64,000 bases of DNA from Branchipolynoe longqiensis (taxonomy: Eukaryota; Annelida; Polychaeta; Phyllodocida; Polynoidae): assembly GCA_030323885.1 (NCBI GenBank), contig CM059199.1, positions 77,162,781 through 77,226,780 on the forward strand, read 5' to 3'. Position numbers and translations under genes: made by a program. Every line of letters begins with the position of its first letter. Position 1 is the stretch's first letter. Below, piece after piece: positions 1 through 64,000 of the stretch. The notes beneath the pieces are model-generated. The model was not told the DNA's origin, ran no database searches, and saw only the letters and a program-made list of their open reading frames with translations.

Positions 1-125
1 TTCACCCATGTGTGATTAATGTTCCTTTGTGGTCTACTTTGTGATATACATATGTTTTGACCATGTTGTTGCTTATTGTGCTTGTTTGCCCATACAGACC
101 TGTGCGTACAGTGTGTGTTTTGCAG

Positions 126-266
126 GGCTCTGGAGGCTCTCGTCAACTTCGCCTACAATGGACGCGTGCAGCTCGACACGACCAATGTGCAGTCCGTGCT
201 AGTCGGCGCGTCCTTCCTGCACCTGCAAGTCGTCAAGGAGGCGTGCTGCGACTTTCTCAAGAACAG
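126..266 (+). CDS. KLHL18: KLHL18-like exon (end of BTB domain)
   Basis: Internal coding exon of a BTB-BACK-Kelch protein, a substrate adaptor for cullin-3 ubiquitin ligases. It follows a pyrimidine-rich stretch ending in TGCAG at 125 and ends at the donor AG|GTCCGT at 267. The peptide begins [16 protein letters not shown] and ends CCDFLKN; it is the C-terminal part of the BTB fold (helices around the [12 protein letters not shown] motif). The split AG|G arginine codon joins in phase to the exon at 12945. Wording is closest to KLHL18 among the KLHL paralogues I know (FAYNG, NVQSxLxGASFL). That is family recall, not a search. The exons encoding the start of the protein lie left of the window. 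Confidence 0.85.
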
Positions 267-275
267 GTCCGTGTC

Positions 276-344
276 TCTTATCACACGTCTACATTCACTA
301 CCACACGTCTACATTCACTATCACATGTCTACATTCACTGTCAC
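276..344. repeat. Start of the 20-bp minisatellite, immediately after the exon donor
   Basis: Three to four degenerate units of the TCTACATTCACTACCACACA family start within 25 bp of the donor at 267. They are interrupted by the SINE at 345. The unit touching the SINE reads ATTCACTGTCAC (333-344), and the same 12 bp recurs directly after the SINE at 691-702. Confidence 0.85.
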
Positions 345-690
345 CAGACGGGATGGCCAAATGAGTTAGAGCGTCCGTCTCCCGTGTTGGTAGATCATGG
401 GGTCGTGGGTTCGAACCCTGGTCGAGTCAAACCAATGACTTAAAAATTGATACTTGTTGCTTCCTAGCCTGGAGCTCGGCATTATTAGCATAGGGCAAGG
501 ACTGGTTGGCTCAGTGTCAGGATAATGTGACTGAGTGGGATATCAGGTCATGGTGCTGATGGCCTGGTCTTCCAGTGGGGCAGCACTATAAAGTCGCCAT
601 GAGTGCGCACTGTCACAAGTCAGTACCCGTCCTGTCCTGATATGACCTTAGATGTTGCTCGGATGTAAAACAACAACAAACAAACAAAAC
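345..690 (+). mobile_element. tRNA-derived SINE, copy 1 (full length)
   Basis: The head resembles a tRNA gene, with an A-box-like GATGGCCAAATGAGTTAGAG and a B box GGTTCGAACCC near 409-419. The body contains GCAGCACTATAAAG and ATGAGTGCGCACTGTCAC. It ends ATGTTGCTCGGATGTAAAAC followed by an (AAC/AAAC)n tail. The 12-bp ATTCACTGTCAC flanks both ends (333-344, 691-702), as expected for target-primed insertion. Related copies lie at 10185, 13752, 56423 (reverse) and 56873. Confidence 0.85.
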
Positions 691-1101
691 ATTCACTGTC
701 ACACATCTGTATCTGTTAACACATGTCTACATTCACTACCACACATCTACATTCATGACCACACATCTACATTCACTACCACACATCTACATTCACTACC
801 ACATCTACATTCACTACCACAAGTCTACATTCACTATCACATGTCTAGATTCACGACCCATGTCTACATTCACTATCACATGTCTACATTCACTACCACA
901 CCTCTACATTCACTACCACGCATCTACATTCACAACCACACATCTACATTCACTACCACACATCTACATTCACTACCACCCATATACATTCACTACCACA
1001 TGTCTACATTCACTACCACATGTCTACATTCACTACCACACATCTACATTCACTACCACACATCTACATTCACTACCACACATCTACATTCACTACCACA
1101 T
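691..1101. repeat. 20-bp minisatellite, TCTACATTCACTACCACACA family
   Basis: About 20 head-to-tail units with scattered substitutions (CACA/CATG/CACC endings). The unit has no stop in any forward frame and its length is not a multiple of three, so open frames here are spurious. The array resumes at 7575, 8360, 9030 and 10497. Confidence 0.95.
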
Positions 1102-1102
1102 C

Positions 1103-1224
1103 TGCAATAACGCAAGACCGAATGCGTTGAGGTGTAATTCGCTACTGACTTTATAATGACTCCACCACAGCGGTGCTCGTCGCACTACACTGGTCCCTAC
1201 CACCGGCTATACACACACATCACA
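1103..1224 (-). mobile_element. 3' LTR of gypsy element E (short LTR)
   Basis: On the minus strand a purine tract GAAGGGGGGA is followed by TGTGATGTGTGTGTATAGCC and ends GCGTTATTGCA about 120 bp later. The purine-tract plus TGTGA start is shared with gypsy LTRs at 35086 and 55670 in this window. The left edge abuts the 20-bp minisatellite. Boundaries come from the TG...CA termini and the polypurine tract. Confidence 0.6.
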
Positions 1225-2314
1225 TCCCCCCTTCATACAGGCGATACGGCCGGATGCTACATGGCCCGTGTATTGTTGTTGGACTCCATACATCTAGATT
1301 TCACAATAAACATTCAACCACGTTTTACTCGCGATTCTTATATTAAACATAGTTGTTACAATTCTATGCTCACGATCAATAATTTTTTTTTCATTATTAT
1401 TTATTTAATATTTTTTTTTTTTTTTTTTATATTTTTTTATAATTTTTTTTAATTTAATTTATCCCCCTCAATTTTTTTTTATATTTTTTTTTTTACATTT
1501 TTTCATTTTTTTTATTTTATTTTGCATTATTTTTCATTCATTTTTTTTTAAAAAAATTATTTTTTTTTCATTATATTTATTTTTTTATTACTATGAAGTT
1601 TTTTGATCCTTTCTACCTTTGATTTTTTATTTTATCATTGACACACTTCTCTGTCCGAGCTCAACATTGGTACATTTAATAATCCTATCACTATTCTTAC
1701 ACATCTAACTTTTGTTCCTCCACATCTCACCCTTTCCTCCCCTTTCCCAAAGGCAGGTTTAACAAAGTGAGAAATATTATTCAATTACATTTGTGGCTTG
1801 AACTGCAAATGTTCACATAGTGCTGCATCATCTATCTTTATAACAAAGTCAATCATACGGCAAATTTGGCATCAGATGACAAATGACAATTTAACGTTTA
1901 CCATTAATCAAATCTTCACAATCTTACCTACTAACATTTTGATTCAAACTTTGTGTAACGCCACACAGTTATTCATATAACAACACAATTTTGACAATTT
2001 CATAAGTAACTCTTCAACTTGCCTTTATATCTTTAACCCATTTATGAATCCATTGATATTTCTAACTATAATGACATTCATTACCTCTGAATTTTCATGT
2101 TCAATCAGAACCGCACTATCTTTATCTACTACAATTACATTACTAACGTGTGTGTTTTCCCCACCACCATGCAAATCTGTTGCCGCAAATGGGCTCGTCA
2201 CCTGCTCTACTTCATAGGTTTAATTTAACCACTGATCTAATTGTTCGACCGAACCTCAATGTTTTGATTGGGTGTGGGTTTATGTCCATGGTAGTAGGGT
2301 GCCCGGGCACTCAG
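1225..2314 (-). mobile_element. Gypsy element E: integrase tail and 3' non-coding region
   Basis: On the minus strand, 2314-2200 encodes a basic tail (RFGRTIRSVVKLN, then stop) like the end of gypsy integrases. This continues the integrase seen at 6670-7530 across the inserted long-TIR element. The rest is AT-rich. A strong T-run block (A-rich in the element's sense) occupies about 1380-1600. No other gene is visible. Confidence 0.55.
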
Positions 2315-2586
2315 TCATTTCAAATTGATGCAAAAGTTTCGTTTTCAGTACCAATTTGAAGGTAAGGGTCTATAGAACCATTTTGGTTCGAGTGTCAAAC
2401 TCTCAGATGAAAAAAAACAAAATGGCCGCCAAAAACCAAGATGGCTGCCTATTTCAAGCTTTTTTCCGCATTACGCCTCGTAACTTTTGTACTATTGAAC
2501 CTAGAATGATGATTTTGGTCTCTATACTTAGGTTTGCATGTATGAGTAATTGAATAAAAATAAAATAAACATGATTGGAGCATATC
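2315..2586 (+). repeat. Left terminal inverted repeat
   Basis: About 272 bp. It starts TCATTTCAAATTGATGCAAA and includes AAAATGGCCGCC and GAATGATGATTTTGG. It ends near AAACATGATTGGAGCATATC. Its reverse complement is at 6400-6669, with scattered substitutions and one- to two-base indels. Confidence 0.88.
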
Positions 2587-2696
2587 TTCTCTTATATTGA
2601 GTCCTACTTCCGAGTAACTGCTTAGTCAATTGCTTGAAAAACTCCTTGAACAATACATTTAATAAGAAAATGGCTAACAAATTAACCAAATTAACC

Positions 2697-3773
2697 TATA
2701 TACATCATGTTAGTATCAGCTTCCTCATGGTTGCATTGATCCATTGGTGGACTGTTTCCAACATGGTGGACTTGATCACCTGCAGTGATGTAGACATTCT
2801 TGTCACCTGGGAAATGTTCTTCTGTTATCTTTTTTGACAGGGATGAGAACAGTTCCTTCTTGTTATCAACGTTCGCCAGAAAATTCTGCCAATTGCCTGG
2901 GATTTTGGCAGTACCAGATATGTGTTGTCAGATGCCTGTTCCTCGTTTTTCCCTTGTGCCTCCTTTGATTGTCAGTGCATGATACCGGTCCCAGACAATA
3001 TCTACTCTTGTCGATCGCTTCAAGTCGTGGTGAATTCTTGGGCAGAATACCTTGTCGAAATATGAATCAAAGGTCTTGCCTTGGACAGTTGTACCAGGAA
3101 GTGTGTGTATCAGTACTCCACCATCAATAATAATGAAGTCGTAAACATCTGGCGCTACTAGCTCCTCATCGACAGAAATGGTGCTACTTGTACAGGCTTC
3201 TGTGATATATACCAACAAATCTGACTTGGTACAAGAGTTGAGGGACCCTTCGGATGACAATGCCGGTGGGTATGGGGAAGATTCGTGATGAAAAAACTCC
3301 TCCAAATCCCCCCCACGGCTGTCTAGTACAAGAAAAGCTTGCCCATATATCTCTGCATGACGTTTGAAGTGCTGCATTTTCAGCTTAATTGCTGACTTCT
3401 TTTGTGTTTTCTTCTCATGGAACAACAGTAAGTTGTTTCGCTTGATAGGTGCTGTCAGAGGTGTGTCATTTGAGTCAAGCACACTCTGTCTGAAGTTGTT
3501 GTACTGCTCTTGTCCTATACACTCGACTTTATGGACAGATACGGCAGCAGCCGCAGACTCACACACCTTGTTGTCTAATGTAACCAGGTCTCCACTGTGC
3601 TCCTCAAAAGGATTCCCATTGCTCAGCAACACCTCCATCAGGTCTTTGGCATGGCGTAGAAATCGTTGCTGAGATGCATATCCTTCCTCATGATGAGGGA
3701 GTTCTTCATCATCATCGTTATCGTTTGCACCAGTAAACTCCTCAATGACACGGCTGATTTCCGGCCCAGTCAC
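2697..3773 (-). pseudogene. Long-TIR element protein, C-terminal part (possible PIN/FEN-like nuclease core)
   Basis: The frame opens near GPEISRVIEEF and runs through DFIIIDGGVLIH, TFDSYF, RVDIVWDRYHALTIK and TREKRGTGI to a TGA at 2928-2930. The same frame then continues with IPGNWQNFL, NKKELF and CNHEEADT before a stop at about 2697. The internal TGA is therefore a nonsense change inside a longer protein. I recognise these motifs from a large uncharacterised protein family repeated in cnidarian, mollusc and other invertebrate genomes. The order of acidic motifs (D-G, VWD, EEAD) resembles PIN/FEN-type nucleases, which is inference. The final acidic motif expected after EEADT is absent, so this copy is probably truncated as well. 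Confidence 0.6.
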
Positions 3774-4993
3774 GATCCAGCGATAATGCCACCAACTCCT
3801 TTCACCCTTTTGTTGGCTTGCTCGTGTGCTTGATCAATGGGTAAGGATGAGAAACGGTGATTGCTTCGAGTTATTGTCCAGTGTCCCTTCTCAAACTCTA
3901 CTTGGATGCTATCTGGTAGAACTTCCAGGTCTCGGATAAAGATTGGAATCCACCTGGCATAATTCTGGTGATTGTGAGCAAAGAACAGAGGCACAAGCTT
4001 CCACAGGGTAGTGACCATGAGTTCTAACTTCCGTTCCCGATGTGCCCGGATGAACATGATCTGTTGGTACTTGTGTACGAGTAGCCAGAATTTGAATGTT
4101 GGACTCTGTTCAGAAGCTATCACAACCCAATCCTCAAGAGCCATCTCGGTCCCACTGTCTTCATAGGCTCGCTTCAGAAGGCTGTTGAGTACCATAACAG
4201 TAACTTGATGGGCATATCTTGTTCTCATTACATTGGATGCTTTCAGAAAAGCTGTGGCTGCTGCTTCTGTCTTCACTAGCCCAGCTTTTTTCAGGGTTTC
4301 AGGCCATCCAGACCCACGCAGAAGATCTCCCATGGTGCTCCACAAAGCCATTTCAATGTGGAGCCCACCTAGCATAACCAGAAACTTGTCTTCCCTGAAG
4401 ATGTCAGGGAAGGTCCACTGCATTTTGTTTGCTAGGTCATAGAGTGGTTGGTCCACTACCAACACAGGGACTTGGTGTGGGTTGAAGTGCTCAGTTGTTT
4501 TTTTCACCAGTTCCATTCCATGTCGAATCATTTCTGGAGTGGCGGCTTTTTCATGGAAAAGTGGCAGGAGGGCTTCAATGTCTTTTTCTGGTTGTCCAAC
4601 AGTATCTGATCGAGCAGCATGGTATGAAGACCACATCGCTGGAGTGCGTTTTTCTGTATCAGAATCCACATATAGGGTGTCATGTACTGCAGTCATCCAT
4701 GCCTGTTTGTGCTGTTTCTCCTCATCGAATGAACTTGTTGCCACTGGTTGCACATCTTTTACCGGAGGTTGGGTGACAAGATTTCGGCCCACAGGTGGTA
4801 CAAACGTATACGAACGAGGCAGGATGGGTTCACTGCTGCATGCTCCTCTTTGCTGTGCGTTGCTTCGTAGACATTCTTGGTCCAACCCAGGCGTCTGATG
4901 AAGGAAACTGAAATATTGAAATACCAGTTCCATGGAAGGATGAGCTTGCAGTGCGTGATGTGGGATTGTGATCCAAGTTATCCAGGGCTGCAA
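3770..4993 (-). pseudogene. Long-TIR element protein, middle part
   Basis: A 407-codon frame overlapping the next by 4 bp. Its start is garbled: the DNLDHNPTS...FHGTGIS motif that belongs here lies in another frame at 4900-4995, so at least one frameshift separates it from the N-terminal part. It carries KFLVMLGGLHIEMALW, a long helical stretch, and ends PIDQAHEQANKRVKGVGGII just before the shift into GPEISR. I know of no assigned function for this middle domain. It belongs to the same decayed gene as its neighbours. Confidence 0.6.
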
Positions 4994-5029
4994 CTGTGAA
5001 AATGTGGTGATGCAAATTTGTAGGACAGA

Positions 5030-6358
5030 CTATATCAGCAAGTTCCTTGTATGATCTGCAATAGCCTGTGCAAATCTAGTTTCAATGCTGAGGACTTTCT
5101 TATATGACACACTCAGAGCATATTTGTGTAGTAGTTCTACCAGCTTCTTGCTTCTTGTTTCGGAATGCAATTTGAGGGCCAGGAACACTGCCAGTGGAGG
5201 CTCACAATTCAAGTTTGTTGAAAGAGAAGTCATATTTAGCATGGCCAACTGACTCACAGAGAGGATCTTCCTGGAATTCTCTTGTTCTGGCGATGAGTTG
5301 GGTCCTGCGAGTAGTTGACGGAAGAAATACTTTATACGTTGTGGGACAGATGATTCTTCGCAACCATTGGGAAATGAACCATCAAACTTGAATGCAGTGT
5401 CATGATCAAAAACAGATTTACGGAGAATCGATGCTGCCATTAGTAATGTATGTGCTTCCTCATCTGGTGTTTGAGTTGCATCTGATATGATCTTTCTAGC
5501 CGTCTTCGAACAAACGATGAAAACTCGGATACCTTTCTCCTCTGTCAAATTCGGGAAGTGTTCCAGGACTCTATCCTTTAGGCGTGTCCCGTTCACAGTC
5601 TTCTGGATTCCATGTTGTTCTAATCTCTCGGTCATCATATCTGTCAGATCTTGCAATGCAAAAATTCTACAACCTCCAGTGACTTCTTCCTTTATAAATT
5701 GGAGAAATTCATTTTCTGTTGCGGCCTCAAGATTTTCGCTAGCTCTGTCTTGTTTACAAATCGCATCGTAACGGCGATTGAACCCTGTGTAGCAATTCTG
5801 ATGGTACTTGGCTTCAATGGCGACCAGATCGCCTTCAGCAAGGAGTGCCACAATACGCTCTTCCCCCAGCGCGACTGCCTTATCATGTATCTGTTGGGTG
5901 AGTTTAACCTTCTGGAAAGAATGGTCTGCTTCATTTGTTTCATCACCACAGAAGATACACAGATTACGATTAACAGCTGCATTACTCCACCGGGATCTTT
6001 TTCTTACAGGAGGCAATCCTTCATTATGACTTTTTTTTGCATGGTCAAGTGCTGATGCCCTGTAAAGATGATGACAAGATTTATGCCAGGATGCATGATT
6101 CTTCTGCATGGATTCTTCATCTGGAAGTTCTATGTCTGGGTGGGGAGCAGCACCAATTGCTCTGAACTGACTTGCGAGCCTGGTGATTTCTCTGTAGGCT
6201 TCCTCTCTACGACTGGCGACTGGATTCGCAAGAGGACAAACAAGCACTTCTTCAGTTTGCTTTTGGCACAAAATACACAACTGCCATATCGTTGCCCCAG
6301 CCACCTCAGAAACAACCTGGAAAGATACAAAGAAAAAATACCCCATTTGTATCGTCAC
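5030..6358 (-). pseudogene. Long-TIR element protein, N-terminal part with paired CxxC motifs
   Basis: A 442-codon frame starting 42 bp inside the right inverted repeat. Residues about 27-34 carry CILCQKQ, followed by WHKSCHHLY near 90-100. A second module carries CIFCGDE (about 135) and YHQNCYTGFNRRY (about 190). Two Cx2C...HxxxC-like arrangements suggest zinc-binding or DNA-binding modules. The remainder is helical without recognised catalytic motifs. It ends HTRNLLI and is followed, after a frameshift, by the DNLDHNP motif. It could be the DNA-binding half of a transposase, but no known transposase signature was recognised. Confidence 0.6.
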
Positions 6359-6399
6359 ATTTTGTATTTATTGTCTCATTGGTATGAAATACCATATAA

Positions 6400-6669
6400 G
6401 ATATATTCCAATCATGTTTATTTTATTTTTATTCAATTACTCATACATGAAAACCCATATATAGACACCGAAATCATCATTCTAGGTTCCATACGACAAA
6501 AGTTATGAGGCGTAATGCAAAAAAAAACTAAATTGGCAGCCATCTTTGATTTTGGCAGCCATTTTGAATTTTTTTATCTGAGAGCTTGACACTCGAACCA
6601 AAATTGTTCTATAGACCCTTACCATCAAATTGGTACTGAAAACGAAACTTTTGCATCAATTTGAAATGA
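6400..6669 (-). repeat. Right terminal inverted repeat
   Basis: Reverse complement of the left repeat at 2315-2586. It ends GCATCAATTTGAAATGA at 6669. Downstream sequence immediately continues the interrupted gypsy integrase on the minus strand. Confidence 0.88.
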
Positions 6670-7530
6670 AAAGAGAAAAATACCCATGCATGGCCCCACT
6701 ATGGTGGGTGGGTCTGGAAGTAGGTGCTGGTGTGTTTACTATTGTGGTGTTTGTACTGTCTGTCGCCTGGGGCATTTTAATTAGATGTACTTGGTTCCTG
6801 TTTAATTGGTTGTTTGATTCGTTTTCTATTTGGTACTCGCGCACTGTCAGGCTTGTGCAACTGTTGATGACCCCCTTTTTCCACAGCCCGCGGTGATTAA
6901 TATATTTGATTTGGTTTCCTGTGTGTAGCGATTGGTGCAGCTTTCCCGATTTTTTGTCATGGTAGTATTTTTGCCTTTCTTGAATATGCAATGTTTCTTG
7001 CCGTTTCGCCTGTTGTTGTGGTTTAAGGTTCTGAGCTATGGTGGGTATGCAAGATCGCAACTGCCTGCTCATCAGCAATTGAGCTTGAGAAGCATTCAGA
7101 ACATGTATTGGAGCATTTCGGTAATTCAATAAGGCTAATTGTATGTCTTTGCCTTTGCTTCACCGTTTGGACAAACCGTTTGATCTGCCCATTGCTCCTT
7201 GGGTATTGCGGGCTTGAATACAATGGGGTAAAGCCATAGTGCTCTGCAAAATCATGGTATTCGCGGCTCGTGAATTGCAGCCCATTGTCTGATGCCACTA
7301 TTTTGGGTATCCTGTGTCTAGCAAAGTTATCTTTTAGTGAATTAATTATATTGTTAGAGGACGTATCATCTAATTTAGTTATTTCTGGATACTTTGTGTA
7401 GTAATCTACTGTAAATTAGTGTAATGGTATATGTTACGTGGTCTGTCTCAAACAAATCTACTCCGACCTTCTCGTGTGGGACACAGCAGACACTATGGTT
7501 TATCAGTGGTTCAGTGCGTGGTAGTTTTCT
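6670..7530 (-). pseudogene. Gypsy element E integrase (5' part lost)
   Basis: The minus strand reads EPLINHSVCCVPHEKVGVDLF (about 7515-7450), then decayed sequence, SDNGLQFTSREYHDFAEHYG and SPQYPRSNGQIKRFVQTVK (7295-7165), then a frameshift, YRNAPIHVLNASQAQLLMSR and a basic tail. These are the catalytic-core and C-terminal landmarks of a Ty3/gypsy integrase of the Mag/SURL type. Stops and frameshifts abound and the catalytic D/E set is incomplete. No RT or 5' LTR follows; the right edge at about 7560 meets the 20-bp minisatellite. The reading continues left of the long-TIR element. Confidence 0.75.
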
Positions 7531-7569
7531 ATTGCTCTGACATGTGTTGGATCTTCTAGTTCGCTCCTC

Positions 7570-7655
7570 AATTCACTGCCACACATCTACATTACCACAC
7601 ATCTACATTCAATACCACACATTTACATTCACTACCACAGATTTGTATGTGTTAT
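7570..7655. repeat. Short tract of the 20-bp minisatellite
   Basis: Four to five units (CACACATCTACATTCAATAC type) at the right edge of gypsy element E. They match the array on its left at 691-1101, so the element interrupted or replaced part of one array. Confidence 0.8.
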
Positions 7656-8330
7656 TGGGTCACTCTTCTGAAAACTGGCCAGAAGTGTCACATGGAGAGA
7701 GAATGTAGTCCATGATTAAGCTATGTCTTATGGCAGTATAACATGTGTGTCTCACGGGTAACACATGTTTAGGACACCACACAGTCTGCTTAATAACAAT
7801 CTAATCAGAATTAAATAATATCATACTTAGAAGCATATTAATCATGGCATAATATACAGAAATATGTAGTGCTTATATTGATAAAAAGAAAAGTAATTCC
7901 CAGCCATGCTTTATTCACTGAATAATTAGTGTACAATATTTGTGTGGCATCCAGACACCACTGGTTACACGTGTGATGGAAATTTGTAATGTTATTTCTG
8001 AAGCCATCAATTTAAAAAAAAAATTTGAGCATTCATACATGTTAATAAATACTTCCTTGTTGATTTGGGAACTGTTTTGTTTGATATATCAATGCAATAC
8101 AAGATGTTAATAAGGATTCAACCATGTCCCATATGTCATGTTACAAATGGCTGACTGTAAAATGGGTTTTTTATGGCACAAAAACACTTCATAACTAAAA
8201 TGACCAAAGTTGCACACATTTTATTTTATTTCCCTTATTTCTTTCATCAAATCTAAACATGAATATGAAAAGTATAAGGAAAAAAATAAGTAGGAAGTTT
8301 TTTTATTGATGTTTTAAAATCCCATCCCAT
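7656..8330. other. AT-rich intronic sequence, nothing recognised
   Basis: No open frame, RNA gene or repeat family was recognised. Short A/T runs are at about 8012 and 8280. Confidence 0.6.
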
Positions 8331-8354
8331 GCTGACCAGTTTTCAGGAGAGTGA

Positions 8355-8545
8355 CCCTATTACATGTCTACATTCACTACCACACATCTACATTCACTGT
8401 AACACATCCGTATCTGTTATTACACGTCTATTTTCACTACCACATGTCTGTATCCACGACCACACATATACAGTCACTACCACACTTCTGTATCCACTAC
8501 CACACATATATGTGCATTACCACGAGTCTACATTCACTACTGTGG
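8355..8545. repeat. Degenerate 20-bp minisatellite
   Basis: About ten diverged units mixing CTACATTCACTACCACACAT with TATCTGTTATTACACGTCTA variants. It ends where LINE-like sequence starts. Confidence 0.8.
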
Positions 8546-8549
8546 TAAT

Positions 8550-8994
8550 CAGGTATTGCAATACCTCAGGGAGTTTGGCGCCCCTGCCCTGCAGAGTTGT
8601 AAACCACTGCCTTGTGGTACAGGTTCTTGACAGAACCGAAGGCTAAGGGAGCAAACCCTAAACAGAAAACCATGTCACTGTGGCAGCATTAAGGGCGGTT
8701 GATGTATGGAACTCCCAACATCTCCCGACCAGCCACTGCAGGGACAAATAGTTTTGCGCCTGTCTTGACATGTTCTTGCCGGTGTGAAACCTCTATTTGC
8801 TCCCCGAGAGAGTGCCGCTGGTAACTTGCAAAAGCCAGCAGCACTTCAACACTTTTGCAGGCAGCTTTCATGAAATGACCTGAAGCTGAGAGACATTAAG
8901 ATCGACTCATGGACATCACTCTCACAGCAGAGAGCTAAATGGAGAGCGGCAGTCAAGTAATGAAAGCAGTCTTTGTCGCATCGCGACCGACAGC
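8550..8994 (+). mobile_element. LINE 3' end (RTE-like), truncated
   Basis: Just before the stop codons at 8960-8965 the plus strand reads NDLKLRDIKIDSWTSLSQQ then KWRAAVK. This layout (DL...I....W..L...R..WR..VK, stop, microsatellite tail) is typical of the C-terminus of RTE-like LINE polyproteins. Upstream sequence to 8550 has no continuous frame. The tail is the (GAT)n tract at 8995. Confidence 0.45.
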
Positions 8995-9028
<34 letters not shown>

Positions 9029-9029
9029 C
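8995..9029. repeat. (GAT)n microsatellite
   Basis: About 11 ATG/GAT repeats directly after the LINE-like end. It probably represents that element's tail. Confidence 0.9.
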
Positions 9030-10184
9030 ATTCACTACCACACATCTGTATCTGTTACCACAAGTCTACATTCCCTGCCATGTCTACATTCACTACCACA
9101 CGTCTGTATATGTTATCCCAAGTGTACATTCACTGCCACATGTCTACATTCATTACCACACATCTACATTCACTACCACACATCTACATTCACTACCACA
9201 CATCTACATTCACTACCACACATCTACATTCACTACCACACATCTGTATATGTTATCACAAGTGTACATTCACTGCCACACGTCTACATTCACTACCACA
9301 CATCTGTATATGTTACCACAAGTCTACATTCACTGCCACCCATCTGTATCTGTTATTACAAGTCTACATTCACTGCCACACGTCTACATTCACTACCACA
9401 CATCTGTATATGTTACCACAAGTCTACATTCACTGCCACCCATCTGTATATGTTATTACAAGTCTACATTCACTGTCACACGTCTACATTCACTACCACA
9501 CATCTGTATCTGTTACCACAAGTCTACATTCACTGCCACCCATCTGTATCTGTTATTACAAGTCTACATTCACTGCCACACGTCTACATTCACTACCACA
9601 CATCTGTATATGTTACCACAAGTCTACATTCACTGCCACCCATCTGTATCTGTTATTACAAGTCTACATTCACTGCCACACGTCTACATTCACTACCACA
9701 CATCTGTATCTGTTACCACAAGTCTACATTCACTGCCACCCATCTGTATCTGTTATTACAAGTCTACATTCACTACCACACGTCTACATTCACTACCACA
9801 CATCTGTATATGTTACCACAAGTCTACATTCACTGCCACCCATCTGTATCTGTTATTACAAGTCTACATTCACTGCCACACGTCTACATTCACTACCACA
9901 CATCTGTATCTGTTACCACAAGTCTACATTCACTGCCACCCATCTGTATATGTTATTACAAGTCTACATTCACTGCCACACGTCTACATTCACTACCACA
10001 CATCTGTATCTGTTACCACAAGTCTACATTCACTGCCACCCATCTGTATCTGTTATTACAAGTCTACATTCACTGCCACATGTCTACATTCACTGCCACG
10101 TGTCTACATTCATTACCACACATCTACATTCACTACCACACATCTACATTCACTACCACACATCTACATTCACTACCACACATC
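9030..10184. repeat. 20-bp minisatellite with 100-bp higher-order repeat
   Basis: Twenty-bp units. From 9301 to about 10080 five variant units repeat as a 100-bp block about eight times. The block order is CATCTGTATATGTTACCACA, then AGTCTACATTCACTGCCACC, then three further variants. The starts at 9301, 9401, 9501 and so on differ by only a few bases. All three plus-strand frames stay open for over 1.1 kb because no unit variant contains a stop. This is not coding. Confidence 0.95.
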
Positions 10185-10496
10185 GGTAGAGTACAGGCTT
10201 CGCGTGCGGAAGATCGGGAGTTCGCGAGTTCGGTTCATGGTCGAGTCAAAACAATGACTTAAAAATTGATACTTGTCGCTTCCTAGCCTGGTGCTCGGCA
10301 TTATTAGGATAGGGCAAGGACTGGTTAGCTCAGTGTCAGGATAATGTGACTGAGTGGGATATCGGGTCATGGTGCCGGCGGTCTGATTTCCCAGTGGGGC
10401 AGCACTATAAAATCGCCATGAGTGCTTACTGTCACAAGTCGCTAACCGTCCTGATATGACCTTAGATGTTGCTAGGATGTAAAACAACAAACAAAC
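10185..10496 (+). mobile_element. tRNA-derived SINE, copy 2 (5' truncated)
   Basis: Begins inside the tRNA-like head (CGGTAGAGTACAGGCTTCGC) and keeps the whole body and the AAAACAACAAACAAA tail. CCACACAT borders both sides, but the surrounding array makes this weak as a target duplication. Confidence 0.85.
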
Positions 10497-11092
10497 CACA
10501 CATCTACATTCACTACGACATGTCTACATTCAATACCACATGTCTAAATTCACTACCACACATCTACATTCACTACCACACGTCTACCTTCACTATCACA
10601 CATCTACATTCACTACAACACATCTATACCACATGTCTACCTTCACTATCACACGTCAACATTCACTCCCACATGTCTACATTCACTACCACACCTCTAC
10701 ATTCACTACCATGTCTACATTCACAACACATCTACATTCACTACCACACATCTACATTCACTACTACACATGTAATTCACTACCACACATCTACATTCAC
10801 TACCACACGTCTACGTTCACTACCACATGTGTAATTCACTACCACATATCTACATTCACTATCACATGTCTACATTCACTACCACACATATTCATTCACT
10901 ACCACATGTCTACATTCACTACCACACATATTCATTCACTACCACATGTCTACATTCACTACCACACATTTATATGTGTTATTACACGTCTACTTTCACT
11001 ACCATGCATCTACATTCACTGTAACACATCTGTATCTGTTATTACACGTCTATGTTCACTACCACACGTCTGTATACCACACATATACACAT
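10497..11092. repeat. 20-bp minisatellite, right-hand block
   Basis: About 29 units, more diverged and with small indels (CATGTGTAATTCACTACCAC, CATATTCATTCACTACCACA). It fades into unique AT-rich sequence at about 11095. Confidence 0.9.
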
Positions 11093-11223
11093 ATCATTAA
11101 ATTAGAAAGCTCCCAATCATATATTTGTGGTCAAGGGAAACAAATTCCCATAGAAAAGGAACAGTTTTATTAATAATTGAAAGTAAACTATTTAGTAAAC
11201 TATACTATTTACTATTTAGTAAA

Positions 11224-11760
11224 CTATATGAGGTGGTACAGTCCAGCTGCCCTCAAAAAGGCTAAAATGTTTTCCTGTTTTACCTTAGTAAAAAGGTCAT
11301 GCATACTGTCTGCAATGTAGAACTGTTGGCGCAGGGCCAAAAAATCAACGCAACTTAGTAAAATGTGTTTGAGTGTCAGCAGGGACTGACCCAATACATT
11401 CAGGTGGAGCTTTCCCCTTGAGCAGAAAAGCATGTGTAAGCCACGAGTGCCCAATACGGCAGCGGCTAAGGACCACTTGGTCCCGCCAACCCCCTGCATG
11501 AGTCTGTGGTGGCCTTCCCACAGATGGTTCAGTTTCTTTAAGTTTATTAATGTTTTCATCCCACTCATGTTGCCATTTGGATTTTATGTGGGTGGCTAGT
11601 CATTGGAAGAAGTCTCTTGTTCATTCTGGAGGCCAGTTGCTTCACAAGTGGTCTCATGGTGAGTTTGTGATCAAGCCTGACTCCTAGGTAGTCGAAGGTC
11701 TCCACCCATTCGACGTCCAGATCTGCGGTTTGGAGTGGGTAGGTAGGCTGCCGAGAGTGA
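11224..11760 (-). mobile_element. LINE remnant: RT thumb fused to a C-terminal tail
   Basis: The minus strand reads DVEWVETFDYLGVRLDHKL and LVKQLASRMNKRLL (about 11720-11620), typical of the end of a non-LTR reverse transcriptase. After a break it reads SLLTLKHILLSC...QFYI and ILAFLRAAGLYHLI, stop (11390-11224), which is the end of a LINE polyprotein of the kind that carries RNase H. The intervening segment is missing, so the copy is internally deleted. Its 5' side is cut by the inverted-repeat element starting at 11793. Confidence 0.65.
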
Positions 11761-11792
11761 TATAGAGATACTGGGTTGTTTGTAACCTTACG

Positions 11793-12266
11793 AAGGTTAC
11801 CGGTTGCAGAACTGTAACATTATAGAGGCTCCGATAAATCGGCCCAATCTTTGGTTGAAGAATAATCTTCTGGTGGGATGGTTGTAGAAGCTGGGGGATG
11901 TCTTTACAACGATTAAACGACGAGTCGTTGGGGCGGTCCAGAATCTCCCTTCTGGCGGTAGCACAGCACTTGTATCCAGCAGACAGCAGCAAGGGTTTCC
12001 GAGGAAGGGCGGGTAAAAATGGGTCCAGCGGTTCCAGCAAAGAGAACCAAGCGAGAGAAATGTAAAGGTAAAGGGCCCCCACCCAAGCGCACAACTCCTG
12101 TGAGGAAGCAGTCTACATGTATTAAGAAATGGGACAGTCCAAACCTGTAGGACGGTCCAAACATGTGCTCTAACCACTATAACAGCAACTACCTGTTAGG
12201 AAGCAGTCTCCTGACCGATTTATCGGTGCCTCTCTATATTGCTGCAGTTCTGCAGCCGGTAACCTT
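11793..12266. mobile_element. MITE with about 50-bp terminal inverted repeats
   Basis: The left arm 11793-11842 (AAGGTTACCGGTTGCAGAAC through CCGATAAATCGG) is the reverse complement of 12215-12266, with about 85% identity. No transposase is present. ACG flanks both ends (11790-11792 and 12267-12269), compatible with a 3-bp duplication, although the left flank is itself palindromic (GTAACCTTACGAAGGTTAC) and makes the boundary ambiguous. Confidence 0.75.
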
Positions 12267-12324
12267 ACGAACCCCACAAGTCAAGTCAAGGAAGCAGTCT
12301 CCTTACATTCACTGCTATGTTACA

Positions 12325-12822
12325 GTATGCAGTGTCATGTGTATGCAGTGTCATGTGTATGCAGTGTCATGTGTATGCAGTGTCATGTGTATGAATTGTC
12401 ATGTGTATGCATTGTCATGTGTATGCAGTGTCATGTGTATGTAGTGTCATGTGTATGCAGTGTCATGTGTATGCAGTGTCATGTGTATGCATTGTCATGT
12501 GTATGCAGTGTCATGTGTATGCAGTGTCATGTGTATGCAGTGTCATGTGTATGCAGTGTCATGTGTATGCAGTGTCATGTGTATGCAGTGTCATGTGTAT
12601 GCAGTGTCATGTGTATGCAGTGTCATGTGTATGCAGTGTCATGTGCATGCTGTGTCATATGTATGCAGTGTCATGTGTATGCAGTGCCATGTGTTTACAG
12701 TGTCATGTGTATGCAGTTTCATGTGTATGCAGTGTCATGTGTATGCAGTGTCATGTGTATGCAGTGTCATGTGTATGCATTGCCGTTTGTTATAGTGTCG
12801 TGTGTATGCAGTGTCATGTCAT
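12325..12822. repeat. 16-bp minisatellite, GTGTATGCAGTGTCAT
   Basis: About 31 head-to-tail units with rare substitutions (CAGT/CATT, TGTA/TGCA). The period is not a multiple of three and all plus frames are open; not coding. Confidence 0.95.
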
Positions 12823-12913
12823 ACACACACGCGCACACATACGCACGTACACGCACACATGCATACACACGCACGCACACGCGCCCACACACACGCACAC
12901 ACACACACACAGT
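12823..12913. repeat. (CA)n/(CACG)n tract before an exon
   Basis: Imperfect ACACGCACAC repeats ending 31 bp upstream of the exon at 12945. Alternating purine-pyrimidine sequence with Z-DNA potential lies close to the acceptor's polypyrimidine tract (TGCTCTCTCCACTCTGTCCT). Confidence 0.9.
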
Positions 12914-12944
12914 GAATTGCTCTCTCCACTCTGTCCTGCTGCAG

Positions 12945-13143
12945 GTTGCACCCACACAACGTGTTCGGGGTGCGTGGCTTTGCTGAACAGTTTGTGTGCA
13001 CCTCTCTGGTGGAGGCCGCTAACAAGTACATCAACAAGCACTTCATGGAGGTGGCGCGCAGTGACGAGTTCCTGGCGCTGTCAGAGGCCGAGGTGACGAG
13101 CGTGCTGGCCAGGGACGAGCTGTACGTGACCAGCGAGGAGCAG
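12945..13143 (+). CDS. KLHL18: KLHL18-like exon (start of BACK domain)
   Basis: Acceptor CTGCTGCAG|G and donor CAG|GTGTGTG. Joined to the previous exon through the split AG|G codon it reads LHPHNVFGVRGFAEQF, a 3-box/BACK helix, then INKHFMEVARSDEFLALS and ARDELYVTSEEQ. These are the conserved BACK features (Nxxxxxx.FAE, F..v..s.EFL.L, D.L.v.sEe.V). It ends in phase 0, and the next exon supplies VFEAALAW as in other KLHL proteins. No premature stop is present. Confidence 0.9.
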
Positions 13144-13735
13144 GTGTGTGCATCCCTGTCGTAGTCTGCTTGTGAACCCTGCTTGTACTAACCTGTAGCC
13201 TGCTCGTGTTGACCCTTAACCTGCTTGTACTGACCTGTAACCGGCTCGTGTTGACCGGTAACCTGCTTGTACTGACCTGTAACCTGTTGTACTGACCTGT
13301 AACCTGCTTGTACTGACCTGTAACCTGCTCGTGTTGACCCGTAACCTGCTTGTACTAACCTGCAGCCTGCTCGTGTTGACCCGTAACCTGCTTGTACTGA
13401 CCTGTAACCTGCTCGTGTTGACCCGTAACCTGCTTGTACTAACCTGTAGCCTGCTCGTGTTGACCCTTAACCTGCTTGTACTGACCTGTAACCGGCTCGT
13501 GTTGACCGGTAACCTGCTTGTACTGACCTGTAACCTGCTTGTACTGACCTGTAACCTGCTCGTGTTGACCCGTAACCTGCTTGTACTAACCTGTAGCCTG
13601 CTCGTGTTGACCTGTAACCTGCTTGTACTGACCTGTAACCGGCTCGTGTTGACCCGTAACCTGCTTGTACTGACCCGTAACCTGCTTGTACTGACCTGTA
13701 ACCTGCTCATGTTGACCTGTGACCTGTAAGCTGTA
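13144..13735. repeat. 21-bp minisatellite starting at the exon donor
   Basis: Alternating 21-bp subunits CCTGCTTGTACTGACCTGTAA and CCTGCTCGTGTTGACCCGTA(A), effectively a 42-bp dimer, repeated about 14 times. It begins within 35 bp of the donor. Because the period is divisible by three, one frame on each strand stays open. Not coding. Confidence 0.95.
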
Positions 13736-13751
13736 ATCTCCTACTCAGAGA

Positions 13752-13978
13752 CCAGACGGGGTGTCCGAATGAGTTGAGCGTCCGTCCCCTGCTTTGGGAG
13801 AGCGGGGGATCCGAAACCATGAGTTTGTGGTTTCGAACCCTAGTCGAGTCAAACCAATGACTTACAAATTGATACTTGGGGCAGCACTATAAAACCACTA
13901 TGAGTGCGCACTGTCACATGACGGTACCCGTCCTGATATTACGTTAGATGTTGCTAGCACGTAAAACAACAAACAAAT
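13752..13978 (+). mobile_element. tRNA-derived SINE, copy 3 (internal deletion)
   Basis: The head has a B box GGTTTCGAACCC and the family-specific GTCGAGTCAAACCAATGACTTA. It then jumps from TTGATACTTG straight to GGGGCAGCACTATAAAA, losing about 115 bp of the body, and ends AACAACAAACAAAT. Confidence 0.85.
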
Positions 13979-15278
13979 ATAACCTACTTACAGTACCTTT
14001 TGCGCTGCAGGTCATCGCTGGCCTGTAAGCTGCTCATTCTGACCTGTAAGCTGTAATCTACTTACAAGTTACACTATTTGTGTTGCAGGTGTTTGAGGTG
14101 TCACTGGCCTGTAAGCTGTAATCTACTTACAGGTTACACTATTTGTGCTGCAGGTGTTTGAGGTGTCGCTGGCCTGTAAGCTGCTCATACTGACTTGTCA
14201 GCTGTAATCTACTTACAGGTTACACTATTTGTGTTGCAGGTGTTTGAGGTGTCACTCGGCTGTAAGCTGCTCATACTGACTTGTCAGCTGTAATCTACTT
14301 ACATGTTACACTATTTGTGCTGCAGGTGTTTGAGGTGTCACTGGGCTGTAAGCTGTAATCTACTTACAGGTTACACTATTTGTGCTGCAGGTGTTTGAGG
14401 TGTCACTGGCCTGTAAGCTGCTCATACTGACTTGTCAGCTGTAATCTACTTACAGGTTACACTATTTGTGCTGCAGGTGTTTGAGGTGTCACTGGGCTGT
14501 AAGCTGCTCATACTGACTTGTCAGTTGTAATCTACTTACAGGTTACACTATTTGTGCTGCAGGTGTTTGAGGTGTCGCTGGCCTGTAAGCTGCTCATTGT
14601 GACCTGTAAGCTGTAATCTACTTACAAGTTACACTATTTGTGCTGCAGCTGTTTGAGGTGTCGCTGGCCTGTAAGCTGCTCATGCTGACCTGTAAGCTGT
14701 AATCTACTTACAGGTTACACTATTTGTGTTGCAGGTGTTTGAGGTGTCGCTGGGCTGTAAGCTGTAATCTACTTACAGGTTACACTATTTGTGTTGCAGG
14801 TGTTTGAGGTGTCGCTGGGCTGTAAGCTGCTCATACTGACTTGTCAGCTGTAATCTACTTACAGGTTACACTATTTGCGCTGCAGGTGTTTGAGATGTCG
14901 CTGGCCTGTAAGCTGCTCATGCTGACCTGTAAGCTGTAATCTACTTACAGGTTACACTATTTGCGCTGCAGGTGTTTGAGGTGTCGCTGGGCTGTAAGCT
15001 GCTCATACTGACTTGTCAGCTGTAATCGTCTTACAAGTTACACTATTTGCGCTGCAGGTCGTCGCTGGCCTGTAAGCTGCTCATTGTGACCTGTAAGCTG
15101 TAATCTACTTACAAGTTACACTATTTGCGCTGCAGGTCGTCGCTGGCCTGTAAGCTGCTCATTGTGACCTGTAAGCTGTAATCTACTTACAAGTTACACT
15201 ATTTGTGCTGCAGGTGTTTGAGGTGTCACTGGCCTGTAAGCTGTAATCTACTTACAAGTTACACTATTTGTGCTGCAG
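13979..15278. repeat. Array of duplicated splice acceptors plus exon start
   Basis: Sixteen copies of a roughly 65-90-bp unit precede the true exon. Each has CTTACAGGTTACACTATTTG, then TG(C/T)TGCAG, then GTGTTTGAGGTGTCGCTGGC and CTGTAAGCTG. Thirteen keep (G/C)TGTTTGAG after the AG (about 14089, 14154, 14240, 14326, 14391, 14477, 14563, 14649, 14735, 14800, 14886, 14972, 15214). Three are shortened (about 14014, 15058, 15136). The first 22 bases after each AG closely match the genuine exon at 15279 and then switch to GTAAGC, a possible donor, followed by an in-frame TAA. Confidence 0.9.
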
Positions 15279-15439
15279 GTGTTTGAGGCGGCGCTGGCCT
15301 GGATCTCGTCTGACCTGGAGTCGCGGGGGTCGCTCATGGTGAGTCTGATGGTGCACGTCCGACTTCCGCTCCTCACTCCCGAGTACCTGACGGACCGCGT
15401 CGGGCAGGAAGACCTCATTAAGCAGTCCCTTCCATGCAG
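15279..15439 (+). CDS. KLHL18: KLHL18-like exon (BACK domain, second half)
   Basis: Starts after TGTGCTGCAG at 15278 and ends AG|GTAGGT at 15440. It encodes VFEAALAWISSDLESRG, then VRLPLLTPEYLTDRV and EDLIK. This is the BACK-domain signature VFEA...W, VRLPLL.P.yL...V. A potential early donor (CATG|GTGAGT) lies at 15338, within the exon. Reading through it gives the longer, family-consistent sequence, so the 15439 end is preferred. The split AG|G codon joins in phase to the exon at 22436. It is preceded by 16 acceptor look-alikes. Confidence 0.88.
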
Positions 15440-15973
15440 GTAGGTCTCTCACCATGTCTCACTCCGTCTCACCATATCTCACATTGTCTCACCATATCTC
15501 ACCATGTTTCACCTCGTTTTACCATGTCTCACCTCGTTTCACATTGTCTTACCATGTCTCACATCGTTTCACCTCGTCTCACATTGTCTCACCATATCTC
15601 ACCTAGTTTCACCATGTCTCACCTCGTTTCACCTTGTCTTACCATGTCTCACCTCGTTTCACATTGTCTTACCATGTCTCACCTCGTTTCAACTCGTCTC
15701 ACCTTGTTTCACCTCGTTTCACCATGTCTCACCTCGTTTCACTTTGTCTTACCATGTCTCACATTGTCTCACCTTGTTTCACCTCGTTTCACCATGTCTC
15801 ACCTCGTTTCACTTTGTCTTACCATGTCTCACCTCGTCTCACCTTGTTTCACCTCGTTTCACCATGTCTCACCTCGTTTCACCTTGTCTTACTATGTCTC
15901 ACCTCGTTTCACTTTGTCTTACCATGTCTCACCTCGTCTCACCTTGTCTCACCTCGTCTCACCTCGTCTCACC
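15440..15973. repeat. 10-bp minisatellite, (GTCTCACCAT)n, starting at the exon donor
   Basis: About 53 units alternating GTCTCACCAT, GTTTCACCTC and GTCTTACCAT. The donor GTAGGTCTCTCACC merges into the first unit. The array is highly pyrimidine-biased on the plus strand. Long open frames here are spurious. Confidence 0.95.
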
Positions 15974-16138
15974 CCGACTGTACCTCAATAAGGCAGTGTT
16001 AAGTGGTTGCTGCTGTACGTGCACCGGACGGACCGGGTGCTTTCTAATCAGGTCATTCTTTTGTTTTTTCAAATGATTTTATTCTTCTGAATAATGTATG
16101 TTGTCAGTGCCGATGCACCGGCCTTTCAGCCCTAACGA

Positions 16139-16169
16139 ATGGGGGGGTGGGGGTGGGGGTGGGGGTGGC
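16139..16169 (+). repeat. G-rich (GGGGGT)n tract
   Basis: Four to five runs of five or more G separated by single T, a potential G-quadruplex in the sense strand of the intron. A second run of 13 G lies near 16898. Confidence 0.8.
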
Positions 16170-16240
16170 AGATTGGGTGCTTTTGGAAAACTCAAGTGGG
16201 GATTATAGTTAGTGTAGGGAGGTTGATATTGATTAATTAT

Positions 16241-16561
16241 GTAGTGGTCTGCACTGACCTCTCAGGCAAGTAACCACATAGACAGGTAGGCGTGGGGAGT
16301 GTATTGATATCAGGGAGCCTAGGTGGTGTAATGGTTAGCACACTGGCCCGGCATGCAAAGAGATGTGGGTTCGAGTCCCGCTCTAGGCACAGTATTTCCC
16401 ATTTTCATCACCCCCATGACACTGGTTGCCGTGATCAGGATCCTGTACAAGCTTTGCGCTGTATGGTTGTTGAACCTACCCTGTGTATGTATGTGTTAGT
16501 GCATTGCCTGTATGTATGTAATTGTAAGCATTACAAGACTTACAATTCCAGGGGGACGAGT
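16241..16561 (+). mobile_element. tRNA-Gln-like SINE, unit 1 of a tandem pair
   Basis: Contains GGTGGTGTAATGGTTAGCAC (A box, as in tRNA-Gln) and GGGTTCGAGTCCCGC (B box) at about 16321-16384. A body of about 170 bp with TGTATGTATG repeats follows. The anticodon arm does not fold into a normal stem, so this is a SINE head and not a functional tRNA. Confidence 0.7.
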
Positions 16562-16742
16562 GTAGTGGTCTGCACTGACCTCTCAGGCAAGTAACCACAT
16601 AGACAGGTAGGCGTGGGGAGTGTATTGATATCAGGGAGCCTAGGTGGTGTAATGGTTAGCACACTGGCCCGGCATGCAAAGAGATGTGGGTTCGAGTCCC
16701 ACTCTAGGCACAGTATTTCCCATTTTCATCACCCCCATGACA
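16562..16742 (+). mobile_element. tRNA-Gln-like SINE, unit 2 (3' truncated)
   Basis: Repeats 16241-16421 with about one difference in 180 bp, offset by 321 bp, and breaks off after CACCCCCATGACA. The near identity points to a recent tandem duplication. Confidence 0.75.
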
Positions 16743-16949
16743 ATTATATACATCAGCAGGATCCAACTAGAAGCCCTCCAGGCTCACTCAGTAGGTGGGG
16801 GTTTTGAACTAGTTGGTCACTACTAGAAGCGTCTAGTAGGGACCAGCTACAATACGCTTGTCTGTAGAAGCGGGTGTGAGAATACAATGTAAGGTTGGGG
16901 GGGGGGGGGGTTAAGGAAAGGAACGCAAGCATTGGTTGGTTCAAGTGTG

Positions 16950-17235
16950 CATAGAGGTTTACCTTGAAAGTTTTGTATCAATCCCTGTTTCGGACATGTG
17001 CTGGTAGAAAGTTCCAAAGTGCACCCACAGAAGAAGGGGCGACTTTTTCATCTTAGTTCTGGTTTGTGGTACTTGAGAAGGGTGGCTTTGGCTGCACATG
17101 TGGTTTATGTAATTGGGGTCCTTCACTTGGTTAAACATTAAGCCTAGTAGGTGCTTGTTTCCTCGGATGCTTAGGGTATCTAGTTTAGCCATACCGTGCA
17201 TCTCAGTGGTACGTGGCGTTTCCCCTTAAATACTG
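16950..17235 (-). mobile_element. LINE (CR1-like) reverse transcriptase C-terminal remnant
   Basis: The minus strand reads RGNKHLLGLMFNQVKDPNYI, then SQVPQTRTKMKKSPLL and LWVHFGTFYQHM. This is the end region of CR1-like reverse transcriptases (HLL.lMf....dp.yi, then k.SplyrG..lWN.LP). It is short, lacks catalytic motifs and is not functional. Confidence 0.6.
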
Positions 17236-17400
17236 TGCGTAATATGTTGTGTAGGAGCTTTGATGCTGTTTAGTTAGTTCGTTATACATCGGCATTGTGA
17301 TCAGTGATGGGCAGTGGTTCTGTGCAGTAGGACGGCGGTCTCTTCACTCGTATAGTGGCCTGAAGGTGGTGAGTTTAGTTGCTAGTATTGTGTTATTTCT

Positions 17401-18098
17401 ATTTAATTGCCTGATCCCTGACTGTGTAGGGAGGAATGTGGTACTTAGGTATTTAATTGGCTGATCCCTGACTGTGTAGGGAGGAATGTGGTACTTAGGT
17501 ATTTAATTGGCTGATCCCTGACTGTGTAGGGAGGAATGTGGTACTTAGGTATTTAATTGGCTGATCCCTGACTGTGTAGGGAGGAATGTGGTACTTAGGT
17601 ATTTAATTGGCTGATCCCTGACTGTGTAGGGAGGAATGTGGTACTTAGGTATTTAATTGGCTGATCCCTGACTGTGTAGGGAGGAATGTGGTACTTAGGT
17701 ATTTAATTGCCTGATCCCGTACTGTGTAGGGAGGAATGTGGTACTTAGGTATTTAATTGGCTGATCCCTGACTGTGTAGGGAGGAATGTGGTACTTAGGT
17801 ATTTAATTACCTGATCCCTGACTGTGTAGGGAGGAATGTGGTACTTAGGTATTTAATTGCCTGATCCCTGACTGTGTAGGGAGGAATGTGGTACTTAGGT
17901 ATGTAATTGCCTGATCCCTGACTGTGTAGGGAGAAATGTGGTACTTAGGTATTTAATTGGCTGATCCCTGACTGTGTAGGGAGGAATGTGGTACTTAGGT
18001 ATTTAATTGCCTGATCCCTGACTGTAGGGAGGAATGTGGTACTTAGGTATTTAATTGCCTGATCCCTGACTGTGTAGGGAGGAATGTGGTACTTAGGT
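17401..18098. repeat. 50-bp minisatellite, 14 copies
   Basis: Unit starts ATTTAATTGGCTGATCCCTG and ends AATGTGGTACTTAGGT, phased exactly every 50 bp from 17401. One copy lacks TG (18001-18048). Copies are over 95% identical, so the amplification is recent. Confidence 0.97.
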
Positions 18099-18600
18099 AT
18101 TTGTACCTTGGAGCCTCCTTCAGAGTATTCTCTCCTAGTTTTTGTTATTGAGACTTGGTGAGCTTGAGTGTTTAGTTTTGGTTTCAAATATTACATCTAG
18201 GGTTTTTATAGTATTTATTTGACTTTATTGGCTTTCTGTCAGTTTGCTCTTTTCGGTCATGGTAAAAAAAAAAAAAGATTTCAAGCTTAACAAATAAAGT
18301 TAAGTTGCATAATTTACCCCGTCCAACATGTTTGACATAGAAAGCTTAGATACTTGCGGTTCTTTTTGTACCATTTAAAACTATATTGTAGCACAAGCCA
18401 ACTAAAGATAACCTTTTGTCACAACTGTTTTGATGAACACCGGTGATGAATACATTTACTAATTACTGGCCATGGTCTAATTACATTTGACTTAAATCCA
18501 AGTTTAGTATATATTCAATTAAGCTAGACCATCAAAATTTATATGTTGTGTAATTTCATCAAAATAGTCATGAGCATGTAAACAAACATTGACGAAATAT
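18099..18600. other. AT-rich intronic sequence, nothing recognised
   Basis: No coding frame or repeat family was seen apart from an A12 run near 18265. Confidence 0.6.
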
Positions 18601-18604
18601 GGCA

Positions 18605-18748
18605 CTAAAAGCACGATTGCCAGACTTGTTCGTGGTGCTGCCGGTACATGCAGGTGTTGGGCTGTACCAAGGCGGACAGCACAGTGAAACATGCATTACA
18701 TTCACGACTAGAATACGCAACCAATGTTTGGTGTTTCATTAAAAACAG
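18605..18748 (+). mobile_element. LINE reverse transcriptase fragment at the array edge
   Basis: The plus strand reads VKHALHSRLEYATNVWCFIK, like the LVRP.LEYAs.vW motif near the end of CR1/L2-type reverse transcriptases. The frame runs straight into the 19-bp minisatellite. Confidence 0.45.
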
Positions 18749-21690
18749 ACATACACTGGGCACACAGACAGACAGACACTGGGCACACAGACAGACACTG
18801 GGCACACAGACAGACACTGGGCACACAGACAGACAGACACTGGGCACACAGACAGACAGACACTGGGCACACAAACATACACTGGGCAGACAGATAGACA
18901 CTGGGCACACAGATAGACACTGGGCACACAGACAGACACTGGGCACACTGACAGACACTGGGCAGACAGACATACACTGGGAAGACAGACAGACACTGGG
19001 CAGACAGACAGACACTGGGCAGACAGGCAGACACTGGGCAGACAGACATACACTGGGAAGATAGACAGACACTGGGCACACAGACAGACACTGGGCACAC
19101 AGACAGACACTGTGCACACAGACAGACACTGGGCACACAGACAGACACTGGGCACACAGACAGACAGACACTGGGCACACAAACATACACTGGGCAGACA
19201 GATAGACACTAGGCACACAGATAGACACTGGGCACACAGACAGACACTGGGCACACTGACAGACACTGGGCAGACAGACATACACTGGGAAGACAGGCAG
19301 ACACTGGGCAGACAGACATACACTGGGAAGATAGACAGACACTGGGCACACAGACAGACACTGGGCACACAGACAGACACTGTGCACACAGACAGACACT
19401 GGGCACACAGACAGACACTGGGCACACAGACAGACATTGGGCACACAGACAGACCGACACTGGGCACACAAACATACACTGGGCAGACAGATAGACACTG
19501 GGCACACAGATAGACACTGGGCACATACAGACACTGGGCACACAGACAGACACTGGGCAGACAGACATACACTGGGAAGACAGACAGACACTGGGCAGAC
19601 ACTGGGAAGACAGACATACAGTGGGCAGACAGACATACACTGGGCAGACAGACAGACACTGGGCAGACAGACAGACACTGGGAAGACAGACAGACACTGG
19701 GCAGACACAGACACTGGGCAGACAGACAGACACCGGGCACACAGACAGACACTGGGCACACAGACAGTCACTGGGCACACAGACAGATAGACACTGGGCA
19801 CACAGACAGACACTGGGCACACAGACAGACAGTGGGCACACAGACAGACACTGGGCACACAGACAGACACTGGGCACACAGACAGACACTGGGCACACAG
19901 ACAGATAGACACTGGGCACACAGACAGACAGACACTGGGCACACAAACATACACTGGGCAGACAGATAGACACTGGGGACACAGATAGACACTGGGCACA
20001 CAGACAGACACTGGGCACACAGACAGATAGACACTGGGCACACAGATAGACACTGGGCACACAGACAGACAGACACTGGGCACACAGACTGACACTGGGC
20101 AGACAGATAGACACTGGGCAGACAGACAGACACTGGGCAGACATAAGATACAGGGCACACAGACAGACAGACACTGGGCACACAGACAGACACTGGGCAG
20201 ACAGACATACACTGGGCAGACAAATAGACACTGGACACACAGACAGACACTGGGTACACAGACAGACACTGGGCACACAGACAGACACTGGGCACACAGA
20301 CAGATAGACACTGGGCACACAGATATACACTGGGCACACAGACAGACAGACACTGGGCACACAGACTGACACTGGGCAGACAGATAGACACTGGGCAGAC
20401 AGACAGACACTGGGCAGACATAAGATACAGGGCACACAGACAGACAGACACTGGGCACACAGACAGACACTGGGCAGACAGACATACACTGGGCAGACAA
20501 ATAGACACTGGACACACAGACAGACACTGGGTACACAGACAGACACTGGGCAGACAGACAGACACTGGGCAGACAGAAGATACTGGGCAGACAGAAGACA
20601 CTTGGCAGACAGATAAACACTGGGCAGGCAGACAGACACTGGGCAGACAGACACATACTGGGCAGACAGAAGACACTGGGCAGACGAAGACACTAGGCAG
20701 ACAGCCAGACACTGGGCAGACAGACACTGGGCAGGCAGACAGACCCTGGCAAGACAGACAGACACTGGGCAGACAGACGGACACTGGGCAGACACTGGGC
20801 AGACATACAGACACTGGGCAGACAGACACTGGGCAGACAGATAGACACTGGGCAGACAGACATACACTGGGAAGACAGACAGACACTGGGCAGACACTGG
20901 GCAGACAGACAGACACTGGGCAGACAGGCAGACATACATACACTGGGAAGACAGACAGACACTGGGCAGACAGACACTGGGCAGACAGACAGACAATGGG
21001 CAGACAGACAGACACTGGGAAGACAGACATACACTGGGCAGACAGGCAGACACTGGGCAAACAGGCAGACACTGGGCAGACAGACATACACTGGGAAGAC
21101 AGACAGACACTGGGCAGACAGACATGCACTGGGCAGACAGGCAGACACTGGGAAGACAGACATACACTGGGCAGACAGACAGACACTGGGCAGACAGACA
21201 GACACTGGGCAGACAGACACTGGGCAGACAGACACTGGGCAGACAGACAGACACTGGGAAGACAGACAGGCACTGGGCAGACACTGGACAGACAGACATA
21301 CACTGGGAAGTCAGACAGACACTGGGCAGACAGACAGACACTGGGCAGACAGGCAGACACTGGGAAGACAGACATACACTGGGCAGACAGACAGACACTG
21401 GGCAGACAGACAGACACTGGGCAGACATACAGACACTGGGCAGACAGACAGACAGACACTGGGAAGACAGACAGACACTGGACAGACAGACAGACACTGG
21501 GCAAACAGTCAGACACTGGGCAGACAGTCAGACACTGGGCAGACAGACAGACACTGGGCAGACAGACACTGGGCAGACAGACACTGGGCAGACAGACAGA
21601 CACTGGGAAGACAGACAGACACTGGGCAGACAGACAGACACTGGGCAGACAGACAGACACTGGGCAGACAGACAGACACTGGGCAGACAT
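18749..21690. repeat. 19-bp minisatellite, CACACAGACAGACACTGGG, about 150 copies
   Basis: A 2.9-kb array with two subfamilies: CACACAGACAGACACTGGG dominates to about 20530 and CAGACAGACAGACACTGGG from there to 21690. Four-bp slippage variants (extra ACAG) are frequent. Minus-strand frames of up to 762 codons (SVCPVSVCL-type) exist only because the unit lacks stops in that orientation. Not coding. Confidence 0.96.
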
Positions 21691-21848
21691 TGGAGACATG
21701 TCCATGTAGCTCTTCCTGCCTGAGTCAACTTGTTGCTTTGCAGCCACGTCTCCCTCACGTTCGAGAACGGGAGAGCTAATCCGAGAAATGCGACATTTTC
21801 GTAACTGACATCGATACGATACGGGGTTATTCCTTCCTGGTCCGTTGT

Positions 21849-22205
21849 AGTACCACGTGACTGTTGCTTCACCACGTGACTGTTGCTTCACCACGTGACT
21901 GTTGCTTCACCACGTGACTGTTGCTTCACCACGTGACTGTTGCCTCACCGTGTGACTGATGCCTCGCCACGTGACTGTTGCTTCACCAAGTGACTGTTGC
22001 TTCACCACATGACTTGCTTCATCACATGACTGTTTCCTCACCACATGACTGTTGCTTCACCACATGACTGTTGCTTCACATGACGGTTGCCTCACCACTT
22101 GACTGTTGTTTCACCTTGTGACTGTTGCCTCAACACGTGACTGTTGCTTCACCAAATGGCTCTTGCCTTCACCACGTGACTCTCGCCTTCACCACGTGAC
22201 TGTGA
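21849..22205. repeat. 19-bp minisatellite with E-box, TTCACCACGTGACTGTTGC
   Basis: About 18 degenerate units, roughly half retaining the palindromic E-box CACGTG in the context CCACGTGAC. The array resumes after an inserted repeat at 22399-22430 and touches the acceptor TGCAG of the exon at 22436. Confidence 0.9.
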
Positions 22206-22398
22206 CCAAGCGGGGCATGTGATATGTCACGGCCCGCCAGCTGGACAGCTCTTGGGAGGTGCCCAGGCCAAAAAACTAAGCAGATACCACCAAAACCACA
22301 CGCCAAACACATACCAACCATCTATTGCGTACAAGCCTATAATATGTGAATAGAGTAGGCTAGTCTAGGGATAAGAGTAGAAGGAAAACAATTGTCAA
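22206..22398 (+). mobile_element. LINE 3'-UTR fragment inside the E-box array
   Basis: Shares GCGGGGCATGTGATATGTCA, GTACAAGCCTATAATATG and TAGGCTAGTCTAGGGATAAG with 58920-59090, where the same sequence follows a LINE reverse-transcriptase end. It is therefore a 5'-truncated LINE tail. Units of the E-box array flank it on both sides. Confidence 0.65.
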
Positions 22399-22435
22399 GA
22401 TGACTGTTGCTTCACCACGTGACTGTTGCCTGCAG

Positions 22436-22572
22436 GGACCTGCTGGATGAGGCGAAGGACTACCACCTGATGCCAGACCGCCGGCAGCAGCTGCAGACGT
22501 TCAAGACGAGGCCGCGCTGCTGCCTGGACGTGGTGGGGCTGATCTACGCAGTGGGCGGGCTGACGTCATCAG
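22436..22572 (+). CDS. KLHL18: KLHL18-like exon (BACK-Kelch linker and first kelch strand)
   Basis: Acceptor CCTGCAG|G and donor CAG|GTATGT. It reads [20 protein letters not shown], then RPRCC, and [11 protein letters not shown], that is the end of the BACK domain and the first GG-containing strand of the kelch propeller. YHLMP.RR followed by RPRCC and GLIYAVGGL is what makes me call KLHL18 rather than KLHL2/3/20. It ends in phase 1. No later kelch exon was found in the window. Confidence 0.9.
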
Positions 22573-22574
22573 GT

Positions 22575-24034
22575 ATGTAATGTATGTAGTTATACTGTAC
22601 TCTACATGGTACTCAGACACCAGGGTCACTGTGTGTATTCTACACATGGTACTCAGACACCAGGGTCACTGTGTGTATTCTACACGGTACTCAGATACCA
22701 GGGTCACTGTGTATTCTACACATGGTACTCAGATGCCAGGGTCACTGTGTATTCTACACACGGTACTCAGATGCCAGGGTCACTGTGTGTATTCTACACA
22801 TGGTACTCAGATACCAGGGTCACTGTGTGTATTCTACACACGGTACTCAGATGCCAGGGTCACTGTGTGTATTATACACACGGTACTCAGATGCCAGGGT
22901 CACTGTGTGTATTCTACACATGGTACTCATATACCAGGGTCACTGTGTGTATTCTAAACGGTACTCAGATACCAGGGTCACTGTGTGTATTCTACACGGT
23001 ACTCAGATACCAGGGTCACTGTGTATTCTACACATGGTACTCAGATGCCAGGGTCACTGTGTGTATTCTACACGGTACTCAGATACCATGGTCACTGTGT
23101 GTATTCTACACACGGTACTCAGACACCAGGGTCACTGTGTGTATTCTACACATGGTACTCAGATGCCAGGGTCACTGTGTGTATTCTACACACGGTACTC
23201 AGACACCAGGGTCACTGTGTGTATTCTACACATGGTACTCAGACACCAGGGTCACTGTGTGTATTCTACACATGGTACTCAGATGCCAGGGTCACTGTGT
23301 GTATTCTACACACGGTACTCAGATGCCATGGTCACTGTGTGTATTCTACACATGGTACTCAGATACCAGGGTCACTGTGTATTCTACACATGGTACTCAG
23401 ATGCCAGGGTCACTGTGTGTATTCTACATGGTACTCAGATACCAGGGTCACTGTGTGTATTCTACACATGGTACTCAGATGCCAGGGTCACTGTGTGTAT
23501 TCTACACATGGTACTCAGACACCAGGGTCACTGTGTGTATTCTACACATGGTACTCAGATGCCAGGGTCACTGTGTGTATTCTACACATGGTACTCAGAT
23601 ACCAGGGTCACTGTGTGTATTCTACACATGGTACTCAGACACCAGGGTCACTGTGTGTATTCTACACATGGTACTCAGATACCAGGGTCACTGTGTGTAT
23701 TCTACACGGTACTCAGATACCAGGGTCACTGTGTGTATTCTACACACGGTACTCAGATGCCAGGGTCACTGTGTGTATTCTACACATGGTACTCAGACAC
23801 CAGGGTCACTGTGTGTATTCTACACGGTACTCAGATACCAGGGTCACTGTGTATTCTACACACGGTACTCATATACCAGGGTCACTGTGTGTATTCTACA
23901 CATGGTACTCATATACCAGGGTCACTGTGTGTATTCTACACATGGTACTCATATACCAGGGTCACTGTGTGTATTCTACACGGTACTCAGATACCAGGGT
24001 CACTGTGTATTCTACACGGTACTCAGATACCAGG
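22575..24034. repeat. 40-bp minisatellite, left block
   Basis: About 37 units of 36-40 bp starting TCTACACATGGTACTCAGAT and ending TCACTGTGTGTAT. It begins about 20 bp after the exon donor. Variants alternate ATACC/ATGCC/ACACC. It is cut at 24034 by the gypsy LTR and resumes at 35213. Confidence 0.96.
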
Positions 24035-24196
24035 TGTGACATATGCTAATATGTATATAGCTGGTTACGGCGTGTAAGGTACAGCCGGGAACCAGCGGAG
24101 GAACCAGCGGAGGAACCAGCAGAGGAACCAGCGTGGGTAACCTGAATAAATCACTTGTATCACGGACACGGTAGTGTACAGACTTCCTTATTATTA
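24035..24196 (+). repeat. 5' LTR of gypsy element A
   Basis: Starts TGTGACATATGCTAATATGT and ends CTTCCTTATTATTA. It differs from the 3' LTR mainly by three extra 12-bp GGAACCAGCGGA-type repeats. A likely primer-binding site TGGTGTCAGATCCGG follows at 24199. Confidence 0.85.
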
Positions 24197-25040
24197 CCTG
24201 GTGTCAGATCCGGACCAAGATATCGAAAAGTCGCTGCAAGGCTTGAAGCTTCCGGGACATTTGAACATGGGCGAACACCTTGCCTCTAATTGGTACAGGT
24301 GGTATAGTAGCTACAAAATTTATGCAAGAGCAGCGGGGATAGCTGCAAAACCGGAAAAAATGCAGATGTGCATTTTTCTACACGTGGCAGGGCCTGAAGC
24401 CCAAAAAGTCTACCGGACCATGAAGTTCACGCCCAGTCAGCAGGATAAAGTAGCCCCGCCAGTTGAAGCATTCCGCCACTACTGCGAGTGCAAAACTAAT
24501 ATGACAGTTTTGTGCTACAGGTTCAATTCGTATGACCAGGGAGTTGAACAAATGAACAACCATATAAGGGAGCTCAAGAATTTGATTCCGAAGCCGAAGA
24601 ACCATTATTGTGTGACCGGATAGTGTGTGGCATCAAGTGTGACACGTTGCAGGACCGTTTACTTCAAACACCCAAACTGACCCTGCAGCTGTGTGACGAT
24701 ATGTGCCGCATGAGTGAACCCCCAGCCACCCAGCTATCCAGAGACAAGGCGGCGCCAGCAGTGGATGCCATTAGTAGGCGTCAACCCTACCAGGTGGCGG
24801 CACTGGCAGCGAGACCGGCACAGGCATGGGGCCGCAGGTACTCGTCGAGCGCACCGAACTCAGGACGAACACCATGCGGATGGTGCGGATACAACCCCAC
24901 CGGAAAGGTCAGTGCCCAGCAAAAGGAAAACCTTGTGCCGGTTGCAGTAAGATAGGACATTTTATTAAAGTGTGTAGAAGTCAAGTGCAGCGAGCGCCGG
25001 TTGATGAGATTGCTTCGTACGAACACAACATGCCACCTGA
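24197..25040 (+). pseudogene. Gypsy A gag
   Basis: Reads LPGHLNMGEHLASNWYRWYS, AGPEAQKVYRTMKF, then after a frameshift near 24605 CDRIVCGIKCDTLQDRLL, and after another shift the zinc knuckle CAGCSKIGHFIKVC (about 24935-24980). The order matches Mag/SURL-type gypsy Gag (capsid, then CCHC). At least two frameshifts make it non-functional. Confidence 0.8.
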
Positions 25041-25064
25041 CATGACACACCACCTGATGAGCCA

Positions 25065-25678
25065 ATGGACCTGTTCGTGGGAGTGTTGTCTGACAACAAC
25101 ATAAACTCTCACCTGTGGTTTGTGAACATCAACATGGGAAAAACAATTGTGCAATTTAAAATGGATACAGGATCGCAGGCGAACATCTTGCCAGCCAGGA
25201 TCTTCAAGAACAATGGCAACATCCAACGCAGACCGAGCAGATGCAACCTGGTAACATATGCAGGAACCCGAATTCGACCGATTGGAGAGTGTACAACACG
25301 CGTGAAAGGAGAGGAGCTGCGGTTTCAAGTCACTAACATCGGGGCACCGATACTCAGGAACGATGCTTGTGTTTGTCTACAGCTGATTGCATGCATCCAC
25401 ACGATCCACATGGCAGAGGCACCTACACCTGCGAATCCCGCCACTGTCGAACAAGCGCAAAATCTGGTAACAGAATATTCTGACGTATTCCAAGGGTTAG
25501 GGAAGATAACAACACATGCTAAGATATATGTAGACAAGCAAGTAGAACCATGTATCGACCCTCCCCGTCGCATTCCGCACGTAATTGAAAGTAAAGTAAA
25601 GGCAGAATTAGATCGCATGATGGAATTAAATGTCATAGTGGAGGTAACTGAACCCACCCCCTGGGTGAATTCCATTAC
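25065..25678 (+). pseudogene. Gypsy A protease and RT N-terminus
   Basis: An aspartic protease motif FKMDTGSQANILPA sits near 25160. The RT lead-in PPRRIPHVIESKVKAELDRM and TPWVNSIT end at 25678, where the hAT-like MITE begins. The reading resumes at 26349 with ITIVKKTQ. Confidence 0.8.
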
Positions 25679-26348
25679 TAGGTATGTGACAAAAAAATTC
25701 AAACTTAACAGATTCCAACATAAAATACATCATTACAAAGGTATTGTAAAGTCCTTTCTAATGACATCTAAATCATCATCCTGTGACAATTATCAAGGAA
25801 GTTGTGACACTTTCTAATGCGTTTTTTTAGGTTAATTTGGTTCCATTGTTTCAATGGAAAACCACTTGAATTTTGTGACCCATCTCAAGTGTGGTGTGCA
25901 CCGCGCAGTGCTCCGCGGGACACACGAGTAGCATGAAAGTGGCATTTTTTTCAAGTACACACCTTTTTATCCACCGTCAAAAGCACTGTTCCCTTCCTCA
26001 CATTAACACCAAATTTCATCATAAGATAGAGAAGTATATAAAGAAACCAAATAAACTAATTTCAAAATTAGTAAAACTCACCTTCAGGTAGAATTCCAGT
26101 GATTAAACAGACATAAATTTGAATAAAGATTTTTTGTCACTTCTATAAATCGGACAGCAAATATTTTTGGATGTAGCAGTAGAGCAAAATGTGAACTAAA
26201 TCATCCATATGGTTGAATTCCTGGTAGTCCTAAAATAAAGGTTGCAAGAGAGAGGTAACATGAGAGTCTAATGTGCACCGCGCAGTGCTCCGCGCAAGCC
26301 TGTGGAACGAGCGAGTCCGGTGAAATCGCCGTGTTATTCGCATACCTA
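25679..26348. mobile_element. hAT-like MITE inside gypsy A RT
   Basis: A 670-bp insertion with terminal inverted repeats TAGGTATGTG / CGCATACCTA, flanked by CCATTAC on both sides (25672-25678 and 26349-26355). The eighth base differs (T/A), compatible with an 8-bp hAT target duplication. No transposase is present. A 20-bp motif GTGCACCGCGCAGTGCTCCG occurs twice inside (about 25898 and 26273). Confidence 0.75.
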
Positions 26349-27562
26349 CCATTACTATTGTAAAAAAAACACAATAAAATTAGAGTGTGCCTAGATCCGA
26401 CTAAGCTGAATAGAGCTATTAACAGAGGACCGTACGCTACACGTACGATCGAAGAAGTAGTTTCGAAATTAGATATTGCCAGATATCTTTCGGATTTAGA
26501 CGCAAATAGTGGCTACTGGCAAGTGGAACTAGATGATGAAAGCTCTAAGCTTTGCACCTTTAACACTCCCTGGGGTAGGTTCAGGTATACCAGGTTACCG
26601 GTATCAGCACAGCAGGTGACATATTTATATATGAGAGGAATAAAATATTAGGCAATCTAAAAGGGGTGAACGTTGTCACAGATGACATTTTGGTGTATGG
26701 CAGGACAATCGCCGAGAATAATGAGAATTTGACAACAGTGCTGAAACGGGCCCGAGAGGTAAATCTCAAACTGAATCCAACTAAATCGAAAATCTGTAAA
26801 ACCGAAGTAACTTATGTAGGCCACACCATTACACAAGAAGGGCTATTGCCGAGTAAAGAAAGGGTGCAAGCAGTTACAGACATGCCAATCCCGACTAACG
26901 TAGCAGCAGTACAGCATTTTTTAGGCATGGTGGGCTACGTTAGTAAATTCATTCCGAATCTATCAACGATCAGCAAACCATTACGTGTTTTAATAAACAA
27001 AACTATTGCATGGCATTGGGATTCAGAACAACAGAATGCTTTTGACACCCTAAAGTCCTTGCTTACAACTGCACCAGTACTGCGGTTCTACAATGTAAAT
27101 AAAGAAATAACCTTGCGTAGATGCGTCCAAGTCAGGCCTTGGCGCAGCGGTAATACAAGAGAACCAACCAATTGCATTAGCTTCCAAATCATTAGACAAC
27201 ACCCAGTCTAACTATGCAACAATTGAAAAGGAATTACTAGCAATATCCTTTGGATGTAAGAAATTCCATAATTATATATTTGGAAAAACTGTAAACGTGC
27301 ATGTCATATATATATATATATATATATATATGACAGGATGCGGATGCACCTCCTAACCTATGACATAAATGTTTCTTATATTAAAGGCTCTCAAATGTTT
27401 ATTGCAGACATGCTTTCACAAGATCACAGCCAGACGATCGAACCAAATGACCTCTTCGATCAACAAATAAACATGGCTTCCATCTCATTGCTAGACAACT
27501 CAACAGAGCAGATACAAACAGAAACATCGAAAGATGCAACGCTAGTTGAGGTAACACAATGA
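26349..27562 (+). pseudogene. Gypsy A RT-RNase H
   Basis: Contains VCLDPTKLNRAI, DANSGYWQVELD, FNTPWGRFRYTRLP, then after a break VTDDILVYG (RT active site) and FLGMVGYVSKFIPNLS. RNase H is frameshifted at about 27115. A 26-bp AT palindrome replaces part of it at 27306-27331. It ends GSQMFIADMLSQ. Confidence 0.85.
27306..27331. repeat. (TA)n palindrome replacing part of RNase H
   Basis: Perfect self-complementary TCATATA...TATATGA tract inside the RNase H frame. The TDHKPL segment expected here is missing. Confidence 0.8.
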
Positions 27563-27669
27563 ATGCAGCAAGGATGGCCTGAGCACAGTAATAAAGTGCC
27601 GCCAAGTGTAAAACCCGTCCAGACGTACCACACAGAAATAACGGTAGACAATGGTATTTTGCTCAAATG

Positions 27670-28220
27670 AAACAGAATAATAATTCCTCAGTCCATGCAT
27701 TCACAAATGCTAAAGAAGCTACGTGAAACCCACATGGGAATAACAAAGAGTAAGCAGCTTTCACTAGATTACATTTTCTGGCCAGGGATGCAAAAAGAAT
27801 TATGCCAACAATTCAGAAACAAGCTGCATAAAAAACCACTGCACCCACACGAAGTACCAAAAATGCCTTACAAAAATTGGGGTAGATCTCTTCCAAATTA
27901 AAGAACGAGTGTTTTTAATAGCGGTGGACTTATTATTCAAAATTTCCAGAAATATCGGAACTAACCTCAACAACCAGTGCATCAGTCATAAGAGTACTCA
28001 AACAATTGTTCGGACGACACAGCATACCTATTACTGTCATCACAAGCAACGGGCTGCAATTTGTGTGCGCAGAATACAAAAACTTTGCAGGTGAATACGG
28101 ATTCACTCCTGTATATACTAGCCCACATCACCCGCAAAGCAACGGGCAAGTCAAGAGATCGGTACAAACGGTGAAGATAATGAAAAAGAAGGCAATACAA
28201 GAAGACAAGGATTATAACCT
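27670..28220 (+). pseudogene. Gypsy A integrase, N-terminal and core part
   Basis: Reads LKKLRETHMGITKSKQL (zinc-binding His region), FWPGMQKE, then SNGLQFVCAEYKNFAGEYGF and SPHHPQSNGQVKRSVQT from the catalytic core. SDNG is changed to TSNG, and several stops occur. It is interrupted at about 28221 by gypsy element B and continues at 33206. Confidence 0.8.
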
Positions 28221-28763
28221 TGTGTAAAATATTCTGATAAAACACATTGGTGGGGAATGTGAACTGGTCTATAAGGGATTATAAATGGTCTATAAAGGTA
28301 AATGATGTATAGGGCCAGGGGCATTAATGTATTATGTGATGCTGGTGATCCTTTACTTATATTAAATAGTCATTGTGTATTCTATAGATAGTGTGAGAGG
28401 GGCACTACTGTTAGTGTGGAAGGAGCTCAAGAGTTCTGCTCACAACCCCCTCCCCCCACCAACTGTTAGTCACGGATCACCACACACACAAACACAACAG
28501 GGGAGGTGAGGGCAAAGTAGCCAAGGCATGGTGGTGGTGGGTAGATCACAGTTGTCATGGTGATACTAGAATGCTTACTGTTGATTGGTGGACCTAGAAA
28601 TGCTTGATTGAAGAGCATGGTCAGGTGATATGCCATATCAAGTCCAGAAACTACTATATAATAATAAACCTGAGGGTGCAAGCTCTCACTTACTTTATTT
28701 TCACTCTATACTCTGCCTTTCTTATCCTTGCCTGTAGTGATTTCCTATTAGCCTGCCTACACA
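28221..28763 (+). repeat. Putative 5' LTR of gypsy element B
   Basis: Begins TGTGTAAAATATTCTG immediately after element A coding sequence. It contains TATATAATAATAAACCTGAG (TATA or polyadenylation-like) near 28660 and ends GCCTACACA. There is no partner LTR in the window to confirm the limits. Confidence 0.45.
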
Positions 28764-30016
28764 ACTACAGCGGCCAGCCGACAACTTTACATAATGGCGG
28801 CCACGACGAGTTGAAACCGACCGGTTTTAGAAGGTAAAACTTAGTTGACTTTGCATAACATTGACTGTGACGAATTGTGAATGTTAAATTGTTAAAAATG
28901 ACAAATTGACGGATTATAACCGACAAGTTGATACTGTAGAGAAGACTACAACTTTATAAATTAAAGTTGCAGAGTGCGATGGTTTTGAGTTTCTCTCATT
29001 TTCTGAGATAAACATATTAGGTTGATCATTATAATCTACCTTACTTTAGTTTGAAGTAACTTTTATTTTAAATCGCTAACTTTTGAGATATTTGAAATGG
29101 AAACATGCTAAAATAACTTTAGTAAGCTTGCCAAAACTCTATAGGCTTCTGCCGTAACAGGTTCTATTAATTGACTCAGTATCCCCTTATATGTGACGAC
29201 AAATGTTTAATAAGTGCACCAACATCTAAGTTAGATATGCACAATCAAATCTAGATAGTTGCTTTGGTTTTACAAATTTTAGGTTTTCATCGGACTAAGC
29301 AGCTTTAACTACGGACGGATTTCATTGACACTTGAGTATTACTGTGTACAATAGCATTTTGACTAGAACTTTATATACTATATTTAATATAACTGTCGAC
29401 TAGAAGTTGTTTTAACGGAGGTAGTTAATTATAACGTTATGGACTAGTGCTTTATATTTTATTATAGATAATACTGTGGACTAGTAGTGTTTTTGACTTA
29501 ACAGTGCAACTACGACGTTAATTCTATTCGAAATTGACAATAACGCATTATGGTAGTTATTGTAATATGAGGGTAGTGACTGCAGTATATTAAATAGTGT
29601 TAATTACAAAATTTGAGAGGACTTATTGACATCGACTGGTTAGTTTTATAGTGTGTAAGTAGTGTTATTTTTCTTCTATAGATTCTCTATTCTTTTCCTC
29701 GTTTTGCAAGGCATAAAATGATTTGAAATTGCTTTGTCAATGACTTTTTCCGACAGAAAGTGTCAATTCTTAAGGAAACATTAGTCTTTGACATTGGTAT
29801 TACTGTAATGTGCCATGTCTGAAGCCTCGTGTCACCGGTAGACATTTTTTCCATTCAGACTACTTTCAGTAATTTACTTTAGCCTTGAGGTGAATGAGAG
29901 CGTAGTAATATACTGCGAGAGAGAGTTTTCACTTTTCTCCTACATTACAGGCATATTTCTCTGGTTGGATACAATCCTACACTTTATTTCCACCGCGCTT
30001 AACTCAGCAGCCTAAA
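28764..30016 (+). other. Gypsy B leader with a dispersed repeat
   Basis: No coding sequence seen. 28966-29316 (AAAGTTGCAGAGTGCGATGG to AGCAGCTTTAAC) recurs at 57250-57765. The rest is AT-rich with repeated GGACTAGTxxTTTATA-like phrases near 29360-29480. Confidence 0.6.
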
Positions 30017-31308
30017 AATGCCTATAAACACGCCACAAGGAGGATCAACTGCGTGAACAATTTGAACTGTGGTTTGACGGTCAAATTGAACTAAGTACAT
30101 ACACTGCTAAATCTGATAAATTGAATGCGGGGAGTAGGTTTATGTCACATAGTTTAGACGCACTTAAAGAGAATGAGGAGCATTTATTTCAAGTAAGAGA
30201 ACGTAGTGAGCTTAATCAGGAAAGAGAAGAAAGTAGGGAGAAGCAAGAATTGTTGCAGTTAGAACATCGTAGTAATGAAGTACGCAACAGGTCACTAAAA
30301 TCGTCTGGCAAGTCTGTACCTATGATGGATGGAACAGATAGGGGTGCTTTGCATGAATGGATAAACCTGATTGAGAGAATAGGGACTTTAGCCGATGTAA
30401 CTGACATTCGTTTCGCATTATCGAAGGCAACTGGTACATTGCATGAGGTATTGTTGACAGCTTTCCAGCATAAAGGAGCTAAGTCGTGGGGGGACATTAA
30501 GGAAGTAATAGCGAAGACTTTGCTGTCTGCTGATATGAGGAGTCATCTTAAGAGCATAGTAATGTCAATGGTTCAGAGCAAAGGTGAGACAGTAGCTGCG
30601 TATTGTCAGCGATGTAAAACAGCTGCTGCAAAGGGGTGGGATCTTCCTTTTGCCAATTTGGGTATGGATACCTTTGAGATCCTTCTGTCCCGCTTCCTTG
30701 ATTTCTTGTTGAACGACAACACCATGTGGTACGTTGAAACTAATCGCCCACAAACTCTTGAGGAAGCATTTAATATGGCTATTCTTAGTGATAGGTTCTA
30801 GACCTTCTTTATCAGATAGTCAGGCTCTTAAAGCGCTCCAAGGGGAGATGAAGTCTCTGAGAAAGTGAGTAGAATGCTTAACATTAGCGGGTGGGGATTC
30901 TGGTTGTTCAGAAATTCATTCGGAAAACACTGCGACACTGTGTGGTGGCAGTTCTTATGCACCATGCAGACGTCTTGAGTCACCGCGCGCAAATATAGAA
31001 CTGCCGGGTGGGGTAGATACTGCATCTAAATTTAGATGTGGTTCAGTCACACAGCACACAGGGGAAGTGCGCTGTCAAAGCAACAGCGGGGAGACTATGG
31101 GAAAGCGACGCCGGCTGCACACGTGCAGACGTCTTCGGCTAAATCGGGACAAGTGTATCGAATCATACGGGGAAGCAATGCTAGTCGGATTAAATCAAAC
31201 AAAATAGCTTGTTACTTATGTAATGGATCACATGTAATGAGAGATTGTCCACATAGGGGAAAAATACTGGGTAGTAATATGAGCGGAACTACACCGTCAG
31301 GAAACTAA
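30017..31308 (+). pseudogene. Gypsy B gag with zinc knuckle
   Basis: The frame runs from about 30040 (EDQLREQFELWFDGQIEL) through a Glu/Arg-rich coiled coil (30160-30290), ALHEWINLIERIGTLADVTD, a retroviral-type capsid region and TLEEAFNMAILSDRF, stop at 30801. After a gap the zinc knuckle CYLCNGSHVMRDC lies near 31209-31250 in another frame. The start codon near 30017 is out of frame with the main block. Confidence 0.75.
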
Positions 31309-31319
31309 GCAACGCACTT

Positions 31320-33115
31320 GATACTCATCCTACTATTAATCTTGACTTTCAAGAATATATATTATCTGGTCTTGTAGACTCAGGTGCGGCTAAAAGTTTA
31401 ATACATTATGGTGCTTTTCAATGTCTGGTTGATATTGGTATAGCACATAGGCAATTGTATCTGGGTAGTAGACTGAGGTCACTCTCAGGTCATTTAATTC
31501 CAACTTTAGGTGTAGCATATATTTCTATCTATGATACGTAATGTCCTTTCTTTGTAGTTGAATCATTAGCTTTTGACTTATTATTAGGTACAGATGTAAT
31601 GGAAATTTGTAATGCTGAGATTTGTTACAGGAATAAGTTTGTTTCCTTATGTGATATTGTACATCCTTGGAGAAGTTTAGAATTAATTGATAGTAGAATA
31701 GCAGGGATAGTTCTAGGGGTAGACTATTGGAAGATACAATTTCCCTTGTTATTTCGTGATTCTGATGAGAGACTTAAAGCTATAAAGGTAATTGAAATGC
31801 ATATAGCCACAGGGAATGCATATCCTCAAAATCAAAGACCTTATAGAATACCTTTAAGTAAAAGACACATTGTAGAAAAAGAATTAAAAAGAATGTTAGA
31901 TGATGATATTATAGAGGTTGGTAGTAGTCCTTGGGCTTCACCAGTTATGTTAGTGCTGAAGAAAGATGGTACTATTCGTCTTTGTGGTGACTACTGTAAA
32001 TTAAATGCAGTTACAATTAAAGATGCTTATTCTCTACCCCGGATGCAGGAAACTTTTGATCAATTGCATGGTGCTAAAAAATGTTACCACCATTGACCTT
32101 AAATCTGGTTATTGGTAATGGGAGATGAGGTTAGTAGACCTAAAACCATGATAAACACACATAGGAGATTATTTCAGTTTACGTGTATGCAATTTGGATT
32201 GACAAATGCACCAGCTGTATTCCAAAGAATGATGAATGTAACCTTTGCAGAACATTTAGGTAAATGTTGTCTAATTTATTTAGATGATATCATAATTTAT
32301 TCACCAGATGAGGAGAGTCATCAAAAAGATGTAGCTAGTATTTTGACTATCTTGCAGGATAATAGTATGACTATTAAAGAATCTAAATGTTAATTCGGAG
32401 TAGCTGAAGTAAAACTCTTAGGTTACGTTGTATGTGCAGCAAGACTTAAACTGGATCCTGAAAAAAGTGTTGCCATAAGAGATATGGCTTCACCGACTAG
32501 TAAAAAAAGAAGTAAGACGTTTGCTAGGATCGACAGGGTATTATAGACAATTAATTCCTAATTATGCTGATGTTGTAGCTCCTATAACTTATTTAACTAG
32601 TAATAAATGTAGCTTTAAATGGACTGTAGAATGTGAAAATGCGTGGAATGAGTTGAAGGATCTTTTTATTAGAATGTGTACTTCTACAATGTCCTGATCC
32701 TTTTAAACCTTATAAACTGTATACTGATGCTTCTGAGTACAGTCTAGGTGATGTCCTGGTACAGGAGGATGAGAATGGAATAGACAGGACAGTACATCTA
32801 ATAAGTACTAGATTTTCTCCTGCTCAGTGTAATTATCCTACTATAGAGAAAGAAGCATTTGCTATAATTTATGCTCTCGTAAAATTAAGACCTTACTTAT
32901 ATGGTGCAGATTTTACTATCTATACAGATCATGCTCCATCGAAATGTTTTTCCACTAAAGAGATGCGTAATACACGTATACAACATTGGGCAGTATTATT
33001 ATCAGAATTTTCAGCACCAATTGTATATATGAGAGGAGTAGACAATGTCTGGGCTGATATGTTGTCCAGATTAAGACCTAATACAGAGGCAAAAGAACCA
33101 GTTTGCATTTGATTC
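31320..33115 (+). pseudogene. Gypsy B protease-RT-RNase H
   Basis: Protease VDSGAAKSLIHYGA near 31375. RT motifs: [54 protein letters not shown] and YLDDIIIYS (about 32276-32300). RNase H: LYTDASEYSLGDVLVQED, TIEKEAFAIIYAL, YTDHAP and DMLSRL. In-frame stops occur near 31540, 32115 and 32392, and frameshifts near 32510 and 32690. Base composition is AT-rich, unlike the DIRS elements nearby. Confidence 0.85.
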
Positions 33116-33205
33116 ACTGTTAGCAGAACAGACAATTCCTTTTTAGCACTATAAACTGTCATATAATGAGGTAATTAATGAACAGAAAAGGATGAGCGAG
33201 TATAC

Positions 33206-33485
33206 TGCTAAATTTCAGAAACACCCCTCTGGTGGGCTTAAATGCATCACCTTCACAGCTCCTTATGAGCAGAAGGCTTAGGTAAAAAATCCCCACAACA
33301 CCAGCACAGTTAAAACCATACGCCCAAATTACAAAAAGCCAACAGATCCTAAAAATTCAAAAGACCCAAAAGAAATTTGTTGACAGACATGCTGGCAAAC
33401 CACATCAACCGTTAAAAGTAAGTGATAAAGTAAGATACTTAACGCATACATGTGAATGGGCTGACAGGCAATTCACAAGCACAGA
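33206..33485 (+). pseudogene. Gypsy A integrase, C-terminal part
   Basis: Resumes LLNFRNTPLVGLNASPSQLL then MSRRLR, stop, and after it a basic region and LKVSDKVRYLTHTCEWADRQ. It completes the integrase interrupted at 28220. One TAA falls after SRRLR. Confidence 0.78.
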
Positions 33486-35085
33486 CAAACAACGAAACAG
33501 AAGGTATGAAATAACGAACACAATGAACAAAGGATAATAGGAGGAAATACTAAGATAATACGGAGGAAATCCGAACAAAAGACAGAACGAGCGGGAGCGG
33601 ACGTCGATCGATCGGCAGGTGTAAATACAGCAAACAGTGCTAACCGTTAAAAATGGCGGCAAACACAATGAATAACAACAACACACAGGATACTAAGTGT
33701 GGAAATACTTGACCTAAGCATAAGGATCCCCAAGATAGGTGCAAAATATGCATTGTTAGGATAACATGGCACCGATGACACGCACCATGTAAGGAGGCTC
33801 CGTAAAATAGTGTGGATTATGGAAGAAATCCAAACAAAAGACATAACAACAAAAGGATAGAGAAAGCGCCCGACTGTCAAAAATGGCGGCAGCCGCTATA
33901 GGGGATGATCAGGTGATGAAAACCACTGACAAGACGACAATCCCCCAAAATGGTAACAACTTTGAATAAAAAGTCATTGCTACGATACTAGGAGAAAATG
34001 GCTAAAAAATAATCAAGGACTGGATAAAAAAAGAAATGAGCCAGCTTCAGTCCAAACCGTGCATGACAAAACTGGAGGAAGGCACCGGGACAGTGGTAAA
34101 AAAACTGGAGGGGGAAAAAAAGAAGAAAAGAAGAACGAATGTAGAATCAAACAAACAAAATGGTGGACAGGAAGAAAGGGTCAATGAAGTCCAGGTGGGA
34201 GACCCCACTGACAACACAAAAACCCCACACAAGGAATCCAGACCTAGATGGGTAGCTGTACATAGTAGGCTAAGTTATCATATGCAGGTTAGGAAAAAAC
34301 TTTGAAAATTCAATAAAACTAATATAGAAACTACTAACACCCAAAACCGCAAAAGGTTGGCCCAAGAAAGATCAGGTAAACACTCCTGAGTGTGGGACCA
34401 GACCAATCCAGTATCACAGCTGTCCAGCGTTGAAAACAAGCACCCTCACATTATGGGCAGAATAAAAAAACTTGTCACTAAAAAAAAAAACAAGTCGTAG
34501 TTAGAAACCGCATACACATATTCAAAGTAAAAGACGACAAACAAAAAGCAGATCAAAACTCGCAGAACAACAATCAAGCCAACTTGTGAAATTTGTAATC
34601 ATGCGTAACACTCAGCTATATGTTAACACACTCGATGCAAGTTATAGCTATAAGTTACATCACGTTGTAAGACATTTACCGAACCACATGTGGTGTACGA
34701 ATATCAGTATCAAACGATATATGTATGATTAATTCAAACATGGAGAGAAGCTTAATGTGCTAGAGTTAAAAATGGTGAAATATGACCATATGTAAAATCA
34801 TGTGATGCTAAGTTAAATATGTATCAAGTTTGGTTGTTAATATACCTGGCATCAAGGACGCAACAGGCAAACAGTTCAGAAATACATTGATGAACATACT
34901 CTTGATTTTGTGATTGACAGTTATGAAAAAAAGAAAATTTTTAATTTAAGCGAGAGGCTCAAGAGAAGACATTGTAAGGATAGTGGGCCCGTAATTACAA
35001 TATCGGTATAGGATAAGAGTTAAGAGGTACAAAAAAAATATGAACGAATTGTGTCAATTATCAAACTTTATTAAAGGAAAGAGGA
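33486..35085 (+). other. Gypsy A 3' region with LINE-like sequence
   Basis: A-rich, with two diverged copies of a roughly 250-bp segment (GGAGGAAATCCGAACAAAAG near 33560 and GGAAGAAATCCAAACAAAAG near 33820). A short hydrophilic frame at 34036-34305 is Lys/Glu-rich and unrecognised. The segment at 34410-34470 (GCGTTGAAAACAAGC) resembles 59225-59280. A polypurine tract AAAGGAAAGAGGA ends it at 35085. Confidence 0.5.
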
Positions 35086-35212
35086 TGTGACATGCTAATA
35101 TGTATATAGCTGGTTACTGTTTGTAAGGTACAGCCAGGAACCAGCGTGGGTAACCTGAATAAATCACTTGTATCACGGACACGGTTGCGTACAGACTTCC
35201 TTATTATTATTA
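35086..35212 (+). repeat. 3' LTR of gypsy element A
   Basis: Starts TGTGACATGCTAATATGTAT after the polypurine tract and ends with TTATTATTATTA-like sequence merging into ATACCAGGGTCACTG of the minisatellite. About 127 bp. Confidence 0.85.
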
Positions 35213-36350
35213 TACCAGGGTCACTGTGTGTATTCTACACACGGTACTCAGATGCCAGGGTCACTGTGTGTATTCTACACATGGTACTCAGATGCCAGGG
35301 TCACTGTGTGTATTCTACACACGGTACTCAGATGCCAGGGTCACTGTGTGTATTCTACACGGTACTCAGATACCAGGGTCACTGTGTGTATTCTACACAT
35401 GGTACTCAGATGCCAGGGTCACTGTGTGTATTCTACACATGGTACTCAGATACCAGGGTCACTGTGTGTATTCTACACATGGTACTCAGATACCATGGTC
35501 ACTGTGTGTATTCTACACACGGTACTCAGATGCCAGGGTCACTGTGTGTATTCTACACATGGTACTCAGATGCCAGGGTCACTGTGTGTATTCTACACAT
35601 GGTACTCAGATGCCAGGGTCACTGTGTGTATTCTACACATGGTACTCAGATCCAGGGTCACTGTGTGTATTCTACAAGGTACTCAGATGCCAGGGTCACT
35701 GTGTGTATTCTACCATGTACTCAGATGCCAGGGTCACTGTGTGTATTCTACACATGGTACTCAGATGCCGGGTCACTGTGTGTATTCTACACATGGTACT
35801 CAGATGCCAGGGTCACTGTGTGTATTCTACACATGGTACTCAGATGCCAGTCACTGTGTGGTCACTGTGTGTATTCTACACAGTACTCAGATGCCAGGGT
35901 CACTGTGTATTCTACACATGGTACTCAGATGCCAGGGTCACTGTGTGTATTCTACACATGGTACTCAGATGCCAGGGTCACTGTGTGTATTCTACACATG
36001 GTACTCAGATGCCAGGGTCACTGTGTGTATTCTACACACGGTACTCAGATACCAGGGTCACTGTGTGTATTCTACACATGGTACTCAGATACCAGGGTCA
36101 CTGTGTGTATTCTACACATGGTACTCAGATGCCAGGGTCACTGTGTGTATTCTACACATGGTACTCAGATGCCAGGGTCACTGTGTGTATTCTACACATG
36201 GTACTCAGATGCCAGGGTCACTGTGTGTATTCTACACATGGTACTCAGATGCCAGGGTCACTGTGTGTATTCTACACATGGTACTCAGATGCCAGGGTCA
36301 CTGTGTGTATTCTACACATGGTACTCAGATGCCAGGGTCACTGTGTGTAG
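35213..36350. repeat. 40-bp minisatellite, right block
   Basis: About 29 units of the same family as 22575-24034. The last ten units are nearly identical ATGCC variants. The array stops at TGTGTGTA|GACCTTGACC. Confidence 0.96.
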
Positions 36351-36450
36351 ACCTTGACCCCGGTGATCAGATGCCTCACCGCCGCGATGAGTCTCAGTAG
36401 TCTGGGTTTCACCAGCCCGTTGAATTGTTGGCGCCTGGAACACACTGCAG
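36351..36450. other. Unique 100 bp before the gap
   Basis: Open on the minus strand (ends ...RRQQFNGLVKPRLLRLI), but no family was recognised. It is too short to call. Confidence 0.3.
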
Positions 36451-36945
36451 NNNNNNNNNNNNNNNNNNNNNNNNNNNNNNNNNNNNNNNNNNNNNNNNNN
36501 NNNNNNNNNNNNNNNNNNNNNNNNNNNNNNNNNNNNNNNNNNNNNNNNNNNNNNNNNNNNNNNNNNNNNNNNNNNNNNNNNNNNNNNNNNNNNNNNNNNN
36601 NNNNNNNNNNNNNNNNNNNNNNNNNNNNNNNNNNNNNNNNNNNNNNNNNNNNNNNNNNNNNNNNNNNNNNNNNNNNNNNNNNNNNNNNNNNNNNNNNNNN
36701 NNNNNNNNNNNNNNNNNNNNNNNNNNNNNNNNNNNNNNNNNNNNNNNNNNNNNNNNNNNNNNNNNNNNNNNNNNNNNNNNNNNNNNNNNNNNNNNNNNNN
36801 NNNNNNNNNNNNNNNNNNNNNNNNNNNNNNNNNNNNNNNNNNNNNNNNNNNNNNNNNNNNNNNNNNNNNNNNNNNNNNNNNNNNNNNNNNNNNNNNNNNN
36901 NNNNNNNNNNNNNNNNNNNNNNNNNNNNNNNNNNNNNNNNNNNNN
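36451..36945. other. Assembly gap (495 N)
   Basis: A run of N. It separates the minisatellite side from the satellite side, so continuity across it is not shown by sequence. Confidence 1.
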
Positions 36946-39900
36946 ATGGTTTGATGATTTTGAAGAAAATTAGTGACATTGAATTATTGTCGATATAGCC
37001 TCGAAACGATGACCATGACTAACCCACGATTCTGCACCAAATAGGTGATATTGAAATATGATTTTGATATTGCACCAGAACATTGCTAAAGGTCCTAGTT
37101 GATGATTTTGAAGAAAATTAGTGACATTGAATTATTGTCGATATAGCCTCGAAACGATGACCATGACTAACCCACGATTCTGCACCAAATAGGTGATATT
37201 GAAATATGATTTTGATATTGCACCAGAACATTGCTAAAGGTCCTAGTTGATGATTTTGAAGAAAATTAGTGACATTGAATTATTGTCGATATAGCCTCGA
37301 AACGATGACCATGACTAACCCACGATTCTGCACCAAATAGGTGATATTGAAATATGATTTTGATATTGCACCAGAACATTGCTAAAAGTCCTAGTTGATG
37401 ATTTTGAAGAAAATTAGTGACATTGAATTATTGTCGATATAGCCTCGAAACGATGACCATGACTAACCCAATATGATTTTGATATTGCACCAGAACATTG
37501 CTAAAGGTCCTAGTTGATGATTTTGAAGAAAATTAGTGACATTGAATTATTGTCGATATAGCCTCGAAACGATGACCATGACTAACCCACGATTCTGCAC
37601 GAAATAGGTGATATTGAAATATGATTTTGATATTGCACCAGAACATTGCTAAAGGTCCTAGTTGATGATTTTGAAGAAAATTAGTGACATTGAATTATTG
37701 TCGATATAGCCTCGAAACGATGACCATGACTAACCCACGATTCTGCACCAAATAGGTGATATTGAAATATGATTTTGATATTGCACCAGAACATTGCTAA
37801 AGGTCCTAGTTGATGATTTTGAAGAAAATTAGTGACATTGAATTATTGTCGATATAGCCTCGAAACGATGACCATGACTAACCCACGATTCTGCACGAAA
37901 TAGGTGATATTGAAATATGATTTTGATATTGCACCAGAACATTGCTAAAGGTCCTAGTTGATGATTTTGAAGAAAATTAGTGACATTGAATTATTGTCGA
38001 TATAGCCTCGAAACGATGACCATGACTAACCCACGATTCTGCACGAAATAGGTGATATTGAAATATGATTTTGATATTGCACCAGAACATTGCTAAAGGT
38101 CCTAGTTGATGATTTTGAAGAAAATTAGTGACATTGAATTATTGTCGATATAGCCTCGAAACGATGACCATGACTAACCCACGATTCTGCACCAAATAGG
38201 TGATATTGAAATATGATTTTGATATTGCACCAGAACATTGCTAAAGGTCCTAGTTGATGATTTTGAAGAAAATTAGTGACATTGAATTATTGTCGATATA
38301 GCCTCGAAACGATGACCATGACTAACCCACGATTCTGCACCAAATAGGTGATATTGAAATATGATTTTGATATTGCACCAGAACATTGCTAAAGGTCCTA
38401 GTTGATGATTTTGAAGAAAATTAGTGACATTGAATTATTGTCGATATAGCCTCGAAACGATGACCATGACTAACCCACGATTCTGCACCAAATAGGTGAT
38501 ATTGAAATATGATTTTGATATTGCACCAGAACATTGCTAAAGGTCCTAGTTGATGATTTTGAAGAAAATTAGTGACATTGAATTATTGTCGATATAGCCT
38601 CGAAACGATGACCATGACTAACCCACGATTCTGCACCAAATAGGTGATATGGAAATATGATTTTGATATTGCACCAGAACATTGCTAAAGGTCCTAGTTG
38701 ATGATTTTGAAGAAAGTTAGTGACATTGAATTATTGTCGATATAGCCTCGAAACGATGACCATGACTAACCCACGATTCTGCACCAAATAGGTGATATTG
38801 AAATATGATTTTGATATTGCACCAGAACATTGCTAAAGGTCCTAGTTGATGATTTTGAAGAAAATTAGTGACATTGAATTATTGTCGATATAGCCTCGAA
38901 ACGATGACCATGACTAACCCACGATTCTGCACCAAATAGGTGATATTGAAATATGATTTTGATATTGCACCAGAACATTGCTAAAGGTCCTAGTTGATGA
39001 TTTTGAAGAAAATTAGTGACATTGAATTATTGTCGATATAGCCTCGAAACGATGACCATGACTAACCCACGATTCTGCACCAAATAGGTGATATTGAAAT
39101 ATGATTTTGATATTGCACCAGAACATTGCTAAAGGTCCTAGTTGATGATTTTGAAGAAAATTAGTGACATTGAATTATTGTCGATATAGCCTCGAAACGA
39201 TGACCATGACTAACCCACGATTCTGCACCAAATAGGTGATATTGAAATATGATTTTGATATTGCACCAGAACATTGCTAAAGGTCCTAGTTGATGATTTT
39301 GAAGAAAATTAGTGACATTGAATTATTGTCGATATAGCCTCGAAACGATGACCATGACTAACCCACGATTCTGCACCAAATAGGTGATATTGAAATATGA
39401 TTTTGATATTGCACCAGAACATTGCTAAAGGTCCTAGTTGATGATTTTGAAGAAAATTAGTGACATTGAATTATTGTCGATATAGCCTCGAAACAATGAC
39501 CATGACTAACCCACGATTCTGCACCAAATAGGAGATATTGAAATATGATTTTGATATTGCACCAGAACATTGCTAAAGGTCCTAGTTGATGATTTTGAAG
39601 AAAATTAGTGACATTGAATTATTGTCGATATAGCCTCGAAACGATGACCATGACTAACCCACGATTCTGCACCAAATAGGTGATATTGAAATATGATTTT
39701 GATATTGCACCAGAACATTGCTAAAGGTCCTAGTTGATGATTTTGAAGAAAATTAGTGACATTGAATTATTGTCGATATAGCCTCGAAACGATGACCATG
39801 ACTAACCCACGATTCTGCACCAAATAGGTGATATTGAAATATGATTTTGATATTGCACCAGAACATTGCTAAAGGTCCTAGTTGATGATTTTGAAGAAAA

Positions 39901-42900
39901 TTAGTGACATTGAATTATTGTCGATATAGCCTCGAAACGATGACCATGACTAACCCACGATTCTGCACCAAATAGGTGATATTGAAATATGATTTTGATA
40001 TTGCACCAGAACATTGCTAAAGGTCCTAGTTGATGATTTTGAAGAAAATTAGTGACATTGAATTATTGTCGATATAGCCTCGAAACGATGACCATGACTA
40101 ACCCACGATTCTGCACGAAATAGGTGATATTGAAATATGATTTTGATATTGCACCAGAACATTGCTAAAGGTCCTAGTTGATGATTTTGAAGAAAATTAG
40201 TGACATTGAATTATTGTCGATATAGCCTCGAAACGATGACCATGACTAACCCACGATTCTGCACGAAATAGGTGATATTGAAATATGATTTTGATATTGC
40301 ACCAGAACATTGCTAAAGGTCCTAGTTGATGATTTTGAAGAAAATTAGTGACATTGAATTAATGTCGATATAGCCTCGAAACGACGACCATGCCTAACCC
40401 ACGATTCTGCATGAAATAGGTGATATTGAAATATGATTTTGATATTGCACCAGAACATTGCTAAAGGTCCTAGTTGATGATTTTGAAGAAAATTAGTGAC
40501 ATTGAATTATTGTCGATATAGCCTCGAAACGATGACCATGACTAACCCACGATTCTGCACGAAATAGGTGATATTGAAATATGATTTTGATATTGCACCA
40601 GAACATTGCTAAAGGTCCTAGTTGATGATTTTGAAGAAAATTAGTGACATTGAATTATTGTCGATATAGCCTCGAAACGATGACCATGACTAACCCACGA
40701 TTCTGCACGAAATAGGTGATATTGAAATATGATTTTGATATTGCACCAGAACATTGCTAAAGGTCCTAGTTGATGATTTTGAAGAAAATTAGTGACATTG
40801 AATTATTGTCGATATAGCCTCGAAACGATGACCATGACTAACCCACGATTCTGCACGAAATAGGTGATATTGAAATATGATTTTGATATTGCACCAGAAC
40901 ATTGCTAAAGGTCCTAGTTGATGATTTTGAAGAAAATTAGTGACATTGAATTATTGTCGATATAGCCTCGAAACGATGACCATGACTAACCCACGATTCT
41001 GCACCAAATAGGTGATATTGAAATATGATTTTGATATTGCACCAGAACATTGCTAAAGGTCCTAGTTGATGATTTTGAAGAAAATTAGTGACATTGAATT
41101 ATTGTCGATATAGCCTCGAAACGATGACCATGACTAACCCACGATTCTGCACCAAATAGGTGATATTGAAATATGATTTTGATATTGCACCAGAACATTG
41201 CTAAAGGTCCTAGTTGATGATTTTGAAGAAAATTAGTGACATTGAATTATTGTCGATATAGCCTCGAAACGATGACCATGACTAACCCACGATTCTGCAC
41301 CAAATAGGTGATATTGAAATATGATTTTGATATTGCACCAGAACATTGCTAAAGGTCCTAGTTGATGATTTTGAAGAAAATTAGTGACATTGAATTATTG
41401 TCGATATAGCCTCGAAACGATGACCATGACTAACCCACGATTCTGCACGAAATAGGTGATATTGAAATATGATTTTGATATTGCACCAGAACATTGCTAA
41501 AGGTCCTAGTTGATGATTTTGAAGAAAATTAGTGACATTGAATTATTGTCGATATAGCCTCGAAACGATGACCATGACTAACCCACGATTCTGCACCAAA
41601 TAGGTGATATTGAAATATGATTTTGATATTGCACCAGAACATTGCTAAAGGTCCTAGTTGATGATTTTGAAGAAAATTAGTGACATTGAATTATTGTCGA
41701 TATAGCCTCGAAACGATGACCATGACTAACCCACGATTCTGCACGAAATAGGTGATATTGAAATATGATTTTGATATTGCACCAGAACATTGCTAAAGGT
41801 CCTAGTTGATGATTTTGAAGAAAATTAGTGACATTGAATTATTGTCGATATAGCCTCGAAACGATGACCATGACTAACCCACGATTCTGCACGAAATAGG
41901 TGATATTGAAATATGATTTTGATATTGCACCAGAACATTGCTAAAGGTCCTAGTTGATGATTTTGAAGAAAATTAGTGACATTGAATTATTGTCGATATA
42001 GCCTCGAAACGATGACCATGACTAACCCACGATTCTGCACCAAATAGGTGATATTGAAATATGATTTTGATATTGCACCAGAACATTGCTAAAGGTCCTA
42101 GTTGATGATTTTGAAGAAAATTAGTGACATTGAATTATTGTCGATATAGCCTCGAAACGATGACCATGACTAACCCACGATTCTGCACCAAATAGGTGAT
42201 ATTGAAATATGATTTTGATATTGCACCAGAACATTGCTAAAGGTCCTAGTTGATGATTTTGAAGAAAATTAGTGACATTGAATTATTGTCGATATAGCCT
42301 CGAAACGATGACCATGACTAACCCACGATTCTGCACCAAATAGGTGATATTGAAATATGATTTTGATATTGCACCAGAACATTGCTAAAGGTCCTAGTTG
42401 ATGATTTTGAAGAAAATTAGTGACATTGAATTATTGTCGATATAGCCTCGAAACGATGACCATGACTAACCCACGATTCTGCACCAAATAGGTGATATTG
42501 AAATATGATTTTGATATTGCACCAGAACATTGCTAAAGGTCCTAGTTGATGATTTTGAAGAAAATTAGTGACATTGAATTATTGTCGATATAGCCTCGAA
42601 ACGATGACCATGACTAACCCACGATTCTGCACCAAATAGGTGATATTGAAATATGATTTTGATATTGCACCAGAACATTGCTAAAGGTCCTAGTTGATGA
42701 TTTTGAAGAAAATTAGTGACATTGAATTATTGTCGATATAGCCTCGAAACGATGACCATGACTAACCCACGATTCTGCACGAAATAGGTGATATTGAAAT
42801 ATGATTTTGATATTGCACCAGAACATTGCTAAAGGTCCTAGTTGATGATTTTGAAGAAAATTAGTGACATTGAATTATTGTCGATATAGCCTCGAAACGA

Positions 42901-44395
42901 TGACCATGACTAACCCACGATTCTGCACCAAATAGGTGATATTGAAATATGATTTTGATATTGCACCAGAACATTGCTAAAGGTCCTAGTTGATGATTTT
43001 GAAGAAAATTAGTGACATTGAATTATTGTCGATATAGCCTCGAAACGATGACCATGACTAACCCACGATTCTGCACGAAATAGGTGATATTGAAATATGA
43101 TTTTGATATTGCACCAGAACATTGCTAAAGGTCCTAGTTGATGATTTTGAAGAAAATTAGTGACATTGAATTATTGTCGATATAGCCTCGAAACGATGAC
43201 CATGACTAACCCACGATTCTGCACCAAATAGGTGATATTGAAATATGATTTTGATATTGCACCAGAACATTGCTAAAGGTCCTAGTTGATGATTTTGAAG
43301 AAAATTAGTGACATTGAATTATTGTCGATATAGCCTCGAAACGATGACCATGACTAACCCACGATTCTGCACCAAATAGGTGATATTGAAATATGATTTT
43401 GATATTGCACCAGAACATTGCTAAAGGTCCTAGTTGATGATTTTGAAGAAAATTAGTGACATTGAATTATTGTCGATATAGCCTCGAAACGATGACCATG
43501 ACTAACCCATGATTCTGCACCAAATAGGTGATATTGAAATATGATTTTGATATTGCACCAGAACATTGCTAAAGGTCCTAGTTGATGATTTTGAAGAAAA
43601 TTAGTGACATTGAATTATTGTCGATATAGCCTCGAAACGATGACCATGACTAACCCACGATTCTGCACCAAATAGGTGATATTGAAATATGATTTTGATA
43701 TTGCACCAGAACATTGCTAAAGGTCCTAGTTGATGATTTTGAAGAAAATTAGTGACATTGAATTATTGTCGATATAGCCTCGAAACGATGACCATGACTA
43801 ACCCACGATTCTGCACGAAATAGGTGATATTGAAATATGATTTTGATATTGCACCAGAACATTGCTAAAGGTCCTAGTTGATGATTTTGAAGAAAATTAG
43901 TGACATTGAATTATTGTCGATATAGCCTCGAAACGATGACCATGACTAACCCACGATTCTGCACCAAATAGGTGATATTGAAATATGATTTTGATATTGC
44001 ACCAGAACATTGCTAAAGGTCCTAGTTGATGATTTTGAAGAAAATTAGTGACATTGAATTATTGTCGATATAGCCTCGAAACGATGACCATGACTAACCC
44101 ACGATTCTGCACCAAATAGGTGATATTGAAATATGATTTTGATATTGCACCAGAACATTGCTAAAGGTCCTAGTTGATGATTTTGAAGAAAATTAGTGAC
44201 ATTGAATTATTGTCGATATAGCCTCGAAACGATGACCATGACTAACCCACGATTCTGCACCAAATAGGTGATATTGAAATATGATTTTGATATTGCACCA
44301 GAACATTGCTAAAGGTCCTAGTTGATGATTTTGAAGAAAATTAGTGACATTGAATTATTGTCGATATAGCCTCGAAACGATGACCATGACTAACC
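36946..44395. repeat. 148-bp satellite array, about 50 copies
   Basis: Units start GATGATTTTGAAGAAAATTA and contain CCTCGAAACGATGACCATGA and AATAGGTGATATTGAAATAT. They are phased every 148 bp (37101, 37249, 37397 and so on). Copies are over 98% identical. One unit near 37440-37500 carries a deletion of about 38 bp. A recurrent two-state variant (GCACCAAAT / GCACGAAAT) marks subfamilies. Length and homogeneity fit a tandem satellite of heterochromatin. Confidence 0.98.
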
Positions 44396-44397
44396 TA

Positions 44398-45422
44398 CTA
44401 TAAAAACACGGATGCTCTGCCGCTGTGAGCACCCTATGTGATTACAAAACTCTCCCCCTTCATTTCACCTGTGATGCAATTAGCCTAATCAATTTAACCA
44501 TGTCTGGAAAGAGGAAGGAAAACTAGTCACAAGGATGAACAGTGAATAAGTTGTGCTTTATTGGCAGCAACTCCTGTCATCCCCCTTACATGTGACCTAG
44601 CACCTGTACTCCTCATATACTGCCCACACTATGTCTCATTGTCACTTTAGCCTGTATATTGAACCAGTGCCTACAACCCATGGGACAGGAGTCCTATGGC
44701 TGTGGATACACTCAATTTGAATAGCTGAATTTGGATAGCATCAGACAGAGTGTCTGGGGTCCTGCTCTAGAGTAGGTGTGTCTCACTCAAGAGCCAGGAT
44801 GAGAGTGATTCTCCTTCAGTGTGTCTGAAGCAAACTCATGAATAATTAATTAGCTGAGACTAGTGTGTGGTCAGGATAGGCCAAGGGAGTCAGGTGACCG
44901 GACATTCCCCAGCCAGCCAATGAGACACTCCCCCACAGACTGGGTGGGTGACCACCCCATTAGGGGCTGTCACTCAAGCCAGCTGCAGGTGGTGCACTCT
45001 ATACATATGCAAATTAGGCTGGTGGGTCAGTCGGTGGTCTTGGGTGGACAGGATGTTGCAACAGTTACAGATTTGTATATAGTGAAATCATTCTTTTCCT
45101 CTTTTGTATTCTTTATGAAAACCAAGAGAACATTTCAACCATCATGTACTGTTTCTTACAAAGGAAAGCTTTTCATTAACTCCAAACATCATATATAACA
45201 GAGAGTTTACTCTATTCAGCATCATGTACATTTCCATCAACTTCACTCTTAGTAGATAACGTATAGTTTTACCTCACTCAGTATCATGTACAATGGGAGT
45301 GGACTTTTGTTGACTTTAGTTACTTTTAGTTTACATAATATCAGTCCCACTCCAGTATCCAAGAATAATAATGCTCTCTGCCAATATATAATTCTTAACC
45401 GAAAATCCGTATATTTTTACAC
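44398..45422. mobile_element. TA-flanked MITE inserted in the satellite
   Basis: A 1,025-bp insertion between satellite pieces ...GACTAACC and CGATTCTGCACC. It is flanked by TA (44396-44397, 45423-45424), with inverted ends CTATAAAAACACGG / CCGTATATTTTTACAC. This fits a non-autonomous Tc1/mariner-type element. No transposase frame. Three copies of a (C)ATCATGTAC phrase lie in its right half. Confidence 0.65.
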
Positions 45423-45424
45423 TA

Positions 45425-45662
45425 CGATTCTGCACCAAATAGGTGATATTGAAATATGTTTTTGATATTGCACCAGAACATTGCTAAAGGTCCTAGTTGA
45501 TGATTTTGAAGAAAATTAGTGACATTGAATTATTGTCAATATAGCCTTGAAACGATGACCATGCACCACGATTCTGCACCAAATAGGTGATATTGAAATA
45601 TGATTTTTATATTGCACCAGAACATTGCTAAAGATTTTAAAGAAAATTAGTGACATTGAATT
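45425..45662. repeat. Diverged 148-bp satellite units at the array edge
   Basis: One full and one partial unit with more substitutions and a 20-30-bp deletion than the main array. They are truncated mid-unit (GACATTGAATT) by the DIRS element at 45663. Confidence 0.9.
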
Positions 45663-45903
45663 GTTCATGTTGCGGAGCAACATGGGTAATTTGGAACTCA
45701 GGACCGTTTAACCTTAACCACTGAACTCTATGCGATGGTGGCACCACCTATATTCCAAAACCTGCGCCAAACGCCCACCCCCTAGCGGATTACACTGGCG
45801 TTAACCATGGAGCTCGGAGCAGCTCACTTCCACCAGTGAACCCGAACCTGCCGCGTGGTTGCTGCGAGCCTTAGCCCGGATTATTCATCAAAATACCTAG
45901 AAA

Positions 45904-46239
45904 ATGCCGTCAACACGCACCAAAAGACAAAAGGAGGACACCCCACCGACAACACCAGCGCCCCCCACAGTTAAGAGAACCTGGGGACGACCCAAATCAG
46001 TAGTATTACGCGAAAAAAACACAAACAAAACACAGTCGAGATCTAGCCGCACCGAGGAACGCCACGAGGGAGGCCGCACACCGAACAGCCCAGACAGGGC
46101 AGCCGGAAAGTGGAGAAAATCCGACTTGTCTGCACTTCTGGAAGCATTCAATGGGTTCCAGGAGAAGATGGACGAGAAACTAGAAAGGATGACCAAGCGC
46201 CTCGACGACATCGAGCGCTCGGCGACGAGCAAGCAATGA
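45904..46239 (+). CDS. F1 small ORF1, coiled-coil protein
   Basis: A 111-codon intact frame. The N-terminal half is basic, with an AT-hook-like KRTWGRPKS. The C-terminal half is a heptad-rich coiled coil (LLEAFNGFQEKMDEKLERMT). It could be a nucleic-acid-binding accessory protein or the N-terminus of Gag, since the gag frame opens 30 bp downstream. No counterpart is obvious in F2. Confidence 0.5.
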   Translation: MPSTRTKRQKEDTPPTTPAPPTVKRTWGRPKSVVLREKNTNKTQSRSSRTEERHEGGRTPNSPDRAAGKWRKSDLSALLEAFNGFQEKMDEKLERMTKRLDDIERSATSKQ

Positions 46240-46267
46240 AACAGCACACCGCGCGCGGAAATTCAAG

Positions 46268-47294
46268 ATGGCGGCCATGAGACGCGTCCCCAGACCTCGT
46301 GGCCGGCCCACAGCCGCAGCAGGCATCGCTCCACCAGCAGCAGGAGGAGGACGCGGAGCAGCAGCCGCGACCGGACCAACGACAGCTACCCACCGGCCGC
46401 TACGCGCCCCAAGCACTGTTACTATGCGACTCCAAGTGACACCACCAAAAAATGTGAGTTTGTTCCGTTTGTCAACCCATTTCGTACTCCCGCTGCCATT
46501 GCCCGTGATCGTGCTACAACCCGTAACCCTTTCTACGATGCTGTGTCCACTGGCGACCAGGAGGAAAATGATCGCAGCGACGTGGTCAATGAGCTGCTGG
46601 CGGCAGCCGGGACCACGTTAGGAGATAAACGAGGTAATAACGTCATATCACCCCATAGGTGTGTCATTCGAGGCCACCGGAGTACAAAAGTATGGCTCGA
46701 TCAGGCGACATGGGCTGAGTACGTGGCCATGATGTGCCGCATGATCAAGGATCAGGCGATGCCCACGAGTTGGAGAGAGCCCCTCCTGGACCATCAGTTA
46801 TAACTCGCGACTATGGCAACCATTATGACTGGCCCACATGCCGATGGTGGTCGGAAAGCATTTTCACCATGATTGCGGATGGGCGACTGCCGCACGGATG
46901 TGCAGACCAATACGCCATCAAAGATGTTCAACGAGACACGTGTGTAGAGGGCACGCGCCTCAACGGTAAAAAGACAAATCGGACCAACACCGACAACACC
47001 ATGGCAAAGAAGACTGACAGCACGACGAGCAGATCAGAGAGATCGGAATACGTCCGCCTGGTATATAATAAGGACACGGATGGGAAGCCATGCCCAAAGT
47101 GGAACTGGGCAGAAGAATGCGGCTTCACCACATCCCATGGGATAAAGCCCGACAGGAAGTGCCACCTGTGTGCATGGTGCGCCACGAAATACGCGAAGAC
47201 AAACCCGCATCCAGAAAAAGAATGTCAGAATAAGAGAAGGTTCTTTGATCGGAGGAACGGTACGGCAAAAGGTACGACCAAGGCGGATTTTTAA
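46268..47294 (+). pseudogene. F1 gag with Cys/His region
   Basis: An Ala/Pro/Arg-rich start, then in a shifted frame CEFVPFVNPFRTPAAIARDR and WAEYVAMMCRMIKDQ. A further shift gives CPKWNWAEECGFTTSHG, then HLCAWCATKYAKTNPHPEKE and C. The same Cys/His pattern recurs in F2 at about 51190-51330, and it resembles the Gag zinc-binding segment of DIRS elements. At least two frameshifts. Confidence 0.6.
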
Positions 47295-47391
47295 GACGCG
47301 GCCGAACCGCCACAACAACTGGTGACGGCACGGATACCGCAGCACATACAGCCGACAACACCCCGACAACACCCCGACAACAACCCACACG

Positions 47392-47679
47392 GAAAATACT
47401 AACGACAACAACACTGACCTACTTACACACACACCGCACCATGCCACAGACGAAGCCACACCTGCAAGCCGCCACGTGAGGGAAGGTGGTGCCACCGCGC
47501 AAGCCACCCAACCATGTGCGCTTGTTGTCATAACAGAAAATACTCCCGACAACAACACTGACCTACTTACACACACACCGCACCATGCCACAGAAGAAGC
47601 CACACCCGCACGCCGCCACATGACGGAAGGTGGCGCCACCACGCAAGCCACCCAACCACGTGCGTTTCTTGTCATAACA
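47392..47679 (+). repeat. 144-bp in-frame tandem duplication in F1
   Basis: GAAAATACT...CGACAACAAC recurs at 47392 and 47536. The two 144-bp (48-codon) copies are about 93% identical, within a Thr/His/Pro-rich frame. Confidence 0.85.
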
Positions 47680-48294
47680 AACGCTGCAACCAACGCAGAC
47701 CCCGCACCTACTAACCAACCACACATGCAAGGCGGTGCCAACTACCAACGCGCAGAGGACGATAGCAACCATGGACTGATGGTCACTGATCGGACAGATG
47801 CACACAGACGGATGGACACACACACCACCCCACAACCACAAGCTATCAGAAACCAACGGCTTGGCACAAAAACACGAACAAACACAACACGACCCTGCAA
47901 TGCCATAACCCCATTCACAGCGACCAGCACATCTACACGATGCCCAAACGAGCACTCGACGGAAGCACACTCCCGATCGATGGCAACTCCGCTAGCCCCG
48001 ATAGCGATAAATGGATACACTGGCACCACCGACATACCCCCAAACCAGATGGACGGTCTACTACGTCACCACCAGCCGGACGACATAGACACCATACTGA
48101 ATGATGACGGGGACGACCTAGCCCCGCCATACAACCCCCCATTAATGCCAACGGCCTACAGATTCATACTACACGACATATGGCCCCACACGATAACAGC
48201 ACTATGGACGAACAACACCACATACATGAGGCTGTCCGTAGATGCGCGCTCCCGAACTATATGGGGATGCGCATACCGGTACCATCAGGCCTGA
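47476..48294 (+). CDS. F1 Thr/Pro-rich frame, unassigned
   Basis: A 272-codon frame, low complexity (TTPHHATEEAT, TATSTSTR). It overlaps the end of the F1 Gag region and is followed by the DIRS linker. It may be an artefact of AC-rich composition. The linker GLNIPAWRHLL lies in another frame. Confidence 0.3.
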   Translation: MREGGATAQATQPCALVVITENTPDNNTDLLTHTPHHATEEATPARRHMTEGGATTQATQPRAFLVITNAATNADPAPTNQPHMQGGANYQRAEDDSNHGLMVTDRTDAHRRMDTHTTPQPQAIRNQRLGTKTRTNTTRPCNAITPFTATSTSTRCPNEHSTEAHSRSMATPLAPIAINGYTGTTDIPPNQMDGLLRHHQPDDIDTILNDDGDDLAPPYNPPLMPTAYRFILHDIWPHTITALWTNNTTYMRLSVDARSRTIWGCAYRYHQA

Positions 48295-48326
48295 ACATAC
48301 CCGCTTGGCGGCATCTGCTTAAGGGA

Positions 48327-49796
48327 ACAGAAAAAGATGAGAGCGTATACGTTAGGTGAGAATGAAGAAAAGAATTATTTATTGATGGATAATCTTCTTT
48401 ATTCAATGATAGCTCCTACTAAGAAAGATACGTATCCTAGATTAGTGTTACCAACAAAATACAGGAATTCTGTGATAAAGATAGCTCATACTGAGGTAGG
48501 TCATATGGCTATGTCTAAAACATTAAAACGATTACAGGAACATTTTCCTTGGCCTGGTATAGCTGGAGATGTCCATAGAGTAATTACCAATTGTCCAAAT
48601 TGTGTGGTTAATTGTAGTAAGCGCACACATGCATATCCACAATCTATGCCATTGCCTAGTGCACCTGGCATTGTGATTGCTGTGGATCTTTCTGGTCCAT
48701 ATCCAGTTAGTACTAGTGGTAATATATATTTATTGTCTATTATAGATCATTGTAGTGGTTGAGTTGAATATAAAACATTGCCAGATAAGTCATCGAAGGG
48801 AATTCATGATTATATATTTAATGATTATATTCCTCACCATGCAATTCCTTGTATGTTTATTTCAGATAATTGGTTAGAGTTTGAAAACAAATTGATTATG
48901 AATCATTTGATAGAATTAGGTGTAGAGGTAAGACATACAAAACCTTATCATCCACAGTCAAATGCTATGGTAGAACGATACCATAGGACTATAAAAAGCA
49001 TTTTGAGGAAATTAATTAATTCTCATGCTAGTCTATGGGAAACCTATTTGCCTGATGTGATATATGTGTATCGTACTGTACCTTCTGATAGCACTGGCTA
49101 TTCTCCTTTCTTTCTAACCTGTGGTAGACATCCAGGTACAAAGCATAGTTCTTTACTCTATCGATCAACGGGGACGATTGATTCGAACTTAGCTTATCGG
49201 GTAGACAAATTGTCTATAGCTTTAGCTAAAGGTGTTCAAAATCGTAAAGAAAGTCGAAATTATAATGTTGCTCATCTTAGGAAAAAGGCGAATGCAGTTA
49301 AATTAACTCCTGGTGATAAAGTTGTTTTGTATATAAATGAATCCGGACCGTTGGAGAGGAAATACGATCACGGGGTTCAGTGGTAACTGTAGTTGGCCCT
49401 AATAACGATCGTAAAGTTGTTAACCGTGATAAAGTTAGATTAGTGGATTCTAAAATCATTTGGGATGATATTGCACCACGATTAACTAGAATTGAAAGAA
49501 GAAAACGTATTTCACAACCTTTGCCTTTCGATCCGATTATTTCTGATCAAAATCGACGCGCTAATGAATTATTAGTGAATAAAACAAAAATAAAACCTAA
49601 GGTATTACATTCGAGAGAAATTGGTACTGGGCCATTCACGCGGCAGCAAGCGCGGAGGATGGATTCAATAATTGGTAGTTCTAATTTATGCAGAAGAATT
49701 AACCAATCACAGCAAAGAACACTGCGGAAGGATCGACGAATCCGTAGACATCTCAGGCTCATTCGACAAGAAATTTCTTTGTTTCTGCGCCACTAA
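48327..49796 (+). pseudogene. Gypsy integrase block (B-like)
   Basis: Zinc-binding domain HTEVGHMAMSKTLKRLQEHF, then CPNCV, core start VIAVDLSGPYP and IIDHCSG then TGA (48762), core SDNWLEFENKLI and PYHPQSNAMVERYHRTIKS, then WETYLPDVIYVYRT and a shifted C-terminal GPLERKYDHGVQW / VNRDKVRLVDSK to 49796. The usual SDNG reads SDNW. It starts in the RNase H-integrase linker (REQKKMRAYT), very near where element B is truncated at 33205 (NEQKRMSEYT). Confidence 0.8.
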
Positions 49797-50566
49797 TAAA
49801 TAACGATTGTGCCATGCCTAACCAGTGCATTAATACGAAGCAAGAATTAACAATAGCGCAAGTCAACAGGTCTAAATCTAATCGACAGGGTTCGCGAGGT
49901 TTAGTCATAAGCAATGTTTATGTTCCTTACTAAACTAGCGACAAGATCGACGCGTTGTCACGTAAGTTGCGCCAGTAATTTCGGTACTAAAAACTGTTTA
50001 AATACAGACATGTTGTTGATGGTATTGACACCATAGTAGCATTGCTATAGTGAAGTAAATTGACACTTGTTGCTTACCGAATGCTACGGAGCATTTCTGG
50101 TGGAATTAATACAGGAAGTGGATAATTTACTGGAACATGGTGACATGTACTAATGAAAATTGTTATTCTACAGTGACATAGAGCGAAAAAAGTTCACCTG
50201 TGGTGACTGGATGTCATACTAACAAATAACAATTTTATTTATTCTCCATTGACTTTTCTACTTATCTAAGTTAATGTTTATTATGCCTACGTATTATGGA
50301 GTGAGACGTAAAACAGGTGTTACTCGATGGTTTGAGTTTAAACTGTTCAACTACTAAAAAGAACTAAATTTCGTCACACTAATGACTGAAATGTTATGTT
50401 CGCATGAAGTAATACTCTAGCACTTTTGCTAAGACTTTGTGGATGTTATATTTTTGGAAGTGGTAGATCTTGTATATGTAAGAATTGACATTATTAAAGC
50501 GGATTAATGGCAGATAACCAAAGATGTTATATACTTTGTTTTCGGACACACCATTGGAATTGCATT
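49797..50566 (+). other. Gypsy 3' region, no LTR confirmed
   Basis: AT-rich. No match to the putative element B 5' LTR at 28221 was seen by eye and no gene is visible. It ends where DIRS element F2 starts. Confidence 0.5.
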
Positions 50567-50939
50567 GTCCATATTGCTGAGCCAATATGGGTAATTCGGG
50601 ATAGAGGCGGATGGCCCTCCCCCCCCTTCCTACCGCCCTCCCCCGCCACTCTCCTTACCCTCCTAACTCCAGGCGGCGCCACCATCGCCCCGCCTCGGTA
50701 CCACCCTCTCCCCCTCCCCCCGCCTCTCACCTCTCCCATACCTACAGGCGGCGCCACCATCGCCCTGCGCTGGTGCCGCCGCAGGTACCCTTCCCCCCCC
50801 CTCCCTTCACTTCCGCCCTCCCCAAACTCCATCCACTTCTCGACCAGACGCCGGACCAGCAACACCTCTTTTCTCATGCCTCCTGGCTGTTCTCCAAGAC
50901 CTCCCCAAGACCGCCCAAGACCGCACCACTCTGCCACCA

Positions 50940-51353
50940 TGCCGGCACGCAAATCAGCCCGACGATCTGCTGCAGCTACTGCGATGGTCTGAGAAGGTAT
51001 TCGCCATGGTGGACGACGGCCGCCTCCCTAAAGGTTGGTGGGATGACCAAGACCTCCAATGAGTCGCCTGCCTGGCCGGGATCCGGAAGGAAGAGGAAAA
51101 ACGGGCGGCACGAGGCCACCAGACGAGAACCGACGAACAGCACACGACGACGACGAACAGCACACCCTATAAGCGCCCTGAATTCAACCACTGTCACAGG
51201 TGGAATTGGGGCACGGACTGCGGCTACACAGCCACACATGGCACAGGCAGTGAGCGCCGGGCGCACGTGTGCGCATGGTGCGCAAACAAGTACAGAAAAG
51301 CGAACCCGCACAAGGAGCAAGACTGTAACAACAAGAAACGCCAAAATGAATGA
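50940..51353 (+). pseudogene. F2 gag, Cys/His region
   Basis: VFAMVDDGRLPKGWWDDQD (after a shift near 50990) parallels F1 IFTMIADGRLPHG. CHRWNWGTDCGYTATHG and HVCAWCANKYRKANPHKEQD then C parallel the F1 Cys/His block. The upstream 50600-50940 is Pro-rich without a clear frame. A TGA near 51060 interrupts it. Confidence 0.55.
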
Positions 51354-52035
51354 AAAGCGGCGGCACTGGAGAGTGACGAGTCGTCCAGAACGGATTTTCA
51401 GTAGCAGGCCCCGGCGAGGCCGGAGAACGCGCCACTCAGCCATTTGCAGACACGGACGCTGAAACCGACACAGAAACGCCCCACCGACCTGCCCTATGGT
51501 TAATATCATCAACCCGCAGGATAGTTGCTCAACCCACACCATCGACCATAGCAACCAACAGCACGGGCTCTGGCACTGGCACAGACCCGATCCGAATAAA
51601 CAACCACCACGCCACCCCCGACAACCCACCTCCCCTAACCCACGCGGAAGGGGACGCGTGTGCCGACCCACCAATGGACTTTCCCCCCAAAAGACGGAGC
51701 AGCTCACCACCCACAGCCACACACGCCAGCAACCGCTGCGCCCCCCGCGACCACAGGCACCGCCGCCGCCTCTCTGATGCACCGCCGACAGCCCATTAGT
51801 CGCCACCGGCGACCATCAAGCCGACACTAACGACCACAGTAATGGCCATTACGCTGCTCGCCCACCCTACACCACAGAGGCGCCCCGGACCCAGGGCGGC
51901 ATCATAACGGCCGCCTCACACGGCGGCTCCACAGGAAACGGAAACCCCGGCATCATACCGGAAGTCAAACTCTGCCTCGACCCCCTCAACACCCCCACTC
52001 CTCCCTCAACCCCCCCTCCCGACCAACCCCCCAGC
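51354..52035 (+). other. F2 spacer, Pro/Thr/His-rich, no firm gene
   Basis: CA/CC-rich sequence with short open frames in several phases, equivalent in position to the Thr/Pro-rich frame of F1. Confidence 0.4.
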
Positions 52036-53490
52036 CCCAACCCTCTTCCTCGAGTTTGGGTGGCCAGCCGACTACACGGCTGACGCCCTCCCGTCGACCG
52101 CCAACCACCGGGAAGATCCAGAACACTTCAAATGGATCAAGAAGTATGTCACCGACGAAGCCGCACGCGGCGCCTTGCTGGGCCCCTTCACCCACCCGCC
52201 CTTCGTCCCCTGGGCGCAGACTGGCCCGATGGTGACCCGAACGAAGAAAAACACAGATGAACGCCGTCTCATCGTCGACCATAGTTACCCCAGGGGCGTA
52301 AGCATGAACGCGGGCATCCGGAAAGACCTGTCAACTATACCCTCCCCAACATCACAAACCTCACTGAGGAGGTCACACGGCTGGGCCGGGTAGCCTACAT
52401 ATGGAGTATCAACCTCGCCCATGCCTACCGACAGCTGAGGACCTGCCCTTTGTCAGTCCTGCTCTTAGGCATCACCATCGACGGCCAGACTTACTATGAC
52501 ATCGCTCCCACCTTCGGCTGCCGGACCTCGTCGATGGCCTGTGCCTGCACCACCAATGCGGTGACATATCTGCTGTGGCGCAAAGGCCATTTCACGCTCT
52601 GCTATCTGGACAACTTCATTGGGGCGGCCAGCACAGAACAAGAGGCCGTCGTTGCCTACCTCGACGCCATCCACCTCGCCGCTGACCTTGGACTGGCCCT
52701 CTCACCACATAAGTGCATCCCGCCCACGCAGAAAACGGAGTGGCTGGGATTCGACGTTGACACGGTCGACATGACGGTCCGGATCCCGACGGCCAAGCTC
52801 GACGATGTCGTCGCCGAGTGCGCCAAATGGGTACCGGGTAGCAGAGCATCCAGGAAGGGCCTCCAGCGCCTCGTTGGTCGCCTCCAACACATGGCCAAGT
52901 GCGTACGACCAGCCAGGCGGTTTATGAATCGAATAGTGGCGGCCCTGAGGAGCGCCCCCTACACCGGCAAGCATGCCGTAACCCAAGAACGGGATCGTCC
53001 TCCTGCACCCACCCCCGAAGCACGACTGGATAATAGAGTGTGACTCTTCACTCCTCGCAGGCAGGGCACACTCGCCAGCCGGGTACATCACTGAAGATTA
53101 CCAGCCGGGGTACCTCGCGGACGGTCACAACATTGCCCAGCTCGAGGCCTCGTTGTGGCCCTACATGCACTTACACCACCCAACCCTCAAGATTACGCCA
53201 TTGTCGTCAATACCGATAACCAAGCCTCCCAGGTCGTCCTCGAATCCGGTGCTGGAAGGGACCCCACCCTATGCGGATGCGCCCGGGCGATCTGGAGGTT
53301 CACGGCTCTCAACTCCTGTGAGGTCTGGGTCGTCCACAAGCCTGGAGCCGAGATCGCCTTCGCCGACGCCCTCAGCAGAGCCCCTTTCGATCAGGCCTCT
53401 CGGCGAAGGGTGGATCGGTTTGTGGACGACATGGACCTCGTCCGCACACGTGTCCATCACGACTCCTCAATTGTCACCGACATTGACTAG
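52036..53490 (+). pseudogene. F2 DIRS reverse transcriptase-RNase H
   Basis: Reads FLEFGWPADYTADAL, RLIVDHSYPRGVSMNAGI, a frameshift near 52325, WSINLAHAYRQLRTCPLS, YDIAPTFGCRTSS and YLDNFIGA (52602-52625). YLDN replaces the usual YxDD active site. Next come LGFDVDTVDMTVRIP and LQRLVGRLQHMAKC. RNase H follows: IIECDSSLLAGRA, VVNTDNQASQVVLES and VHKPGAEIAFADALSRA. The RT-RH order and motif wording match DIRS, not gypsy. Frameshifts (about 52325, 53020, 53150) and the altered active site argue against function. Confidence 0.8.
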
Positions 53491-53539
53491 CCTGGGTAGA
53501 GATACTAATTTGCCTCTCTCCCCCCAGGCACACAACAAG

Positions 53540-54528
53540 ACCCCACGATGTAGTCCACCTCTTCCGTGCCGGCCTCGCCCGTGGAACATGGCGGAACAAA
53601 CATCTACAGCTCAAGGTCTACCATGTGCACGCCCGGACACAAGACTATGACCCCTTGTCCCCGACCCAGCTCGACATAGCATCCTATCTCCCGCACCTCT
53701 CTGCTTCCCTCACTTTGCCCGGGGCCGTAATGAATTACCTCAGCGCAGCTCGGACCTGGGTGAGGCTGTGGGATGGCAGGACATGCAGCTTCGATTCCTA
53801 CCTCATCTCCGTAATCAAGCGCGGGGTCGTCCGGACTTCGACCCACCTCCCGTGCCAGGTCCCACCGCTCACCACCCACCACCTCCTCCACGTCATCCGG
53901 TACTTCCACCGGGCCGGTGCCCATGCCAAGGTCCTAACATCCGCCCTCCTCATCGGCTACTTCTCACTACTTCGACAGGGGAACCTACTGGTAACCGGGC
54001 GATCTGACGACCCCGGCCACACCCTGAGACATGCCGACGTCCTGGACGATACCACCCACCTTACCATCAAGGTCCGGTCCACCAAGACCTCCAGGTCCAT
54101 CGCCGACACCTTCACCATCAGGATCCCCAGGATCCCCACCTCCGAGTGCTGCCCCGTACACGCCTTACGTTACATGCTCACCACCCGATCTCTTCCCCTC
54201 GAACCGGCCTTCTTGACCCCGGATGGCACACCGCTCACCATGCGGACACTCAACATCACGCTTCGTGCTGCGCTCCAACACACGTGGGTGCCCAGACCCC
54301 CACACCTACACTCTTCACAGCCTTCGACGAGGGGCCGCCCAGGCCTGCACTGCAGCACGCGCACCCCTCCAAGACATCAGCGACCTCGGCCACTGGCGGT
54401 CCTCAGCCATCCACAGCTATGTCCTGGCCCACGCCTTTACCGTCACCAACATACTCTATTCATTTGACTTCCTCCCCACTTACCTACCGAACATTACTTA
54501 CTCATTATACTCATCACTTAATGATTAG
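53540..54528 (+). pseudogene. F2 tyrosine recombinase
   Basis: Phage-integrase-type recombinase that replaces the DDE integrase in DIRS elements. Core-binding half PTQLDIASYLPHLSASLT. Catalytic half YFSLLRQGNLL (Arg I) and KVRSTKTSR (Lys). After a frameshift near 54290 come LHSLRRGAAQ (HxxR), GHWRS and HSYV (nucleophile Tyr). All catalytic positions are readable but in two frames. Confidence 0.8.
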
Positions 54529-54708
54529 TCCTATTATCCTCTTATCTAGATATTGATTCCTTATATTGATTACTTAACTTTACTCATTGATTATCACTTC
54601 ACTTGATACTTATTACCTTACATTGACCCTTCACTACTACATCGCTTATTACTACCATTGATTAATAAAATTCCATACTATACTTCCGCATCTTGTTCTG
54701 AATTATTG

Positions 54709-55669
54709 CCAAAACGGCAGATGCAAAATATTTTTCAGTTTTGGATGCAATGACAGGTTATTGGCAGATAGAGTTAGACGAAGAAAGTTCACGTCTGTGC
54801 ACGTTCAATACTCCGTGGGGCCGGTACAGGTACACCCGCTTGCCTTTTGGCATCCAAACAGCTGGTGACATTTTTATTCAGGCAATGCACCGTGTCATGG
54901 GCGATATACCCGGTATCGGGATAGTCACGGATGACATTTTGGTATATGGGTCAACGGTTGAGGAGCACAATGAGCGGCTCCGAGCTGTGTTGGACCGAGC
55001 TAGGTCAGTTAACCTTAAATTGAACGAGACAAAATCTTTGCTATGTAGGACTACAGTGAAGTATGTAAGTCATCAACTTACCCAGCAGGGTGTGAAGCCT
55101 GATCCAGACAGAGTACAAGCAATAATCGACATGCCAGAGCCGCATGACAAACAAGGTGTCCAAAGGTTCCTGGGCATGGTTGGATATGTACACAAGTTTA
55201 TACCCAAAATGTCCGAGATAGCCAAACTACTACGCATGCTCCTGGCTAAGGATGTCGCGTGGTACTGGTAGACCGAACAGCAAGGCACGTTTGATAAGTT
55301 GAAGGAAAAGTTAAGAACTGCTTCTGTGTTGTCATATTACAATGTTAAGAAACCTATTGTTATCCAAGTAGATGCTTGTCAGTCAGGGTTAGGTGCCGTG
55401 TTGATGCAAGAGGACAAGCCAATCGCACTCGCATCTCGTGCGCTTAACTCAGCGCAGTGTGGCTATGCCACTATTGAAAAATAAATGCTCGTCATATGTT
55501 TTGGATGCCAGAGGTTTCATGACTATATCTTTGGCAAGGAAGTTCAGATTCAAACGGACCACAAGCCATTAGTGGCTATAATGCAGAAACCAATTCATAA
55601 ACTCTGTCGTATGCTATGTTGATGGTTATTTTGAAACCTTTCATGTTTCAGAAATTCTTTGAGGGGGGA
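54709..55669 (+). pseudogene. Gypsy D RT-RNase H fragment
   Basis: AKYFSVLDAMTGYWQIELDE, FNTPWGRYRYTRLPFGIQTA and VTDDILVYGST (RT active site), FLGMVGYVHKFIPKM. One TAG after AWYW (55269). RNase H: VDACQSGLGAVLMQED, TIEK then TAA (55484), TDHKPLVAIMQ. It resembles element A closely in wording. Gag, protease, RT start and the whole integrase are missing. The RNase H runs directly into a polypurine tract GAGGGGGGA at 55661. Confidence 0.85.
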
Positions 55670-55860
55670 TGTGATATATGCGTAATAGACGTATAGCTAT
55701 GTGGCTAATATATGTTAACGAGATGCCGAGTTTGAGACAAAGGATTATACTAATGAGATGACGTCATGGAAAGCTTAGCCGGCGGGTTGAGCGAGGCCTA
55801 GGTCGTGAATAAACCATTCAGTATCCAGAAGTCAAAGTGTTCAGACATTGTACTTTCACA
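55670..55860 (+). repeat. 3' LTR of gypsy D
   Basis: TGTGATATATGCGTAATAGA follows the polypurine tract. It contains GAATAAACCATTCAG, a polyadenylation-like signal. The right limit is estimated at ACTTTCA. The start matches LTRs at 1224 (minus) and 35086. Confidence 0.6.
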
Positions 55861-56422
55861 CTGGGCACCACACTCCTGTTTAAAGAAGTGTAATATAATC
55901 TCTGGTGGGTTATTTACACCGCTCCCTCTCCCCAGTAAATACAATTTGAGCTGGAGTGAGATGCTCTGGAACCGATTGATAGTACAGGCACGAGGCACCA
56001 GGCGGTGCCAGGAGTAAGGTTTGCCGGAATGGGAAGTTCAGCAAAATAAATGTTGTTTATATTCACATAATAAATTATATATGCTATACGGATATGTGTA
56101 TCTCTTGGTTGTCCATCAGTGGCGACGATGACAGCAACTCATCATTTGTTGTGAACTCATCGATGATTGATGAGTCCAATTTGTGCTTGGCATGTGCGGT
56201 GGCATGTTGGACATGCATGTGTAGCTGCTGTCAGAGAGTCTGGTAGATGAAGGAGACAATCTTTTCTCTGCTGACGCTTTTGTTTAGCTTGAGCTATACA
56301 ATCAGTTTTAAACTATGTTGTGCATTTACAAATAGAAGCATGCCATGAATTCCTCCTGTCATTGGCCACTATTTCACAGGTTGTAATATTTACATTACAT
56401 TTCTTGCTATGTAGATACACTT
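55861..56422. other. Intergenic or intronic sequence, nothing recognised
   Basis: AT-rich with no coding frame. The CATGCATGTG-like words near 56200 are not an array. Confidence 0.55.
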
Positions 56423-56583
56423 GTTTGTGGTCTTTAGGGGTTTTACTTTCTAGCAACATCTAGCCAGGCTAGGTAGCACCACGTATCAATTTTGTAAGTC
56501 ACTAGTTTGACTTTGCCAGGATTCGAACTCCAGATCTTCCTCATAAGAAGCCAGCGCTCTTGCTGATTCGGTCACCGCATCCG
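56423..56583 (-). mobile_element. tRNA-derived SINE, copy 4 (reverse, internal deletion)
   Basis: The minus strand reads GGATGCGGTGACCGAATCAG, GGAGTTCGAATCCTGG (B box), GTCAAACTAGTGACTTA, then jumps from CCTAGCCTGG to CTAGATGTTGCTAG and ends AAAACCCC. About 150 bp of the body is missing. Confidence 0.75.
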
Positions 56584-56872
56584 ATAAGCTATTAAAGAGA
56601 TGTGTGTGCCTCTCATGCCATGAATATGATTGTCTTGTTGTTTTAGTGTTTTTTTTTTCTGATTTCACATTTTTATTTTCCACGATACTAAATAGTGAGT
56701 GAGTGATAATGATTTAACATTAAGTCAGCAAATAAATACCAAAAAACACCCAAGAAAACACAAACAAAGAGTATTTATTATCGTGTTAAAGAAAAGCCTG
56801 CCGAGTGACACACCCACCTAAATGCGTCCACCCTCACGGCTGCCAATACCAGCTGGACACGTACAACAGAGC

Positions 56873-57163
56873 AGACCGGATGCGGTGGTCGAATCGGTAG
56901 AGTACAGGCTTCCCGTGCGGTAGGTTGGGAGTTTGAAATCCGGCCGAGTCAAACCAATGACATATAATATTGATACTTGTCACTTCCTAGCCTGGCGCTT
57001 CACATTACTAGGATTGGGACTGAGTGTGATATCGGGTCATGGTGCCAGTGGCGTGATCTCTGCGGGGCAGCACTATAAAGTTGCTATGAGTGCGCACTGT
57101 CACATGTCGGTACCCATCCTGATATGGCCTTAGATGTTGCCAGAACGTAAAACTCCAACAAAC
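56873..57163 (+). mobile_element. tRNA-derived SINE, copy 5
   Basis: CGGATGCGGTGGTCGAATCG head, body with GCAGCACTATAAAG and ATGAGTGCGCACTGTCAC, ending GTTGCCAGAACGTAAAAC. A short extra tail fragment CCTTAGATGTTGCTAGGATG recurs at 57212. Confidence 0.85.
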
Positions 57164-57249
57164 CAATTATCCGTGATTGAAACTTCCTCTGCTTAACACG
57201 TTCTGATGTGACCTTAGATGTTGCTAGGATGTAGAAAAATCATGTGCTT

Positions 57250-57765
57250 AAAGTTGCATAGTCCGATGGTTTTGAGTTTCTCTCATTTTCTGAGAGAAGC
57301 ATATTAGGTTGTTCATTATCATATAATCTACCTTACTTTAGTTTGAAGTAATGTTTATTTGACACTGTTAGTACTGCCTTAGTTTTATGGTTTTTAAAGC
57401 ACATGGACTGTTTAACCGGTTTTAAGACATTTTGATGGCATTGTATAGCCCTTAGTGTGTTGATATGCTGTTAAGCATTTATTCATTCATTCATTAGTTT
57501 AAAGTAACTTTTATTTTAAATCGCTAACTTTTGAGATAAATTAAATGGAAACATGCTAAATTAATTTTGGCAAGCTTGCCAAAACTCTAACACCATAGGC
57601 TTCTGCAGTAACAGGTTTTATTAATTGACTCAGTATCCCCTTATAGGTGATGACAAGTGTTTAGTAAGTGCACCAGCATCTAAGTTATATATGTAGAATC
57701 AAATCTAGATAATTGTTTTGGTTTTGACAGTTTTATGTTTTCATCAAACTATGCAGCTTTAATCA
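57250..57765 (+). repeat. Dispersed repeat (second copy in gypsy B leader)
   Basis: About 88% identical to 28966-29316 (AAAGTTGCA.AGT.CGATGG to AGCTTTAA). It is interrupted by about 150 bp with a (CATT)n tail and a near-duplicate AGTTTGAAGTAA / AGTTTAAAGTAA on each side. Confidence 0.8.
57354..57500 (+). mobile_element. Small insertion with (CATT)n tail, LINE/SINE 3' end-like
   Basis: Lies inside the repeat above. It ends GCATTTATTCATTCATTCAT and is flanked by the 12-bp near-duplicate AGTTTGAAGTAA / AGTTTAAAGTAA, as expected of target-primed insertion of a truncated LINE or SINE end. Confidence 0.6.
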
Positions 57766-57899
57766 ATGAATGTAGAAGTAAGTAATATAATTTTAATTCA
57801 GAAAACAAGGCTTGATGTGAGTGTATGTGTTTGTGAGGCAATTCCTTTTACTCTTAGCCTGGGTCTTATTATATTAGTTCTAAGGCAAGAGGGGATTGT

Positions 57900-58170
57900 G
57901 GGTATATATGTCATATAGACGAATTGCACCACCAACGGCCCACTGATGTCATTAAGGTGATGGATAACAAACAACTGGTCACAGGAAAAGGGTCGCAAGT
58001 GGTCGCAAGATGATCCTCACTGATCACTGACCTTCTTGCGACCATTTGGTCACGATGAGGTAAGTGACCATTGCTTTGGTCACAAGGAGGTCGCCCGTGA
58101 ATGTGGGTTCTTTGGTCCAAAATGGTCGCAAAGTGGTCGCAAGCCATAGTGTGACTGGAGCTTAAATTTG
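57900..58170. repeat. GGTCGCAAG inverted and direct repeat cluster
   Basis: GGTCGCAAG or its complement CTTGCGACC occurs five or more times (57988-58141), together with GGTCAC/GTGACC, in both orientations. The segment can fold back on itself. Possibly a MITE, but no clean ends were found. Confidence 0.4.
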
Positions 58171-58590
58171 TGCAGTCCGATGAAATCTTTTTTTAAAAAT
58201 AAAAATTATTATTTACGTTTTGATTCATTATACCCAACTTAGATATTGGGGCATTAACTAGTAGTATTTGTGGGACCGCATATACAGAATAATCAGTGAA
58301 TTTACTAGTTACTACCTCATCCCATTGGATACTTACTTTGAGGAAGGCATTAGGCAGGGAAACCACAAACAAATTAGGTCAATCTCATGACCTGATTTGT
58401 CTTGCTCTCATTTCCGATACCATATATGGCATTAGTCAGGTTCCAAGACATACACATTACTAGGTCAACTCACATCACATGACCATTGCAGGTGGTAATC
58501 TGTGTCATCACTACAGGACTTTTGGAAAGCTTGCCGAAATGATCTTGGGTTCCTTTCAGTAGGTACCGGCCGCAAAATTAAAAAATATGC
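58171..58590. other. Sequence without recognised features
   Basis: No open frame, repeat family or RNA gene seen. Confidence 0.55.
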
Positions 58591-58599
58591 ACAGGGTAC

Positions 58600-58910
58600 A
58601 ATATTCACCCTATTCACGCGTGACCTAATTAGGCATCAGAACGAGGCTGATTGACTTAATGTTAAACATTTGAAAACATTAGCATATAGCTATAGTCAAA
58701 ACAATAAACTCCTAATGAAACCACAAAGGGCTACTAGAGCAAATAATGCACCACTACTGAAGCAGACCAGAAGCCAAATAAAAGCTCATGAGAGAAGCAC
58801 GCTGGAAATGGCTGCCAAGGTGTGGAATGCCCAAACGGTAAAGGAAGACAAATTCCTGACCTAAAAACTTACAAAAAATATCTATGCAAATTAGGCTAGG
58901 AAACCCCCAC
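58600..58910 (+). mobile_element. LINE (CR1-like) reverse transcriptase C-terminus
   Basis: RANNAPLLKQTRSQIKAHER then STLEMAAKVWNAQTV: the rS....a.kvWN.lp end motif of CR1-like polyproteins, with stop at 58861. The same 3' UTR follows at 58920. Confidence 0.65.
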
Positions 58911-58919
58911 TAAGCCGCG

Positions 58920-59090
58920 CTGCAAAGGGGCATGAGATATGTCACAGCCCACCAGCGGGACGCCCAATGGAAGGTAACTATGCCAAGAGTAGCCAGATAA
59001 CGCACCACACAGCTACGTACAAGCCTATGATATGTAAATAGGAGTAGGCTAGTCTAGTAATAAGAGTAGAACAAAATAAAATACATATAT
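58920..59090 (+). mobile_element. LINE 3' UTR
   Basis: GGGGCATGAGATATGTCACA...GTACAAGCCTATGATATG...TAGGCTAGTCTAGTAATAAG. It follows the RT end above and matches 22206-22398. Confidence 0.65.
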
Positions 59091-59349
59091 GACAAGAAAA
59101 CCCCAAAAAACTAACATAGGCTACTAACCATACCAACCAATTATCTATCTGCTACTGAAATGCAGGCAATCAAATAACTTATCAGCAGTACTGTGTGGTA
59201 AGATAACACCAACTCTACAACTGGCCAGCATTGAAAACAAGCCTGGGTACCCGGGCTTATATGCTATGGACAGTATAAATACAGCCTCAATAAAAAAAAC
59301 AAAAAAAAACAACAACAAAAAAACACGTTGGTATTGCCAATCAGTGGAA

Positions 59350-59502
59350 ATGGCGGCAAGACACTGTTGTGTGCCATTCTGTACGAGCGACGACAGAACT
59401 AAAGGAGCTGAAATTATGTCGTTTCATGCATTTCCTCGGGATGTGATGTTAAGGAAGAAATGGATTATTGCCATACGCCGAGATGAAGGCCTTCATTTCA
59501 AG
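59350..59502 (+). CDS. THAP-domain first exon (orphan in this window)
   Basis: ATG at 59350, then MAARHCCVPFCTSDDR (Cx4C), MSFHAFPRDV, LRKKWI and EGLHFK, ending AAG|GTAATG at 59503. The C-P-C spacing, F..FP and the invariant Trp define the N-terminal half of a THAP zinc finger, a DNA-binding domain of host regulators and P-element-type transposases. The expected second half (CxxHF) would be on a following exon. I did not find it before 61480. An A-rich tract precedes the start. Confidence 0.65.
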
Positions 59503-60845
59503 GTAATGTCAGTCAATAAGCCATTGTCAGCACTGCCTTCAGTGTCGGTGTTTTACTACCTCACCACGAGGTCACTCACTGCACATGTGGCCAAACTAAA
59601 TTAAGTTAATGTATTACAATGAGATCGGTATTGATAGAAAACTCCTGAAAATACATGTCCAATGCAACCAAGATCATCTCTCCATTCATTGGGATTTCAA
59701 AAAAGAAAGTTATGGTAGTTGTTGTGACGTACAATTAGTAGACCTGTATGTGCGCATCGCTGTGTTTTCCGACTTTCTACCAGGTGGAACTGCATGGCGC
59801 TGACTGTGTTGTGGCATATGTTTTTGCTCTGGGTCCTCAAATCTTTTGAATCTGTCAATTAGAAGTTTAATGAAATTGCCCTGAATGCTTTCTTTTTTCC
59901 CATTCATTTAAAACCTTAGCTAATCACCAACATTTTAGGATATATCCATATTTTAACCAACAGCAACGACATTCATGAAATGTTGCAACCATTCAAATCC
60001 AAGCTACAACTGAAGGTTGTATTTTTGTAATTAGAAATAAAAAGTAAGAACATTATCCATGAGGACATTGAATTGATGAATACATTTGATTAATTTATTC
60101 CAGCAGTAATTGTAAATTATGCAAAATGCATCACAAAAAACAATGAAATGGCCGTGAGGAATTGGACAAATTTCACCCTTTCTTTCGCCAACCCTATCAA
60201 GTATCATTGTTGCTCAAATTTTTCAATATCAATGGTATTCCAATAAGCTAAACCACATGTATTATAATAGGTATCCCGAGTGATTTTTAAAAACAGGTAT
60301 GGGCTTAATTCAATGGATTTCATCTGTTATGACATTTAATTTGAAACAAAATGATCCTTCATTTGTCAAAATCGCCCTAATATTAAGGAAGATATGGGCG
60401 TTTCTAGGTTGTTACTTAATTGGGCCCAAACAAACCTAAAAAGATAGCATGTATGATGGTCCCCAGAATTAAAACTAATCACCCTATCTCACTTCTAAAG
60501 CCCTTTTCTGGTGATCCCATGGCCTGTATAAAGAGAATATAGAGATCTAGGGGTATGAGATTGTTACATTTCAAGATATGAATCTTAAAAAATGCTAAGA
60601 ACTACAATTTCCCACAACTCTCCATTGTTCAAATTCAGCTGTGGAACACTTTTGGAAGTGGGCTTGTAGAACAAATGTGCACCCCAGATGGATTATCCAT
60701 ATTCCACCCTGAGTCTTGTCACCACAATTTTTTTTTCAAGACCTCATACGATTGGGAAAAAGTGTATATAAATAGGTCCAAAAGGCTCCAGATGTCAATT
60801 TGGCAAGTGATAAAATTGGGTAAAAGATACACAATTTTAAGGATG
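59503..60845. other. AT-rich sequence after the THAP exon
   Basis: Short chance frames only. No THAP continuation, repeat array or RNA gene recognised. Confidence 0.5.
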
Positions 60846-60849
60846 TTTA

Positions 60850-61385
60850 AAATGACACACACAAATCACCCATACAAGATAACTAACTGCATCATATTTT
60901 CAGGCTTTATTAGGCTCAGTATCTTCTTTCTATTTACATTATATACAATACACTTTGATATATGTGAATTACTTTAATTGTACAATGAGTATGATCAAAT
61001 CTGCCAAAATGACCAATTTTGAGCAAGTTTAAAATGACACAGACAATCACCTGTGCAAGATAATTGCATGAAATCTTCAGGCTTTATTATCATCAATGTG
61101 CTCTTTCTATTTACAGTATATACAATACGCTTTGAAATATGTGAATAATTTACAATGATTGTGATCAAATCTGCCAAAAAATGCCCAATTTCGATCAAGT
61201 CTGAAATGGCACAGAAAATCACATGTACAAGATAAGTCCATGAAACCTGGAGATTGTACTATCATCAATATGCTCTTTCTATTTACACCATAATCTCTGT
61301 CTCTCTCTCTCTCTATATATATATATATACACAATACACCTTGACAGATGTGAATTACTTTAATTTTACAATGATCTTATACATT
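60850..61385. repeat. Three diverged tandem copies of an approximately 180-bp unit
   Basis: AAATGACACACACAAATCAC (60850), AAATGACACAGACAATCACC (61032) and AAATGGCACAGAAAATCACA (61203) begin successive copies. Each continues with TCTTTCTATTTACA and ends GTGAAT(T/A)A-TTTACAATGA. The third contains a (CT)n(AT)n tract at 61297-61328. Confidence 0.8.
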
Positions 61386-61519
61386 TCTTCAAAAGTAGCA
61401 AAAGTCCTTGCACATGGCCAGTCAGGTAATAAGTACTACTACCACATAGGTATCCACTACTACCACATAGGTATGCGGTAATGATATGAAAGTCAATAAG
61501 GACATGAGGTCAGTGTCAG

Positions 61520-62407
61520 TCATGGGGGGAGGGACCCCGAAGAGCCCTCCACCAAAACGGAGGAGAGGGCTCGAGGGGCACCCGAGGCGGCGATCCGAGG
61601 GACGTAGCCATGCACGGCATCGGAGGTCCAGGTGCCCTGGGCCATTATGTCCTCCAGGGGCACCCCGGCACGGTGGCAAGCCTGGGTGGCTCCGCAGCGA
61701 AGGCTGTGCAGGGTGTAGCCATCCGGGGAGGGCACCCCGAGGGCCCGGAGGGCACCGCGGAGTATGGATGTCAGGCTCCGCGGGTCGAGAGGGCGGCCCA
61801 AGGGCAGGATTAAGGCCGGGTCAGCATCGAGGGCTGGCACAAGGGTGGTGGAGGCGGCCCAGGCCGCCACGGGGCAGAGTGGGTGCCCGGCCGAGGCTGG
61901 GATGAAGAGGGCCACCGCCCCCGAGGGAAGTCTGATGGTCTTCGAGCTCCGGGGTGTAACTCGGTGCCCCGCAGGGGCGGGGGCGACGTCGGCTCGGGTA
62001 ATGGTGTGTGGCCCGCCCCACGCCTCGGGGCAAGGGGAGAGGAGGCTGGACTGCCTCAGCATCCCGTAGTACCCGAGGAGCAGGGTGGCGCGAGGGACGA
62101 CGCCCGAGGGCCCGGCAAGGGCGAGGTGCACGGCAACAGCGGCGAGGCAGGCAGGCATGAGAGGGGGTGCCGGGCGGGGGACATGGCCGGAGGCCCGCTC
62201 GCCCCCTCGGCAGACGTCTCGGGCGAGGCGCGAGGCGAAGGCCGAGGAGTCACCCCCGGCCACCTCGAGCCAGGAGCGCGCCCCGGAGATGGAGTTCCGA
62301 ATGGAGGCCGGGGCGACGCGGCGGGCATAGAGCGAGGCGGTGTAGGCGGCCACGTCAAAGGGGGTGGGAGCCAGAGGGTCCCAGTGGTGGCCCGAGGCGA
62401 ACTCCAT
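61520..62407 (-). CDS. DIRS element G tyrosine recombinase
   Basis: An intact 295-codon frame (ATG at 62407), possibly extending upstream as LAPSTWR in an adjacent frame. Core-binding domain PTPFDVAAYTASLYARRV. Catalytic domain: MLRQSSLL (Arg I, about 62050), TPRSSKTIRL (Lys), LHSLRCGATQ (HxxR, about 61700), GTWTSD and HGYV (Tyr). The Trp replaces the second catalytic His, as is common. It lies 105 bp downstream of the RT frame in the same orientation, with the order seen in F2. GC-rich and free of stops, unlike other elements here. Confidence 0.85.
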   Translation of the reverse strand: MEFASGHHWDPLAPTPFDVAAYTASLYARRVAPASIRNSISGARSWLEVAGGDSSAFASRLARDVCRGGERASGHVPRPAPPLMPACLAAVAVHLALAGPSGVVPRATLLLGYYGMLRQSSLLSPCPEAWGGPHTITRADVAPAPAGHRVTPRSSKTIRLPSGAVALFIPASAGHPLCPVAAWAASTTLVPALDADPALILPLGRPLDPRSLTSILRGALRALGVPSPDGYTLHSLRCGATQACHRAGVPLEDIMAQGTWTSDAVHGYVPRIAASGAPRALSSVLVEGSSGSLPP

Positions 62408-62512
62408 GTACCCTCGGGCCCGGTGGCGGCGGTTCCCTCCAGGTGGATGGGGCGAGGGAGGCGAGGTGGAGTCCGTCCACGGCGGCGATCTCCGTGTTGG
62501 TGTAGCCTGTAG

Positions 62513-63838
62513 TTAAAGTCCGGGGTTATAAGGGAAATCGTTATGGTTTGCATATGTGTAGACAAGCCCGAGGCGGGCGACCTCGTCTCGGGCCACAGCA
62601 GCCCAGCGCCCGGGCAGGTGGGCGCGGCTGAGGGCGTCGGCGAGAACGAGGTCGGTGCCGGGCTTGTGAATGATGGTAAGTTCGAAGCAAGCCTCGGCCG
62701 CCATGAGCCAGAGTTCCCTCGCGCAAGTCCCGAGGGTAGGGTCGCGCGCCCTCCGGGACTCTAGGGCGGCGGCGGAGGCCATGTTATTGGTATTGATGAC
62801 CACATTGGCTCTGGCGACGTCGACGGGGAGGAGGGCGCAGAGGGCGACCACGAGGTTGACCGCCTCGAGCTTGTGAATGCTGGGGAAGCGAGCGCGGAAA
62901 TCCTCGGAGTACCCTCGGGCGTAGCACAGGGTTGAAGAGTATGCGCCCCCGCCGGTGAGGCAGGAGTCGCACTCTATGACGACCCTCCGGGTGGCCGGCA
63001 CGCGGAGGAGGCCGTTGGATGCGCGTCCATAGGCCGCGAACCAGGCAAGGTCCTGGAGGGCGTCGTCCCCGAGGGTGATGGTGGCGAAACCGTGGCAGCT
63101 GCGCAGGGCCGTGAGGAGGCAGGCCATGAACTTCCTCACGGGGAGGACGCAGCTGCCGATGTGGTTGAGGCGGCCGAGGACGCTTTGAAGGGCCTGGCGC
63201 CCGAGGGTGGGGGCCACAACTCGGGCCTCACAATCGGCCACGAGCTCGTCTACCTTGTCGGGGGCGATGCGGATCATCATGCCCTCGCTGTCGATGGCAA
63301 AGCCGAGCCAGGAGACTCGCACCGCCGGAGGGTGGCATTTTCCTGAGGCGACCTCCCGGCCGAGGGCGCCGATGAGGGCGATGAAGCCATCGAAGGCCTG
63401 GCGGGCCCTCAGGTAGGTCAACTCACACCCGACAACATCGTCCACATAGACGTGGGCGTGGTAGCCCTCCCGCCGGAGGATCCAGGCCACCGCCGCGGTG
63501 ACCCTCACGCAGGCGGCACCCGAGGATCGGCATCCGAAGGGGAGGGCGAGGTCGACGTATGTGGCCCCCTCGAAGGTGACTCCGAAGAGAGGGCAGGAGA
63601 GAGGGTCGGCACGCAGCTGGCGGTAGGCCCTGGAGATATCGGCCGTCCAGGTGTACGCCCCCGTGACCTCGTGAACGAGGCGGCACCCCACGTCGGCGAC
63701 AGATGGGAGCCTGTAGGCGTGGGGGATCCCGAGGTATTCACATCGGGGTATCCCCGCATTTACACTGCCTCCGGGAGGGTATGAGAGATCGACAATGACC
63801 CGCCTCTTGCCCGGGTCGGATTTGGGGCGGGTCATCAT
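62513..63838 (-). CDS. DIRS element G reverse transcriptase-RNase H
   Basis: A 441-codon uninterrupted frame, probably continuing upstream beyond the window's right edge. RT: RRVIVDLSYPPGGSVNAGIP, WTADISRAYRQLRADPLSC, LALPFGCRSSG, YVDDVVG (intact active site, about 63435-63448), WLGFAIDSEGMMIRI and LQSVLGRLNHIGSCVLP. RNase H: VVIECDSCLTGGGAYSS, HKLEAVNLVVAL, NTNNMASAAALESR and IHKPGTDLVLADALSRAHL. It ends just before the recombinase frame. With both proteins open, this is the best candidate for a recently active element in the window. Confidence 0.88.
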   Translation of the reverse strand: MMTRPKSDPGKRRVIVDLSYPPGGSVNAGIPRCEYLGIPHAYRLPSVADVGCRLVHEVTGAYTWTADISRAYRQLRADPLSCPLFGVTFEGATYVDLALPFGCRSSGAACVRVTAAVAWILRREGYHAHVYVDDVVGCELTYLRARQAFDGFIALIGALGREVASGKCHPPAVRVSWLGFAIDSEGMMIRIAPDKVDELVADCEARVVAPTLGRQALQSVLGRLNHIGSCVLPVRKFMACLLTALRSCHGFATITLGDDALQDLAWFAAYGRASNGLLRVPATRRVVIECDSCLTGGGAYSSTLCYARGYSEDFRARFPSIHKLEAVNLVVALCALLPVDVARANVVINTNNMASAAALESRRARDPTLGTCARELWLMAAEACFELTIIHKPGTDLVLADALSRAHLPGRWAAVARDEVARLGLVYTYANHNDFPYNPGL

Positions 63839-64000
63839 CGGGGAGACCTGTGTCCAGGGGGTGAACGGGGGGGGCTAGGAAAGGGCCAGCGAGGGTGCCG
63901 TGGGCGAGCTCTGTGGATATGAAGTCCCGGAGGTGGACTAGGGAAGCCAAACTCCACGAGGTCCTTATCGTGGTAGTCCCGGAGGCGGCTTCTCCAGGCG
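63839..64000 (-). mobile_element. DIRS element G, upstream RT region (edge)
   Basis: GC-rich continuation of element G on the minus strand with frames broken around 63840-63900 (a run of G at about 63867). Gag and the 5' terminus lie outside the window. Confidence 0.5.

What the first reader, a model, noticed from the sequence alone, without database searches (positions are those of the whole stretch)
2315..6669. Long-TIR mobile element carrying an uncharacterised protein family with a possible PIN/FEN-like nuclease core
Seen: roughly 270-bp inverted repeats exactly bracket one minus-strand gene in three broken frames. Its order is two CxxC/H modules, DNLDHNPTS-FHGTGIS, PIDQAHEQ-GPEISR, DGG...TF..YF...VWDRY...TREKRG, IPGNWQNFL, HEEADT. 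Known: proteins with these phrases are abundant and unannotated in many invertebrate genomes. Inference: the TIR bracketing shows this family travels as a DNA transposon, and the spaced acidic residues suggest a PIN/FEN-like nuclease rather than a classical DDE transposase. No recognised transposase is present.
Basis: partly seen in the sequence, partly recalled or inferred. Interest (0 to 1): 0.85.

Follow-up and report, generated by a model that had tools for sequence, protein, structure and literature searches.

The report
Academ-like transposon, internally deleted copy
This is one of several dozen copies of a cut-and-paste jumping gene in this animal's genome, most likely of the known Academ group; its protein appears to join a classic transposase core to a second, flap-cutting type of nuclease, and this copy has lost part of that second enzyme.

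Summary
All 21 own-genome copies examined (window plus 20 fetched) carry both inverted repeats. The repeats are subterminal: the element is window 2292-6701, 5'-TAGTAGGG...CCCCACTA-3', flanked by the duplicated target TGG. A 3-bp duplication is perfect in 20 of 20 testable copies, and in 4 of 4 fetched from a second family at about 37% protein identity. Five of five fetched empty sites, in a Gypsy-like repeat, show the uninterrupted target. Uninterrupted relatives are about 1,470 aa: two zinc-like modules, a core with D444-D621-E833 nearly invariant in a DDE-like arrangement, a domain with the ordered acidic signature of FEN/XPG nucleases, then eight cysteines. The window copy lost the distal part of the nuclease and the cysteine tail through a 799-bp deletion shared by 17 of 21 copies, so a derivative was amplified, presumably in trans. 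Length, one-gene layout and 3-bp duplication match published Academ (AcademX). Comparison with Academ sequences and structure prediction were not possible. Probable new member of a known kind.

The parts
2292..6701 (.). Whole element, 4410 bp, 5'-TAGTAGGGTGCC...CATGGCCCCACTA-3' (most other copies begin TAGTGGGG)
   Evidence: Limits shared by the copies, ends and TSD, five empty sites without it
2289..2291 (+). Target-site duplication, left copy (TGG)
   Evidence: single TGG in 5 of 5 fetched empty sites
6702..6704 (+). Target-site duplication, right copy (TGG)
2292..2314 (+). Outer left end, beyond the long inverted repeat
   Evidence: Shared with small differences by 18 of 20 fetched copies; L066 altered, L068 mostly N
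6670..6701 (+). Outer right end, beyond the long inverted repeat
   Evidence: Shared by 20 of 20 fetched copies, with a variable run of C before CACTA
2315..2598 (+). Long inverted repeat, left arm
   Evidence: 89% identical to the right arm; present in all 20 fetched copies
6388..6669 (-). Long inverted repeat, right arm
2703..6304 (-). Broken transposase gene, about residues 1-1211 of 1471 (P0065 numbering)
   Evidence: tblastn 83-86% identity; frames
5792..6280 (-). Two putative zinc modules: LCILC (6266-6280), WHKSC (6074-6088), LCIFC (5948-5962), YHQNC (5792-5806)
   Evidence: Coordinates; C10, C13, H74, C77, C116, C119, H168, C171 near-invariant
4962..4982 (-). DNLDHNP: candidate first catalytic Asp (D444) of the DDE-like core
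   Evidence: D444 55 of 55 rows; coordinates
4439..4459 (-). VVDQPLY: candidate second catalytic Asp (D621)
   Evidence: 55 of 56 rows; coordinates
4349..4369 (-). GGLHIEM: GxxH step after D621 (H652)
   Evidence: H652 56 of 57 rows; coordinates
3818..3838 (-). IDQAHEQ: candidate catalytic Glu (E833), inside the DUF6589 match
   Evidence: E833 59 of 60 rows; PF20231 at E up to 10 in 16 of 25 members, mostly below its cut-off in those shown
3117..3131 (-). IIDGG: first acid of the FEN-like domain (D1074)
   Evidence: 62 of 62 rows; coordinates
2940..3008 (-). RVDIVWD...TREKRG: second FEN-like acid (D1119) and basic stretch
   Evidence: D1119 60 of 60 rows; coordinates
2712..2729 (-). HEEADT: third FEN-like acidic group (E1207, E1208, D1210); the shared 799-bp deletion begins at these codons, removing D1233, D1235, D1296 and the eight-cysteine tail

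Best explanation
The feature is a broken, internally deleted copy of a cut-and-paste DNA transposon, most probably of the Academ superfamily (nuclease-bearing AcademX lineage). The full-length element (about 5.2 kb here) encodes one protein of about 1,470 residues. Likely working: the N-terminal zinc-like modules and the C-terminal eight-cysteine tail bind DNA, perhaps the long subterminal repeats (inferred). An RNase H-like core with D444, D621 and E833 cuts and joins the ends (inferred from conservation and order). A FEN/XPG-like nuclease at residues about 1070-1310 trims a branched or flapped intermediate at the ends or the target (inferred). Insertion duplicates 3 bp of target (shown). The window copy descends from a derivative that lost 799 bp; that derivative spread presumably with protein from full-length copies (inferred from the shared deletion), and this copy landed in a Gypsy-like repeat (insertion shown) and is now broken in several frames.
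For: Mobility: both repeats in 20 of 20 fetched copies plus the window; 3-bp TSD in 19 of 19 copies by script and one more by eye, one copy unreadable; second family 4 of 4 fetched, by eye; 5 of 5 fetched empty sites. Protein: ten uninterrupted relatives of 1457-1496 aa at 64-86% identity. Catalytic acids: counts; a random-placement test of the FEN pattern gave 5 of 400,000 (ranges and region chosen after seeing the data). Derivative: the same 799-bp deletion in 17 of 21 and the same 8-bp insertion in 10 of 21; substitutions against L067 spread over all three codon positions in the seven copies tested, as in neutral decay. Academ fit: 3-bp TSD (PMC5199201, passage); AcademX 3 or 4 bp and nuclease (PMC10045372, passage); DDD/E superfamily (PMC9587614 and PMC10294476, passages); mean length 5565 bp in bivalves.
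Against: No Academ reference sequence was available, so membership rests on shared features only; Kojima 2020 was not held. No Pfam or NCBIfam transposase or XPG model matched. Profile comparison with archaeal FEN1 was weak: score 23.3, equalled or beaten by 1 of 150 and 4 of 200 column shuffles, and the column-reversed control scored 37.1 against one FEN alignment (19.6 against the other). The fold was not predicted. The GxxH step differs from the C/DxxH published for five other superfamilies.
Confidence: 0.8

Rival explanations
1. The FEN-like nuclease is the only catalyst; the upstream core is a binding scaffold.
For: FEN-like acids are near-invariant and in order; no DDE profile matches.
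Against: D444, D621 and E833 are as conserved as the FEN-like acids and sit after hydrophobic stretches and in a helix-like motif as in DDE cores (inference). Academ is published as DDD/E. FEN enzymes are not known to join strands (general knowledge).
Confidence: 0.1
2. It is a CACTA/EnSpm element: 3-bp TSD and a CACTA/TAGTG pentamer at the ends.
For: 3-bp TSD; right ends read CACTA in both families and left ends TAGTG in most copies.
Against: The motif faces the other way: 5'-TAGTG...CACTA-3', where CACTA elements read 5'-CACTA...TAGTG-3' (recalled). The window reads TAGTA and two copies of the second family TAGTC on the left. No Pfam transposase model matched the protein.
Confidence: 0.04
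3. A new superfamily, outside Academ, that independently joined a DDE-like core to a FEN-like nuclease.
For: No direct match to an Academ sequence was or could be shown; only DUF6589 is annotated in Pfam.
Against: TSD length, nuclease, single gene and length match what is published for Academ.
Confidence: 0.1
4. A host gene, or a passenger of the neighbouring Gypsy-like retrotransposon, rather than a transposon.
For: Gypsy integrase-like frames lie next to it (7023-7415).
Against: Some 73 dispersed places by my count; the 20 fetched have the element's own ends, with unrelated flanks and varied TSDs; the Gypsy-like repeat exists without it elsewhere.
Confidence: 0.01

Closest known systems
Academ superfamily, AcademX lineage (Kapitonov and Jurka 2010; Kojima 2020, neither read)
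   Same: Inverted repeats, 3-bp TSD, about 5 kb, one large protein, nuclease plus DDD/E (per PMC10045372, PMC5199201, PMC9587614, PMC10294476, passages read). That the X stands for XPG and that Academ has a Cys8 motif is recalled.
   Different: Long repeats set 23 and 32 bp in from the true ends; terminal TAGT...CACTA. Whether other Academ share this is unknown to me.
FEN1/XPG structure-specific nucleases
   Same: Order of acids: spacing 45/89/2/23/2/61 here against 53/72/2/19/2/61 in P. furiosus FEN1 (active-site numbers recalled).
   Different: Part of a transposase; no Pfam XPG match; longer gap between the second and third acidic groups.
CACTA/EnSpm
   Same: 3-bp TSD and the pentamer TAGTG/CACTA at most ends.
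   Different: Pentamer in the opposite orientation (recalled); no CACTA transposase model matched in Pfam.

Membership tests
Academ (AcademX) | 3 (or 4) bp TSD | tested here: met
   3 bp in 20 of 20 testable copies and 4 of 4 fetched of a second family; never 4 in the 19 scripted; published value
Academ (AcademX) | Terminal inverted repeats | tested here: met
   the long repeats are subterminal, the outermost match is short (TAGTGGGG/CCCCACTA)
Academ (AcademX) | Encodes a nuclease besides the transposase | tested here: inconclusive
   Acidic signature fits; profile test weak, one control higher
Academ (AcademX) | DDD/E catalytic core | tested here: inconclusive
   D444, D621, E833 near-invariant; no fold, no profile match
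Academ (AcademX) | Sequence similarity to Repbase Academ transposases | not testable with these tools
   No Repbase; Kojima 2020 and Yuan and Wessler 2011 not held
FEN/XPG nuclease | Seven catalytic acids in order | tested here: met
   50 to 62 rows per position, at most 2 exceptions each; the last three are absent from the window copy
FEN/XPG nuclease | Profile similarity to FEN1 | tested here: inconclusive
   Score 23.3; 1 of 150 and 4 of 200 shuffles as high; reversed control 37.1
FEN/XPG nuclease | PIN-like fold | not testable with these tools
   Structure prediction switched off
CACTA/EnSpm | 5'-CACTA...TAGTG-3' ends (recalled) | tested here: not met
   Ends read 5'-TAGT...CACTA-3'
CACTA/EnSpm | 3-bp TSD (recalled) | tested here: met
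Kolobok | TTAA TSD (recalled) | tested here: not met
   3-bp TSDs of varied sequence
hAT / MULE | 8-11 bp TSD (recalled) | tested here: not met
AcademH | 9-10 bp TSD and helicase | tested here: not met
   3-bp TSD; no helicase model matched; published value

The most novel reading that the evidence does not exclude
One polypeptide carries two unrelated metal-dependent nucleases, a DDE transposase and a FEN-type flap nuclease, that act in sequence, and the FEN step sets the 3-bp stagger. This would make the AcademX/AcademH pair (3-4 against 9-10 bp) a natural swap experiment, with elements that lost the FEN half persisting only by borrowing it in trans.
Probability: 0.3. Interest if true: 0.7.

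Novelty: new member of a known kind. Interest (0 to 1): 0.45.

Why it matters
It ties a widespread unannotated animal protein family (named relatives here in fish, hagfish, a sea cucumber, an annelid, a sea anemone, a thrips and a sea spider) to a transposon with exact ends, target duplication and empty sites. It names D444, D621, E833 and the FEN-like acids as test points, so how a DDE-like and a FEN-like enzyme could share one reaction becomes testable. It also suggests that gene models with these phrases in animal genomes are often transposons, which helps annotation.

Tried and rejected
Profile comparison with archaeal FEN1: suggestive alignment at D1296 but not significant once controls are counted. 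PDB sequence searches: nothing for the window piece and only three matches at E 0.28-2.3, judged chance, for alignment A2. Related loci in viral and prokaryote contigs by conserved peptide patterns: none confirmed; the 26-mer of the repeat in viral contigs: none. MULE reference for the DDE core: one match in the genome, too few to use; a hAT search did not complete. Papers linking XPG with Academ: none found in the held library (five listings unrelated by title, none, two unrelated by title). The ~1190-aa shorter relatives (such as P0086) were considered as natural nuclease-less forms; they may end at an intron, so they were not used as evidence (inference).
Full report
What was checked. The finding describes inverted repeats bracketing one broken minus-strand gene at 2315-6669. 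Both are there. The arms align over 284 columns with 253 identities; the score is 438 against a maximum of 44 in 294 random pairs of the same size from the window. The outer 26 bases occur nowhere else in the window within 3 mismatches. The gene maps to residues 1-1214 of a relative without stops, P0065 (1471 aa), at 83-86% identity in two blocks, with frame changes near 5030, 4900 and 3780 and an in-frame stop at about 2928. Pfam shows only weak matches, among them DUF6589.

True ends. The window's own assembly (1.85 Gb) could be searched. A 301-aa piece of the gene matched 133 stretches; by my reading of the table 106 are 67-100% identical, in about 73 separate places since many elements give two rows, and 27 are 32-37% (131 of 928 candidates scored, so lower bounds). 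I fetched the 20 best after the window. All 20 have both inverted repeats. In 18 of the 20 the left side continues with the same sequence, 21-23 bp, to the end TAGT; L066 has an altered left end and L068 reads mostly N there. In all 20 the right side continues to CACTA, 32 bp in the window and a few more elsewhere because of a variable run of C. The element is therefore 2292-6701 in the window, which begins TAGTAGGG where most copies begin TAGTGGGG.

Target duplication and empty site. With these ends a script found a perfect 3-bp duplication in 19 of 19 copies whose ends it recognised, window included; none extends to 4 bp. L066 reads AAT on both sides by eye, making 20 of 20; L068 cannot be judged. 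The duplications vary and the flanks are unrelated, so the copies are separate insertions. The window's two flanks, joined with one TGG, matched 41 stretches of the genome (40 of 72 candidates scored); by my reading two are the window's own flanks and the rest are 38 places that run across the join. Five were fetched and all five read GTCCATGG-TGGGTGGG without interruption. The neighbouring frames resemble a Gypsy integrase, so the host repeat is probably a Gypsy retrotransposon.

A second family. All four have inverted repeats of about 230-280 bp. Right ends read CTAAGCTGCCTCACTA; left ends read TAGTGAGG in two and TAGTCAGG in two. The 3-bp duplications, by eye, are TTA, TCA, TTA, TTA. So TAGT...CACTA ends and a 3-bp duplication hold across two families sharing about 37% of their protein sequence.

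The protein. Searches returned 64, 43 and 83 proteins (overlapping sets). Ten of the 43 are 1457-1496 aa and 64-86% identical to the window's protein. Named sources include two cod relatives, a hake, an eel, a hagfish, a sea cucumber, an annelid, Nematostella, Frankliniella and Nymphon. In alignment A2 (64 rows chosen from 172 proteins) these are near-invariant, counted over rows with a residue: C10, C13, H74, C77 and C116, C119, H168, C171 (two zinc-like modules); D444 55/55, D447 55/55, D621 55/56, H652 56/57, D829 60/60, E833 59/60; D1074 62/62, D1115 59/60, D1119 60/60, E1207 52/54, E1208 53/54, D1210 54/54, D1233 52/53, D1235 52/54, D1296 50/50; and eight cysteines from C1443 to C1469. 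One distant member has a sub-threshold tesmin/TSO1 CXC match there.

Is there a DDE core? D444 follows a hydrophobic stretch (FTVAAL), D621 follows another (PVLVV), then comes KFVVMLGGLH, and E833 lies in a helix-like IDQAHEQ stretch some 200 residues on. This is the order of an RNase H-like transposase with a large insertion; it is an inference from sequence. DUF6589 (16 of 25 members at E up to 10, best 1.6e-6; above its cut-off in P0121) covers the E833 end. No transposase profile matched. Academ is listed among DDD/E superfamilies (PMC9587614, passage) and treated as DDE/D in bivalves (PMC10294476, passages).

Is there a FEN-like nuclease? The nine near-invariant acids between 1030 and 1340 fall in, or next to, the FEN order (E1022, also near-invariant, lies just outside), with spacing 45/89/2/23/2/61 against 53/72/2/19/2/61 in P. 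furiosus FEN1 (catalytic numbering recalled). Nine randomly placed acids met the pattern in 5 of 400,000 trials, with ranges and region I chose after seeing the data. Profile comparison with 49 of the 53 archaeal FEN1 loci placed D1296 on the FEN aspartate of VGTDY-GIKGIG in the local runs that covered it, but the score (23.3) was reached by 1 of 150 and 4 of 200 column shuffles; other parts of the protein scored 18.9 and 18.5; and the reversed control scored 37.1 against one FEN alignment and 19.6 against the other. A run of residues 1060-1150 alone, and a global run, gave nothing. I regard the motif evidence as good and the profile evidence as inconclusive.

The deletion derivative. Seventeen of 21 copies, window included, share one 799-bp deletion that starts at the HEEADT codons; the exceptions are L067, L071, L072 and L077, of which L071 and L077 have other large deletions. 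There is almost no microhomology at the joint (1 base). Ten of 21 also share an 8-bp insertion near residue 825 that breaks the frame. The 20 were picked by likeness to the window, itself deleted, so 17 of 21 may overstate the share. Genome-wide the missing C-terminal part gives 25 stretches at 87-100% (23 places by my count) and 123 at 29-41% (148 of 1689 candidates scored). L067 reads through to the end of the cysteine tail with two internal stops. Substitutions against L067 are spread over all three codon positions in the seven copies tested (window 2.2, 2.0, 2.4%). So a derivative that could not make the full protein was multiplied, presumably by protein from full-length copies.

Known or new. 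Published Academ features seen in passages: 3-bp TSD (PMC5199201); AcademX 3 or 4 bp with nuclease, AcademH 9 or 10 bp with helicase (PMC10045372); mean length 5565 bp in bivalves and a few frames in two annelids (PMC10294476). The two longest copies here are 5233 and 5266 bp. The founding papers were not held, so direct sequence membership is untested. I file it as a probable new member of AcademX.

Noticed in passing
window 7023-7415 (-) and flanks of 2292-6701: Gypsy-like integrase frames; the flanking sequence is a dispersed repeat with some 38 other places in the genome (capped list).
   Followed up: partly
window 52285-54467 (+) and 61520-63874 (-): Frames resembling a reverse transcriptase with a tyrosine recombinase, as in DIRS-like retrotransposons (by eye).
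   Followed up: no
window 37470-44395: A 148-bp satellite array, about 47 copies at 99% matches; further arrays of 16-100 bp units, such as 9028-10181 and 18765-21689.
   Followed up: no
window 16317-16389 and 16638-16710: Two tRNA matches on the plus strand.
   Followed up: no
own genome: 123 stretches at 29-41% identity to the nuclease half, two of them in open frames above 1000 codons, so other families of this kind are present.
   Followed up: partly
window 6300-6354 (-): A splice-acceptor-like stretch precedes the first conserved residues, hinting at a short upstream exon (by eye).
   Followed up: no
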